Below, one piece after another: positions 1-50,657 of a stretch of DNA of 50,657 nt; within the stretch, counting starts at the first letter, position 1, and every line of letters begins with the position of its first letter. Made by a program: the position numbers and the translations under genes. The stretch is taken from NCBI RefSeq assembly GCF_031195445.1, contig NZ_CP133482.1, forward strand, positions 1 through 50,657, given 5' to 3'. Source of the DNA: Acuticoccus sp. MNP-M23. GTDB taxonomy: Bacteria; Pseudomonadota; Alphaproteobacteria; Rhizobiales; Amorphaceae. Under the pieces are notes generated by a model. The model made no database searches. It had not been told where the DNA came from and was given only the letters and a program-made list of their open reading frames with translations.

Positions 1-3000
1 GGCAATACCCCCGCCACCCCCGACCGATTGCGCCACCACACCGTGGCCGCGTTTCCCCGTTGTGATGATCGCGTCGGCGGTGACGTCGACCTGTCCGCCA
101 TCGCCGGCGCTGCCGCCGTCGAGCTGTGCGCCGACGCCGACGCCGATGTTGAGGTTCTCCCAGCTCGCTGCGAAGCCCTTGGCGACGTCGCCGGCGGTGC
201 CACCGCCGCCACCCACCGATTGGGCAAAGATGGCGATGCCCTCCTGTCCTTCCGTGACGATGGTGCCGGAGGAAGAGACGCTGACCGCACCGCCATCGCC
301 GGCCGCACCGCCAGCCCCGCCCACCGTGATGGTGGACCAGACACCGGTGCTGCCCATGCCTCCGTTGCCGCCGCCGCCGCCGACCGACTGGGCGTGGACA
401 CCGAAGGCCTGGTCCCCTTTGGTGGTAAGAGCCTCGGTGTTCATGACGGTCACGCTGCCGCCGTCGCCCGCCGCCCCGGCACTGCCGCCGACGCCGACGC
501 TGGCGGAGGTGAAGCTCGGGAGTTTCGCGAAATTCGTAAACTTGGCGATGGTCTCGGCGGTCTTGTTGGAGGTGAACGCCGCAACCCCGAGGTCGCCCTC
601 GCCACCGTTGCCGCCGCCACCCCCGTGCGAATTTGCCTGGATCGCGTGGGAAAGCTTGCCGATGGTTTCGACCGTGGCAGAGTTTTTGACGCTGACATTG
701 CCGGCATCGTTGCCGCTGCCGCCCTTGCCGCCCACCACAATATCAAGGCTCGCCGAGACGTTGGTTGCCTCGCTGTCCGGGTCGCTTGCCTGCTGCTTGC
801 ACACAAAGCTGCCGCCGGTTTTCGGCAGCTTGCACACGCCGCCAAGGTTCAGGGTGTAGCTGGAGGCGGTGCCGCCGTCGCCGCCGCCGCCGCCCACCGA
901 ATGGGCGACGATGCCGCGTGCGCGGATACCCGCCGTGGTGATGTCGGCCGTATTGTTCACGGTTACGCTGTTGCCCGTGCCGCCCTTGCCACCAGAGCCG
1001 CCCATGGCAAACGAAGCCTTGAAATTGTAGCTGCTACCCTCGCTCTGCCCGCCGGGGAGCGCAATGAAGAGATTGCCGGCATTGCCGCCAACGCCGCCCG
1101 AGCCGCCCACGGAGGCGGCGTGAATGGCCGTTGCCTCGCCCTTCCTGGTGGCAATGGCCCCCTTGTTGGTGACCGACACCGCGCCTGCCGCCGCGCCGGT
1201 CCCGCCGGAACCGCCGAGCGACACCGAGGCCGAGCCACTGGACCCGGCGGAAAGGCCGCCGCTCACGGTGTAGGCGTTGCCGCCTTCGCCGCCGCCGCCG
1301 CCGATCGACTGCGCAAGGATGCCGCGCGCAAAGGCGCCAGCGGTCATCAGCGAAGCGGTGTTGCTGACGCTCACATCGTTGCCGGTGGCGCCACTGCCGC
1401 CGGAGCCCCCTATGTCGACGTTGACGTTCACCGATGCGTCCGAGCTGAACGAGAAATTGCCTGTATAGACGTTGCCACCCTGGCCGCCGTTGCCGCCGAT
1501 AGACTGGGCGACAATGGCGTGGGAGCGCAGGTCCGCCGTTGCGATGCTGCCGGTGGAGGTGACGCTCACCTTGCCAGCTTTGCCGCCGGACCCGCCGCCG
1601 CCGCCCAGCGTCACGCCAACCTCGCCGGAGAACTCGCCGCCGGTGATCGAGCCCTCCGCGGCGAACCCGCCCTCGCCGCCGCCGCCGCCGTGGCTCTGGG
1701 CGATGATGCCGTGTGCGTGGATGCCTTCCGTGGAGATGGCACCGCCCGTTGCCACCGTCACCGTGCCGCCGCTGCCGCCGGCGCCACCAGCGCTCCCCAG
1801 CGTCACAGCCACATCGCCCATGGACAGCGCCGAGGCCGAGACGCTGCCTTTCGCGTTGCCGCCGCCGCCACCGATGGACTTGGCGTCCACTGCGCTCGAG
1901 AAGGCGCCGGTCGTCGCAACGCCGCCCGTTGCGTTCAGCGTGACGGCGCCCGCGCTGCCACCCGAGCCGCCGGACCCGCCCACCGTGACGTCGATGTTGG
2001 CAAGGCTGACACCGCTCGCGCCGACTACCAGCCCGGAGCTGCCCCCGCCGCCGGCGATCGAATGGGCCAGGATGCCTTCCGCATTGTCTCCCGCCGTGGT
2101 GATCGCCGCGCCAGCGGTCATCTTCACGGTTCCGGCGTTGTTGCCGCCGCCGCCCTTTCCGCCCACCGTGACCCCGACGTTGCCGGCGGAGATGGCGCTT
2201 CCGGCGATAACCGAGCCGCCGTCGCCGCCGCCGCCGCCAACGCTCTTGGCGACCAGCGCCGCGGCACCGTGGCCGGTCGTTGCGATACTACCGCCGATGA
2301 CGCTGGTGACGTTGCCGCCCGCGCCGCCTCCGCCGCCGGAGCCGCCGATCGTCGGGCTCACCGTCAGCCCGCCCGCGGCACCGTCCGCAGTGAGATAGGC
2401 GCTGCCGCCGCCGCCGCCGATGCTTGCCGCGACCACGCCGAGCGCCTGGTGGCCGCTGGTCGCGATCTTGCCGCCGGAGCGGACCGTCACGGTCGAGGCG
2501 TTGCCCCCGCCCCCGCCGCTGCCACCGAGCGTCACGTTGACCGCCAGCGCTCCGACGCCGCCGGAGACCGTCTTGCCGGAATGGCCGCCGCCGCCGCCCA
2601 CCGAGCTCACATGGATGCCGTGCGCGATATGGCCGGCCGTGGTCACGTTGCCGGCCGCATTCACGGTGGCCGCGCCACCGTTGCCGCCGCCGCCGCCGGA
2701 GCCGCCATGGGTGTAGGTCACGGTGAGCCCCTCGCTCGCCGCGGCATTGATGGCGCTGCCTGCAGATCCGCCGCCCCCGCCGACCGACGAGGCGTAGATT
2801 CCCTTGGAATGATCGCCCCTGGTGGTGACGTTGCCGGCGATGCCCACGTTTACCGCACCGCCCGCCGCCGCCGCTCCGCCGCTGCCCGAATGGCCGAGCG
2901 AGACATCGATGCCGATGGAGGCGCTGGCGGAGATCTCCGAGCCGCCGTGGCCGCCGCCGCCGCCCACCGACTGCGCGAACACGCCGTCGCTGAGATCGCC

Positions 3001-5250
3001 GCCGGTTGCGATGGTGTAGGCGCCTGCAGGCACCGTGACATTGTTCCTCACATCGGTGTAGCTGACGTTGCCACCAGCGCCGCCGACGCCGCCCTTGCCG
3101 CCGATCGCAAGCGAGAAGCCGACGCCGACCCCGAGCGCATTGGAACCATCGCCGCCGCCGCCGCCGACGCTCTGGGAAAACACCCCCTCCGCACCGGTGC
3201 CGAAGGTGGCGAGGGAGGCCGTGTTGGTGACCCCGACGTTACCGCCCGCGCCGCCGCCACCGCCGTTGCCCCCCAGCGAGACGATGCCGCTGGTGGAGCG
3301 GGCCGAGCCGCCACCGCCGCCGACGCTCGTGGCCTGAATGGCTTCGGCATACCGCCCGCTGGTGGTAATCGTGCCGGAGTTGGCGAGCGTGACGGTGCTG
3401 CCAAAGCCGCCCGAGCCGCCCGAACCGCCAACCGCCACGAGGCCGCGCGCCGAACCGCCGTCGCCGCCGCCGCCGCCAAGGCTCTGCGCCCACAACCCGC
3501 GCGAGGTCTCACCCATGGTGGTGATCGCGGCGCCGCTCGACAGGCTGACCTTGCCGCCGGCGCCACCGGCCGAACCGCTGCCGCCGAGGCCGACAAGACC
3601 GGTGCCGGACGATCCCTTTCCGCCGCCACCGCCGACGCTCTGGGCGGTAACGGCCACCGCCTCGTCGCCGGTGGTGGTGATGGTCGAGCCCGAGACGACG
3701 TTGACCGTCACCATTCCGCCCGCCCCGGCGCTCTCGGTCCCCGCGCCGTAGGCGACAAAACCGGAGCTGTCGCCGGCATTGCCGCTGAAGCCGCCGACCG
3801 TGTGGGCGAGGATGGCGTTGGATGCCGCCCCCGTCGTCCGGATTGTCCCACCGAAGGAGACCGACAGCGCGCCCGCCGGCCCGCTCCCCGACCCTGCGCC
3901 ACCCTTGCCCTGACCCCCGGTGGCACCGCCGCCATTGCCGCCGGCGCCGCCATAGCTGCGCGCGAACAACCCCTGCGCCGCCGCGCCCGCGGTGGATAGC
4001 GTGCCGTCGGTGATCACGGCGGTCACTGACCCGCCGGCGCCACCCGCACCACCATCGCCGCCGTTGCCGTTATCGAAAAAGTCCGAATTGAACGCCCGTC
4101 CGAAGCCACCGTCACCGCCGCTGCCGCCGAGGCTCTGAAGCCGCACCGCGTCGCTGAACGCCCCGTTCGTCGCGATGTTGACGGCGTGGCCGTCCGCCGT
4201 GAGCATCACACTGCCACCGGTGCCGCCCGCACCGCCAGCGCCGCCGAACGCGTTGCCGATGGTCACGCTCGCCGCGCCGCCGCTGCCACCATCGCCGGCC
4301 CGGCTCTGCGTGAAGATTCCGGCGGCATTCGTCCCTATGGTGGTGATTGCGCCGCTGGTGAGCGTTGCCGTCGCGGGCCCCCCGGAGCCGCCGCGCCCGC
4401 CGGTGCCGCCGTAGGCATCGCCGGTGGTGGCGTTCGCCGCGCCGCCGCCACCGCCGTTCCCGGCGACGCTGTAGACGAACAGCGCGTCGGCACTGCCGGT
4501 CCTTATGCTCGCGGCGCCGATGGCGGCGCTCGCCAATCCCGCGTTGCCGCCGGCGCCGCCGTTGCCGGCGACAATGCCGGGGCTGGTGGCCGTCTCTCCG
4601 CTCGCCGCACCGCCGAAACCGCCGGAGCCGCCGGCCGACTCCACCAGCATCCCGACGGCCCCGTCGCCTGCTCCCACCGTGAGAGCCTCGATCAGGGTTT
4701 TCGCGGTGTTGCCGGCACCGCCCGTTCCGCCTGTGCCGCCGCGAATTTCGCCGGTGGTGCCGGCGGCGCTGCCACCCGAACCGCCGGCCCCGCCGCGGCT
4801 CGATGAAAACAGGCCGCGACTGTTGGCACCCGTCACCGAGATGGCACCAGACGAGACGGAAATGGTCGCACTGTTTCCGGCACCGCCCGCGCCGCCAGCG
4901 CCGCTCTGCGCGCCGAGGAAGCCGGCAGCACCGCGCTTTTCGGTGACCCCGCCAGCGCCGCCGGAACCGCCGAGCGAGATTGCCTCCACGCCGCGGCTTC
5001 CTGCGCCGTTCATGGTGATGGTGCCCGACAGGAGCGTTGTATCGGCGGCGCCGGCCTTGCCGCCAGCCCCACCATTCCCGGCCCGTGACGTTCCGTCGTC
5101 ACTCGCCGCTATGCCGGCGCTTCCGCCAGCGCCGCCTTGCGAAAAGCTGCTGAGGCCGCCCGCATCCGCCTTGGTGATTGTCACAAAGCCCGAGAGCATC
5201 GCCGCGCCCGCGCCGCCGCCGACACCGCCCTGACCGCCACTCCCCGCCGT
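1..5250 (-). repeat. Imperfect protein-level repeats of the autotransporter passenger
   Basis: More than twenty copies of a module of roughly 55-80 residues occur in tandem. Each contains a GGSGG/GGKGG-type run, a beta strand such as VTVT or VSVT, a turn reading ITTTG or IATTG, a short A.GI or A.GV strand, and QSVGGGGG or a variant. In DNA this appears as recurring runs of gccgcc on the plus strand. The copies nearest the signal peptide are more degenerate (SLGGSGG, SSRGGAGG) than those near the edge. Such repeats are prone to recombination and to assembly collapse. Confidence 0.85.
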
Positions 5251-5700
5251 CGCGCTGGAGAAGTCCCGCTCACTGCCCCCCTGACCCCCGCTCCCTGCGA
5301 AGGAGAAGGACAAGATGCCACCGCCGAACTGTCCGGCAGCCGCCACCCCGTATGGCGCACCATCTAATGTGACGCTGGTCGAAGCCGAGGATCCGCCCGT
5401 GCCGCCCGCGCCCGAACCCGACCCGGAGCCTCCCGTCGGGGCGGTGCGCAGCACATAGGCGGCGTTCTCGTTCTGCGGAACGTCGATGTCGCCGGTGAGG
5501 TTCTCGACAATGACCGTGTCGATGGCGACGCCGTCCACCGTCTGGTTCTCGAATTCGACTCCCTTGCCGCCGAAAAGGTCACCGGTGCAGGTCGCGGTGC
5601 CGCTGGAATAGCTGCAATCGCCGAGAACAGGTGAGCTTCCCGCCGCAATCACCAGCGTGCAGAGCGCCGTGGTACCAAGAAGCAGCAGACGAACGCACAT
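1..5700 (-). CDS. Giant glycine-rich autotransporter, N-terminal 1,900 residues (runs off the left edge)
   Basis: The minus-strand frame starting at ATG 5700 appears open all the way to base 1: the translation reads through without a stop. GGAG lies seven bases upstream of the ATG. The protein begins MCVRLLLLGTTALCTLVIAA, a signal peptide for Sec export, followed by a short Cys-containing segment. It then becomes a long passenger of imperfect repeats built around AQSVGGGGG, each followed by a short beta-strand-like stretch and an ITT.G..A.GI motif. Such passengers form beta-helices on the cell surface and often act in adhesion or biofilm formation; that role is inferred here. No barrel is present in this part. 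The frame at base 1 matches the frame entering at base 50657, where the barrel lies. The many plus-strand frames over this region are artefacts of the GC-rich repeats. Confidence 0.88.
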   Translation of the reverse strand, partial: MCVRLLLLGTTALCTLVIAAGSSPVLGDCSYSSGTATCTGDLFGGKGVEFENQTVDGVAIDTVIVENLTGDIDVPQNENAAYVLRTAPTGGSGSGSGAGGTGGSSASTSVTLDGAPYGVAAAGQFGGGILSFSFAGSGGQGGSERDFSSATAGSGGQGGVGGGAGAAMLSGFVTITKADAGGLSSFSQGGAGGSAGIAASDDGTSRAGNGGAGGKAGAADTTLLSGTITMNGAGSRGVEAISLGGSGGAGGVTEKRGAAGFLGAQSGAGGAGGAGNSATISVSSGAISVTGANSRGLFSSSRGGAGGSGGSAAGTTGEIRGGTGGTGGAGNTAKTLIEALTVGAGDGAVGMLVESAGGSGGFGGAASGETATSPGIVAGNGGAGGNAGLASAAIGAASIRTGSADALFVYSVAGNGGGGGAANATTGDAYGGTGGRGGSGGPATATLTSGAITTIGTNAAGIFTQSRAGDGGSGGAASVTIGNAFGGAGGAGGTGGSVMLTADGHAVNIATNGAFSDAVRLQSLGGSGGDGGFGRAFNSDFFDNGNGGDGGAGGAGGSVTAVITDGTLSTAGAAAQGLFARSYGGAGGNGGGATGGQGKGGAGSGSGPAGALSVSFGGTIRTTGAASNAILAHTVGGFSGNAGDSSGFVAYGAGTESAGAGGMVTVNVVSGSTITTTGDEAVAVTAQSVGGGGGKGSSGTGLVGLGGSGSAGGAGGKVSLSSGAAITTMGETSRGLWAQSLGGGGGDGGSARGLVAVGGSGGSGGFGSTVTLANSGTITTSGRYAEAIQATSVGGGGGSARSTSGIVSLGGNGGGGGAGGNVGVTNTASLATFGTGAEGVFSQSVGGGGGDGSNALGVGVGFSLAIGGKGGVGGAGGNVSYTDVRNNVTVPAGAYTIATGGDLSDGVFAQSVGGGGGHGGSEISASASIGIDVSLGHSGSGGAAAAGGAVNVGIAGNVTTRGDHSKGIYASSVGGGGGSAGSAINAAASEGLTVTYTHGGSGGGGGNGGAATVNAAGNVTTAGHIAHGIHVSSVGGGGGHSGKTVSGGVGALAVNVTLGGSGGGGGNASTVTVRSGGKIATSGHQALGVVAASIGGGGGSAYLTADGAAGGLTVSPTIGGSGGGGGAGGNVTSVIGGSIATTGHGAAALVAKSVGGGGGDGGSVIAGSAISAGNVGVTVGGKGGGGNNAGTVKMTAGAAITTAGDNAEGILAHSIAGGGGSSGLVVGASGVSLANIDVTVGGSGGSGGSAGAVTLNATGGVATTGAFSSAVDAKSIGGGGGNAKGSVSASALSMGDVAVTLGSAGGAGGSGGTVTVATGGAISTEGIHAHGIIAQSHGGGGGEGGFAAEGSITGGEFSGEVGVTLGGGGGSGGKAGKVSVTSTGSIATADLRSHAIVAQSIGGNGGQGGNVYTGNFSFSSDASVNVNVDIGGSGGSGATGNDVSVSNTASLMTAGAFARGILAQSIGGGGGEGGNAYTVSGGLSAGSSGSASVSLGGSGGTGAAAGAVSVTNKGAIATRKGEATAIHAASVGGSGGVGGNAGNLFIALPGGQSEGSSYNFKASFAMGGSGGKGGTGNSVTVNNTADITTAGIRARGIVAHSVGGGGGDGGTASSYTLNLGGVCKLPKTGGSFVCKQQASDPDSEATNVSASLDIVVGGKGGSGNDAGNVSVKNSATVETIGKLSHAIQANSHGGGGGNGGEGDLGVAAFTSNKTAETIAKFTNFAKLPSFTSASVGVGGSAGAAGDGGSVTVMNTEALTTKGDQAFGVHAQSVGGGGGNGGMGSTGVWSTITVGGAGGAAGDGGAVSVSSSGTIVTEGQEGIAIFAQSVGGGGGTAGDVAKGFAASWENLNIGVGVGAQLDGGSAGDGGQVDVTADAIITTGKRGHGVVAQSVGGGGGIA

Positions 5701-5966
5701 ACACGGACTCCGACGACATACAGTTTGACGGCTAAATGAACCCGTACGGTACATCGCCGAACAATGTTATTCATGAGCGATCATTATTACTGAACTCGTT
5801 TTTCCGTGTCCTCGTGGCGGCCGAGCAACAAAACCTGAATGCTTATTCCAAACTCTTGCCTGTGAGCGTGCGGCACTTTGCAGGAAAGCATCTGACAACG
5901 GTGCTTTCTCGCGGAAAGATCCTGCGGAGCGATAGAAAATCGTAGCGGACCGGAGGTCCAACGTAG
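5701..5966. other. Intergenic region upstream of the autotransporter
   Basis: No convincing gene is seen. The stretch is less GC-rich than the flanking coding DNA and would hold the autotransporter promoter on the minus strand. Its distal end is the broken edge of the IS5-type remnant. The short open frames present have no ribosome binding site or recognisable sequence. Confidence 0.5.
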
Positions 5967-6337
5967 GCATCCGGTGACGGCCGCCTGCTCGCGGTCGAAG
6001 TCCACGCCGCCGACATTCAGGACCGCGATGGCGCGAAGGGTGTGCTCAAACGCTTCCGGCGATCGTTCCCCTTCGTGGAGACCGTCTTCGCGGACGGCTG
6101 CTATGCCGGACGCCTCGTTGATTGGGCGAAGGACAAGACCCACGTGACGCTTGCGATTGTCCGTCGCATGCCCTGGATTACGGGTTTCGTGGTCATTCGC
6201 CGCCGCGGGGTGGTCGAGCGCACCGTCGCGTATATCATGAAATCCAGCCGCCTAGCCCGAATTACGAACAGCTCTCCTGCGTCGCTGAAGCCCTCATCAT
6301 GATCGCCGCCGCAACACTCGTCAGACGATCGCTATAG
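5967..6337 (+). pseudogene. IS5-family transposase remnant (C-terminal part, frameshifted)
   Basis: The plus frame reads GDGRLLAVEVHAADIQDRDG, then FRRSFPFVETVFADGCYAG and GFVVIRRRGVVERTVAY. This is the pattern of the C-terminal DDE region of IS5-family transposases, including the final acidic residue in the VVERT motif. The N-terminal half is absent. Near 6258 the similarity jumps to the next frame, which continues NYEQLSCVAEALIMIAAATLVRR up to a stop at 6337, as IS5 transposases usually end. Truncation plus frameshift means it is inactive. It marks an old insertion between the autotransporter and the accessory genes. Confidence 0.75.
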
Positions 6338-6467
6338 CCCTTCTCAACCGCGCTTTGAGAACCGAACCCAATGGCGACATCGACCCATCGAAAACAAACG
6401 GTTTTGCAAGCCGCTCCAACACGCCACCAGTCCTACAAACTGTCCGGCTCGGTCAGGACGCAATCCA

Positions 6468-7211
6468 TCATTGGTCAAGTGCCATCACTAGATGCTGTCG
6501 CATGGCTCTCCAGGATCGGTCGCTGGCGCGAGAATCGTAGGCGATTCCCAGATCAGGAAACCTGGCATCTTCAAATGTGAAGGCATGCTGTGCATGGCCA
6601 TAAGCGTGGAGCTGCCACTCTGCCTCCGCCCTTGTCAGTTCCTCAGCTATGGCAAGGACATCTGATGGCGGCACGATCGGGTCGCTCCAGCCGTGGAGCA
6701 ACAGGATGCTTGCATCGATACGTGTACGCTCTTGATGATCGGGCGCCTGCAGTCCGCCATGAAAGCTCACGACAGCTTTTAGGTTGGGCGCCCCTCGACG
6801 CGCCAGATCGAGTGCGCACAGTCCGCCGAAACAGTACCCCACCGCCGCCATCCGAGCGCTATCTACCGCAGTGATGCGGCCGGCCGCAGCATAGCCGGCG
6901 AGAAGCCGGCGTTGCAGAAGATCCCGATCCTTCATGAGAGGGGCCATGAGATGAGTATTGTCACCCACCGGATCGCCGCGAACCCGTTTGCCGTAGGCGT
7001 CGATGGCGAAACAAACGTATCCAAGAGCTGCGTAGCGTTCGGCCAGGCGCAAGGTGGGCTCGGTCAGCCCGCTCCAGTCATGCGCAAGAACCACGCAGGC
7101 TCTCGGAGAAGCCTCGGGCTGGGGGACCACGACGTAGCCTTCCAGAAGAGTTTCTCCATCGCAGTACTCGACAAGCCTGCCGGGACGGATGGGGGTGTTG
7201 GTTTCCGACAT
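6468..7211 (-). CDS. Dienelactone hydrolase family protein
   Basis: This 247-residue alpha/beta hydrolase has the dienelactone hydrolase layout: CVVLAHDWSGL near residue 40, the nucleophile motif GYCFGG with Cys as the likely nucleophile, then LLLHGWSDPIVPPSD carrying the catalytic Asp, and HAQHAFTFE carrying the catalytic His. Enzymes of this family open lactone rings or cleave small esters in the cytosol; the substrate is not evident. The start at 7211 (MSETNTPIRPG) is chosen because GAGGA lies about eight bases upstream. The longer open frame to 7364 would overlap that site and adds low-complexity sequence. It lies 82 bp downstream of an AraC-type regulator on the same strand, which suggests a small regulated unit. 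Confidence 0.85.
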   Translation of the reverse strand: MSETNTPIRPGRLVEYCDGETLLEGYVVVPQPEASPRACVVLAHDWSGLTEPTLRLAERYAALGYVCFAIDAYGKRVRGDPVGDNTHLMAPLMKDRDLLQRRLLAGYAAAGRITAVDSARMAAVGYCFGGLCALDLARRGAPNLKAVVSFHGGLQAPDHQERTRIDASILLLHGWSDPIVPPSDVLAIAEELTRAEAEWQLHAYGHAQHAFTFEDARFPDLGIAYDSRASDRSWRAMRQHLVMALDQ

Positions 7212-7293
7212 ACGCCGTTTCCTCATTCGCGCTTCGCCCCCGGATCTTGCTCGCTCATGGGAGGCATGTATTGAACGAATGGGACAGATGGGT

Positions 7294-8154
7294 TCAGAGG
7301 TAAAAGGCAGGCTCGGTTCGGGCAGCGGAACTGAAGTGGGCGGCCATCGGCGAGAGCGCGGCACGGCGATAGGCGGCCGGTGTCACGCCGAGGCGGCGCC
7401 GCCAGCTCCGGATCTGGTGCGCCTGATCGCTGAAGCCAGCCGCCGCATCACCGCGGACCCTTTGAACACTCTTCAGGCTCCTGTGGATGCGCTCCAGGTC
7501 CCCGAGCTCCTTCGGTGCAATGCCGAGATGGCGAAGGAACAACCGATGGAGCTGACGGCGATCGACGTGAGCCGTGCTTGCTGCCTTCCCAACCGAACCG
7601 CCATGACGCAAGACATCATATGCTGCGATGAGACGCGCACGTTCAGGGACGGATTCGCGCCGCGCCATTTGCTCGATCAGCCAGCCATCGAGCGCAGCCG
7701 CAATCCGCGGTGGTTCGATGATCGCGGCGACCTCGCTGGCGAACGCGGCAGCCCCCGCATCACCCATCACCGCACCGAGGTCGAGCAACTTGTTGCCCGC
7801 TCCAGAGCCGGTGGACGGAAAAATGCGGAGCAAACCTGGAATGGTGAGCATCACCATCACGAAGTACGTGTCCGGACAGGATCGCCAAGTGCGCACGCGG
7901 GTCTGCAGACCGAGCAACGAGGTTCTTGGAATGAGATCGCCGTCTTCCGTGGCGTTCGGCCGCCCCACGTTCACCGACAGGACCCCGACCGGCAGCGGGC
8001 TCGTCCGGATCGCACGCCCCGCGTGCTCACCAGAGAGATCCTCGATGAACCAATAGGCGTGAACGAACGCACTCAGCTTCGGCGCGGGTGGGAGCGAAAG
8101 GAACATCCTTCGACCGTCGCGCAACTGATGCGGCGCAGCAAGATCGGTCGTCAT
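7294..8154 (-). CDS. AraC-family transcriptional regulator
   Basis: The 286-residue protein has an N-terminal ligand or dimerisation domain (LSAFVHAYWFIEDL, then PDTYFVMVMLTIPGLLRIF) like the DUF6597-type N-terminal domains of AraC regulators. Its C-terminal AraC helix-turn-helix pair reads GGSVGKAASTAHVDRRQLHR and FSDQAHQIRSWRRRLGVTPAAYRR. It probably controls the adjacent dienelactone hydrolase gene. The start is uncertain: ATG 8154 has no clear ribosome binding site, and an internal ATG at 8106 (MFLSLPPAPKL) is an alternative that fits where homologues often begin. Confidence 0.85.
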   Translation of the reverse strand: MTTDLAAPHQLRDGRRMFLSLPPAPKLSAFVHAYWFIEDLSGEHAGRAIRTSPLPVGVLSVNVGRPNATEDGDLIPRTSLLGLQTRVRTWRSCPDTYFVMVMLTIPGLLRIFPSTGSGAGNKLLDLGAVMGDAGAAAFASEVAAIIEPPRIAAALDGWLIEQMARRESVPERARLIAAYDVLRHGGSVGKAASTAHVDRRQLHRLFLRHLGIAPKELGDLERIHRSLKSVQRVRGDAAAGFSDQAHQIRSWRRRLGVTPAAYRRAALSPMAAHFSSAARTEPAFYL

Positions 8155-8217
8155 ATTGAATCGAATGCGGTGAACGCCCTACCGGATACACTCCCTCAAG
8201 GCGGAAATCTCACCTCG

Positions 8218-8235
8218 CAAAAACGTTCGTTTTTG
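8218..8235. repeat. 18-bp palindrome between the two AraC genes
   Basis: CAAAAACG and CGTTTTTG flank a TT centre. The intergenic stretch 8155-8421 holds no gene. The palindrome could be an operator for the AraC gene starting at 8154 or the end of a decayed element. The 15-base AAACGAACGTTTTTG on the minus strand here recurs on the plus strand at 48203-48217. Confidence 0.45.
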
Positions 8236-8421
8236 ACATGAACGCATGGTCCACTGAGTACCGCCAAAAGCAGACGCTCGCAGCGCCAATCACGAATGAC
8301 CGGTTTGGGGCCGATTGCGGTCTGTCCGCTATTGGCCGGCAAAGGTGCAAGGTTGCCATTCGGCACACGACCCCAAAATTGACGTTGCCTACTGGATGTC
8401 GACGCACACCCGGATCCCCTT

Positions 8422-9339
8422 TCAATTTTGCCCTCTGTCCTTGTTCGCAAACGCGCCGGGCGACAGGCCCTCGTTCCGGACAAAGGCCAGTCCGAAGGCG
8501 CTGGCGGACCCGTAGCCGACCTTCAGGGCGATCTCGGAAATGGTCCGCCCGCCCTGCAGCAGCAAGGTCTTGGCCAGGGCCATGCGCCATTCGATGGCGT
8601 ATTCCAGTGGCGCGCGGCCAACCTGCCTGCGGAACCGCTCGAAAAAGCCAGAGCGCGACATGCCGGCGGCCTTCGCCAGTTCAGAAACGGAAAGGGGGCT
8701 GCCCGGTTCTGCGTGGATGCGTTGCAACGCACCCGAGAGCTGCGGATCCGACAGTCCGCGCAGTAGCCCGGGCGGCAGGGACGTCGCCGGATCAGAGCGC
8801 AAGGCCTCGATCAGAAGGACCTCCAGCAATCGCTCAAGGATCAATCCGCGCCCTGGACGGTCGGCGCGGGTTTCCTCGTGGATCACGGGCACCAGGGCCG
8901 TCAGGCGGTTCTGATCAGAGACATGGATCATCTCCGGCAGCAGTGACACGAGAAGGCTCTTGGCCGGCGTGTCAAAGCTGCAATGCCCGACGAGGGCGCG
9001 CACATCGACCGGGGCTTCGGTCGGGCCAAGCCGGAACTGTCCGGGACCGGTTTCAAGCGGCAGGCGGAGCACGTGGGGCGGCGGGGGCACCTCGCTGGAC
9101 ATGGTAAAGCCCTGCAGGTGGGGGATCAGCACGAAATCACCAGCCTTCAGCGTGACCGGATCGCGCCCGGTGACGTGCAGCCGGCACTGCCCTTCGACCA
9201 TCGCGCAGTAGAAAGGGCTGGCCATGTGGTGACGCTCCACCAGCCACTGGCCACCAGCTTCGACCATCTTGGAGACCGAGACCGCAGGCTTGAGCAGGGT
9301 GACGACACTGGAAAGAGGATCTAAGGGGCTGTCTAGCAT
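8422..9339 (-). CDS. AraC-family transcriptional regulator with cupin-type sensor domain
   Basis: The 305-residue protein has an N-terminal cupin-like domain (LKAGDFVLIPHLQGFTM around residues 75-95), matching the cupin_6/AraC_binding type. The C-terminal AraC domain reads SVSELAKAAGMSRSGFFERFRRQVGRAPLEYAIEWRM and ISEIALKVGYGSASAFGLAFVRNEGLSP. It is transcribed divergently from the SDR gene at 9437 with 97 bp between them, the classic arrangement for a regulator controlling the neighbouring oxidoreductase and hydrolase. Regulators of this subtype commonly sit next to SDR genes in proteobacteria. Confidence 0.9.
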   Translation of the reverse strand: MLDSPLDPLSSVVTLLKPAVSVSKMVEAGGQWLVERHHMASPFYCAMVEGQCRLHVTGRDPVTLKAGDFVLIPHLQGFTMSSEVPPPPHVLRLPLETGPGQFRLGPTEAPVDVRALVGHCSFDTPAKSLLVSLLPEMIHVSDQNRLTALVPVIHEETRADRPGRGLILERLLEVLLIEALRSDPATSLPPGLLRGLSDPQLSGALQRIHAEPGSPLSVSELAKAAGMSRSGFFERFRRQVGRAPLEYAIEWRMALAKTLLLQGGRTISEIALKVGYGSASAFGLAFVRNEGLSPGAFANKDRGQN

Positions 9340-9436
9340 CGATCTGGACGATCTATGAATGATTACGGATTTCTCTGTATATTAAGACCGATCGCTGCCG
9401 TCTATCTCTCTGTCACACAAGACAAGGAGACCTCAA

Positions 9437-10195
9437 ATGCCCCGTATCCTCATCACCGGTTGTTCCTCCGGTTTCGGTCAGGCCATCGCCGCGCAGTTCC
9501 TCGATCAGGGCTGGGAGGTCATCGCCACGATGCGCAGTCCCTCCGTCGAGGGGCTGCCTGAGTCCGACCGCCTGCAGGTGCTGGCCCTGGACGTCACCGA
9601 CACCGAAAGCATTGCGGCTGCGATTGCCGACGCGGGCCAGATCGATGCGCTGGTGAACAACGCCGGTGTCGGCATGCTCAACGTGCTGGAAGGCTCTGAC
9701 ATCGCCCGGGCCCGCGAACTGTTCGAGACCAACGTGCTGGGCGCAATGGCGATGACCCGCGCGGTGATGCCATACATGCGCGCGCGGCGCAGCGGCGTCA
9801 TCGTCAACGTCAGTTCCAGCGTGACGCTGCGCCCGCTACCCGCGCTGTCGATCTATAGCGCCAGCAAGGCCGCGGTGAATGCCTTTACCGAAAGCTTTGC
9901 ACTTGAGGCGGCTGAATTCGGCATCCGCGCCCGGCTGGTCCTGCCCGGCAGCGCGCCGTCGACATCCTTCGGACGCAATGCCGTGGCGCGCATGGGCATG
10001 GATGTGCCCGAGGCCTACGGCCCCTTCGTGCAGGACTATTTCCAGAGCCTTCAGTCCGCGATCGAGAAAACCGAGGCGCGCGATGTCGCGCAGGTTGTCT
10101 GGCGCGCCGTCACGGACGAGGCCGCGCCGATGAAGCTGCCCGCAGGCGCGGACGCAGAAACCTGGTTCCGCGAAGCCGGCCTTGCCACGGCATGA
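9437..10195 (+). CDS. Short-chain dehydrogenase/reductase (SDR) family oxidoreductase
   Basis: The 252-residue protein carries the classical SDR signatures: TGCSSGFG near residues 7-14 for the dinucleotide, NNAG near 74, the catalytic Ser in NVSSS, and YSASK with the catalytic Tyr and Lys. It should be a soluble NAD(P)-dependent alcohol or ketone oxidoreductase; the substrate cannot be read from the sequence. AAGGAG lies eight bases before the ATG. The hydrolase gene follows 40 bp downstream, probably in the same transcript, and the divergent AraC gene is the likely regulator. Confidence 0.9.
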   Translation: MPRILITGCSSGFGQAIAAQFLDQGWEVIATMRSPSVEGLPESDRLQVLALDVTDTESIAAAIADAGQIDALVNNAGVGMLNVLEGSDIARARELFETNVLGAMAMTRAVMPYMRARRSGVIVNVSSSVTLRPLPALSIYSASKAAVNAFTESFALEAAEFGIRARLVLPGSAPSTSFGRNAVARMGMDVPEAYGPFVQDYFQSLQSAIEKTEARDVAQVVWRAVTDEAAPMKLPAGADAETWFREAGLATA

Positions 10196-10235
10196 TCTTC
10201 GAGATGCAGCTTTCCCTTTCAAAAGGAAACACCCC

Positions 10236-11174
10236 GTGAACAGGCTGATCACTCTCTCCCGCGCCCTGCCGACACCAGAGCCGGAGATCACCGTCGCCTA
10301 TACGCCGATCAAGCTGCCGATGCCCGGCCGCCAGCCGCTTGAGCTGCGCCTGACAGCACCTGCTGCCAAGAGGGACCTGCCCATCGTGATCCTGTCGCAT
10401 GGCTTCGGTCCCTCGAAATACATCCCCTCCAAGGACGGCTATGCCCCGCTTGCGCAGTTCTGGGCCGAACGGGGGGTGGCCGTCATCCAGCCGACCCACG
10501 CCAGTTCTCGGGTCGGTGGCCTGGACCCCGACCTGCCAAACGGGCCCTTCTTCTGGCGCGAGCGTGTCGCGGAGGTGCGCATCGTCCTCGACCAGCTTGC
10601 CGAGGTCGAGCGGCAGGCACCGGCTGTGGCCGGGCGGCTGGACCATGAGCGGATTGCCGTGGCCGGGCATTCCTTTGGCGGGTTCACCTGCAGCCTGCTG
10701 CTTGGCGCGCGCCTGCAAGACGAGGATTTTTCCGACCCGCGCGTCCGTGCCGGCATCCTGCTGGCCTCTCCGGGCCGTGGCGGCGAAGACCTGACTCCGG
10801 AAAACGCCGCGCGCTTTCCATTCTTCGACGTGGATTTCAGGAGCATCAGCACCCCGACGCTCGTGGTTTGCAGAGCCGATGACGACCCGCATTTCACGCC
10901 CCGCGGCCCGGGCTGGCACGCCGATCCGTTCCACGATGCCCCCGGCGCTGAGGCTCTGCTGACGATCAACGGCGTCGGCCATGGCCTGGGCGGTATCTCC
11001 GGATGGGACGCGCGCGAAACCGAAGCAGAAGACCCAGACGCGCTGGAGGCCACGCGGCGGCTGACGCTGGCCTGGTTGAGGAGCACCTTCGCGATAGAGT
11101 CCGCTGCTTGGACCCAAAGCCAGTCCGCACTCAGGGAAAGTGCGGCATCAATTGCGGTAATAACCTCAAAATAG
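10236..11174 (+). CDS. Alpha/beta hydrolase family protein
   Basis: The 312-residue protein has IVILSHGFGPSKY (oxyanion hole region), the nucleophile elbow GHSFGGF, a LVVCRADDDPHFTP segment with candidate acid residues, and GVGHGLGG with the catalytic His. This resembles platelet-activating-factor acetylhydrolase or chlorophyllase-like esterases. The GTG at 10236 is chosen because AAAAGGAAAC precedes it at good spacing. An upstream ATG at 10182 would overlap the SDR gene. The last 15 or so residues are unconserved, close to what appears to be remnant mobile DNA downstream. Confidence 0.85.
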   Translation: MNRLITLSRALPTPEPEITVAYTPIKLPMPGRQPLELRLTAPAAKRDLPIVILSHGFGPSKYIPSKDGYAPLAQFWAERGVAVIQPTHASSRVGGLDPDLPNGPFFWRERVAEVRIVLDQLAEVERQAPAVAGRLDHERIAVAGHSFGGFTCSLLLGARLQDEDFSDPRVRAGILLASPGRGGEDLTPENAARFPFFDVDFRSISTPTLVVCRADDDPHFTPRGPGWHADPFHDAPGAEALLTINGVGHGLGGISGWDARETEAEDPDALEATRRLTLAWLRSTFAIESAAWTQSQSALRESAASIAVITSK

Positions 11175-11597
11175 GGATGAATTTCAGAGGGGCTTTGTCC
11201 CGCGTAGCTGCCATGCGCTCGGACCTGAACCGACGGCAGCTTTTGGGGTCGCGCCAGCGACTTCGCGAATGACCGGCAAGGGGGTGCGAAGCGGACGTTT
11301 ACGAATGAGCAGTCGAGGGCAGCTATTGGAGCCACGTCAGCCTCTCATAAACCGTCTTTTGTGAGGGGTCGGTCCGGTGCACATCGACCGCCTCGGCAAG
11401 GTTTATCAATAGAGTGTCTCGTAAGGATCTTCTCGAAACCGGAGGTTCCCAGCGAGTTTTGAGGATCCGACCTTCGCGGCATTCTCGTTGCATAACTCAA
11501 GACTTATGCAACAGACCTTGAACGCTAGCATCCATGCGGTGTGGACATGTTGCACATTTACGTTGCGGATTGAGGGCGGCTTTGGCACCCTTTGAGG
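11175..11597. other. Non-coding stretch before the serine recombinase, with possible res-like site
   Basis: No gene is supported over these 423 bases. The segment around 11260-11340 (cgaatgaccgg and cggacgtttacgaatgagc) resembles a fragment at 8296-8310 and looks like decayed mobile DNA. The 200 bases directly before the recombinase are AT-richer and contain a perfect inverted repeat, annotated separately, as expected for a resolvase recombination site. Confidence 0.45.
11487..11512. repeat. Inverted repeat, candidate resolvase-binding subsite
   Basis: GTTGCATAA, an 8-base spacer and TTATGCAAC form perfect 9-bp arms about 90 bp upstream of the serine recombinase start. Resolvases of the Tn3 type bind such dyads just upstream of their own gene. 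No additional clear subsites were recognised by eye. Confidence 0.4.
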
Positions 11598-12170
11598 ATG
11601 ATGATCGGCTACGCACGGGTCTCGACCCCTTCCCAGAACCTCGACCGCCAGATCGCAGCTCTTCGGGCCGTTGGATGCGACACGATCTATCGTGAGAAGG
11701 TTTCCGGCGCAGCCGTGAAGAACCGCCCGCAACTCGAACGGGCGATCGACGCGCTGGGCACGAGCGACATCCTCGTCGTCGCCGAATGGGACCGCGCAAC
11801 CCGCTCGATGATGGACGGCATCGCGATCATGCAGCGCATCGCGCTGCGGGACGCCGCGATCAAGGTGCTCGACAAGCCGCACCTCGATCTGACAACGCCG
11901 ATCGGTCGCGGCTTCCTCGCCTTCCTCTCGGCTCTGGCCGAGGACGAGCGCGGGCGGATCGTGCAGCGTGCCGCCGACGGCCGGCAGCACGCCCGAGCGA
12001 AAGGCGTGAAGTTCGGGCCGAAGCCTAAGCTCACGGATCATCAACGGGGAAAGGCGCTGGGCCGGCTCGCTGCTGGCGACAGCTGCCGCGAGATCGCACG
12101 CGACATGGGCGTCTCCGCCTCGACGATTTCGAGGCTTCAGCGGCCGATCGAGGCAAGGGCAACAACATGA
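11598..12170 (+). CDS. Serine recombinase (resolvase/invertase family)
   Basis: The 190-residue protein starts MMIGYARVSTPSQNLDRQ, placing the catalytic Ser at residue 9. It continues with ILVVAEWDRATRSM, which carries the conserved Arg pair region, and GRGFLAFLSALAEDERGRI, the E-helix. It ends in a resolvase-type helix-turn-helix (DSCREIARDMGVSASTISRL). It should resolve cointegrates or invert DNA. TTTGAGG lies directly before the tandem ATGs, so 11598 or 11601 may be used; a TTG at 11592 is less likely. It overlaps the WGR gene through ATGA, so the two are translationally coupled. Confidence 0.9.
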   Translation: MMIGYARVSTPSQNLDRQIAALRAVGCDTIYREKVSGAAVKNRPQLERAIDALGTSDILVVAEWDRATRSMMDGIAIMQRIALRDAAIKVLDKPHLDLTTPIGRGFLAFLSALAEDERGRIVQRAADGRQHARAKGVKFGPKPKLTDHQRGKALGRLAAGDSCREIARDMGVSASTISRLQRPIEARATT

Positions 12171-12427
12171 TGCAGCTCGATCTCTTCCCGACGGATCTGC
12201 ACCTTCGCTGCATTGACCCGGCGAGCAACAAGCGCCGCTTCTACGCGCTGTCGGTGCAACGGACCCTGTTCGACGAATGGGTTCTGGTGCGCGAATGGGG
12301 CCGCATTGGCGTCAGTGGACGGCTTCGCCGTGATCCGTATTCGTCCGCCGGTCCGGCTCTCGATGCTCTGCACGAGATCGCCCGGCAGAAGACCCGCCGG
12401 GGCTATCAGCCCGTCGCAGCGACTTGA
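12167..12427 (+). CDS. WGR domain-containing protein
   Basis: This 86-residue protein is essentially one WGR domain: FYALSVQRTLFDEWVLVREWGRIGVSGR, with the WGR triad, then AGPALDALHEIARQKTRRGYQP. WGR domains bind nucleic acids and occur in PARPs and in many short bacterial proteins. The ATG overlaps the stop of the serine recombinase as ATGA. Stand-alone WGR genes next to resolvases recur on alphaproteobacterial plasmids, so a role with the recombinase or its DNA is plausible but unproven. Confidence 0.88.
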   Translation: MMQLDLFPTDLHLRCIDPASNKRRFYALSVQRTLFDEWVLVREWGRIGVSGRLRRDPYSSAGPALDALHEIARQKTRRGYQPVAAT

Positions 12428-12529
12428 AATCAGCTCACCTGAACTCGGGTTTCAACAACGCGCTCGTCTCGCATCCGACGCGAGTATGGGACCGGGACAT
12501 TGTGGAGCGGGGGCACGCGAGGAAGGCAG

Positions 12530-12715
12530 CTACAGATACAGGAGCAAGGCCCACTGGCCCTTCCAGGAGGGCTCGTCCGGCGTCTTGTTGCGAGCCGCCT
12601 CGTCCGCAACGGCGTGCGGTATCGCGACCGCGACCCTCCTGCGGATCCGCGGAAGAGGCGAAGCCCAGTCGATTCGATCATCGCGGCTTGCCGCTTCGGT
12701 TTGCAGACTCTTCAT
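12530..12715 (-). CDS. Small hypothetical protein, 61 residues
   Basis: The frame starts MKSLQTEAASRDDRIDWASP and ends WKGQWALLLYL. The ATG at 12715 has AAGGAG at seven-base spacing, which is better than most starts in this region. The protein is charged and mixed rather than low-complexity, and resembles a soluble peptide with a hydrophobic tail. It is divergent from the winged-helix/hydrolase gene at 12859. No family is recognised. Without homologues it remains a prediction from the ribosome binding site and composition. Confidence 0.45.
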   Translation of the reverse strand: MKSLQTEAASRDDRIDWASPLPRIRRRVAVAIPHAVADEAARNKTPDEPSWKGQWALLLYL

Positions 12716-12858
12716 CGTTCGCTCCTTCGGGTCATGAAACATGACCGTGGAAGGGTCGCGCGAAGGGACGGCCAACACTTGGCCGGGACCTTCCGGAAAC
12801 CTTGTGTTTTTCTGACGCCTCGTCAGAGTTCCCGATGCAGCCGGCTAAGCGGGGTGTC

Positions 12859-14058
12859 ATGCGGTACGTCTTTCACGACTGCGAGATTGATCTCGACCGG
12901 GAAACGCTGACGGTTTCGGGCGAGAACCGGCATGTGGAGCCGCAGGTTTTCCAGCTTCTTGTCCACTTGGTGCGCAATCCGGACCGCCTCGTCTCTCGCG
13001 ATGAGCTGGTAGATGTCGTGTGGGACGGGCGGATTGTCTCCGACGCCGCCATCCACGCGAGGATTGCGGCAGCGCGCCGTGCGGTCGGCGACGACGGGAA
13101 GCGCCAGGCCGTCATCGGCACCGTCGCGAGGCGGGGCATCCGCTTCATCGGCCAAGTGGCTGCCCACGAGGCAGAGCCGCCGCCTCGGCCGGCGAAAACA
13201 TCCGGCACGATTGCGGGGGATCGCGGGATCCGGTTCTGCCAGTCCGGGGACGGCACCCGGATCGCCTGGACCGCCTCGGGGGAGGGGCCGCCGGTCCTGC
13301 GGGCCGGTCACTGGCTGACCCACCTGGAGCATGACAGGTCGAGCCCGCTCTGGCGTCCCATCATCGACGCTTTCGGAGCGTTTTCGACGCTCGTGCGCTA
13401 CGATGCGCGGGGCAATGGCCTCTCGCAGCGCGCGGTGGACGACCTGTCCGTCGAGACTCTGGCGTCCGACCTTCTTACGGTGGCTGACGCCGCCGGCCTT
13501 GACCGTTTCATCGTCTACGGGACGTCGCAGGGGGCACCGGTCGCGTTGACCTTCGCCGCTCGCCATCCCGAACGGGTCAGAGGCCTCGTGCTTCACGGTG
13601 GCTTTGCCCGCGGCCGTTTTGTACGCTCCGCTGAAGCGCGAGCCGAAGGCGCGGCCTATGTCACACTGATGCGCCAGGGCTGGGGGACGGAAGGTTCCCA
13701 GTTCCTGCAGGCCTTCGCGTCCATCTTCGTCCCGGACGGATCCCTGGAACAGCTCCACTCCCTCGCGGCCCTGCAGCGTATCGCGACCGACAGCGAGATG
13801 GCCGTCCGCCTCAGGTCGGCATTCGACGCGATCGACGTTTCGGCTCTTCTACCTCGTATCGAGGTACCCACTCTCGTGGTTCATGCCCGTAACGACGGCG
13901 TTCACCCATTATCGGAAAGCCTCACCCTGGCTAGCGAGATCCCCAACGCCCGCATCCTTGTTCTGGAGTCGCGCGATCACGTTCTCGTCCCCCAGGAACC
14001 TGCCTGGGGCACGTTCTTCGCCGACGCCCGCCGGTTCATCGTGGAGTTGCCCGTTTAG
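12859..14058 (+). CDS. Fusion of OmpR-type winged helix and alpha/beta hydrolase
   Basis: Residues 1-100 form a Trans_reg_C winged-helix domain (RYVFHDCEIDLDRETLTVSG, then QVFQLLVHLVRNPDRLVSRDELVDVVWDGRIVSDAAIHARIAAARRAVGDDG). Residues 115-399 form an alpha/beta hydrolase with LVRYDARGNGLS, a nucleophile elbow YGTSQGAP, a candidate acid in VVHARNDGVHP and a His in ESRDHVLVP. Proteins joining a DNA-binding domain to a hydrolase or adenylate-cyclase-like domain are known in Rhizobiales; the hydrolase half may sense or process a ligand. ATG 12859 is preferred because the wHTH begins there; ATGs at 12802 or 12835 would add unstructured residues. Confidence 0.8.
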   Translation: MRYVFHDCEIDLDRETLTVSGENRHVEPQVFQLLVHLVRNPDRLVSRDELVDVVWDGRIVSDAAIHARIAAARRAVGDDGKRQAVIGTVARRGIRFIGQVAAHEAEPPPRPAKTSGTIAGDRGIRFCQSGDGTRIAWTASGEGPPVLRAGHWLTHLEHDRSSPLWRPIIDAFGAFSTLVRYDARGNGLSQRAVDDLSVETLASDLLTVADAAGLDRFIVYGTSQGAPVALTFAARHPERVRGLVLHGGFARGRFVRSAEARAEGAAYVTLMRQGWGTEGSQFLQAFASIFVPDGSLEQLHSLAALQRIATDSEMAVRLRSAFDAIDVSALLPRIEVPTLVVHARNDGVHPLSESLTLASEIPNARILVLESRDHVLVPQEPAWGTFFADARRFIVELPV

Positions 14059-14254
14059 GCCAGGAACGGAAAACATCCGCGGGGCTCTCGATGCTCTACA
14101 TGACCTGGTTGGTAGAAGACACGGGCGTGATTATGAGCCCATAAAACACTGACGGATAAAGGATATTATCATATGCTCATGAAGCACTGCCCTACCTGAT
14201 CTGTCGCGTTCTTGAGTTCATCCGTCGGATGCGCCCTGGCCCGGGTAGCCTCGT

Positions 14255-14275
14255 GATTACGTGCGTGCAGTAATC
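14255..14275. promoter_or_regulatory. Inverted repeat upstream of the MFS gene
   Basis: GATTAC, nine bases, GTAATC form a symmetric dyad 72 bp before the MFS start, placed as an operator would be. The surrounding intergenic stretch 14059-14346 holds no gene. No regulator can be assigned. Confidence 0.3.
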
Positions 14276-14346
14276 GGGATGGCACCTGGCTCGCTCTGCC
14301 GGGCGTCGATGACATCGCAATGTCTCGGGTTTTCAGAGGGCGCGTC

Positions 14347-15612
14347 ATGCTTCAAGTCTTGTCTGGAGTCTGGGCGCTGTTGCTCGGTATCGTCTTGATC
14401 ATGCTGGGCAACGGCATGCATTTCACCCTGATCGGCCTGCGTGGCGGGATCGAGGGGTTTTCCGCCGCCGAACTGGCCATCGTGACCTCGGGCTACTTCG
14501 CGGGCTTCCTGGCGGGCGCGCATCTGACCCCGCGCCTGATCCGGCGCGTCGGGCATGTCCGCGTTTTCGCGGCGCTGGGGAGCTTCATGTCCGCCGGGCT
14601 GATCGCCTTTCCGCTATTTACGGATCCCTGGGCGTGGACCGTGTTGCGGCTCCTCCTCGGCTTCTGCATGTCCGGTGTCTATGTCACGGCCGAAAGCTGG
14701 CTGAACGCTGCATCCACCAACGAGACGCGCGGCAAGGTCCTGTCGGCCTACATGATTGCGCAAACGCTCGGTATCATCGGGGCGCAGTACCTCCTCACAC
14801 TGGGCGACGCGGCGACTTCGGTGCTCTTCATCGGCGCCTCGATCATGGTTTCGATTTCGTTCGGACCGATCCTTTTGTCGGTCAGTCCGGCGCCGGTGGC
14901 CGAGGTCGCCCGGCCGATGCCGTTGCCCAGCCTGTTCAGGAGCTCGCCGCTTGGCACCGTCGGGATCTTCCTGCTTGGCGCCGTCTACGCAACGCAATCG
15001 GGCATGGCCGCGGTCTTCGGTACGCAGATCGGCCTGACGGCGGACCAGATTGCGCTGCTGGTGGCAATGCTCTTCGGCGGGGCCCTGCTCCTGCAATATC
15101 CCATCGGCTGGCTGTCGGACCGGACGGACCGGCGCAAGCTGATCTTCTCAGCGGCGGCTCTCGGCGCAGGATCCTGCATGCTGGCGTGGGTTTTCGGCGG
15201 CGGCCTGTGGCCCCTGATGGCGGCGGCGTTCTTTGCCGGCGGGGTAACGACGCCGCTCTACGCCCTGTTTCTCGCCCACACCAACGACTTCCTCTCCGCC
15301 GAGGACATGCCGGCCGCGTCCGGTGGGCTCGTCCTGGCCTTCGGCGTCGGCGCCATCCTCGGTCCGCTGATCACGGGCTCGGCGATGCAGTTGCTCGGCC
15401 CGTTTTCCTTCTGGCTGGTGCTTGGCACGATCTTCGGCGTCATTGCACTCTATGCGCTCTACCGCATGACGCAGCGTGCGGTGGTCCCGGCAGCAGAGAC
15501 CGAGAGCTACATCGGCATGCTCCCCACGACCTCGCCCGTGGCGGTGGAGGCGGCAAGCGTCTGGGCCGCCGAACAGGCCGAGGCCAAACTAGATGCCGAC
15601 GGTCAGTTCTGA
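14347..15612 (+). CDS. MFS transporter (YcaD-like)
   Basis: The 421-residue protein has twelve hydrophobic segments arranged as two six-helix halves, with the MFS loop signature after the second half-repeat (GWLSDRTDRRKLIF) and a YcaD-like start (GNGMHFTLIGLRGGIEGFSAAELAIVTSGYFAGFLAG). Such proteins are inner-membrane secondary transporters; the substrate is unknown. ATG 14347 follows AGAGGG at suitable spacing. Its last ten bases overlap the end of the convergent DUF305-like gene. It lies at the left border of the copper block, so a link to metal handling is possible but not shown. Confidence 0.88.
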   Translation: MLQVLSGVWALLLGIVLIMLGNGMHFTLIGLRGGIEGFSAAELAIVTSGYFAGFLAGAHLTPRLIRRVGHVRVFAALGSFMSAGLIAFPLFTDPWAWTVLRLLLGFCMSGVYVTAESWLNAASTNETRGKVLSAYMIAQTLGIIGAQYLLTLGDAATSVLFIGASIMVSISFGPILLSVSPAPVAEVARPMPLPSLFRSSPLGTVGIFLLGAVYATQSGMAAVFGTQIGLTADQIALLVAMLFGGALLLQYPIGWLSDRTDRRKLIFSAAALGAGSCMLAWVFGGGLWPLMAAAFFAGGVTTPLYALFLAHTNDFLSAEDMPAASGGLVLAFGVGAILGPLITGSAMQLLGPFSFWLVLGTIFGVIALYALYRMTQRAVVPAAETESYIGMLPTTSPVAVEAASVWAAEQAEAKLDADGQF

Positions 15613-16130
15613 CCCTTGTCGGCCTCCGCGGCCGGCACGTCCTCAGGCACCAGATCGTCCATCGTCGCCGGGCGCTCTACCCCGCCTTCACCGGTGATGT
15701 CGGCGATCAGGTAGCGCATTTCGGCGATCTCGCGGCGCTGGGCCGCGATGATACCGTCGGCAAGTTTCCGAACCCGCGGGTCGGTGATGTTCGCGCGCTC
15801 GCTGGTCATGATGGCGATGGAGTGATGCGGGATCATCGCGCGCATGTAGCTGACGCCGTCCACCGTCAACTGGCTGCGGACGAGCCAGAGCGACAGCGCG
15901 AACACCGCAACGCTGCCGATGAAGATCGCGGCGTTGACCGCCTTGTTCGAATACATGGCCAGCATGAAGGCAAGCATGATGAACGCCATCACCGCGCCCA
16001 TCAACAACGCCATGTACGCGCGGGTTTCAGAGAAGTAGACGTGTTCCAACGCATACGTATTTAGGTACATCAGGCCGAACATCACCACGGTTGATGTGGC
16101 GATCATCGCGCCGAAGCGGAAATAGGACAT
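15603..16130 (-). CDS. Membrane-anchored DUF305-like protein
   Basis: The 175-residue protein has three hydrophobic segments in its first 90 residues (FGAMIATSTVVMFGLMYL, AYMALLMGAVMAFIMLAFML, AAIFIGSVAVFALSLWLV). A DUF305-type helical segment follows (YMRAMIPHHSIAIMTSERA), with the His-His and Met residues typical of metal-associated members, then ADGIIAAQRREIAEMRYLI. DUF305 proteins are frequent beside copper resistance genes. The start MSYFRFG at 16130 has AAGGA upstream. It is followed on the minus strand by no further gene and lies downstream of the cytochrome c gene, likely co-transcribed with it. Confidence 0.85.
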   Translation of the reverse strand: MSYFRFGAMIATSTVVMFGLMYLNTYALEHVYFSETRAYMALLMGAVMAFIMLAFMLAMYSNKAVNAAIFIGSVAVFALSLWLVRSQLTVDGVSYMRAMIPHHSIAIMTSERANITDPRVRKLADGIIAAQRREIAEMRYLIADITGEGGVERPATMDDLVPEDVPAAEADKGQN

Positions 16131-16209
16131 TGGGCGGGTTCCTTGTGGTAAAATCACCGTGGCGTTGTAATTTCAATGTTTGTTCGCGTTGATCGATCCG
16201 GGGCTGCGT

Positions 16210-16695
16210 CTATTGCGGCGCAAACCGGGCGTTCATCTCGTCGTGTTGTGCGGTGACGTCGATCGGCCAGCGGCTCTTGATGTAGCTGAGCACGGCGACG
16301 ATCTCGTCGTCCGAAAGGGTGCCCCCGTAGGCGGGCATGTCCGTCAGATACGGCACATCTCCGACCTGTTTTGGCAGGCCGTTCTTCACCAGATCGATGA
16401 GTTGCTGGTCCGGGTGATGCCAGGTGTGGCCGGACGCGTCGTGAGGCGGCGCGGGCAGCTTGCCGTCGGCACGCCGTTCGCGCCAGTTCGCCTGGCCCTC
16501 CAGGTTTGCGCCGTGGCAGCTGGCGCACTGTGCGGCGTAGATGCCCGCTCCCATGGCCACGATGGCGGCATCGTCCGACCTCAACGTGGCGGCGGCCGGC
16601 GCCTCGCCTTGCGGCCAGAACGCGATGGCTCCAAGCGCGCCGAGGACGAGGATGAAGGTGCCGCCAGCAACCAGGGCGCTACGGTGAATTGCCAT
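16210..16695 (-). CDS. Class I c-type cytochrome, membrane-anchored
   Basis: The 161-residue protein has an N-terminal hydrophobic anchor ([20 protein letters not shown]) and one haem-binding motif CASCH at residues 57-61. A candidate axial Met lies in LTDMPAYGG, followed by [17 protein letters not shown], the usual C-terminal helix of class I cytochromes. It should face the periplasm and carry electrons, perhaps to or from the copper oxidase. ATG 16695 is chosen for GGAG at seven-base spacing. The open frame upstream to 16854 has no signal sequence and is not used. Confidence 0.87.
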
Positions 16696-16894
16696 GTCAG
16701 AACTCCATGGATGGTTGATGCTTTGGCGGTGCGACAGAGCTGCGGGGTCGGTGTGGTCAGCGGCTGCCCTCAAGTGGACGAAGGGCATCGTCCCGCCGGC
16801 TCTATGCTCGATCATGAAATGCGCCGGGCGCCGCGCACTGTCTGCTGCGCTCACGTCGCGGCGTATTCGTCGGCTGCCCGAGGCAGCCAGGGAA

Positions 16895-17251
16895 TCACGC
16901 GATTGGTGCGAGGGATCGTGGCGGTGGCGTGGTGTGCGGTGCGAAGAGGGCCAACAGTCGGGGCCAGTCGGAAACGATCGGTGTGCTCGCCACGCCCGAA
17001 CCGTTCAGTGGCAGGGGCGGCAACACGGCACAGAAAAGGAGGCTGCATGATGCCATCACGCAATGGCAGTCCTGCATTCCAGCTCCGCCGTCGTCGCATT
17101 GTCCGGCCGGGCAGGGGGCCGATGCGTGGTCTGGCATGGACGCTTCAAGCATTGGGGTGATGCGATCAGCCGACACGTTCACGGAGGCCGGCAGAGTAAG
17201 CGCCAGACCGAGAACGACCATCAATCGAAGAAGGAACAGACCGCAACCCAT
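16895..17251 (-). CDS. Small secreted Cys-rich hypothetical protein
   Basis: From ATG 17251 the 118-residue product begins [20 protein letters not shown], a signal peptide or anchor. It continues with a Cys-rich core: [12 protein letters not shown] then [16 protein letters not shown]. This pattern of paired Cys and Met suggests copper or other soft-metal binding in the periplasm. The start is uncertain, since neither 17251 nor the upstream ATG 17350 has a clear ribosome binding site. It is divergent from a second small secreted Cys/His protein at 17467, and the two look like a matched pair at the edge of the copper operon. Confidence 0.6.
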
Positions 17252-17418
17252 GATCGATTGATACGCAGCAGCAAGGAAAGGTGTCAACGCGAAGCCAGAC
17301 CGACGGCTGTGATCGAAAATGGCGTGATCGACCCAACCCAAGACAGCCATGGAAATGGATGGGGAGCGGCCCTTGGGTCGCAGGCGCTCGCCTTGTGCGG
17401 TTGCGAAATTGGCGCTAT

Positions 17419-17475
17419 GGGTGTCGCCTCATTAGGAGATGTCCTTGGGTGTCGCCTCATTAGGAGATGTCCTTG
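17419..17475. repeat. Tandem duplication of a 28-bp translation-start segment
   Basis: A 28-bp unit beginning GGGTGTCGCCTC and ending AGGAGATGTCCTT occurs twice, head to tail, at 17419-17446 and 17447-17474, with the next base also matching. Each copy carries TAGGAG plus ATG and TTG start codons. The copies are offset by 28 bp, so only the second start is in frame with the gene downstream. The copies are identical, which suggests a recent event. Confidence 0.9.
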
Positions 17476-17844
17476 ACGATTCTGCGCCTAATATTTGCAG
17501 CCTTGATGGTGCTGGCGGTCAGTACGGCCGACATAGCATATGCATCGGTTGCGAATGATGTTGGCGGCGCGCAATCCATTGCCGCGTCGGTTGCCGACGT
17601 GGCGGAGACGGATCATTCTGGCGGTCATGGCTCTCTAAGAGATACGGCAGGCAATGCCGACGACGGCGGTTGCGTGGACACCGATCATTGCGGCGGATGC
17701 GCGCTTCACTGCTCCGCGCTGATGACCATGGACGCCGCGTCTCTGGCGACGGGCGCCGGGCTCCATCTGCAACCCGGACTGCGCTTCGACTGCCTCCTCT
17801 CGGGGCTCGTGACAAACCCGGAGCGCCCGCCCCAAGTGATCTGA
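17467..17844 (+). CDS. Small secreted Cys/His-rich hypothetical protein
   Basis: The 125-residue product has a signal peptide (ILRLIFAALMVLAVSTADIAYA). It is followed by a polar segment and a metal-type cluster: HSGGHGS, then CVDTDHCGGCALHCSALM. Proteins like this are common in copper clusters and may buffer periplasmic metal. Start choice matters: ATG 17467 follows AGGAG with no spacing, whereas TTG 17473 has six bases and would drop two residues, so TTG may be the true start. The start region lies in a tandem duplication. It is probably the first gene of the operon running to the CusF-like gene. Confidence 0.7.
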   Translation: MSLTILRLIFAALMVLAVSTADIAYASVANDVGGAQSIAASVADVAETDHSGGHGSLRDTAGNADDGGCVDTDHCGGCALHCSALMTMDAASLATGAGLHLQPGLRFDCLLSGLVTNPERPPQVI

Positions 17845-17907
17845 TTTCTGCGCGCCGCCTGATCGTGGCGCATCCCGAAGTCCGATCACTCAGGTTGATT
17901 TGAACCC

Positions 17908-18138
17908 ATGAAATACTTGCTTACGGGCGCGCTCGCAGCGTCTGTGGCTGGTTGTGCCGGTGCGCCCTACGTGGCCGCCCCGCCGCCGCCGGCTGCGCTG
18001 CCAACACTGGCCGCCGTTTCGCCACAACCGTCCTTGCTGACGGGCGGATATATCCCTCGGACGCCGGTCGAACCCGATCCGCCGGTTCGTGCAGCGCCCC
18101 AAGACGAGGGATTCGCTCGCCCGAGGATCGGATCATGA
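17908..18138 (+). CDS. Small proline-rich lipoprotein
   Basis: This 76-residue product begins MKYLLTGALAASVAGCAGAP, with a lipobox ending at Cys16. A Pro/Ala-rich stretch follows (VAAPPPPAALPTL). It should be lipidated and held in the inner or outer membrane. Its stop overlaps the start of the channel gene as ATGA, so the two are coupled. Small lipoproteins in this position are found beside copper efflux channels. No domain is recognised. Confidence 0.7.
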   Translation: MKYLLTGALAASVAGCAGAPYVAAPPPPAALPTLAAVSPQPSLLTGGYIPRTPVEPDPPVRAAPQDEGFARPRIGS

Positions 18139-19589
18139 GCCGCCGGCTTCGTGCCGCCGGGGCGACGACGCTACTCGGCCTCCTTGCCGGGTGTGTTTCC
18201 GCTGAGGATTTTCCCATGGACCGCGGGTTCATGGCTGTCAGCACCGCTGCTCTTCCCGTGACCAAGACGCAAAGCGTCTGGGCGACGAACGCTGTCCAGC
18301 AGGCCGAAAACGAAGTTCGCGTCCAGGCTCTCGTCACCGGCAAGACGATTGACGCCGATACGGCTGTTCGGGTCGCGCTCCTCAACAACCGGGACCTGCA
18401 AGCGGCCTATGCCGATCTCGGCCTCTCTGTCGCTGAACTCTGGCAGGAAGGTTTGCCGGTCAATCCTCGTCTGGCGCTCGGGGCCAATGCACGAACCGAC
18501 GCGGTGACCCAGACCCTGGAGGGCGTGGTGATTGCAAACATCCTCTCCTATGCCACACGCGAGCGGCGGGTCGCGATTGCCGAAACGCGCGTCCGCCAGG
18601 CGCAGCAGAGGGCTATTGAGGCAACTCTGCGCCTCGCCCATGAAACCCGGCGTGCCTACTATGAGGCGGCGGCGGCATGGGGAGTGGTTGTCGAGTTAAA
18701 CCGTGCGCTGATCGCGGCGGATGCCGCCGCCGAGCTGGCCAGTGAGCTTGGCCGAACCGGCGCCTACTCCAAAGTCGAGCAAGCGCGTAGCCAGGCGTTC
18801 TATGCCGAGCTGACTTCCGAAAAGGCCCGCGCAGTTTTGGAAGCGCGACTGGCCAAGGAACAGCTGACACGCCTTCTCGGTCTGTGGGGCGGGACACTTT
18901 CCTATGAAGTTCCGAACGGACTGCCAAGACTGCCGCGGTCGATCCGCGATCAGTCTGCGATTGAGCGGCTGGCGCTGCAAAATCGTGCCGATCTCAAGAT
19001 TGCAAAACTTGAGCTGGAAGCGCTCGCCCGAAGCTATGGCCTTACCGAGGCAACCCGCTATGTCAGCGATCTTCAAGTTGCGGCCGGACTGGAACTTGAG
19101 CGCGAAAAAGAGACCGACGACGGCGAGACCACGGTGAAAAACCGGCTGACGCCACGGTTGGAAGTCGAATTCGAAATCCCGATCTTCGACACGGGTGCCG
19201 CGCGCCTGAGGACGGCCGAACTCAAGCTCTTGCGGGCAACGAATCTTCTTGCCGCCCGCGCCGTTGCGGTTCGCTCGGAAGCGCGCGCCGCTCACACGGC
19301 GTACCGCGGCACATATGACATCGCCAAGCACTATCGTGATGCCATCGTACCGCTACGCAAGACTGTCGAGGACGAAGCAGTCCTCTCCTACAACGGCATG
19401 ATCACAAACACTTTTGACCTCCTCGCGGACACCCGTGCGCGCATCGAATCCGTGCGTGCGGCGCTCGAAGCGCGGCGTGACTTCTTCCTCGCAGAGGTGG
19501 ACGTCGCGGCCGCGATCTGGGGCGGGGGTGTCGCTGGTACTGAGCCAGCCGAGACTGAGGTCGCTAAAGCCGAGGAAGGCGAAGAATGA
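18135..19589 (+). CDS. TolC-family outer membrane efflux lipoprotein
   Basis: The 484-residue protein begins with a lipobox (LLGLLAGC), as in CusC/OprM-type channels. It contains two outer-membrane-efflux repeats: VRVALLNNRDLQAAYADLGLS near residue 80, and LALQNRADLKIAKLELEALARSYG near residue 280, each followed by long coiled-coil helices (TRERRVAIAETRVRQAQQRA). It forms the outer-membrane exit of tripartite or cell-envelope metal efflux. No RND pump or membrane-fusion partner is present nearby, so the partner must be elsewhere or the channel works with the oxidase operon. It overlaps its neighbours by ATGA on both sides. Confidence 0.88.
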   Translation: MSRRLRAAGATTLLGLLAGCVSAEDFPMDRGFMAVSTAALPVTKTQSVWATNAVQQAENEVRVQALVTGKTIDADTAVRVALLNNRDLQAAYADLGLSVAELWQEGLPVNPRLALGANARTDAVTQTLEGVVIANILSYATRERRVAIAETRVRQAQQRAIEATLRLAHETRRAYYEAAAAWGVVVELNRALIAADAAAELASELGRTGAYSKVEQARSQAFYAELTSEKARAVLEARLAKEQLTRLLGLWGGTLSYEVPNGLPRLPRSIRDQSAIERLALQNRADLKIAKLELEALARSYGLTEATRYVSDLQVAAGLELEREKETDDGETTVKNRLTPRLEVEFEIPIFDTGAARLRTAELKLLRATNLLAARAVAVRSEARAAHTAYRGTYDIAKHYRDAIVPLRKTVEDEAVLSYNGMITNTFDLLADTRARIESVRAALEARRDFFLAEVDVAAAIWGGGVAGTEPAETEVAKAEEGEE

Positions 19590-20977
19590 CCGATCGTCCA
19601 AATATCACTGGTCTCTCAAGGCGTCAGTTGCTGGGAGCCGGCGCCGCTGCTGGCGCTCTCGTCAGCACATCGGCATGGTCGCGCACGGCCAACATGAGTT
19701 TGCCCGATGCACCGGTCATGGAGAGTCCTCTGACGCAGCCGCCGCAGGCACCGAGCGGAGGCTTGCCTTACAATCCTGTCTGTACGCTCAACAGCTGGTC
19801 CCTGCCGTTCAGGATGAATGGGAACGTGAAGGAATTCCACCTCGTCGCCGAGCCCGTGGAAAGAGAGATGGCCGACGGCACAATCGCGCATCTATGGGGC
19901 TACAATGGTCAGTCACCGGGGCCGACGATCGAAGCGGTGGAGGGTGAACGGGTGCGCATTTTCGTCACCAACCGCCTGCCTGAACACACTTCCGTCCACT
20001 GGCACGGCGTGATCCTGCCCTGCGGCATGGATGGCGTGACCGGCCTCACCCAGCCTGGCATCCCGGCGGGAAAGACCTTCGTCTACGAGTTCGACCTGAC
20101 GAAGTCCGGCACGCACATGTACCACCCGCACGGCGATGAGATGGTGCAGATGGCAATGGGCATGATGGGCTTTTTCGTGATCCACCCAAAAGACCCGGAC
20201 TTCATGCGGGTCGATCGGGACTACGTGTTCCTGCTCCAGGCCTACGACATCGATCCCGGTTCCTACATGCCGCGGGTGATGGAGATGACTGACTTCAACC
20301 TGTGGGCCATCAACAGTCGCATCTTCCCCGGCGTCGATCCGCTCGTCGCGGCCAAGGGAGACCGCGTCCGGGTTCGCGTCGGCAACCTCACCATGACGAA
20401 CCATCCGATTCACATGCATGGCTACCACTTCGAAGTGACAGGCACGGACGGCGGCTGGGTTCGTCCCGAGGCACGCTGGCCGGAGGTCACCATCGACATC
20501 CCCGTCGGTGGGATGCGCGCCTACGAGTTCGATGCCATCCACGAGGGCGACTGGGCACTCCACTGCCACAAGTCGCACCACACCATGAACGCCATGGGCC
20601 ACGACGTGCCCACCTTCATCGGCGCCGACAAGTCGGATATCGCCCGCAAGATCCGCCTGGTCCAGCCAGAGTACATGCCGATGGGCACCGATGGCATGGC
20701 CGACATGGCCGAGATGGCGATGCCCATCCCTGACAATACCGAGCCGATGATGGGCGGCTGGGGGCCGTTCGGCTCGGTCGAGATGGGCGGTATGTTCACG
20801 GTGATGAAGGTCCGCGAGGGCCTGGCCGCGGACGACTATTCGGACCCCGGTTGGTTCGATCACCCCCCCGGCACCGTTGCCTACGAATGGACCGGTGCCC
20901 TTCCGGAGGTCGCCTTCACGGAGGACGCCAACACGGTTCCGCCGCAGCACGCCGGCTCTCCCCGGCGCGTCGACTAA
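19586..20977 (+). CDS. Multicopper oxidase with Tat signal
   Basis: The 463-residue protein begins with a twin-arginine signal (SRRQLLGAGAAAGAL). Copper ligands are present in order: HWHG at 138-141, HMYHPHG at 177-183, HPIHMHG at 273-279 and HCHKSHHTMNAM at 327-338. Together these supply the type 1 and trinuclear copper sites. A Met-rich tail (MADMAEMAMP) is typical of copper-resistance oxidases. It would be folded in the cytosol, exported by Tat, and oxidise Cu(I) to Cu(II) in the periplasm. It is translationally coupled to the channel gene upstream, and a cupredoxin follows 24 bp downstream. Confidence 0.92.
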   Translation: MTDRPNITGLSRRQLLGAGAAAGALVSTSAWSRTANMSLPDAPVMESPLTQPPQAPSGGLPYNPVCTLNSWSLPFRMNGNVKEFHLVAEPVEREMADGTIAHLWGYNGQSPGPTIEAVEGERVRIFVTNRLPEHTSVHWHGVILPCGMDGVTGLTQPGIPAGKTFVYEFDLTKSGTHMYHPHGDEMVQMAMGMMGFFVIHPKDPDFMRVDRDYVFLLQAYDIDPGSYMPRVMEMTDFNLWAINSRIFPGVDPLVAAKGDRVRVRVGNLTMTNHPIHMHGYHFEVTGTDGGWVRPEARWPEVTIDIPVGGMRAYEFDAIHEGDWALHCHKSHHTMNAMGHDVPTFIGADKSDIARKIRLVQPEYMPMGTDGMADMAEMAMPIPDNTEPMMGGWGPFGSVEMGGMFTVMKVREGLAADDYSDPGWFDHPPGTVAYEWTGALPEVAFTEDANTVPPQHAGSPRRVD

Positions 20978-21001
20978 GCAAGTTCAACACACGAGGACAA
21001 C

Positions 21002-21529
21002 ATGAAGCTTTACACTGCTGCGTGGCTCTCCGCCGCGCTCATTATTACCCCGGCGGTCGCGCTCGCAGCCGGTAAACACTCTGGTGGCCACGACGACGGC
21101 CATGCCGCAAGTGCTGGCAGCGACGACCACCACCCTGAGATGGCGATCGGCTCGCCCGGAAAAGCATCGAACGCGGCGCGGACAATCCAGGTGACGATGA
21201 AGGAAACCGACAGCGGAGCAATGATTTTCGAGCCAGCCTCGATTGAGGTGAAACGCGGCGAAACCGTGCGCTTTGCGATCACCAATGGAGGTGTGCTCGA
21301 GCACGAATTCGTCATGGACGCTTCTCCAGAGATCGCCGAGCACAAGGATCTCATGCAGCGCTTCCCTGAGATGATCCATGAAGATCCAAACGCCGTGCGC
21401 CTCGAGCCCGGCGCAGCAGGTGAGATCGTCTGGAACTTCACCAATACCGGGAGTTTCGAATTCGCGTGTCTCATCCCAGGTCATTACGAGATGGGGATGC
21501 ACGGCCCCCTCAACGTCAACGAATCTTGA
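21002..21529 (+). CDS. Cupredoxin (plastocyanin/azurin-like) secreted protein
   Basis: The 175-residue protein has a signal peptide (LYTAAWLSAALIITPAVALA), a His-rich linker (HSGGHDDGHAA, DDHHPEM) and a cupredoxin fold: IEVKRGETVRFAITNGG, then LEHEF with His101, and CLIPGHYEMGM with Cys156, His161 and Met164 or 166 as type 1 copper ligands. It should shuttle electrons or copper in the periplasm, probably with the oxidase upstream. GAGGAC lies six bases before the ATG. Confidence 0.9.
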   Translation: MKLYTAAWLSAALIITPAVALAAGKHSGGHDDGHAASAGSDDHHPEMAIGSPGKASNAARTIQVTMKETDSGAMIFEPASIEVKRGETVRFAITNGGVLEHEFVMDASPEIAEHKDLMQRFPEMIHEDPNAVRLEPGAAGEIVWNFTNTGSFEFACLIPGHYEMGMHGPLNVNES

Positions 21530-21540
21530 AAGGAAGCATG

Positions 21541-21819
21541 ATGAAGAAACTAGCGCTTGCTGCGGCCCTGATCGGAAGCCTTTCGATAGGACCAGTTTTC
21601 GCGGGTACGATGTCGGAAGGTGAAGTCACCAAAATCGATCCGCGCCGCAATCGGGTTACGGTCAAACACGGCCCGCTTGAGAACCTCGAAATGCCGGCTA
21701 TGACGATGGTTTTCGAAGTCGCAGACCCCGCGATGATGGACCGCCTGAGTGTTGGCCGCTCGATCAGCTTTACTGCCGACCGCGTAAAAGGAAAGCTCAC
21801 CATCACTGAGGTAGAGTAA
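21541..21819 (+). CDS. CusF-like periplasmic copper-binding protein
   Basis: The 92-residue product has a signal peptide (KKLALAAALIGSLSIGPVFA) and a single CusF-type beta-barrel domain: GEVTKIDPRRNRVTVKHGPLENLEMPAMTMVFEV. The M.AMTM motif and aromatic/Met residues are those that bind Cu(I) or Ag(I). CusF hands copper to the efflux channel system. Two ATGs are adjacent (21538, 21541); the second has the better spacing from AAGGAAG. It is the last gene of the tightly packed operon starting at 17467. Confidence 0.88.
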   Translation: MKKLALAAALIGSLSIGPVFAGTMSEGEVTKIDPRRNRVTVKHGPLENLEMPAMTMVFEVADPAMMDRLSVGRSISFTADRVKGKLTITEVE

Positions 21820-21824
21820 GATGG

Positions 21825-21855
21825 TGGGCGCATTGCCATTGAGGCGGTGCGCCCA
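21825..21855 (+). terminator. Possible hairpin after the CusF-like gene
   Basis: TGGGCGCA and TGCGCCCA form perfect 8-bp arms around a 15-base loop just after the stop codon. There is no T-run, so it is at best a weak terminator or an RNA-stabilising stem. Confidence 0.35.
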
Positions 21856-21962
21856 TCAGCTCCGGCGAGAATTATCCGCTGCGCCGAAGTCGCGACTCAT
21901 TAATTTTTGCTAGTCAACTCGAACAAGAGCGTGCTGTACTGCTTGCGTAAGGAACATGTAGA

Positions 21963-22394
21963 ATGATTAAGGCCCTATTTTTTGTAGCAGTGACCATTAT
22001 CCTCACTACTACAGGCCTACAAGCTGCCGGATTTCCGCCAAACGCTAAAATCGGCGACGGTATTGACATCACCAACGTGATGCTTCGTCCGACTGACAAT
22101 CCATCCCTGTGGCGTGTTTCGTTCGTTCTCGAAAACTTCGGTTCGCAGCCCGCTCGCCTGACTGGTCTCACAGTCGGCGGGAACGTCTCCGACATCGTTG
22201 TTGGCGGTGCTCCTCTCGAGCGAATGGGGCCTGGCCTCTTGGTGCGCTACGACGAGAAACTGGATTTCTCAACGTCCCATCTCGTCGCAACAGTTCAGTA
22301 TGAAAAAATAGTTCCGCATGACTTAGATCATATTGTCGTTGATCTCGAAATTAATGGCGCCATCACCCAAATTGAGATTCATAAAAATGATTGA
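21963..22394 (+). CDS. Secreted hypothetical protein in an AT-richer island
   Basis: The 143-residue product begins MIKALFFVAVTIILTTTG, a signal peptide, then a beta-rich domain (FPPNAKIGDGIDITNVMLRP, WRVSFVLENFGSQPARLTGL, SHLVATVQYEKI). It resembles small copper-chaperone or immunoglobulin-like folds in general shape but lacks the His/Met motifs of PCu(A)C proteins, so no function is assigned. Codon use is visibly AT-richer than neighbouring genes, suggesting a different origin. It may be read with the copper operon upstream or from its own promoter in the 143-bp gap. Confidence 0.65.
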   Translation: MIKALFFVAVTIILTTTGLQAAGFPPNAKIGDGIDITNVMLRPTDNPSLWRVSFVLENFGSQPARLTGLTVGGNVSDIVVGGAPLERMGPGLLVRYDEKLDFSTSHLVATVQYEKIVPHDLDHIVVDLEINGAITQIEIHKND

Positions 22395-22771
22395 TTTTAT
22401 TGATTCAATTAATTGGAAACGTATGGGTAGTTAATCGCTGTATTTCGGAGATGAACTCGAGCCCCCCAGGGGGCGTGAATTATTACTATCTCGAGGGCAA
22501 TTCCAACGAATACAGCCTATGCCGTTGGAGCGCTGACATCTGTGCGAGACAAAACCAGCGCAATTGCGATGCGGCCTTTGCATCGCAATTGCGCTGGCAA
22601 GCCTGATCGATGCGGCGATCTAACGGAATCTGCCCACGCGAGGCAGCTTCTTTCTTGCCCATCTCGGCCGCGAGGCTGCAAGCGGAGACATGGGCCACGC
22701 CATATGCGCCGTGCTCGGCCCGATGACCGCATTGCCGCCGCCATGGATTGATATGTAAAAAAGGAAAACTG
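22395..22771. other. Non-coding region upstream of the APC permease
   Basis: No gene is supported over these 377 bases. The region holds an AT-rich segment at 22395-22440 and a long perfect inverted repeat at 22555-22597. Short open frames here lack ribosome binding sites. The promoter for the permease and possibly the first CopA gene should lie here. Confidence 0.5.
22555..22597. repeat. Perfect 18-bp inverted repeat with 7-base loop
   Basis: Arms CCAGCGCAATTGCGATGC (22555-22572) and its exact complement (22580-22597) surround ggccttt. Each arm also contains the self-palindrome CGCAATTGCG (22559-22568 and 22584-22593), centres 25 bp apart. It could act as a pair of operator sites, an RNA hairpin, or a mobile-element structure. 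Confidence 0.9.
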
Positions 22772-24073
22772 ATGGCAGGCGCCTACAAGAAGGACAGCAT
22801 CACATTGCCGGGTGCGGTGGCCATGGGCACCGGGGTGATGATTGGGGCGGGAATCTTCGCGCTGACCGGCCAAATTGCTGAGCTTGCAGGGGCGCTCTTT
22901 CCGCTCTCGTTCGTCGTGGGGGCGGTTGTGACCGCGTTCAGCGCCTACACGTACATCAAGATGTCGAACGCCTATCCGTCTGCAGGCGGCGTCGGGATGA
23001 TACTCAAGAAAGCGTACGGGCCGACGACGGTGGCCGCTGGGGCGGCATTGCTTATGGCGCTGTCGATGGTTATCAGCGAAAGTCTCGTTGCGCGCACGTT
23101 CGGAGCTTACACACTCCGGGCTTTCGGCGGCGATCCAGAGAGTTTCCTTGTCCCTCTTCTGGGCGTCGTGCTGATCGTCATCGCCTATCTTGTGAACGTT
23201 TCCGGAAGCCGCTCAGTCGGACTTCTGTCCATCGTTATGGCCGCGCTCAAGGTCGGCGGCATCACCCTTTTCGGCGTGGCTGGGCTCTGGGCGAGTGGGA
23301 TCACGTTCGAGGCGACTGGAGGGGATGCCGGCGCGACCGGCTTCGTGGCTTCTGTTGCGCTTTCCATTCTGGCCTTCAAGGGCTTTACGACTATTACAAA
23401 CAGCGGTGCGGAAGTTACAAACCCGCATCGCAATGTGGGCCGAGCCATCGTTCTATCGATTGCCATCTGCGTGGTCGTCTACCTCCTTGTCGCCTTCGCC
23501 GTAGGCTCCAGTCTCTCGCTCGACCGGATCGTGGCAGCGAAGGATTATGCCCTCGCCGAAGCAGCCGAGCCCGCGCTCGGAAAGACCGGTTTCTACCTCA
23601 CGGTGGCGCTTGCTCTGGTCGCCACCGCCTCCGGGCTGATCGCAAGTATCTTCGCGGTATCGCGGATGCTGGCCATGCTGACAGATATGAAGATGATCCC
23701 GCACAGCCATTTTGGTATGCCGGGCACGATCAAGGACCACACACTAGTCTACACCGTCGTCATCGCAGGATTTTTGACGGTTTTCTTTGATCTGAGCCGT
23801 ATCGCTTCACTCGGAGCATTCTTTTACCTCGTAATGGACATCATCATTCACGGTGGAGTCTACAAAAATCTCCGCCACGACATCACCGCCCGAGGGTGGG
23901 TGCTGTTGACGGCGATCGCGCTCGATACCGTAGTCCTGATCGCGTTCGCAGTGATGAAATGGCTGTCCGACCCGCTGATCGTCGTTGTGGGGCTGGTCGG
24001 CATGGCGGCAGTGTTCCTGTTTGAGTGGGTCTTTCTCGCACGCAATCGCATCAGTGAGGAAAATCACCATTGA
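22772..24073 (+). CDS. APC-superfamily amino acid/organocation permease
   Basis: The 433-residue protein is an integral membrane transporter with about twelve hydrophobic helices. It starts with the APC helix-1 signature (GAVAMGTGVMIGAGIFALTGQIAELAG) and shows the later conserved segment FKGFTTITNSGAEVTNPHRNVGRAI. Members move amino acids or polyamines across the inner membrane; permeases of this subtype recur near metal P-type ATPases in proteobacteria, for unknown reasons. ATG 22772 has AAGGAAAAC upstream; the ATG at 22748 is less likely. The first CopA gene follows 68 bp downstream. Confidence 0.85.
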   Translation: MAGAYKKDSITLPGAVAMGTGVMIGAGIFALTGQIAELAGALFPLSFVVGAVVTAFSAYTYIKMSNAYPSAGGVGMILKKAYGPTTVAAGAALLMALSMVISESLVARTFGAYTLRAFGGDPESFLVPLLGVVLIVIAYLVNVSGSRSVGLLSIVMAALKVGGITLFGVAGLWASGITFEATGGDAGATGFVASVALSILAFKGFTTITNSGAEVTNPHRNVGRAIVLSIAICVVVYLLVAFAVGSSLSLDRIVAAKDYALAEAAEPALGKTGFYLTVALALVATASGLIASIFAVSRMLAMLTDMKMIPHSHFGMPGTIKDHTLVYTVVIAGFLTVFFDLSRIASLGAFFYLVMDIIIHGGVYKNLRHDITARGWVLLTAIALDTVVLIAFAVMKWLSDPLIVVVGLVGMAAVFLFEWVFLARNRISEENHH

Positions 24074-24141
24074 AGAATAGCTTGCCACGACTGGTCGCCG
24101 GATCCCTTGGCTGAAACAAATCGAAAGAAGGTTGGCAGGAC

Positions 24142-26475
<2,334 letters not shown>

Positions 26476-26497
26476 GGAAACCCGAATGGAGATTCCA

Positions 26498-26704
26498 ATG
26501 ACGACATTCCACATTCCCGGCATGCACTGTGGCGGCTGCCGGGCGACGGTCAGGAAGACGATCCACGCAATCGATCCCGATGCAAAGATCGACTTCGACA
26601 ACGAGGCACGCCAGATCGTCCTCGACAGCCGGGCAGAGACGGCGAAGGTGCAGGCGGCACTGACCGCGGCCGGCTACCCCGCGACGCCGTTGTCGCCAGT
26701 GTGA
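26498..26704 (+). CDS. copZ: Heavy-metal-associated (HMA) domain copper chaperone, copy 1
   Basis: The 68-residue protein is a single HMA domain. The metal-binding motif GMHCGGC lies near residues 7-13, followed by the usual beta-alpha-beta pattern (TVRKTIHAIDPDAKIDFD, AKVQAALTAAGYP). It should carry Cu(I) to the CopA gene product just upstream, which lacks its own HMA domains. Two starts are possible: ATG 26498 with GGAG six bases before it, or ATG 26486 with AGGG before it. Confidence 0.88.
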   Translation: MTTFHIPGMHCGGCRATVRKTIHAIDPDAKIDFDNEARQIVLDSRAETAKVQAALTAAGYPATPLSPV

Positions 26705-26777
26705 CGGCCATGGCCATTTGGATGTCCTGCGCGCCTCGCTAGAGGACAAATGCCTTCCCTTATAAGGAATTCAAGAA

Positions 26778-27194
26778 ATGGCTCTCTTGCTAGGGTTTGC
26801 CCTGGTCAGCGCTTTGGGCGTCGCGCACCACTACGGTCTGATGGCAATCCGCGTTCTCACCCCAAAATCTGACAACAGTCCGCAAGTGGCGATTATACTC
26901 GTTTTTGTCGGACTTCTAGCGCTGCACACTTTGGAGATAGTTTCGTTTGCCGTGATCTACAAAATACTACTGAATTCGGGGGCGTTTGGTGCGCTCGATG
27001 GAGCCCACGACGAAAACTGGGAATCTCTATTTTATTTTTCTGGTATAAATTTCTCGACCCTTGGATATACTGAAATTAACACAAATGGATCGATTCGAAT
27101 GGTCAGCATGATGCAGTCACTAGGAGGATTCATGGTGCTAACTTGGTCAGCTACATTTCTTTACTCCGTTTGCGAGCGATCTTGGCGTAATTAA
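26778..27194 (+). CDS. Two-transmembrane ion channel family protein
   Basis: The 138-residue protein has an N-terminal helix (LLLGFALVSALGVAHHYGL), a second helix (VAIILVFVGLLALHTLEIVSFAVIY), a pore-like loop FSGINFSTLGYTEI and a final helix (LGGFMVLTWSATFLYSV). TLGY.E/D is close to the selectivity filter of bacterial potassium channels (TLGYGD). AAGGAAT precedes the ATG. The gene is clearly AT-richer than the copper genes around it. Why a channel sits between two CopA units is unknown. Confidence 0.75.
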   Translation: MALLLGFALVSALGVAHHYGLMAIRVLTPKSDNSPQVAIILVFVGLLALHTLEIVSFAVIYKILLNSGAFGALDGAHDENWESLFYFSGINFSTLGYTEINTNGSIRMVSMMQSLGGFMVLTWSATFLYSVCERSWRN

Positions 27195-27300
27195 ATATAT
27201 CTTAGGCGAGCGCGATCTTCATGGAACGGTGCGTTACTAAGAGCCAATCTTGCGGTCATCAACATCGAATAGAACTCTCTCAACACATTCAGGAAATACC

Positions 27301-27651
27301 ATGAAGCATACGATGCTTGCCGTTCTTCTCGCCGTTGTCATGGCGCCGGGCCTGGCCCTGGCGCACTCCGAAGCCAGGCCCGGCGCACCCGCGGATGGTG
27401 AAACATTGTCCGCACCGCCGGAGGTGGTGCGTCTCAATTTCGGCGGCCCGATGCGGATCACCGTGCTCAAGCTCGTCGGCCCTGCCGGCGAGGTGCCGCT
27501 GGCACGCACCGACGGCATGCAGCCGGTGACGACGCTCGAAGCGCGCCCTGAAGGCGAGTTGGGTGCCGGGGCCTACGAGATCGAATGGCGCGGGATGGGC
27601 GCGGACGGGCACATCATGGAAGGCACGGTCGACTTCCAGATCGAGCCGTGA
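27301..27651 (+). CDS. copC: CopC-domain periplasmic copper-binding protein
   Basis: The 116-residue product has a signal peptide ending ALAHSEARPG. This exposes an N-terminal His (HS..RPG) on the mature protein, the first ligand of the CopC Cu(II) site. Further hallmarks are the beta-sandwich segments (VVRLNFGGPMRITVLKLVG) and GADGHIMEGTV, which supplies the Asp and His ligands. It binds periplasmic copper and is thought to pass it to CopD. AGGA lies ten bases before the ATG. It overlaps the CopD gene as GTGA. Confidence 0.92.
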   Translation: MKHTMLAVLLAVVMAPGLALAHSEARPGAPADGETLSAPPEVVRLNFGGPMRITVLKLVGPAGEVPLARTDGMQPVTTLEARPEGELGAGAYEIEWRGMGADGHIMEGTVDFQIEP

Positions 27652-28664
27652 GCGACATCGGCGCCTTTACGATCCTTGAGATCGTGGTGCGGGCGCTGGG
27701 GTACGCCGGCGGCCTTCTCGCCGCCGGCAGCGGCCTCTTCCTACTTGCCTGGGGCAGGAGCGCCTACCCCGGCACCGAACCGTCTGCGGTCAACCGCGTG
27801 ATGCGGCGAACGGCCCGGCTCGGCGCCATTGCCGCCGTTGCGGGCATTGTCGCCACGCTGCTGGGCCTCGGCGTGCGTGCCGCGAGGCTGTCCGGAACGG
27901 GCCTTTCCGGCATGACCGATCCGATGATGCTCCAGATTGTCTGGGAAGGCGCCGTGGGTACGGCGGTCGCGTCACGCATTGCCGGGCTTGGCGCGGTCGC
28001 GGTCGGTCTGATGGCGTTCCGGCACCGGCCCGGCGCGGTGCTGATCGGGGTCGGCGCGCTCGCGACCGCGGTGTCCTACACGTTCGTCGGCCACGCGACC
28101 GAGGCGCCGCGGCTCCTCCTTGCGACTGTGCTTGTCCTGCACCTCATGATGGCGAGCGTCTGGTTCGGCTCGTTCGCGCCACTGATCGGTGCAGCGCGCG
28201 GCTTCTCGCAGCGCGATGCTGCGGCGCTCCTGCAAGCGTTCGGCCGCTCAGCCCTGTGGGGCGTCGCCGTTCTGGCCGCGGCCGGTGCAATATTTGCCGC
28301 GGTTCTGGTCCGCAGCCCCGCGGGCCTGTTCGACAGCGCCTACGGGCGGCTCCTCCTCGTCAAGCTGGGCGTGGTCGGGGTGCTCCTTGGCCTTGCTGCG
28401 CTGAACAAGCTCTCTCTCGTGCCGGCAGTGGCGGCAGGCCGGGAGCGCGCGCGGACCCGGCTGATCCGCTCCATCCGAATGGAAGCGGCAACGGTCGCCG
28501 TGATCCTCGTCGTCACCGCGACGCTGACGTCGGTCGCCACGCCGCCAGCCCGCATGGGTTCGGCGGGCAGCAATCACGAAACGGATCGGCAACCAGAGGG
28601 CTGTGGTCCCGATCGCGCTTCGAAGAACGGCTTGCCACTGCTGCTCTCCGGGTGCCTTGGCTGA
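27648..28664 (+). CDS. copD: CopD-family copper transport membrane protein
   Basis: The 338-residue protein is a multi-helix inner-membrane protein of the CopD family, with HATEAPRLLLATVLVLHLMMASVWFGSF and ALNKLSLVPAVAAG among its conserved segments. CopD is thought to move copper into the cytosol or act with CopC. The GTG at 27648 overlaps the CopC stop, so the pair is coupled. The last forty residues look non-homologous (QPEGCGPDRASKNG) and run into the start of the second CopA duplication, suggesting its natural C-terminus was replaced by the insertion. Confidence 0.88.
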   Translation: MSDIGAFTILEIVVRALGYAGGLLAAGSGLFLLAWGRSAYPGTEPSAVNRVMRRTARLGAIAAVAGIVATLLGLGVRAARLSGTGLSGMTDPMMLQIVWEGAVGTAVASRIAGLGAVAVGLMAFRHRPGAVLIGVGALATAVSYTFVGHATEAPRLLLATVLVLHLMMASVWFGSFAPLIGAARGFSQRDAAALLQAFGRSALWGVAVLAAAGAIFAAVLVRSPAGLFDSAYGRLLLVKLGVVGVLLGLAALNKLSLVPAVAAGRERARTRLIRSIRMEAATVAVILVVTATLTSVATPPARMGSAGSNHETDRQPEGCGPDRASKNGLPLLLSGCLG

Positions 28665-28691
28665 AACAAATCGAAAGAAGGTTGGCAGGAT

Positions 28692-31025
28692 ATGGACCAC
28701 GATCATCACCACCCGCAGTCAACCGATCCAGAAAACGCCGAAACGGTGAAAGACCCGGTTTGCGGCATGACCGTCGCGGTGGGGCCTGACACGCGCCACG
28801 CTGAGTTCCAGGACAAGACCTTTCATTTCTGCTCCGAGAAGTGCCAGACCAAATTCAAGGACGATCCCTGGTTCTACGCATCGGGTCACGCCGCCGGGCA
28901 CAAGAAGGCGGCCCCCGCGAACGTCCAGTACACCTGCCCGATGCACCCCGAAATCATCCGCGATGCGCCCGGCTCCTGTCCGATCTGCGGCATGGCACTG
29001 GAGCCGATGGTGCCCTCGGCCGAGCCCAGCCAAGAGCTGACCGATTTCACGCGCCGGATGTGGATCTCTGCAGCGGCCGCGGTGCCGCTGATGGTGTTGA
29101 CGATGGGCGAGCTGGTTGGCCTGCCGGCGCGCGATTGGCTGGGGCACCGGACGGCCAGCTATCTGGAGTTCGTGCTGGCAACGCCGATCGTGCTGTGGGC
29201 GGCCCTGCCGTTCTTCAAGCGCGGCTGGGACTCGATCGTGAACCGTTCGCCGAACATGTGGACGCTGGTCAGTCTCGGCGTGGCAGCCGCCTACCTCTAT
29301 TCGATCGTGGCAACCTTCCTGCCGGGCCTTTTCCCCGAGGTTTACCGGATGGGCCATGGGGTCGGCACCTATTTCGAGGCCGCCGTCGTGATCGTGACGC
29401 TGGTGTTTGTCGGCCAGGTGCTCGAACTGCGCGCGCGAGAGCGGACCGGAGACGCAATCCGCGCCCTCCTGGACCTCGCCCCCAAGACCGCACGCAGGAT
29501 CCTGCCGGGCGGCACGGAATACGATGCGCCGCTGGAAAACATCATGGTGGGCGACCGGCTCCGGGTGCGCCCCGGCGACGCGGTCCCGGTGGACGGTGTC
29601 GTGATCGAGGGACGGTCTTCGCTGGATGAAAGCATGCTGACCGGCGAGTCCATGCCTGTCGAAAAGGGGCCGGGCGATGTGGTGACCGGCGCCACCATCA
29701 ACAAGAACGGCAGTCTCGTGATGGAGGCGGGCAAGGTCGGCGCCGATACCGTCCTGGCGCAGATCGTGGACATGGTGTCGAACGCGCGGCGGTCGCGCGC
29801 ACCGATCCAGGGGCTTGCCGACCGGGTGTCGGCGGTGTTCGTGCCGACCGTGGTTGGGGTGGCGATCTTCGCGTTCGCGGTGTGGCTGATCGTCGGGCCC
29901 GAACCTGCGCTGGTCTTCGCGATCGCTGCGGCGGTGTCCGTGCTGATCATCGCCTGCCCCTGCGCGCTGGGCCTTGCCACACCGATCTCGATCACCACGG
30001 CGGCAGGGCGCGGTGCGCAGGCTGGCGTTCTGATCAAGGATGCCGAGGCGCTGGAACGGATGGCCGCTGTCGACACGCTGATCGTGGACAAGACCGGCAC
30101 GCTGACCATGGGGAAACCGAAGCTGACCGATACCGTGGCCCTTGGCGATCGTGCCGCGGCCGAAATCCTGTCGCTGGCCGCTGCGCTCGAGCGCGGCTCG
30201 GAACATCCGCTTGCCGAGGCGATCGTTGAAGGCGCCGAGGCCGCGGGCGCTGCCCGGCAAGACGCTGCGGATTTCGAGGCTGTCACCGGCAAGGGCGTAC
30301 GCGGCCGGATCAACGGGCGTTCCGTCGCACTCGGCAACACCGCGATGATGCAGGATCTGGGGCTAGGCACGACCGAGGCCGAAGCAAGGGCAGACGTCCT
30401 GCGCGGCGAGGGCAAGACGGCAATGTTCGTCGCGGTCGACGGGACGCTCGTCGGCATCGTGGCGGTGGCCGATCCGATCAAGGAGGGGGCAGCGCAGGCG
30501 ATCAGGGAACTTCACGGCCAGGGGCTGCGCGTCATCATGGCAACGGGCGACAACGAGCGCACCGCAAAGGCAGTCGCAGGAGAACTGGGGATCGACGAGG
30601 TGCGCGCCGGGGTCCTTCCGGAGGACAAGAAAACGCTGATCGACCAGTTGCGCGATAGCGGCCACCGGATCGCCATGGCAGGGGACGGCGTGAACGACGC
30701 ACCGGCTCTCGCGGCGGCCGACGTCGGCATTGCAATGGGCACCGGGGCCGATGTTGCCATGGAAAGCGCCGGCATCACGCTTCTGGGCGGCGATCTGATG
30801 GGCATCGTGCGGGCGCGAAAGCTGGCGCGCGCCACGCTGCGCAACATCAGGCAGAACCTGTTCTTCGCCTTCGCCTACAATGCGGTCGGCGTGCCCATCG
30901 CGGCCGGGCTGCTCTATCCCTTCACGGGGCTTTTGCTCTCCCCGATGATTGCCGCGGCCGCGATGAGCCTGTCCTCGGTCTCGGTCATTTCCAACGCGCT
31001 TCGGCTGCGCCGCGTTGATCTGTAG
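28692..31025 (+). CDS. copA: Copper-translocating P1B-type ATPase, copy 2
   Basis: This 777-residue protein is the same length and domain order as the one at 24142: YHS domain, heavy-metal-binding domain ([12 protein letters not shown]), CPC transport motif, DKTGTLT and GDGVNDAP, with the P1B-1 last-helix motifs intact. Differences are scattered substitutions such as [16 protein letters not shown] in place of [16 protein letters not shown]. All catalytic residues are kept, so both copies should be active Cu(I) exporters. Duplicate pumps may raise export capacity or differ in expression. It lies after CopD and shares a downstream chaperone type with copy 1. Confidence 0.94.
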
Positions 31026-31047
31026 GGAAACCCGCATGGAGAATCCA

Positions 31048-31254
31048 ATGACGACATTCCACATTCCCGGCATGCACTGCGGCGGCTGCCGGGCGACGGT
31101 CAGGAAGACGATCCACGCAATCGATCCCGATGCAAAGATCGCCTTCGACAACGAGGCACGCCAGATCGTCCTCGACAGCCGGGCAGAGACGGCGAAGGTG
31201 CAGGCGGCACTGACCGCGGCCGGCTACCCCGCGACGCCGTTGTCGCCAGTGTGA
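31048..31254 (+). CDS. copZ: Heavy-metal-associated (HMA) domain copper chaperone, copy 2
   Basis: The 68-residue product matches the chaperone at 26498 except for KIAFD in place of KIDFD, and has GMHCGGC intact. In DNA the two genes differ at only a few positions, far less than the ATPase 5' halves. It probably serves the second CopA. Start alternatives are ATG 31036 or 31048, as in copy 1. Confidence 0.87.
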   Translation: MTTFHIPGMHCGGCRATVRKTIHAIDPDAKIAFDNEARQIVLDSRAETAKVQAALTAAGYPATPLSPV

Positions 31255-31269
31255 CCACGCGTGCGGCAA

Positions 31270-31836
31270 TCAGGAGCCGGATTGCCCGCCCGCGGAACCG
31301 GCGCGCTGAAGCGTCCTCTTGCGGCGAGACAGCTCCCGGTAGAGCGCTTCGGGGCTCACATCGATCATGGTCGCAACCTCTCTCCACGTCCTGGTGCCCC
31401 GCTCGCCGCGCAGCGCCAGCCACGCGTCCAGACGATCCGCAACCCGCGGCAGTGCTGCAACCTCGATCCGTCCCCGCAGGTGCTGCACCTCGCGCGACGC
31501 GCTCTCCAGAAGTTCCAACGCCGCGGCCGTATGGTTCTGAAGATATGCGAGCACGTGGTCGCGGTGCAGCGACCGGACCGTGCAAGCGCTCGCCGCGACC
31601 GCATCGCAGTGGTAGCGGTCTGCGAACAGCGATGCCTCCGCAAGCCTGTCTTCAGGCCCGGCGCGCTGCAGCACGATGCACCGCCCCGCCGGCGTATGTC
31701 GTTCCAGATGCACCATTCCGCTGACGACCCAGAAGACGCGCCGAACCGTCTCCTCCTGCCGGAAGATGATCGCGCCAGCCGGGAAAGACCGTTCGGACGA
31801 TTGATGTGCAAGGGCGCTGAACATGATCGCGATCAT
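31270..31836 (-). CDS. Crp/Fnr-family transcriptional regulator
   Basis: The 188-residue protein has a cyclic-nucleotide-binding-like beta-roll (AGAIIFRQEETVRRVFWVVSGMVHLERHTPAGRCIVLQRAGPEDRLAEASLF). A dimer helix and a C-terminal winged helix with recognition segment TWREVATMIDVSPEALYRELSRRKR follow. There is no N-terminal Cys cluster, so oxygen-sensing Fnr chemistry is unlikely. It lies convergent to the second chaperone and divergent from the His-rich secreted protein, and it is the only DNA-binding regulator inside the copper block. Start options are 31836 and 31824, both inside a 16-bp palindrome; 31836 has GGGAT upstream. Confidence 0.85.
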   Translation of the reverse strand: MIAIMFSALAHQSSERSFPAGAIIFRQEETVRRVFWVVSGMVHLERHTPAGRCIVLQRAGPEDRLAEASLFADRYHCDAVAASACTVRSLHRDHVLAYLQNHTAAALELLESASREVQHLRGRIEVAALPRVADRLDAWLALRGERGTRTWREVATMIDVSPEALYRELSRRKRTLQRAGSAGGQSGS

Positions 31837-31837
31837 G
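31822..31837. promoter_or_regulatory. 16-bp perfect palindrome over the regulator start
   Basis: CATGATCGCGATCATG is fully self-complementary and contains ATG codons on both strands, including both candidate starts of the Crp/Fnr gene. Its place between divergent genes suggests an operator, perhaps for autoregulation. Confidence 0.55.
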
Positions 31838-31894
31838 CGCCATCCCGCGGGGCCATGCGACAACAACCTTCGAGAACCGCCTGGAGGGACCCAC

Positions 31895-32467
31895 ATGCGC
31901 ATGCAAATTTTCGCAGCCATTCTGACGATTGCCCCACTTGCAGCAGCCGCGCAGCATGTTGGCGCCACCCCGCATCAGCATTCAGCGCACATGAACCCCG
32001 ACTTCGTGCCGCCGGCGGCGTCTGCCCCGACGGAACCCGGCCAGGGTGCGTTCGCAGCCCTCTCGGAAATCGTCGCCTTGCTTGAGGCTGACCCCCGGAC
32101 CGACTGGGGCACTGTCGACATCACGGCGCTCCGCGATCACCTCATCGACATGGATCGCCTCGTGACCGACACGGTGGTGCGGGACGAGAAGCTGTCGGAT
32201 GGGCTGCGGTCCGTCGTGACGGGCGACGAGGCGACGCGCGCGACGCTGCGGCGCATGATTCCGGCGCACGCAGCCCAGCTTGCAGCCGACCCGCGTTGGA
32301 CGGTGCGCGCTGAAGCGCAGGGGGATGATATCGCCCTCATCGTGACCGCGGCTGATGCGGCGACGATCGCGCAAATCCAGGCGCTCGGATTTTACGGGCT
32401 GATGGCGTCCCAGGATCACCACCGCACGCACCATTTCGCAATCGCAACCGGCCAAAAGGTTCACTAA
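31895..32467 (+). CDS. His-rich secreted hypothetical protein
   Basis: The 190-residue product has a signal peptide (QIFAAILTIAPLAAAA), then HVGATPHQHSAHMNPD, a His-rich tail likely to bind metal. A helical domain follows (GAFAALSEIVALLEADP, ITALRDHLIDMDRLVTD, EATRATLRRMIPAHAAQ). The end is also His-rich (SQDHHRTHHFAI). It is probably periplasmic and metal-related. TGGAGGGAC precedes the ATG at 31895. Its divergent position from the Crp/Fnr gene suggests that regulator controls it. No named domain is recognised, though similar proteins occur in alphaproteobacterial copper islands. Confidence 0.75.
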   Translation: MRMQIFAAILTIAPLAAAAQHVGATPHQHSAHMNPDFVPPAASAPTEPGQGAFAALSEIVALLEADPRTDWGTVDITALRDHLIDMDRLVTDTVVRDEKLSDGLRSVVTGDEATRATLRRMIPAHAAQLAADPRWTVRAEAQGDDIALIVTAADAATIAQIQALGFYGLMASQDHHRTHHFAIATGQKVH

Positions 32468-32512
32468 GCCGCTATCCGACAGGTTCCATAATCTTCCCGT
32501 TACGCGACCGGC

Positions 32513-32743
32513 GTTTGTAACAGCCATTTAGTAATGTCCCACCTCAGCAAATTAGAGATGTCCCACCGGCGATCCTCCCTTCGTGGATTCGGGGCCGAGG
32601 TGGCGGATGACGGTGCTGAAGATGAGAAAGCAAGATCTGCCATGAATGTAATGCGGCGCCACGCATCGCTGCTCCAGAACAAAGTCTTGGCCCATTGATC
32701 CACGGCAACACAGATGGCTTCATAATGGCGGTGATCGGGTTGC
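32513..32743. mobile_element. Possible insertion-sequence end remnant
   Basis: From 32513 the sequence reads tgtaacagccatttagtaat, then ATGTCCCACC twice, at 32534-32543 and 32558-32567. Short direct repeats of this kind are typical of termini of IS21-like elements. The following bases to 32743 encode no intact transposase; the minus frame 32500-32763 is not recognisable as a family. The insertion may have cut off the natural downstream part of the TRAP operon. Confidence 0.4.
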
Positions 32744-32866
32744 TCAGCCGATAGGCAGAGCATACTCGAACATCAGGAAGATCAGCGCCACGGCAAGCAC
32801 GACGCCGCCAATCCAGGGCGCCAGGCCGTAGCGGTCGAGATCTTCGCGGCTATCGCGTCCAATCAT
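32744..32866 (-). CDS. Small single-helix membrane peptide at the end of the TRAP operon (40 residues)
   Basis: ATG 32866 has AGGAG six bases upstream, overlapping the end of the DctQM gene region by close spacing. The product is MIGRDSREDLDRYG, then a hydrophobic helix (WIGGVVLAVALIFLMFEYAL) and a stop at 32744. The charged head and clean helix, the strong ribosome binding site and co-orientation with DctQM 13 bp away make it a credible gene, too short for most gene callers. Its role could be to stabilise the TRAP permease, but this is inferred. Sequence directly after its stop is IS-like. Confidence 0.65.
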   Translation of the reverse strand: MIGRDSREDLDRYGLAPWIGGVVLAVALIFLMFEYALPIG

Positions 32867-32879
32867 GAGTATCTCCTGG

Positions 32880-34967
32880 TCATGACAAAAGCTCGGGGAG
32901 CCACAGGGCGATCTGCGGAATGAAGAGCACCAGAACGAGACCGACGATCTGGAGCGCGATGAAGGGCAGCACCGCCAGGTAAATCTCCTGCAGTGTGACG
33001 TCCTTCGGGGCGACCGATTTCAGCCAGAAACACGCTGGACCAAAGGGCGGTGAAAGAAAATAGATCTGGATGTTCATCACGAACAGGATCCCGAACCATA
33101 TCTTCGCCTGATCGACCGTGAGGCCCAGTTCGGGTGCAAGCCCTTCCACCACGGGCGCAAACACCGGAACCGTGATGAATACGATCGCGATCCACTCCAT
33201 GAAGGTACCAAGGACCACCAGGATCGCCATCATGGCGAGGATGACGCCGATGGGCGGCAGGCCAAGGTCGAGGAAGAGCGATTCCATGAACCTTGCACCG
33301 CCCACAAGGTTGAAGATGCCAACGAAAGAGACCGCGCCGAGGATCAGCCAGATGATCGTGCCGACCGTGGTCATGGTACCGGCGAGCGCTGCGGTGATGA
33401 CCTTCCACTTGAATTCGTTGCGAACCGCGGCGACGAACAGCGCACCCGCAACGCCCACGCCCGCCGCCTCGGTGACGGACGTGACGCCGCCGTAGATCGA
33501 GCCCATGACGGCAGCGATCAGGAGGATGCAAAGGAACACCGCGGAAAGACGGGCGGGCGAGAGCTTGCGCGATTCGCCAGTCATTGCAGCGACTTCCGCG
33601 GCAGTCGGTGCGAGCTTCGGATTGATGTTGACCCGAACCAGGACGTACGAGGCGTAGAAGACTGCGAGCATAAGGCCCGGCATCGCGCCAGCCATGAAGA
33701 GATCGCCGATGCCCACTTCTGCCGACAGGCCGTAGACGATCATGATGATCGACGGTGGTATCAGGGTCGCGAGTGCCCCGGCCGCGCATATGAGGCCGAT
33801 GGTGAGCTTGCGGTCGTAACCGAGGCGGAACATCTGCGGCAGCGCGACGAGGCCGAGCATCACGATCTCTCCGCCCATCACGCCCGACATTGCAGCCAGG
33901 ATCACGGCGACCACCGTCGTCTGCACCGCGACGCCGCCGCGGAAGTTTCCGGCAAATATGCTCATCGCATCGAAGAGGTCTTCGGCAATGCCCGCCCGCT
34001 CGAGGATCGAGGCCATCAGCACGAAGAACGGGACCGCCACGAGCGGATATTTCTCGAGAAGCTTCACAGCGTTCTGCGCGACAAGATATAGCCCGTTCGG
34101 GCCGAAAAACAGCAGCGCCATGATGACCGACACGATCAACGTCACGATGCCGAGCGGCATCCCGGTCACCATCAGGGCGATGAGCAGCACCACCATGACG
34201 ACGGAGACCGTGCCGAGCCCGTATTCGCGCATCGAGATCACCTGACGGGGATCAAGCGCCTCGCCGACCGATGTGAACACCCCCTGCAGCCCCGTCACCA
34301 TGGGGCCGAAACCTTCGGTCTCGCCAAGGAATGTCGCGAGCGCCTGGGTGCCGAAGTAGACGACCATGAAGAGCGCAAGGAGCTGAACGGCGAACTTGGC
34401 GGCACGGCTCGCAACGTGGCGGTGAAGGTTTACCGTGAGCTGCGCGAGATAAAGGAACGCGCCGAGCGCCAGCAGCATCTTCATCATCAACGGCAGCGGC
34501 GAGTTGAAGGGCGAACCCATTCGCTCGACCTTCAGGAGGGCGTTGTAGCCGCGCAGCGCCGCGTCCGAGAGAAGAAGATAAAGCGCGATGATCCCGACTA
34601 TCATAGCGAAGAGGTCGAGCCAGTAGCGCGCCTTCGGCGACACCGCCGAATGCAGCACCGTGATCGCGATGTGGCGGCCCTTCAACGTGATGATGCCGGA
34701 CGACAACATCCAGGCGGCGCCGACGAGCACAAGCACGACCTCGAAAGCCCACAGCGTGGGCGCGTTCATCACATAGCGGGCAAAGATCTCCCAAAGCGTG
34801 ATGCCGACGGCAAAAAGGTAGAAGACCGATACGGCTATCCCGGTAAAATGGCTGACATGGTCTATCGGCGTGTAGTTCCGAACGGCGAGGTCCTGGCCCT
34901 CATCGGGTGCTCCCCCCGCAACGTCGAGCGGCGCGTCATCGAACTTGTTGTTGGTTTGGGTGGTCAT
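32880..34967 (-). CDS. Fused TRAP transporter permease (DctQ-DctM)
   Basis: The 695-residue protein joins a small TRAP subunit to a large one. Residues about 35-215 form the DctQ-like part with four helices (FEVVLVLVGAAWMLSSGIITLKGRHI). From about 250 on is the DctM part, with IVTLIVSVIMALLFFGPNG, LVAVPFFVLMASILERAGI and LIPPSIIMIVYG, the loop motif common in TRAP permeases. It sits in the inner membrane and, with DctP, imports an acid such as a keto-acid or carboxylate using the sodium gradient. Fused QM forms are a known variant. It lies 154 bp after DctP in the same direction. Confidence 0.92.
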   Translation of the reverse strand: MTTQTNNKFDDAPLDVAGGAPDEGQDLAVRNYTPIDHVSHFTGIAVSVFYLFAVGITLWEIFARYVMNAPTLWAFEVVLVLVGAAWMLSSGIITLKGRHIAITVLHSAVSPKARYWLDLFAMIVGIIALYLLLSDAALRGYNALLKVERMGSPFNSPLPLMMKMLLALGAFLYLAQLTVNLHRHVASRAAKFAVQLLALFMVVYFGTQALATFLGETEGFGPMVTGLQGVFTSVGEALDPRQVISMREYGLGTVSVVMVVLLIALMVTGMPLGIVTLIVSVIMALLFFGPNGLYLVAQNAVKLLEKYPLVAVPFFVLMASILERAGIAEDLFDAMSIFAGNFRGGVAVQTTVVAVILAAMSGVMGGEIVMLGLVALPQMFRLGYDRKLTIGLICAAGALATLIPPSIIMIVYGLSAEVGIGDLFMAGAMPGLMLAVFYASYVLVRVNINPKLAPTAAEVAAMTGESRKLSPARLSAVFLCILLIAAVMGSIYGGVTSVTEAAGVGVAGALFVAAVRNEFKWKVITAALAGTMTTVGTIIWLILGAVSFVGIFNLVGGARFMESLFLDLGLPPIGVILAMMAILVVLGTFMEWIAIVFITVPVFAPVVEGLAPELGLTVDQAKIWFGILFVMNIQIYFLSPPFGPACFWLKSVAPKDVTLQEIYLAVLPFIALQIVGLVLVLFIPQIALWLPELLS

Positions 34968-35121
34968 CGGTCAGCCCTTCGCCGGCCCGCGATCACGCGC
35001 GCAGCCTGTGAGGTCGTTCGCGTTGCTTGAGGCAATGCGGCTCTGAACAGAGCGCCCCGCGCAACCATGCGCCGTGCGCTCGAGATGGTAGCCCGCGGCG
35101 TCGCCACGGGCCTTCGCACGC

Positions 35122-36186
35122 CTAGTTGAGGCTGGCGTCGAAGTCCTGGCTCAGCATTCCAGCCTTCTTCATGTAGGCGATGTGCGCGTTGTAGGCTTCT
35201 TCGGCCAGCGGCGAGCCCTTGGCGAAGGCCTTCCAGCTGTCGACGGCAATTTCGCGCAGCTTGTCGCGCTCGTCCTGGCTCCAGTCGATGATCGTAAGGT
35301 CGGAGTCCGCGCGGTCACGCGCAACGAGCGTGATGTCCTGCTGGCGCACCTCGCGGGTCACGTCCATGAGAGCCGCCTCCCACCAAACCTCGATGATCGT
35401 CTGCTGCGCTTGTGTGAGCGAGTCCCAGGTATTCTGATTGAAGGTGAGCTGCAGGAACGGCATGGAGTGAATGCCGGGATAGAGCGGATATTTCGCGATC
35501 TTGTGCATACCATTGGCGTCGTTGTTCACGTACGCGGAGTTGTCGGCGGCATCGATCACGCCCCGCTCGAGCGCACCGTAGGTTTCCGATGACGGCAGCG
35601 CCACCGGCGAGGCCCCGGCGCGGCGGAAGACGTCCGCCGCCATGCCTTCCGGCGCACGGATCTTGAGACCTTCGAGGTCGGACACACCTTCAATCGGGAC
35701 GGTTGAGACGAATGCTTCACGGTTGTAGGTGCCGCACGCGACCACGTGGACGCCGGGGAAGTGCTCGTCGTAGAGCTTCTGTAGGATTTCCTTGCCACCT
35801 TCGCGCTGGCAGAAATTCCAGAGCTGCTCGGGGCGGTCGTAGCCGGCGATGAGGTCACCCATCAGCGCAAAGCCTGGGTCGATGCCGGCGAAGTAGGCGA
35901 CGGCGGTGTAGTCGCCGTCCAAAATGCCGTTCTGCACCGCGTCGGGCGTGTCCCGGCGGCCGACCACCGACTCGATGGGCAGAAGCTCGATCTCGACCTC
36001 GCCATCGGTCATTGCCGCGAGTTTCGGCAGCCATTCGTCCTGAAGATAGCGCAGCGAGAAATGGCTGGCGTTAGAACTTGTCTGCACTTTCAGCACGCGC
36101 GCCTCGGCATCGGGCGCGGAGAACGCGCTCGCGGAGAAGAGCGCGGCCGCAGAACCAGCTACGAGCGCCATTGTTCTGAACTTCAT
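35122..36186 (-). CDS. TRAP transporter periplasmic substrate-binding protein (DctP family)
   Basis: The 354-residue protein has a signal peptide (RTMALVAGSAAALFSASAFSA). The DctP-family body follows, including GVSDLEGLKIRAPEGMAADVFRRAGASPVALPSSETYGALERGVIDAADNS, where the conserved Arg that binds the carboxylate sits in KIRAPEG. The end (NAHIAYMKKAGML) is usual for this family. The substrate is likely an organic acid. ATG 36186 is preferred for GGAGG at good spacing, over the longer frame to 36222. A palindrome lies just upstream, and no regulator gene is beside it. Confidence 0.92.
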   Translation of the reverse strand: MKFRTMALVAGSAAALFSASAFSAPDAEARVLKVQTSSNASHFSLRYLQDEWLPKLAAMTDGEVEIELLPIESVVGRRDTPDAVQNGILDGDYTAVAYFAGIDPGFALMGDLIAGYDRPEQLWNFCQREGGKEILQKLYDEHFPGVHVVACGTYNREAFVSTVPIEGVSDLEGLKIRAPEGMAADVFRRAGASPVALPSSETYGALERGVIDAADNSAYVNNDANGMHKIAKYPLYPGIHSMPFLQLTFNQNTWDSLTQAQQTIIEVWWEAALMDVTREVRQQDITLVARDRADSDLTIIDWSQDERDKLREIAVDSWKAFAKGSPLAEEAYNAHIAYMKKAGMLSQDFDASLN

Positions 36187-36214
36187 TTGGAGGTCCTCCC
36201 TTCTGTTATAATAA

Positions 36215-36237
36215 AAATGCATTGCAGCTATGCATTT
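36215..36237. promoter_or_regulatory. Inverted repeat upstream of dctP, candidate operator
   Basis: AAATGCAT, a 7-base spacer and ATGCATTT form perfect 8-bp arms 29 bp before the DctP start on the minus strand. The position suits an operator for a GntR- or LacI-type regulator, but none is encoded here. Confidence 0.5.
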
Positions 36238-36438
36238 CGTCTTGCCAAATTGTTAGCCTCCGTTTTTACAAGCTGCAACTCCTCAGCCGGCGCATTTCAC
36301 GGCCGTTCATGGATGGATGTGTTGTTGTGTGGTGGTTCTGGACCGGAGCGGTGGCGGTCTGGGTTTGCGTTCTGACGGCCTGCAACTGGACATCACGACT
36401 TTCATCGACCGTATTTCTGATGCTGCAAGGATCACCTG

Positions 36439-36618
36439 ATGGAACACTTGCTGTTCAGGATGGCGTACTGGCTTCGCCGGCTGCCTTCGCGGCAATTCGT
36501 GATTATCGCGCTGGTTATCGTGGTTATAGCCGCAGTACTTTACGGTTTTGAAAGTGCGGGCTTGTGGCCGGACTGGCTCACCGCTGACAGGATTGGCCGC
36601 CGTGGTTCGGCTGTGTAG
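36439..36618 (+). CDS. Small single-helix membrane protein, 59 residues
   Basis: The ATG at 36439 follows AAGGA at eight-base spacing. The product begins MEHLLFRMAYWLRRLPSRQF and continues with a hydrophobic helix (VIIALVIVVIAAVLYGFE) and a polar tail ending RRGSAV, giving inside-positive topology. The mix of aromatic, basic and branched residues is typical of a real small membrane protein rather than a random frame. It is not part of an operon on its strand. The function is unknown. Confidence 0.6.
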   Translation: MEHLLFRMAYWLRRLPSRQFVIIALVIVVIAAVLYGFESAGLWPDWLTADRIGRRGSAV

Positions 36619-36691
36619 ATCGAGCCGATCAATTGATCTGCAAAGCGGGCAAGACAGACGAATGCTTGCGCAGGGCATCAGGCCACGAAAA

Positions 36692-36718
36692 AGCCCGCCT
36701 CTGAAAGCGAGGCGGGCT
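36692..36718 (-). terminator. Intrinsic terminator on the minus strand
   Basis: AGCCCGCCTC and GAGGCGGGCT pair perfectly (10 bp) around a 7-base loop. On the minus strand the stem is followed by TTTTTC, the classic U-tract, so it ends transcription of the secreted protein gene whose stop lies 85 bp upstream. On the plus strand it follows the small membrane gene but lacks a T-run. Confidence 0.88.
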
Positions 36719-36802
36719 GACTTCGATAATAAAATCTCTTCAAAAACATATCGTTACAAAAAGGGTCCCCGCGAAAATTCCTCCTTTGGAACCGGGTCGG
36801 TG

Positions 36803-37173
36803 TCAGTCGCAAACACGCTCGACGCGGATGACGTAGGCTTGGCGGCGGGGGCTCCAGCGCTCGGAGCGGACGTCGCGGCAGTAGACCCGCTGAGGAGCAG
36901 CGTTGGCGGCAAGGGCCGCGCCGAGGGCGAAGGCCCCGAAACCGATGGCGGCGGCTGCGCCCTTGTTGAAGTGGCGGCCCCGGTGACCGCGATGTGGGCG
37001 GCGGTGGCGATTGCCGCGGCGGCCGACCTTGTCGATGGCACTGGCGCCGGTCTCGATCTCGGCGCTCTTCAGGGCGCTGAATGGAGTCGCTTGAGCGGCG
37101 GTCGGCGCTGCGATGGCTGTTGTAGAAATCGCAATTGCAGTGGAAGCAGCGACAATGGTTTTTTAAAATTCAT
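36803..37173 (-). pseudogene. Secreted Arg/His-rich protein gene with a one-base slip at an A-run next to the start
   Basis: A long minus frame encodes TIVAASTAIAISTTAIAAP (a signal peptide), a basic stretch (VGRRGNRHRRPHRGHRGRHF), a hydrophobic segment (AAAIGFGAFALGAALAA), then VYCRDVRSERWSPRRQAYVI and VERVCD with a stop at 36803. Upstream in this frame is an immediate TAA, so it has no start. The only ATG (37173, reading MNFK) is one base out of frame: TTTT is followed by six A where seven are needed. So the gene is either decayed, phase-variable, corrected by slippage, or a sequencing error. A strong terminator lies downstream, which supports a once-expressed gene. The family is that of small secreted rhizobial hypothetical proteins. 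Confidence 0.7.
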
Positions 37174-37424
37174 GGTCGTATCAATCCAGGTGCTTGCAAT
37201 ATTTGTTTCAGGTTCCGGCCCGTTGCCGATGCATTGAAGATTATGACGGGTTCGTTATCTGCACGTGACCCGTGTCACAGACCGCGCCTTTGAAGAAATT
37301 CGTCCGGATTGGCCGGTTGCGCTCTGCGCTGCGGCTTTCGCCGGACGGGAGGGTCGCGATGGGGTGGCCGATGCCGTTGCTCCCCTTCACGGGGTTTTGG
37401 AGCGGATACGATTGGCGGTTTCTG

Positions 37425-37452
37425 GGTGCCTATAATTGACATTATACGCGGT
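37425..37452 (+). other. dif-like recombination site (XerC/D-type arms)
   Basis: GGTGCCTATAA, a six-base core TTGACA and TTATACGCGGT lie 37 bp before the tyrosine recombinase gene. Within it TATAAT and ATTATA form an inverted repeat. The layout of two 11-bp arms around six bases, and the ATAA...TTAT ends of the arms, match the dif sites used by XerC and XerD. It is likely the site on which the adjacent recombinase, or host Xer proteins, resolve plasmid dimers. Confidence 0.6.
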
Positions 37453-37489
37453 CAGGGCATGCATCGGAGCGGCCACAGGGGTTTTGCCA

Positions 37490-38476
37490 ATGCCGATACC
37501 AACGAACCCGTCAGGAAGCGCCCTCACCACCCTCGGCGATCCGGCCGATCGGGTGCGCGAGGCGCTCGCCAACCTGCGCCGGCACGAAGCCCTCGCAAGC
37601 GGCGCCTATTCGCAAAACACCTTGAAGGCATGGGAGGCCGACAGCCGCCTGTGGTCGGCCTGGTGTTCTGAAACCGGCACGACCCCGCTTCCCGCATCGC
37701 CCGATGCCATTGCCGCATGGATCGAGGCCATGGCAGCCAGAGGCAACAAGGTGGCCTCCATCCGCCGCCGCATCGCCACCCTGGCAAGGATGCACCGCGC
37801 AGCCGGGCTCCCCGACCCGACCAAGACCGACACCGTAACGCTGCGGCTGAAAGCCGTCGCCCGCCGCATCGGGTCGCGCCAGCGACAGGCAAAGCCCATC
37901 ACCTATTACGATGCACGGCGCATCGTTACGCATCTTCCAGCCAGCACCATCGGTCTGCGCGATGCCGCCCTCATCCTCATCGCACGGGACATGCTGGCAC
38001 GGATCTCCGAGGTGTCCGCCCTCAACGTCGGTGACGTGACCCGCCAGAGCGATGGCAGCGGCCTCGCCTTCGTCGCATCGTCCAAGACCGATACGCTGGG
38101 CGAAGGGGTCATCGTCTATGTGAGCCCCGCCGCGGTGGCCGCGGCCCAGGCGTGGACGGCCGCAGCCGGGATTGCCGAAGGCGCCCTGTTCCGATGTGTC
38201 GATCGCCACGGCAATATCGGGGGCCGCCTGGCGCCGCGCGCCATCGCTGCCGCCTTCAAGCGCATGGCGGCCCGGGCCGGTATGGATGTTGGCATCAGCG
38301 GCCACTCGGCCCGCGTCGGCGCCGCCGCAGACCTTGCCGAGTTCGGCGCATCCCTCCCCGAAGTCATGACCGCCGGCCGATGGAAATCGCCCGTTACCGC
38401 CGGACGCTATTGCGCCGGACAGGAAGCCCGACGCGGTGCCGTCGCACGATTCCATGCCGCAAAAGGGGAAGGGTGA
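37490..38476 (+). CDS. Tyrosine recombinase (integrase/Xer-like)
   Basis: The 328-residue protein has an N-terminal SAM-like core-binding domain (YSQNTLKAWEADSRLWSAWC) and a C-terminal catalytic domain. The active-site residues are visible: Arg171 in ARISE, Lys199 in SSKTD, His272 and Arg275 in GHSAR, Trp298 in AGRW and Tyr307 in GRYCAG. It cuts and rejoins DNA through a Tyr-phosphate link. Being on a plasmid core with a dif-like site at 37425, it most likely resolves dimers. ATG 37490 follows CAGGGG; an earlier start at 37436 would place coding sequence over part of the site. Confidence 0.9.
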   Translation: MPIPTNPSGSALTTLGDPADRVREALANLRRHEALASGAYSQNTLKAWEADSRLWSAWCSETGTTPLPASPDAIAAWIEAMAARGNKVASIRRRIATLARMHRAAGLPDPTKTDTVTLRLKAVARRIGSRQRQAKPITYYDARRIVTHLPASTIGLRDAALILIARDMLARISEVSALNVGDVTRQSDGSGLAFVASSKTDTLGEGVIVYVSPAAVAAAQAWTAAAGIAEGALFRCVDRHGNIGGRLAPRAIAAAFKRMAARAGMDVGISGHSARVGAAADLAEFGASLPEVMTAGRWKSPVTAGRYCAGQEARRGAVARFHAAKGEG

Positions 38477-38978
38477 GGAAGGGCCTCGCGCGCACGCGCG
38501 CGCGTACTGCTACCGAAATGGCCACTAACTCCCTGTCCCAGCATCATTATTGCTTTGGCGCGTAGCGGAGACCGGGCCCTGTTTGAGGTTTGATCAGGTT
38601 GCGCCGCCTCGCGCTTTGCCTCTTGCCGTTCCAACGCTGCTGGACCCTCATCGCGCTGGTGTGGCGCAAGTGAAAACGACTGGCTTGGCGTCCACTGTTG
38701 GCTTGCGTGACACTTGGGTCTTTCCGCCTGTCTGCCTCGCGTTCGATACCGACACGACCTCAAGCTTGACGCTGAGCTTCGCAGGGAAGCCTTACAAGCA
38801 TCGTAGAGAGGCAATGGTGCTGCCTTGGCACCTCTCCCTCATAAATTCCAGAACAGGCCTTGTGGCGTCTTCCTACGGCCTCCTAGGGCCATTCCAGAAT
38901 GGGGTCGCGTGTGGACTGATTGTTGGTGCCAGTGCACAGGGCGGTGGGTCGTGGACCTGCGGATTGAGAGTGCGGCGG
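38477..38978. other. Non-coding region between the integrase and the HUH module
   Basis: No gene is supported over these 502 bases. It begins with a run of alternating purine-pyrimidine bases (cgcgcgcacgcgcgcgcgta, about 38485-38506), which could form Z-DNA. The short open frames on both strands lack ribosome binding sites and recognisable motifs. Confidence 0.45.
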
Positions 38979-39602
38979 TTAGCGCATCAGACGCTCGACG
39001 AAACCGGTAAGGTGCGCGTCGCAAGCCTTCTCGTATCTCTCAAGCCGAGCGAGGTGTCGTTCGAACGTGTGCCCGTGCATGCCACGCGGCTTGGGGACGA
39101 AGTCACCGATCGGCGTGGGCGCACCGAGCCGACGGCGCAGCTTGTGTGCCTGATCGATGGCTCGATCGTACGGTGCCTGCTGCTGGGATCGATAGCGTGC
39201 ATTCCACGCCTGCCTCGCTGCGAAGTAGTGGCCCCCTGGCAGTAGATAGAGCTTGCGGCAGCGCCTCCCTGTTGCCGGACAGCGAAAATGCCATCGCCAC
39301 CCGCCGAAGCGTTGGGGGCATCCCTCCAGCTCGATCCTCTGGTGAATGTCGTGGCGGTTGTCGCGGTGATCGGTCAGACGGTAGCGAAGTTCGAACGTGC
39401 CAGTCCCGGTTTCTGCGTCCAGGTGTGCAGTATAGTCGGCAGATGCTCGCTCCTCGCGGGTCTGCACGGCGCGCCAATGCAACGATCCGCGCCAGCCCCC
39501 GGGACGCACGAGTCCATCGCGGACCAACTTGTCGAGGTCGAGTGGCAAGCCGTTCTCCAGCGTTGCCCTTAAAACCGGCCGCCCGCCTCCAGAACCTCTC
39601 AT
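38979..39602 (-). CDS. Conserved hypothetical protein downstream of the HUH gene
   Basis: The 207-residue protein starts at ATG 39602 with GAGAAG upstream; a TTG at 39638 would overlap the HUH gene. It reads LPLDLDKLVRDGLVRPGGW, then a beta-rich core (GTFELRYRLTDHRDNRHDIHQRIEL). RWHFRCPATGRRCRKLYLLPGG resembles a Cys-containing zinc-binding or nucleic-acid-binding loop. The end is Arg- and Tyr-rich (YRSQQQAPYDRAIDQAHKLRRRLG). Similar proteins are seen on alphaproteobacterial mobile DNA. It lies 25 bp after the HUH gene on the same strand and probably acts with it. Confidence 0.75.
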   Translation of the reverse strand: MRGSGGGRPVLRATLENGLPLDLDKLVRDGLVRPGGWRGSLHWRAVQTREERASADYTAHLDAETGTGTFELRYRLTDHRDNRHDIHQRIELEGCPQRFGGWRWHFRCPATGRRCRKLYLLPGGHYFAARQAWNARYRSQQQAPYDRAIDQAHKLRRRLGAPTPIGDFVPKPRGMHGHTFERHLARLERYEKACDAHLTGFVERLMR

Positions 39603-39627
39603 GCCGGTCTTCTCGAAGTTTCCGAAA

Positions 39628-40491
39628 TCATGTGGCAACGCGGCGTTTTATTCGGTTTCGTGGTTTGTTTTTGCCAAGTTCCTGCACGACCCGAAGCGCT
39701 TCCTGCGTCACGGTTCGGGAGAACCGACAGCGGCCGGCTTCGACATTGGCTCCGTGGGCACGGCTGACACCGATCAGGCCGTAGAACTTCTCCTGCGTGA
39801 GACGGTGTTCCGTGCGGACGGACTTCAGCTTTGCGCGGAGGGCGGTTGGAGAAACCCGCCCGCCAATCTGTCGCGATGCGTCAGATGGCGCCCGCCGTGG
39901 AACACAGAGCGGTTCCCCACGAAGAAGGGCAGAGGCCTTTTTCGTGAACAAAACGCGGGGTCCCGGGATGTAGTCCCCTTTTTCGTAGAAATAGCCTTGG
40001 CCAGAAGGACGCGCCCAGCGCTCTTTCGTGACGTACCTGACGGCGTTTTCGTCGGTTCGTCGAACATGCAGCTCGGGCGGGTTCTGCCGCTTCTCAATCA
40101 GGTCGACGCAGTGGTGCGGTACGTGGACCAGAACATGGGCGTGAAGATCCTTCGAGTTCCGTTTCTGTTCGTAAACAGTGGCAGCAATGACTGGAACTCC
40201 GCGTCTTTTCAAAGTTTGGTAGAGTGTTCGGGTGACATTGTTGATGTACCTCTTGCCCTCTGCCCCGCAGAGGTAGCCCGGTACGCGGATGGTGAGCATC
40301 CAATTCAGAGGTATGTTCTTTTCCTGCGCAATCGCATCGAGCTGTTCAATGCCCCTCACGTCCTCAATGTTGAGGTGATGGGACCCTACCGGGCCTCGTC
40401 GAACAACTGAAGCAGGTTCATTGAACATACGAGCAGCGTAGCACTGAACGCATAGAGTACGGGTGCAGTCGTGGACGCCATCCACGAGCAA
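39628..40491 (-). CDS. HUH-endonuclease replication-type protein with C-terminal helix-turn-helix
   Basis: The 287-residue protein shows all three rolling-circle Rep motifs: a beta strand WMLTIRVPG at 64-72 (motif I), DLHAHVLVHVP with His117 and His119 (the HUH metal site, motif II), and VRYVTKERW with the likely catalytic Tyr153 and Lys156 (YxxK, motif III). Residues 216-275 form an XRE-like helix-turn-helix (LKSVRTEHRLTQEKFYGLIGVSRAHG), an unusual fusion for a Rep. It would nick one strand at an origin and join to it through Tyr. The TTG start at 40491 has a strong GGAGGG. It lies next to a theta-type origin, so its role is unclear: a second replicon, a mobilisation enzyme or a satellite remnant. 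Confidence 0.75.
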   Translation of the reverse strand: MLVDGVHDCTRTLCVQCYAARMFNEPASVVRRGPVGSHHLNIEDVRGIEQLDAIAQEKNIPLNWMLTIRVPGYLCGAEGKRYINNVTRTLYQTLKRRGVPVIAATVYEQKRNSKDLHAHVLVHVPHHCVDLIEKRQNPPELHVRRTDENAVRYVTKERWARPSGQGYFYEKGDYIPGPRVLFTKKASALLRGEPLCVPRRAPSDASRQIGGRVSPTALRAKLKSVRTEHRLTQEKFYGLIGVSRAHGANVEAGRCRFSRTVTQEALRVVQELGKNKPRNRIKRRVAT

Positions 40492-40668
40492 TAAACCCTC
40501 CAGAGCTGCGGTGGAGTTTTTGTTCTGGAGTGTTTGTCTGGGTGTGATCAGATTTCAGGGAGTGGCCAAAGCCGTGCAGCTACTGTGTTAAATGGGTGTT
40601 AGATATAGTGTTACGCTTAGAAAAACCGACTTAAGGTGCTGTATGCAAAGGGAAATTTTTCGAGCCTG

Positions 40669-40846
40669 GTGGGTAAATACACGTTTCTCGGTGTGCAAAT
40701 ACACGTGGAATGGTGTGTAAAAGCACGTTTCTCCTCGTTAGGTGTGTGATAACACGTTTCCTGCCAAATGGTGGGTGATAGCACGTTCATGAGGAGAAGG
40801 TGGGTGAAAGCACGTTTGGAGAGTGCCAGTGGGTGATAGCACGGTG
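40669..40846 (+). other. Origin iterons, seven copies
   Basis: Seven direct repeats of an 18-bp motif, consensus GTGKGTGATARCACGTTT, begin at 40669, 40691, 40713, 40742, 40771, 40800 and 40829. Spacing is 22, 22, then 29, 29, 29, 29 bases. They lie just before and into the start of the initiator gene, as expected for a RepA-bound plasmid origin. The AT-rich stretch at 40590-40625 could be the opening region. Confidence 0.9.
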
Positions 40847-41887
40847 GAACGGGCGCCTCTCCTCCCTGACCGAATGAGCCAGGGCGACTTTTTTGTTTGC
40901 GATATCTTCGATGCAGCGCCAAAGGCAGACATGGCTGCGATGGAGCACCCGGTGTTCTCCATCTCCACCAAGCCTGACCGGCGCATCAGGCGCTACGAGA
41001 ACGGTGACAAGTTCATCGAGATCACCCCTTCGGTGAAGGGGGTTGCCACGGTCCATGACCGCGACATTCTCATCTTCTGCATCAGCCAAGTGATTGCCGC
41101 CTATAACGAAGGGCGCCCGATCGAGCAAAGAGTGCGCTTCAAGGCTCGCGATTTTCTGGCCGCCACCAACCGCGGCCTCGACGGTCGCGGTTATGAGCAG
41201 TTCGTTGCTGCCCTGGAACGGCTGAGAGGCACCACCATCACCACCAACATCGTCACGGGCGGTGTGGAGCAGACGCGCATCTTCGGCCTCGTGGAGAGCG
41301 CCGACATCGTGCGCGAGGGACGTGACGGGCGCATGCAGGATATCGAGGTGCGCCTGTCGGACTGGGTGTTCAACGCCATCAAGGAACGCGAGGTCCTCAC
41401 CCTTCACCGCAACTATTTCCGCCTGCGCAAGCCACTGGAACGCCGTCTCTACGAAATTGCCCGCAAGCATTGCGGTCAGGCGTCGGAGTGGCGGATCGGT
41501 CTTCCCAAGCTGCGCCTCAAGTGCGGCTCGGCCTCCACTGACAAGGAGTTCCGCCGCCTGGTGACGAAGATCACCGACGAGGACGCGACCCACGACCACA
41601 TCCCCGACTATCGCCTCACCTTCGACGACAAGAAGGATCAGCTCGTCGTCACCAACCGCAACACGATGAAGCGCATCGATGCTTATCCCGAGTGGATCAA
41701 GGCGATCCATTTCGACGGCGACACCTACGACGAGGCACGCGAGGCGGCTCCCGGCTGGGACCCCTATTTCATCGAACAGGAATGGCGCGACTGGCTGGCA
41801 AACTCGGCCAAGCCCCCGCCCCGCAAGCCGGAGCTCGCCTTCATCCGCTTCTGCGCGACCTTCTACGAACGACGCGGTGCCCCATGA
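40844..41887 (+). CDS. repA: Plasmid replication initiator protein A (RPA family)
   Basis: The protein matches the RPA initiators of alphaproteobacterial plasmids: LLPDRMSQGDFFVCDIFDAAPKADMAAMEHPVFS, then KFIEITPSVKGVATVHDRDILIFC, WRIGLPKLRLKCGS and a basic winged-helix-like C-terminal half. It binds the iterons and starts theta replication. The start is uncertain. GTG 40844 gives VERAPLLPDR, which fits homologues; GTG 40823 lies further into an iteron; ATG 40874 would lose LLPDR. Since the last iteron overlaps the start, RepA probably represses its own expression. About 347 residues. Confidence 0.88.
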   Translation: MERAPLLPDRMSQGDFFVCDIFDAAPKADMAAMEHPVFSISTKPDRRIRRYENGDKFIEITPSVKGVATVHDRDILIFCISQVIAAYNEGRPIEQRVRFKARDFLAATNRGLDGRGYEQFVAALERLRGTTITTNIVTGGVEQTRIFGLVESADIVREGRDGRMQDIEVRLSDWVFNAIKEREVLTLHRNYFRLRKPLERRLYEIARKHCGQASEWRIGLPKLRLKCGSASTDKEFRRLVTKITDEDATHDHIPDYRLTFDDKKDQLVVTNRNTMKRIDAYPEWIKAIHFDGDTYDEAREAAPGWDPYFIEQEWRDWLANSAKPPPRKPELAFIRFCATFYERRGAP

Positions 41888-41914
41888 GTGCCTGATAATC
41901 CGATGATCGGACAG

Positions 41915-42087
41915 ACCGGATAAATAGACTCACCAGATTATCATGGAGACCGGGTTTTCAATCTAACCGGAAATATCGCCTCCAATAAATGAAAGGCAGA
42001 AGCGGGCCATTCATTCATCAGTTGCCGGATAGTCGCCGATTACCGGGTCAGGCGATTTATCCGGTTATACAATCAACCGGATAAATC
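41915..42087. repeat. Candidate partition site with ACCGGATAAAT repeats
   Basis: ACCGGATAAAT occurs at 41915-41925 and 42076-42086, with its inverse ATTTATCCGGT at 42055-42065 and degenerate relatives (ACCGGAAATA, GCCGGATAG, ACCGGGT) between. The last two form a perfect 13-bp inverted repeat, 42054-42066 and 42075-42087, with an 8-base spacer. Similar motifs occur on the other side of the par genes at 43112-43153. This is the layout expected for a centromere-like site. Confidence 0.6.
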
Positions 42088-42381
42088 AGGCTTGTGGACG
42101 CCGCGCGCCACATAAAGCGCAAACGCTTCCTCCAGGATCACGCCCTGGGTGACGCCGCGGCGGCGGGCCTCGTCGGCGATCGCATCCGCAATGTGGGGGA
42201 GCACCTTGGCGTGGACCTGACCGGTGCGGGGGGAGGGGCGGCGCCCCCTGCGGCCAGGCTCGCGGGCGATGAAGCCGTGCCGCTCGCCCGCCTCGTCGGC
42301 CTGCCCCAGGGTGGCTTTGTCGGCGGGCTTGGCGCGCGACTTCAGCTGGCCAAGGTCGATGGAAAAGGCTTTCTCGCTCAT
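42073..42381 (-). CDS. Small partition-type DNA-binding partner (ribbon-helix-helix-like)
   Basis: The 102-residue protein has a disordered basic N-terminal half (GFIAREPGRRGRRPSPRTGQ). The C-terminal VHAKVLPHIADAIADEARRRGVTQGVILEEAFALYV has the strand plus two helices of a ribbon-helix-helix domain. Its ATG overlaps the ParA stop (ATGA), the usual arrangement for a ParA with a small centromere-binding partner such as ParG. Its stop codon lies inside the 13-bp inverted repeat. Confidence 0.75.
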   Translation of the reverse strand: MSEKAFSIDLGQLKSRAKPADKATLGQADEAGERHGFIAREPGRRGRRPSPRTGQVHAKVLPHIADAIADEARRRGVTQGVILEEAFALYVARGVHKPDLSG

Positions 42382-43046
42382 GCCGCCTCCCGTTTCTCGG
42401 TCAGGCGAGCGTAGATCGCGCTTGCGAAGTCAGATGCGTTTTCGCGCGCCGCCTTCATGTTGCCCTGAGCGGGGAGGGTGGCAAGGTCGCCGCCATATTC
42501 GAACAGCGCGGAAAAGGCCGCCCGCTCCATCAGCGCCGGCGTGATGACATCGATCCCCTGTGCGCGCAGCGAGGCTTCGATGCCCGAGTGCTGCTTGGAG
42601 CGGATCGCCCGCGTCATGGTGAATACCACCGCGTGGCGGATCGACCGGCCGAGCGTCTCCTCCTCCTCTGCCACCAGCTGAAGCGCGCGGGCGCCGATGG
42701 TGGCGTCGAGCGTTGTGGCCCGCATCGGCGTCAGCACCAGGTCCGCCTGGCTGATGGCACGGCTGACGAGACGCGAGGCGACCCCCTCCAGGTCGACGAT
42801 GACGACCGATCCGTCGGCATCGAGCGCCCGGATGGTGCGCACGATGTTCTGCTCGGTGATGGCGTTGTGAAGCGTGATGCGTGCCGGGACCGGCCCGCGC
42901 TCGGCCCACAGGGTCAGCGATCCGTTGGGATCGCCGTCCAGCATGGCGACATCGGCGCCGGCTCTTGCAAGCTCTGTCCCCAGGAGGACGGCCGTGGTCG
43001 ATTTCCCCGCGCCGCCTTTCGGCGAGGCGATGACGATGGTGGGCAT
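42378..43046 (-). CDS. parA: ParA-family partition ATPase
   Basis: The 222-residue protein starts MPTIVIASPKGGAGKSTTA, a deviant Walker A with the signature Lys. It continues with MLDGDPNGSLTLWAE and SVVIVDLEGVASRLVSRAI, the Walker B region. It lacks the N-terminal DNA-binding domain of type Ia, so it is a type Ib ParA that moves plasmid copies apart with its small partner. ATG 43046 has GGGAGAAGG upstream. The ParA-partner pair runs towards the convergent repA gene, with the repeat cluster between. Confidence 0.92.
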   Translation of the reverse strand: MPTIVIASPKGGAGKSTTAVLLGTELARAGADVAMLDGDPNGSLTLWAERGPVPARITLHNAITEQNIVRTIRALDADGSVVIVDLEGVASRLVSRAISQADLVLTPMRATTLDATIGARALQLVAEEEETLGRSIRHAVVFTMTRAIRSKQHSGIEASLRAQGIDVITPALMERAAFSALFEYGGDLATLPAQGNMKAARENASDFASAIYARLTEKREAA

Positions 43047-43111
43047 TGCGCCTTCTCCCGTGTTTCGGCGAAGGCGATGATCGCGCAAACCTGCGAACGA
43101 TCAGTAAACTT

Positions 43112-43153
43112 ACCGGATATTCGACATTACCCGGTGCTCCGATAAATCCGGTG
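43112..43153. repeat. Upstream partition-type repeats
   Basis: ACCGGATAT at 43112-43120, ACCCGGT near 43128 and ATAAATCCGGT at 43142-43152 resemble the ACCGGATAAAT motif found beyond the small partner gene. Being just upstream of ParA, they may be an operator bound by the partner protein, linking partition and autoregulation. Confidence 0.5.
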
Positions 43154-43156
43154 AAC

Positions 43157-43576
43157 TCAGGCTGACCACGGATCGATCAGCGGCACGCCGGTCGCGGCAA
43201 AGTCGGCAACGTTGCGCGTGACCACGGTCATCTTGTGAACCATTGCCGTGGCCGCGATCAGCGCGTCGCGTTCGGCACGTGGATCGGGCACGTGAAGGCG
43301 CGCGCATTGCAGGGCCACCGGGGCATCGATGGGAAGCGTGCGCGAGGCGAACGCCGGCACGACATGATCGTCCATCCATCGGCGCAGCCGTGCGCCCTGC
43401 GCCGCATCGCGCCGTGCCACCCGCAAGACGCCGATTTCGACCTCCATCAAGGTGAGGGCGGAGATGTAGAACACTGCTGCATCCTGCGCAGCACACCAGG
43501 CCGTCACGTTTGTGTCGGCCCTTCCGTCTCCGGCCTTGCGCAATTCGGAGACAACATTGGTGTCGAGAAGGAACAT
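43157..43576 (-). CDS. vapC: PIN-domain toxin (VapC/FitB-like)
   Basis: The 139-residue protein has the PIN-domain active-site layout: FLLDTNVVSELRK with the first Asp, SALTLMEVEIGV with the central Glu, ERDALIAATAMVH with a second Asp, and VTRNVADF at the end. PIN toxins cut RNA, often initiator tRNA or rRNA. Its ATG overlaps the antitoxin stop by one base (TGATG), so the pair is coupled. On a plasmid it likely provides post-segregational killing. Confidence 0.9.
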   Translation of the reverse strand: MFLLDTNVVSELRKAGDGRADTNVTAWCAAQDAAVFYISALTLMEVEIGVLRVARRDAAQGARLRRWMDDHVVPAFASRTLPIDAPVALQCARLHVPDPRAERDALIAATAMVHKMTVVTRNVADFAATGVPLIDPWSA

Positions 43577-43830
43577 CAGTCGAGCTCGGCGGGCCGGCTC
43601 ACAAGGGTCACTTGACCGGGCGCGAAATCGATCTCGGCGAGGCCGGGCATTGCGAGCGCCTCGACAAGGCTCTGCCGCCCGCCGGCAAGGCGCTGATAAT
43701 CTTCGATCGTCATCAGGACATGGGCCGGCCGGCCGCGATCGGTGATGAACACCGGCCCCTCGCGGGCGGCCTTCTTGGCGCGCCCGACGTCCTGGTTGAG
43801 CTCGCGGCTTGTCAGGGTCGTGATCGACAT
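43576..43830 (-). CDS. Phd/YefM-family antitoxin
   Basis: The 84-residue protein matches Phd/YefM antitoxins: TLTSRELNQDVGRAKKAAREGPVFITDRGRPAHVLMTIEDYQRL is the DNA-binding fold, and the remaining tail should cover the toxin. It is encoded just before the toxin. GAGGTGAG lies upstream of ATG 43830. A dyad at 43845-43860 is the likely operator. Confidence 0.9.
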   Translation of the reverse strand: MSITTLTSRELNQDVGRAKKAAREGPVFITDRGRPAHVLMTIEDYQRLAGGRQSLVEALAMPGLAEIDFAPGQVTLVSRPAELD

Positions 43831-43844
43831 AAGCTCACCTCAAT

Positions 43845-43860
43845 GTAGAGATGTACCTAC
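43845..43860. promoter_or_regulatory. Likely toxin-antitoxin operator
   Basis: GTAGAGATGTACCTAC lies 15 bp before the antitoxin start. Its GTAG and CTAC ends are inverted repeats around an imperfect centre. Phd antitoxins bind such dyads to repress their own promoter. Confidence 0.4.
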
Positions 43861-44243
43861 GTATAGAGGGGCGGGGGCAAATGCCAGTGCCTTCTTCGAA
43901 GACTTCTGACATTGCCTCGACCGCAGAGAGCGTACTCTCATGTCGCGTGCAGCCCAGTCACACTCGGCCGGACGGGGCTTGGTGAGGTGTCACTTGATGA
44001 GATCGCCAACCGATAAAGGTGAGGGGCCGTTTAGACCAGCTGGCTTGCCCTCAAATTATCGACGGTTTTTGAGACAACATGCTATATCGCAACGATCTGA
44101 TCTGCATTCTCCGACCTCTCTTAGGCAGCAGAAATATCCCCGCGAAGAGCTTCCATGGCAGCAAGCTCAGAAGACATCCCGCAGGAGAGTAAATGCGCCA
44201 CGGCTGCTGCGAACCCAGCCGGTCTGAGCTAGACTGTGCGCGC
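43861..44243. other. Non-coding region before the SIR2 gene
   Basis: No gene is supported in these 383 bases. A frame at 43940-44227 lacks a ribosome binding site and family features. The region should hold the SIR2 promoter; no clear -35/-10 pair is claimed. Confidence 0.45.
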
Positions 44244-47200
44244 ATGCGTTTCATCGCCAATGGCCCTTCGATCCCCGATGATCTCCTGACCGCGCGCGAT
44301 GCAGGTGACGTCATCTTTTTCTGCGGCGCAGGCGTCTCCCGTCACTACGCCGGTCTGCCCGATTTTCTCAAACTCGGCGGCGACGTCATCGATCTCCTCG
44401 GCGCCAGCAATAAGAGCGTCGCTCGCAAGCTGTTCGGTCGGATCAAGGATCTCGACCCCATCGACGGCGTTGGGGGGCTTATCGCCACCGATCGCATTTT
44501 TAGCCTCCTCGAACGCGAATTCGAGCAACGCGATGTCCAGAACGCTGTTGCGCGCGCGATAAAGCCTGCCAAGGAGGGCCCCGAACTCAGTGCGCACCGG
44601 ACCCTAATCGACCTATCCCGAGGCCGCGACGGCACGGTTAGGCTGGTCACCACCAATTTCGACCTGTTGTTCGAAGCGGCTGCTCCCGACGTGAATTGCT
44701 TCGGACCGCCTCGCCTGCCTGACCCTCGCAGCGCCGGCTTCGGCGGGATCGTGCATCTCCATGGGCGCGTCGACGCGGAGTACTCGCAGCCTTCCGATGA
44801 AGAATTCATCATCTCCAGCGCCGACTTCGGCCGCGCCTATTTGTCCGACGGCTGGGCGACCAGCTTCATGCAGTCGCTGCTCGCGCGCTTTCAGGTTGTT
44901 TTTGTCGGCTACGGCGCCGACGATCCACCGGTCCAATATCTGCTAGAAGCGCTGAATCTACATGCCGGCAACCGCAGCCGACTGTTCGCATTCCAAGCGG
45001 GCCACAACGCCGACGATGCCGCACTTTGGGAGCATCGCGGCGTTCGAGCGATCTCCTTCGACAACAGTGAGGGCTATGATCCGCTGTGGGATAGCCTCGA
45101 AGCTTGGGCGGACCGCGCGCGGGACGTCGATGGCTGGTACGCTCGGCTGCTCGATACGGCAACCGCCGGGCCCGCATCGTTAGACCCGCATGTGCGCGGC
45201 CAGATCGCCCATGTGCTCTCTACCCGCCAAGGCGCCCGGCGCGCTAGCAAATCCGAGACACCGCTTCCGGCATCGTGGCTGCTCGCGCTCGATCCGCGCC
45301 AGCGCTTCGAGAAACCGAAGTTGGTCGAACCATACGGGCAATCAGTCGATCGGCTCGATCCCTATGAGAACTTGTCGCTGGACTTCGACACACCCCCGCA
45401 GCCGATCGACGAGGATGACGCCTTTCACGATCGCACGGTGCCCGAAGAGTCATGGAACGCCTTCGCGCAGGCCAACTACGATCAGGAGGATACTCAAGAG
45501 CCCGGCAGTGGGGATTTTTGCGGCGAAGGGTCGGCCCTCGTCCGGCCGCTCTCCACCCGCCTCAGCCATTTAGGAATCTGGTTCCACCGCATCGCTCATC
45601 AGCCAGTCGCTTTATGGTGGGCGGCCGCGCGCGGGCCGCTCCATCCCGCCGTTGTGGATATGATCGAGAGCTCGCTCAGGCAGGATCCTGATCGCTGGTC
45701 CGACGACATCCGCGTCGGTTGGCAATTACTCATCGCGAGCTGGAAAGACCATCGCGAAAATCCTGACGACGCCCTTTTCAAAATCAGCGATATCGCAGCG
45801 CGCGACGGTTGGTCTGAAGCGCTGATGCGCAAATATGCCGCCTTATTTCGACCGCGCCTGACGGTCGATCGCAAATTTGATACTTCGCATCCCCTGTCAT
45901 TGACTGCCGAAAATCGTCCCAATCCAGTTGTCTCCTACGACGTCGACTACCCTCACCCCTACGAACTGCTGAATATCCCCGAAGAGCACCTTGCATATGC
46001 GGTATCGCGCTTCCGCGAAAATCTCGACCTCGCTCGCTCGCTCGAAGCGGAGATCCCCGGCGCTCACTATTTCTATATCCAGACCACGCGGCCGGACGAT
46101 GGTGCCCCTCCGATCGCCTACGACAGCTATGGCGTAACCGGACCGGTCGCGCTGTTCCTCCAGCTTATGGAGCGGCTGGTGGTGATTGCGCCCGATCGCG
46201 CCCGCGGTGAGATCGCTCAATGGCGGGCCGATGACCATGAAATTTTCGGCCGCCTCCGCATCTGGGCGGCCAGCAAATCAATCATCTCCGCTAGACACGC
46301 AGCGGACATCCTGCTCGGCTTCCCCGACAGAATTTTCTGGGGCTCTAACCACCAGCGCGACCTTTTGTATGCGATCCGCGACCGCTGGCCCGACTTCTCG
46401 AAGGAAGAGCGGGAGCGGTTCGAACAGCGCCTCCGCACCACAAGCTTTCCCTGGCTGGGCACCACACTAGTCGGCAAGGCACGCGCTGAGGCTGAGGCGC
46501 ACTCCCGCCTCGACCGGATTTACTGGCTGGCAAGCCAAGGGCTCGAATTCTCGTTCGACGTGGAGGCTGAGATAGCCGCGCTTCGTCCGATCGCCGAAGG
46601 CTGGTCCGAGCATTCCGGCGAGGAAGCGGCGGCATCAAATGCTCCGGTTGTGAGGCGGATCGGCACCGATGCACAGCTACGCGGCCTCGACCAAGTACCA
46701 ATCGGTGAAATTCTCGAGCGCGCCACACACTTAGGCCAGTTGGACCTCGTCGAGTATGTCGAGCGCCACCCGTTCGGCGGGCTTTCGGAGGATAAACCCG
46801 CCCGCGCGCTCGCGGCCCTCACAAATGCGGCGCGTAGAGGCGACGTACCTGTCTCCTTCTGGTCCACCTTCCTCCACGCTGAGAAGCGAAAGACCGATTC
46901 CGCGCGGCTCGTCCGCGCGATCGGCGGCCGCCTTTCTTCACTACCGCCTGCTGACCTCAGCAGCATTGCTTATCCCGTCGCCGAATGGCTGCAGGGGCTG
47001 GACCAGCGCCTGTTCGGTGAGTTTGCGTCGGCGCTTGACCATCTGTGGAACCCACTCATTGCCGCGCTGCCGCTGCGCCATGACGACCGCACACACCGGA
47101 TCGATAGTAGCTGGGCAAATGATGCGTTGAACGCGCCCGTTGGAAAACTCGCCGACGTCCTCAGGAAGGATCCGTCGACAAGCGGGCTCAAGCTGGGCCA

Positions 47201-48050
47201 GGGTTTCCCGGAACACTGGAAGCGCCGGTACGAGCAGCTGCTCGCGCTACCAGGCGACATGAGACGCCATGCTCTCGTCATGCTCGGGTCCCAGATCCAG
47301 TGGTTGTTCGCGATCGAACCCAACTGGACCACCGCCCATCTGCTTGCGGTGGCGGACGATGTAGGCGAGGACGGAGATGCATTGTGGGACGGCATCCTCT
47401 GGGCTGCGCATACTCCAAGCCGAGCGATGTACGAGCGCCTGAAGCCAGGCCTGCTCACTCGCGCGATGTCACCGCTTCGACGACGCGCCGAAGCGAGTGT
47501 AATCGCCCGATTCCTTCTAGTCGGGTGGTGCGGTGATCCTAATGCTGATCCGTCCGAGCAGCTCGTAACGAGCGCCGAGCTGCGCGAGATCCTCGTTGAG
47601 GGCGACGACGACCTGCGCGCGCAGATCCTGTGGCAGTTAGAACGTTGGTCTGCGGACCCAGAAGGCGAGTGGCGCGCGCGCCTCATTCCATTCCTCACCG
47701 ACGTCTGGCCGATTCACCGCGCCTTGCGGACGCCAGAGATTTCGAGGCGCCTTATTCGCCTCGCTCTGGCAAGTGGCGACCTCTTCCCGGAAGTCGCGCA
47801 GGCCATACTCCCGCGACTAGTTCCGGTGCGGGGCGGCATGCTGCCGGGGTTCATGCGCCGCTCGGAGGCCGAGAAGGATCCGGCCCAGGTCTATCCCGCT
47901 GCCACGCTTGACGTTCTCTGGGCGGTTCTAGGCGAAGACTCGACGCTCTGGCCATACAAGACCGAAGAGGTGCTGGATCTCCTCGCTAACGCTCCCGAGA
48001 CCCACGCCGATACTCGTTTGTCGGAATTGCGTCGCCGGCGCACTGGTTGA
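44244..48050 (+). CDS. Large SIR2-family protein, likely anti-phage NADase (DUF4020-like C-terminus)
   Basis: The 1,268-residue protein starts with a SIR2 fold: VIFFCGAGVSRHYAGLPDF with GAGVS at 29-33, VTTNFDLLFE with Asn138, and IVHLHG with the catalytic-type His171 or 173. A HAGNRSRLFAF segment follows. The remaining thousand residues are helical and show a C-terminal block (RRAEASVIARFLLVGWCG, ISRRLIRLALASGDLFPEVAQAILPRL) like DUF4020, which occurs at the end of SIR2 defence proteins. Such proteins sense phage and deplete NAD, killing the infected cell. ATG 44244 lacks a clear ribosome binding site; it is taken because the SIR2 domain starts there. It may be a single-gene defence system, next to a toxin-antitoxin pair. 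Confidence 0.82.
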   Translation: MRFIANGPSIPDDLLTARDAGDVIFFCGAGVSRHYAGLPDFLKLGGDVIDLLGASNKSVARKLFGRIKDLDPIDGVGGLIATDRIFSLLEREFEQRDVQNAVARAIKPAKEGPELSAHRTLIDLSRGRDGTVRLVTTNFDLLFEAAAPDVNCFGPPRLPDPRSAGFGGIVHLHGRVDAEYSQPSDEEFIISSADFGRAYLSDGWATSFMQSLLARFQVVFVGYGADDPPVQYLLEALNLHAGNRSRLFAFQAGHNADDAALWEHRGVRAISFDNSEGYDPLWDSLEAWADRARDVDGWYARLLDTATAGPASLDPHVRGQIAHVLSTRQGARRASKSETPLPASWLLALDPRQRFEKPKLVEPYGQSVDRLDPYENLSLDFDTPPQPIDEDDAFHDRTVPEESWNAFAQANYDQEDTQEPGSGDFCGEGSALVRPLSTRLSHLGIWFHRIAHQPVALWWAAARGPLHPAVVDMIESSLRQDPDRWSDDIRVGWQLLIASWKDHRENPDDALFKISDIAARDGWSEALMRKYAALFRPRLTVDRKFDTSHPLSLTAENRPNPVVSYDVDYPHPYELLNIPEEHLAYAVSRFRENLDLARSLEAEIPGAHYFYIQTTRPDDGAPPIAYDSYGVTGPVALFLQLMERLVVIAPDRARGEIAQWRADDHEIFGRLRIWAASKSIISARHAADILLGFPDRIFWGSNHQRDLLYAIRDRWPDFSKEERERFEQRLRTTSFPWLGTTLVGKARAEAEAHSRLDRIYWLASQGLEFSFDVEAEIAALRPIAEGWSEHSGEEAAASNAPVVRRIGTDAQLRGLDQVPIGEILERATHLGQLDLVEYVERHPFGGLSEDKPARALAALTNAARRGDVPVSFWSTFLHAEKRKTDSARLVRAIGGRLSSLPPADLSSIAYPVAEWLQGLDQRLFGEFASALDHLWNPLIAALPLRHDDRTHRIDSSWANDALNAPVGKLADVLRKDPSTSGLKLGQGFPEHWKRRYEQLLALPGDMRRHALVMLGSQIQWLFAIEPNWTTAHLLAVADDVGEDGDALWDGILWAAHTPSRAMYERLKPGLLTRAMSPLRRRAEASVIARFLLVGWCGDPNADPSEQLVTSAELREILVEGDDDLRAQILWQLERWSADPEGEWRARLIPFLTDVWPIHRALRTPEISRRLIRLALASGDLFPEVAQAILPRLVPVRGGMLPGFMRRSEAEKDPAQVYPAATLDVLWAVLGEDSTLWPYKTEEVLDLLANAPETHADTRLSELRRRRTG

Positions 48051-48521
48051 AGCTACTTAAAGGCCTGTCCTGCAGCCCGTGTGAGAGCGGAATAGTGCGC
48101 GAAACCTGAGTGAATTGAAAGCGACGGTAGCGTCGTCGGATCGAAAGCGGTGGGAGTCGCCTGTCGGGCTATGACGCGAGGTGGCGATACGAAGTGGATC
48201 TTAAACGAACGTTTTTGATGAACCGGATTTGGCGCGTTCGGCCCTAATGCGACGGCGTTGATGTTGTCACCGAGAGCGATATGGCTTCCGGCGTCTTGGA
48301 CTGCGCGAACCTCTTCACAGATTGGGTGCCCGCGGTTGCCGTTTTTGCGCGGGCAAGGGCGTCGGGACCCGGATGCGCCGGGACGGGTGCCGATCCCCGC
48401 AGCCGGCCAAGCAGAAAGCCCAGCGCGATCGGAGGCCGAGGGATTGCCACCACGTTTATGGCATTGTCCGTCCTTCGGCTCCCCGGCCCGGCGGGTGAGC
48501 GTCCGGCCCCCGAGACTGGCG
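48051..48521. other. Intergenic region between the SIR2 gene and the end of the autotransporter
   Basis: No gene is firmly supported in these 471 bases. AAACGAACGTTTTTG at 48203-48217 matches the minus strand at 8218-8232. A minus frame ending at 48244 encodes PPIALGFLLGRLRGS and might be a short gene from a GTG near 48457, but there is no ribosome binding site. No T-rich terminator follows the autotransporter stop. Confidence 0.4.
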
Positions 48522-50657
48522 TCAGAAGTTGATGCTGAGCCTCGCGCTGCCCGTCACGGCGCCATAGTGCTTGCTGAACGTTGCATCGACCCCGGCTTCC
48601 AGCGTGTAGCGGTCCTTCAAGGTGGTGGAGATTGCCGCACCCAGCGTGGCAAAGACGTCGTCGGCCTTGTCCGCAACCGTGAATGACGGTCCGATGCCGC
48701 CGGCTCCGGCGAGCCTCACCTCGCGCTCGCGCTGCGTGCCGCCGGCGATGAACAGCGCCCCGCCCCGCGCCGAGGCTTCGAATACGGCACCCCACATACC
48801 GAAATGCGCGTTCGCCTCGACCTCCGGGTTCAGCGTGAAATAGGTGGCGTTGAACGGATCAACGTCGAGCCCCCAGGCACCGGCGCCGCGCTCGCTGAAT
48901 GCTGCCTGGTGCTGGTACTCGGCGCCGACCGTCACCGACGGCGTGACGCTGAAAACGCCCGCCGCGCCAAAAGTGTGGGCGAGCCTTGCGTGGGTCGCCA
49001 GCCACCCGTTCATCGGGTCGGCACCCACCGTGCGCGGTCCGCTGGGGGTCAAGACGGTGCGCTCGAAGTCAATGTTGCCGAGCCCGCCGGAGACCTTTGC
49101 CCTCAGCTCGGTGGCGCCGAATGCCCGCGCCACCGTGGCGCCCACATGGAAGCGGTTCGCGTCCCCGTCGTAGCGGCTGGCCTCGATGCCGGAGCGTTCG
49201 TAACTCACCGCACCGCCTGCGGACCAGCCATTGCCGAAGCCGCGCTCGGCCCCCGCGAAGATACCGAATGCCCGCTCGTCATAGGGGCTGACGAGCCCGC
49301 CTTCGTCACGGTCGGCGGCGACACCGTAGAGCTTGGCCATGGCGCAGCTCTCGCCGTTTGTGATCACCGCGGTCTTGCCCGCCGCCACGTCGGGGCAGAG
49401 CCCGAGCTCGGAGGAAAAGCGTCGCGAGGCGTTCAAAGCGGCATCGTCCGCCGCAAAGAGCTCGCCCGGCGCATAGGTGTCGTAGATCGAGACGAGTTCA
49501 CCGACCGTCTCCACCTGCAGCAGATACAGCACCAGATCCTGCAAAAAATCGGCATTCTGGAAGCTCCGCCGTGCGCCGATCAGCCTGTCTACATGCTCCC
49601 CGAAGGCGGTATGGTTGGCATCGATGCGGCCAAGCACACTTCGCGGGATCCCCGAACGCCACGGCCCGTCCCATGGGGTGTAGTCGACCTTGTAGCCGAG
49701 CGCGACCGACTGGGAGAACGGGCTCAGGATCGAATAATCCACCGTCGCGGTGTCTGCCACGGTGAGCGCGCTGGCATCGACACCGAGATTGGCCTCGATG
49801 ATCCGGAAGGACCCGGTTTCGCCGTCCCGCGGCGTACCGGACACGGGCGTGGGCGTGACGCTGCCTGCGAACGTTGCGGTGGTGACAGTGTCGAGTATGA
49901 GCAGACTGCTGTTGCGCGGAAAGTCGAGGTCGAGCGCGTAGGTGCCTGTTGCCGTCTGCACGAAGCTGCCTGTGGTCAACGAAGCGCGGGGCGCATCGTC
50001 GGTCCCGACCAGAAGCGTGCCCGCATTGACGAAACTGCCCCCGCTGGTGCCGAGATCGTTGGCCGTCCCGACAAGCCGGTAGGTGCCGCCAACCTCGTTG
50101 TTGAAGGTGGTGAACGGCGCGTTGATGCCACCCACGATGGTGCCGGTGTTGTTGACGGTGAGACCGGCCGTGCCATCGCTGCGGATCGCGAACGCCGCGG
50201 CGTTGCCCTGCTCTATGGTCCCCGCATTGTTGATGATATTGGCGCGGCCGCCCCGCAGGCCGATGGTTTCGTAACCGCTGGTGCCGGTGGACATCGTGGC
50301 GCCGCTGGCCACATCGATGGTGATGATGCCGTTGCCGGCATTGACCGGCGCAGCGCCGATCGCGGCCGCCGCGCGCCCTGGGGCGACGCTCTCCACGGCG
50401 GAGGCGCTCTGGACGAGGACCGCACGCCCCCTGCTGCCGCTAGCTGCAATGTCGGCGTTGACCTTGAGCGTGACGTCGCCGCTGGTGTCCCCGCTCGAAG
50501 CACCGGACGCGGACTGGGCAAATACTCCGTGCGCGCCCGCACCTGAGACGTCGATGGCGCCGTTGACCGTAACGTTCACGTCGCCGCCGTTGCCGGATGC
50601 ACCGGCGCTCCCCACAAAATTGTCGAAATTTGCCGGGGCGAGGACGCCGGAGACCGC
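48522..50657 (-). CDS. Autotransporter C-terminal part: last passenger repeat, linker and beta-barrel (runs off the right edge)
   Basis: This minus-strand frame is open from the window edge to a TGA at 48522, giving 711 residues. The first residues from the edge (AVSGVLAPANFDNF, then GNGGDVNVTVNG) are another passenger repeat. A non-glycine beta-rich spacer with NNAGTI and NTGTI strands follows, then a linker. The last 270 or so residues show alternating strands typical of the Pfam Autotransporter domain. The protein ends in SARLSINF, with the terminal Phe expected of an outer-membrane beta-signal. A GTG at 50615 could be taken for a start, but there is no signal peptide, so it is more likely internal. 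Joining to the 1-5700 segment gives one 2,611-residue type Va autotransporter. Confidence 0.88.
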   Translation of the reverse strand, partial: AVSGVLAPANFDNFVGSAGASGNGGDVNVTVNGAIDVSGAGAHGVFAQSASGASSGDTSGDVTLKVNADIAASGSRGRAVLVQSASAVESVAPGRAAAAIGAAPVNAGNGIITIDVASGATMSTGTSGYETIGLRGGRANIINNAGTIEQGNAAAFAIRSDGTAGLTVNNTGTIVGGINAPFTTFNNEVGGTYRLVGTANDLGTSGGSFVNAGTLLVGTDDAPRASLTTGSFVQTATGTYALDLDFPRNSSLLILDTVTTATFAGSVTPTPVSGTPRDGETGSFRIIEANLGVDASALTVADTATVDYSILSPFSQSVALGYKVDYTPWDGPWRSGIPRSVLGRIDANHTAFGEHVDRLIGARRSFQNADFLQDLVLYLLQVETVGELVSIYDTYAPGELFAADDAALNASRRFSSELGLCPDVAAGKTAVITNGESCAMAKLYGVAADRDEGGLVSPYDERAFGIFAGAERGFGNGWSAGGAVSYERSGIEASRYDGDANRFHVGATVARAFGATELRAKVSGGLGNIDFERTVLTPSGPRTVGADPMNGWLATHARLAHTFGAAGVFSVTPSVTVGAEYQHQAAFSERGAGAWGLDVDPFNATYFTLNPEVEANAHFGMWGAVFEASARGGALFIAGGTQREREVRLAGAGGIGPSFTVADKADDVFATLGAAISTTLKDRYTLEAGVDATFSKHYGAVTGSARLSINF

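Follow-up and report, generated by a model that had tools for sequence, protein, structure and literature searches.

The gene pair at positions 38979-40491 is best read as an altered member of a recurrent, little-studied mobile-DNA module. It lies in the window, i.e. the whole stretch of DNA that was analysed (50,657 bases, the entire contig C3 of 7), where it forms a two-gene operon that is divergent from RepA and adjoins a seven-iteron origin. The first gene codes for a HUH Rep-like protein, as judged from its sequence probably a nickase, and the second for a conserved partner protein. Three changes mark the window module: the HUH protein is fused to an XRE-type domain, an AlpA-like gene was not found in the window, and the partner has lost cysteines. 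Our preferred reading, which may well be correct but is put forward tentatively, is that HUH protein and partner constitute the replicase-plus-accessory core of an AlpA-type integrative or plasmid mobile module that resides on a theta plasmid, with nicking as a predicted activity. The features of the region are:

39628..40491, minus strand: HUH Rep-like protein with C-terminal XRE-type helix-turn-helix (HTH), 287 aa, assigned by motifs, Pfam and profile
40135..40143, minus strand: HxH motif H117-A-H119 (LHAHVLVHVP), with HAHVL at residue 117
40024..40035, minus strand: motif 3, Y153-V-T-K156, with the putative catalytic Tyr, assigned by form and spacing
39688..39840, minus strand: XRE-type HTH, residues 218-268 (Pfam HTH_31, E 4e-4, under cut-off)
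40493..40535, minus strand: dyad AAACnCTCCAGA-N19-TCTGGAGnGTTT, 11/12 paired, overlapping the Shine-Dalgarno sequence of the HUH gene
38979..39602, minus strand: partner, conserved 207-aa protein beginning with ATG, separated from the HUH stop codon by 25 bp
40669..40843, plus strand: seven iterons, GTGNG...CACG, with spacings of 22, 22, 29, 29, 29 and 29
40823..41887, plus strand: RepA, RPA-type theta initiator (PF10134, E 5.9e-83), divergent from the HUH gene
42073..43088, minus strand: plasmid partition genes, RHH protein (42073-42381, weak match) and ParA (42378-43088)
37436..38476, plus strand: XerC/D-like tyrosine recombinase adjoining the module, a candidate module member

The HUH gene starts with TTG directly after a GGAGGG Shine-Dalgarno-like sequence, GTG at 40485 being an alternative start. 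The initial annotation had ascribed all three rolling-circle (RC) Rep motifs to its product, and we indeed located WMLT beginning at residue 64, H117/H119, and YVTK at residue 153. H117 and H119 are invariant across 10 sequences aligned with MAFFT, i.e. the two histidines of an H-U-H motif are present. For the third motif the assignment is less straightforward as MAFFT places F182/K185 rather than Y153 in the motif-3 column of the family, and the choice of Y153 is therefore our own judgement. The distance from Y153 to the next G-x-I/V-x-G-x-R-like stretch is 20 residues in the window copy, whose stretch DYIPGPR was added to the search pattern by hand, as compared to 21-32 residues in 10 of 14 relatives and 42 in two, the pattern not finding both motifs in L055 and L153. 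The linker between HxH and Tyr comprises 34 residues in the window copy versus 47-69 in 13 of the 14 relatives.

Family membership was assessed with a hidden Markov model (HMM) of 13 relatives from which the window sequence had been left out. This HMM matched the HUH open reading frame (ORF) with an E-value of 2e-8, alone among the 243 ORFs of at least 70 aa in the window (next-best ORF: E 1.1). The match covers only residues 38-127, from motif 1 to the HUH motif, so that the Tyr region lies outside of it. The Pfam family PF23343 (REP_ORF2-G2P) matched residues 78-156 with an E-value of 0.005 and 17.5 bits, under the gathering cut-off of 27.8 bits. This cut-off was passed by the HUH proteins of Sulfitobacter dubius (L155, 33.7 bits; 53% identical to P0006) and Psychrobacter (L008, 32.1 bits), and five other HUH relatives matched under it or not at all. 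An AlphaFold2 model based on 8 sequences had a mean pLDDT of 38.6 and a pTM of 0.35; its order of helices and strands at residues 45-134 would suit an HUH fold, and the placement of H117/H119 on a strand comes from this low-confidence model. Single-sequence searches with the window HUH protein gave no relative in plasmids, phages (E 1), genome contigs and viral contigs or in 9 other genomes of the genus and family; likewise, no relative was found for the L143 and L148 HUH proteins in viral contigs or for the HUH profile among PDB sequences. A nick site was not found. At the sequence level, the initially proposed arrangement of a HUH protein fused to an XRE-type domain, with a partner, beside a theta origin is supported.

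None of 10 HUH relatives scanned with Pfam had an HTH match, and the XRE fusion thus appears, so far, to be peculiar to the window copy. The dyad in front of the gene was equalled in quality by 1 of 300 shuffles of positions 40431-40660. Folded as RNA it would pair the Shine-Dalgarno sequence of the HUH gene (z -2.0, 8 of 200 shuffles being as stable), and it could be a candidate operator, a hairpin switch sequestering the Shine-Dalgarno sequence or a nick-site hairpin. These elements might also belong to a regulator of the resident replicon that binds DNA in the stretch separating its own gene from the iterons and tunes RepA or incompatibility, with no nicking involved; the XRE fusion, the divergent position across the iteron region and the dyad at the start codon would suit such a role. 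Two relatives on small plasmids, pRPA and pRm1132f, have H-x-N in place of H-x-H and reside beside another Rep, indicating that the family can drop a catalytic histidine and keeping a regulatory role conceivable. The window copy, however, retains both histidines and a Tyr motif, and the partner would be left unexplained, so that a purely regulatory function appears improbable.

The initial annotation had described the partner as a conserved protein 25 bp downstream, and this is confirmed by an HMM of 60 relatives, the window copy left out, which matched the window partner with an E-value of 1.5e-35. The family ranges from proteobacteria to Haloferax, Alicyclobacillus and Bacteroides and has five columns where Cys is present in 59 to 61 of the 61 sequences of the alignment, which we call "zinc-ribbon-like cysteines" (our own label). 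The Cys-containing loop initially ascribed to the window protein is only partly correct: of the five family cysteines it keeps C108 and has lost the other four. A fold model of the partner reached a pLDDT of 87.5 and had no match in the PDB at E-values up to 0.001; a methyltransferase, the best match, was rejected as homologue (E 0.01, TM 0.23). Searching PDB sequences yielded uS14 at an E-value of 0.74 as the only match, and Pfam scans of three partner copies gave Phage_TAC_11 for the window copy (E 0.16, under cut-off) and nothing for two relatives. A role in a defence system was considered and dropped, the pair having no PADLOC match (best E 0.058). Two further arrangements of partner genes were observed. 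The alphaproteobacterial genome G289 carries two of them in tandem (L023, 1501-2811), and a single ORF of Paracoccus yeei plasmid pLM20P5 (L018, 508-1293), recognised by the partner profile (2.5e-45) as well as by that of the HUH protein (9e-15), may be a deletion fusion of the two.

The loss of cysteines raises the question whether the module is a relic, i.e. a decaying remnant of an integrative element that does little now. The four missing family cysteines, the shortened HxH-to-Tyr linker, the AlpA-like gene not found in the window (profile search, ORFs of at least 45 aa, E up to 0.01) and a frame-split HUH gene in the related locus of genome G206 are in line with decay. On the other hand, both window ORFs are open and closely spaced, with HxH, a Tyr-x-x-K and the XRE domain kept, and partner copies from Methylobacterium, Microvirga, G176 and G351 show a similar cysteine loss, which thus looks old and tolerated. 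We consider it unlikely that the module is a relic.

The replicon next to the gene pair contains both an RPA initiator and iterons, in line with the iteron initiator noted in the initial annotation, and the resident plasmid copies itself by theta mode via these two elements. Several other genes lie in the window. Near the replicon, 44193-48050 (plus strand) encodes a SIR2-domain protein of 1285 aa with a PADLOC match to the defence protein Dsr1 (E 1.8e-83, strongest over residues 18-368), and 43157-43830 (minus strand) a toxin-antitoxin-like pair, PIN/VapC-like (43157-43576) and Phd/YefM-like (43576-43830), both named by eye. Two near-alike ORFs for heavy-metal P-type ATPases of 777 aa each (24142-26475 and 28692-31025, plus strand) and a multicopper-oxidase-like ORF (19586-20977), all named by eye, make up a duplicated metal-resistance region. 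An autotransporter-like ORF at 1-5200 and a GC-rich repetitive region at 48522-50615 (by eye) suggest that one large gene may span the contig ends of a circular plasmid.

A second nickase-type protein beside a theta initiator had been regarded as unexpected. This view was not supported: we examined the annotation of nine plasmids that clearly carry a HUH gene, and all nine encode another Rep, which in pRm1132f is recognised solely through a weak match to Rep_1; pLM20P5 was left out of this count and had no Rep within the 5.2 kb examined. In such a setting the HUH protein might be a mobilisation nickase, acting as relaxase of a relaxase-less plasmid by nicking an oriT near its own gene so that helper conjugation moves the plasmid. 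Relaxases of families PF03432 and PF03389 are encoded on contigs C1, C2, C5 and C7 of the genome and none on the window contig, and PLSDB calls five of the six P0006-type plasmids non-mobilizable. A precedent exists too, RC Rep proteins being described in PMC5714925 as acting as relaxases for plasmids without their own. However, the Pfam matches of the HUH protein (E up to 1) include no relaxase, on pRm1132f the HUH-like protein is already accompanied by a MOBV relaxase, and among the P0006-type plasmids there is one that is conjugative with MOBQ. Dedicated mobilisation is thus somewhat unlikely in our view, but as RC Rep proteins can double as relaxases, the copying and transfer readings overlap.

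The initial annotation had suggested surveying whether the two genes co-occur elsewhere, and they do. Partner homologues were found in 23 plasmid records. P0006-type HUH genes occur in six plasmid records, five of which also carry the partner, L143-type genes in five (two shared with the partner, already counted under the P0006-type) and L148-type genes in 18, none with the partner; all HUH-bearing plasmid records together, 5 of 25 also hold the partner. Among 385 alphaproteobacterial genomes the partner was present in 20, HUH profile A4 in nine and both in four (G000, G176, G206 and G351), as compared to 0.47 expected (P 0.0006; 0.005 without the own genome), where the window's sequence is the only A4 member from the 385 genomes and three of the nine A4-positive genomes match weakly (E 6e-4 to 0.01). 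With profile A5, 10 of the 385 genomes were positive, four of them with the partner (P 0.0009; 0.007 without the own genome); as A5 contains the proteins of G176, G351, G061 and G123, which match by construction, we base the co-occurrence figure on A4. The plasmid and genome counts indicate that the HUH-partner pair is real and recurrent, yet optional.

Pairs are found on Roseobacter-group and Paracoccus plasmids and on alphaproteobacterial chromosomal islands. HUH gene and partner are neighbours in G206, 1.6 and 2.7 kb apart in the two copies of G176 and 7.7 kb apart in G351; each of the four copies has both genes encoded on the same strand. A tyrosine integrase (by eye) and an AlpA-like HTH gene precede the HUH gene in each of these islands. 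In one G176 copy an ATPase gene between HUH and partner (L143, 5963-7192) matches PDC-S59, a candidate defence family (E 4.2e-25). As the G176 slot thus holds a PDC-S59-like ATPase and the G351 slot type I restriction-type genes (named by eye), the slot between HUH and partner may be a site for defence cargo.

To place the partner in a wider context we surveyed its loci. The best 80 of 171 loci were kept, by which the survey leans to A3-like copies, and an upstream ORF was chosen in 103 of 125 loci in total. Upstream classes rely on automatic ORF choice and BLAST clusters with Pfam scans of few representatives, and L001, L010 and L044, being duplicates or without partner, were removed before counting. 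The upstream gene codes for a HUH protein in 13 of the 103 loci, of which 10 fall into one cluster and the others are the window, L008 and L043; L005, L013, L070, L080, L084 and L085 represent one close lineage. The largest class (17/103) is an unnamed 270-aa protein, the one member scanned being without Pfam match. Six loci have a Toprim-DUF3987 cluster protein (one scanned) and six a protein of some 840 to 965 aa that is either annotated as RepB primase or resembles it weakly; one of two scanned members of the latter matched RepB_primase (E 0.0024, under cut-off). DnaB (L009, L012), Prim-Pol/PriCT (L077), ResIII helicases (L091, L125) and an ImpB polymerase (L026) were also found at this position. 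Judged by these gene neighbourhoods, the partner is not specific to HUH proteins and elsewhere follows primases, DnaB or helicases. Of the 125 partner loci, 34 have an AlpA-like HTH gene upstream in the same orientation, as do 28 of the 77 with at least 2.5 kb upstream, as opposed to none on the opposite strand; in the other 91 of the 125 loci, many with short sequence, none was found. The AlpA profile had 8 seeds, of which L007 is probably not AlpA, and four of these seeds (L005, L007, L016 and L018) are included in the count of 34. The sole downstream match, in L015, is upstream when read across the start of the circular record.

Based on these contexts, our preferred reading of a replicase-plus-accessory core takes the module order elsewhere to be integrase, AlpA-like HTH, replicase, cargo or nothing, and partner, with the HUH Rep-like nickase as replicase here. 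At the sequence level it builds on the motifs, the family membership and the recurrent co-occurrence with the partner and with another Rep or an integrase. Points against it are the low-confidence HUH model, the AlpA-like gene not found in the window and in 91 of 125 partner loci, the XerC/D-like type of the neighbouring recombinase, the small share of HUH-bearing plasmid records that hold the partner (5 of 25), the H-x-N relatives, the unnamed protein as largest upstream class and the MAFFT placement of motif 3. The XRE domain would bind DNA beside its own HUH gene, the dyad over the ribosome-binding site being a candidate site, and may replace the missing AlpA-like gene as regulator. The HUH protein would nick one strand via Tyr153, with a metal held by H117/H119, the nick would initiate strand-displacement synthesis, and the partner would serve as replication accessory, resulting in an additional, conditional route for copying or transfer alongside vegetative theta replication. 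A broader proposal is that theta plasmids and islands of Alphaproteobacteria share an undescribed conditional rolling-circle system made up of a HUH nickase, an AlpA-like or XRE regulator and a conserved partner acting as replication accessory for HUH replicases as well as for primases and helicases; we regard this as possible but doubtful. A second nickase may be present on plasmids that are typed as non-mobilizable theta replicons, and if it is active, their transfer is being underestimated. The partner family is often found behind unrelated replication enzymes, yet no PDB relative was found, which makes its function a testable question.

Finally, we compared the module with known systems. 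Among the literature matches listed we found no description of the HUH-partner pairing, which leaves the initial claim that no system with exactly this pairing had been described uncontradicted, although the partner also accompanies replicases other than HUH proteins. In PICMI satellites the core genes comprise int, alpA and a primase of the DUF3987 or DUF5906 type, according to PMC10803314. PICMI and P4-like satellites (int-alpA-primase) share the core of integrase, AlpA and replicase with the HUH islands of G176 and G351, as described in PMC10803314 and PMC8628076, but their replicase is a primase, whereas it is a HUH protein in these islands and in the window. P4-like elements are reported in PMC8628076 never to occur on plasmids, and the satellite layout includes AlpA, for which no counterpart was detected in the window. 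Sinorhizobium meliloti pRm1132f, a rolling-circle plasmid as cited in PMC10194956, carries a distant HUH relative with H-x-N; unlike the window it has a separate Rep_1-like gene (E 0.0014, under cut-off) and a MOBV relaxase, and no partner was found.

Further counterparts come from Psychrobacter and Roseobacter-group plasmids. Psychrobacter pA46P3 encodes an inovirus-type Gp2 protein (PF11726/PF23343) as HUH protein, with the partner 33 bp downstream and RepM, which we take to be a theta initiator, on the same plasmid; this HUH protein differs from that of the window in belonging to another branch (PF11726) and having no HTH match. Phaeobacter piscinae pP18_i and Sulfitobacter sp. OXR-159 unnamed06, both of the Roseobacter group, encode HUH Rep-like proteins annotated as hypothetical. 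Like the window they combine HxH, Tyr-x-x-K (in the window the putative motif 3), a downstream partner (there at 156-157 bp) and a second Rep on the plasmid. The HUH proteins of the Roseobacter-group plasmids are about 21-23% identical to the window protein and differ in that P0006 is without Pfam HTH match and pP18_i has a separate AlpA-like HTH gene, and their partners keep the cysteines, whereas the window partner keeps C108 only. The Sulfitobacter plasmid OXR-159 also shares the layout of the window: its RPA gene, ParA and a small gene of RHH size are encoded on the strand opposite to the HUH-partner pair.
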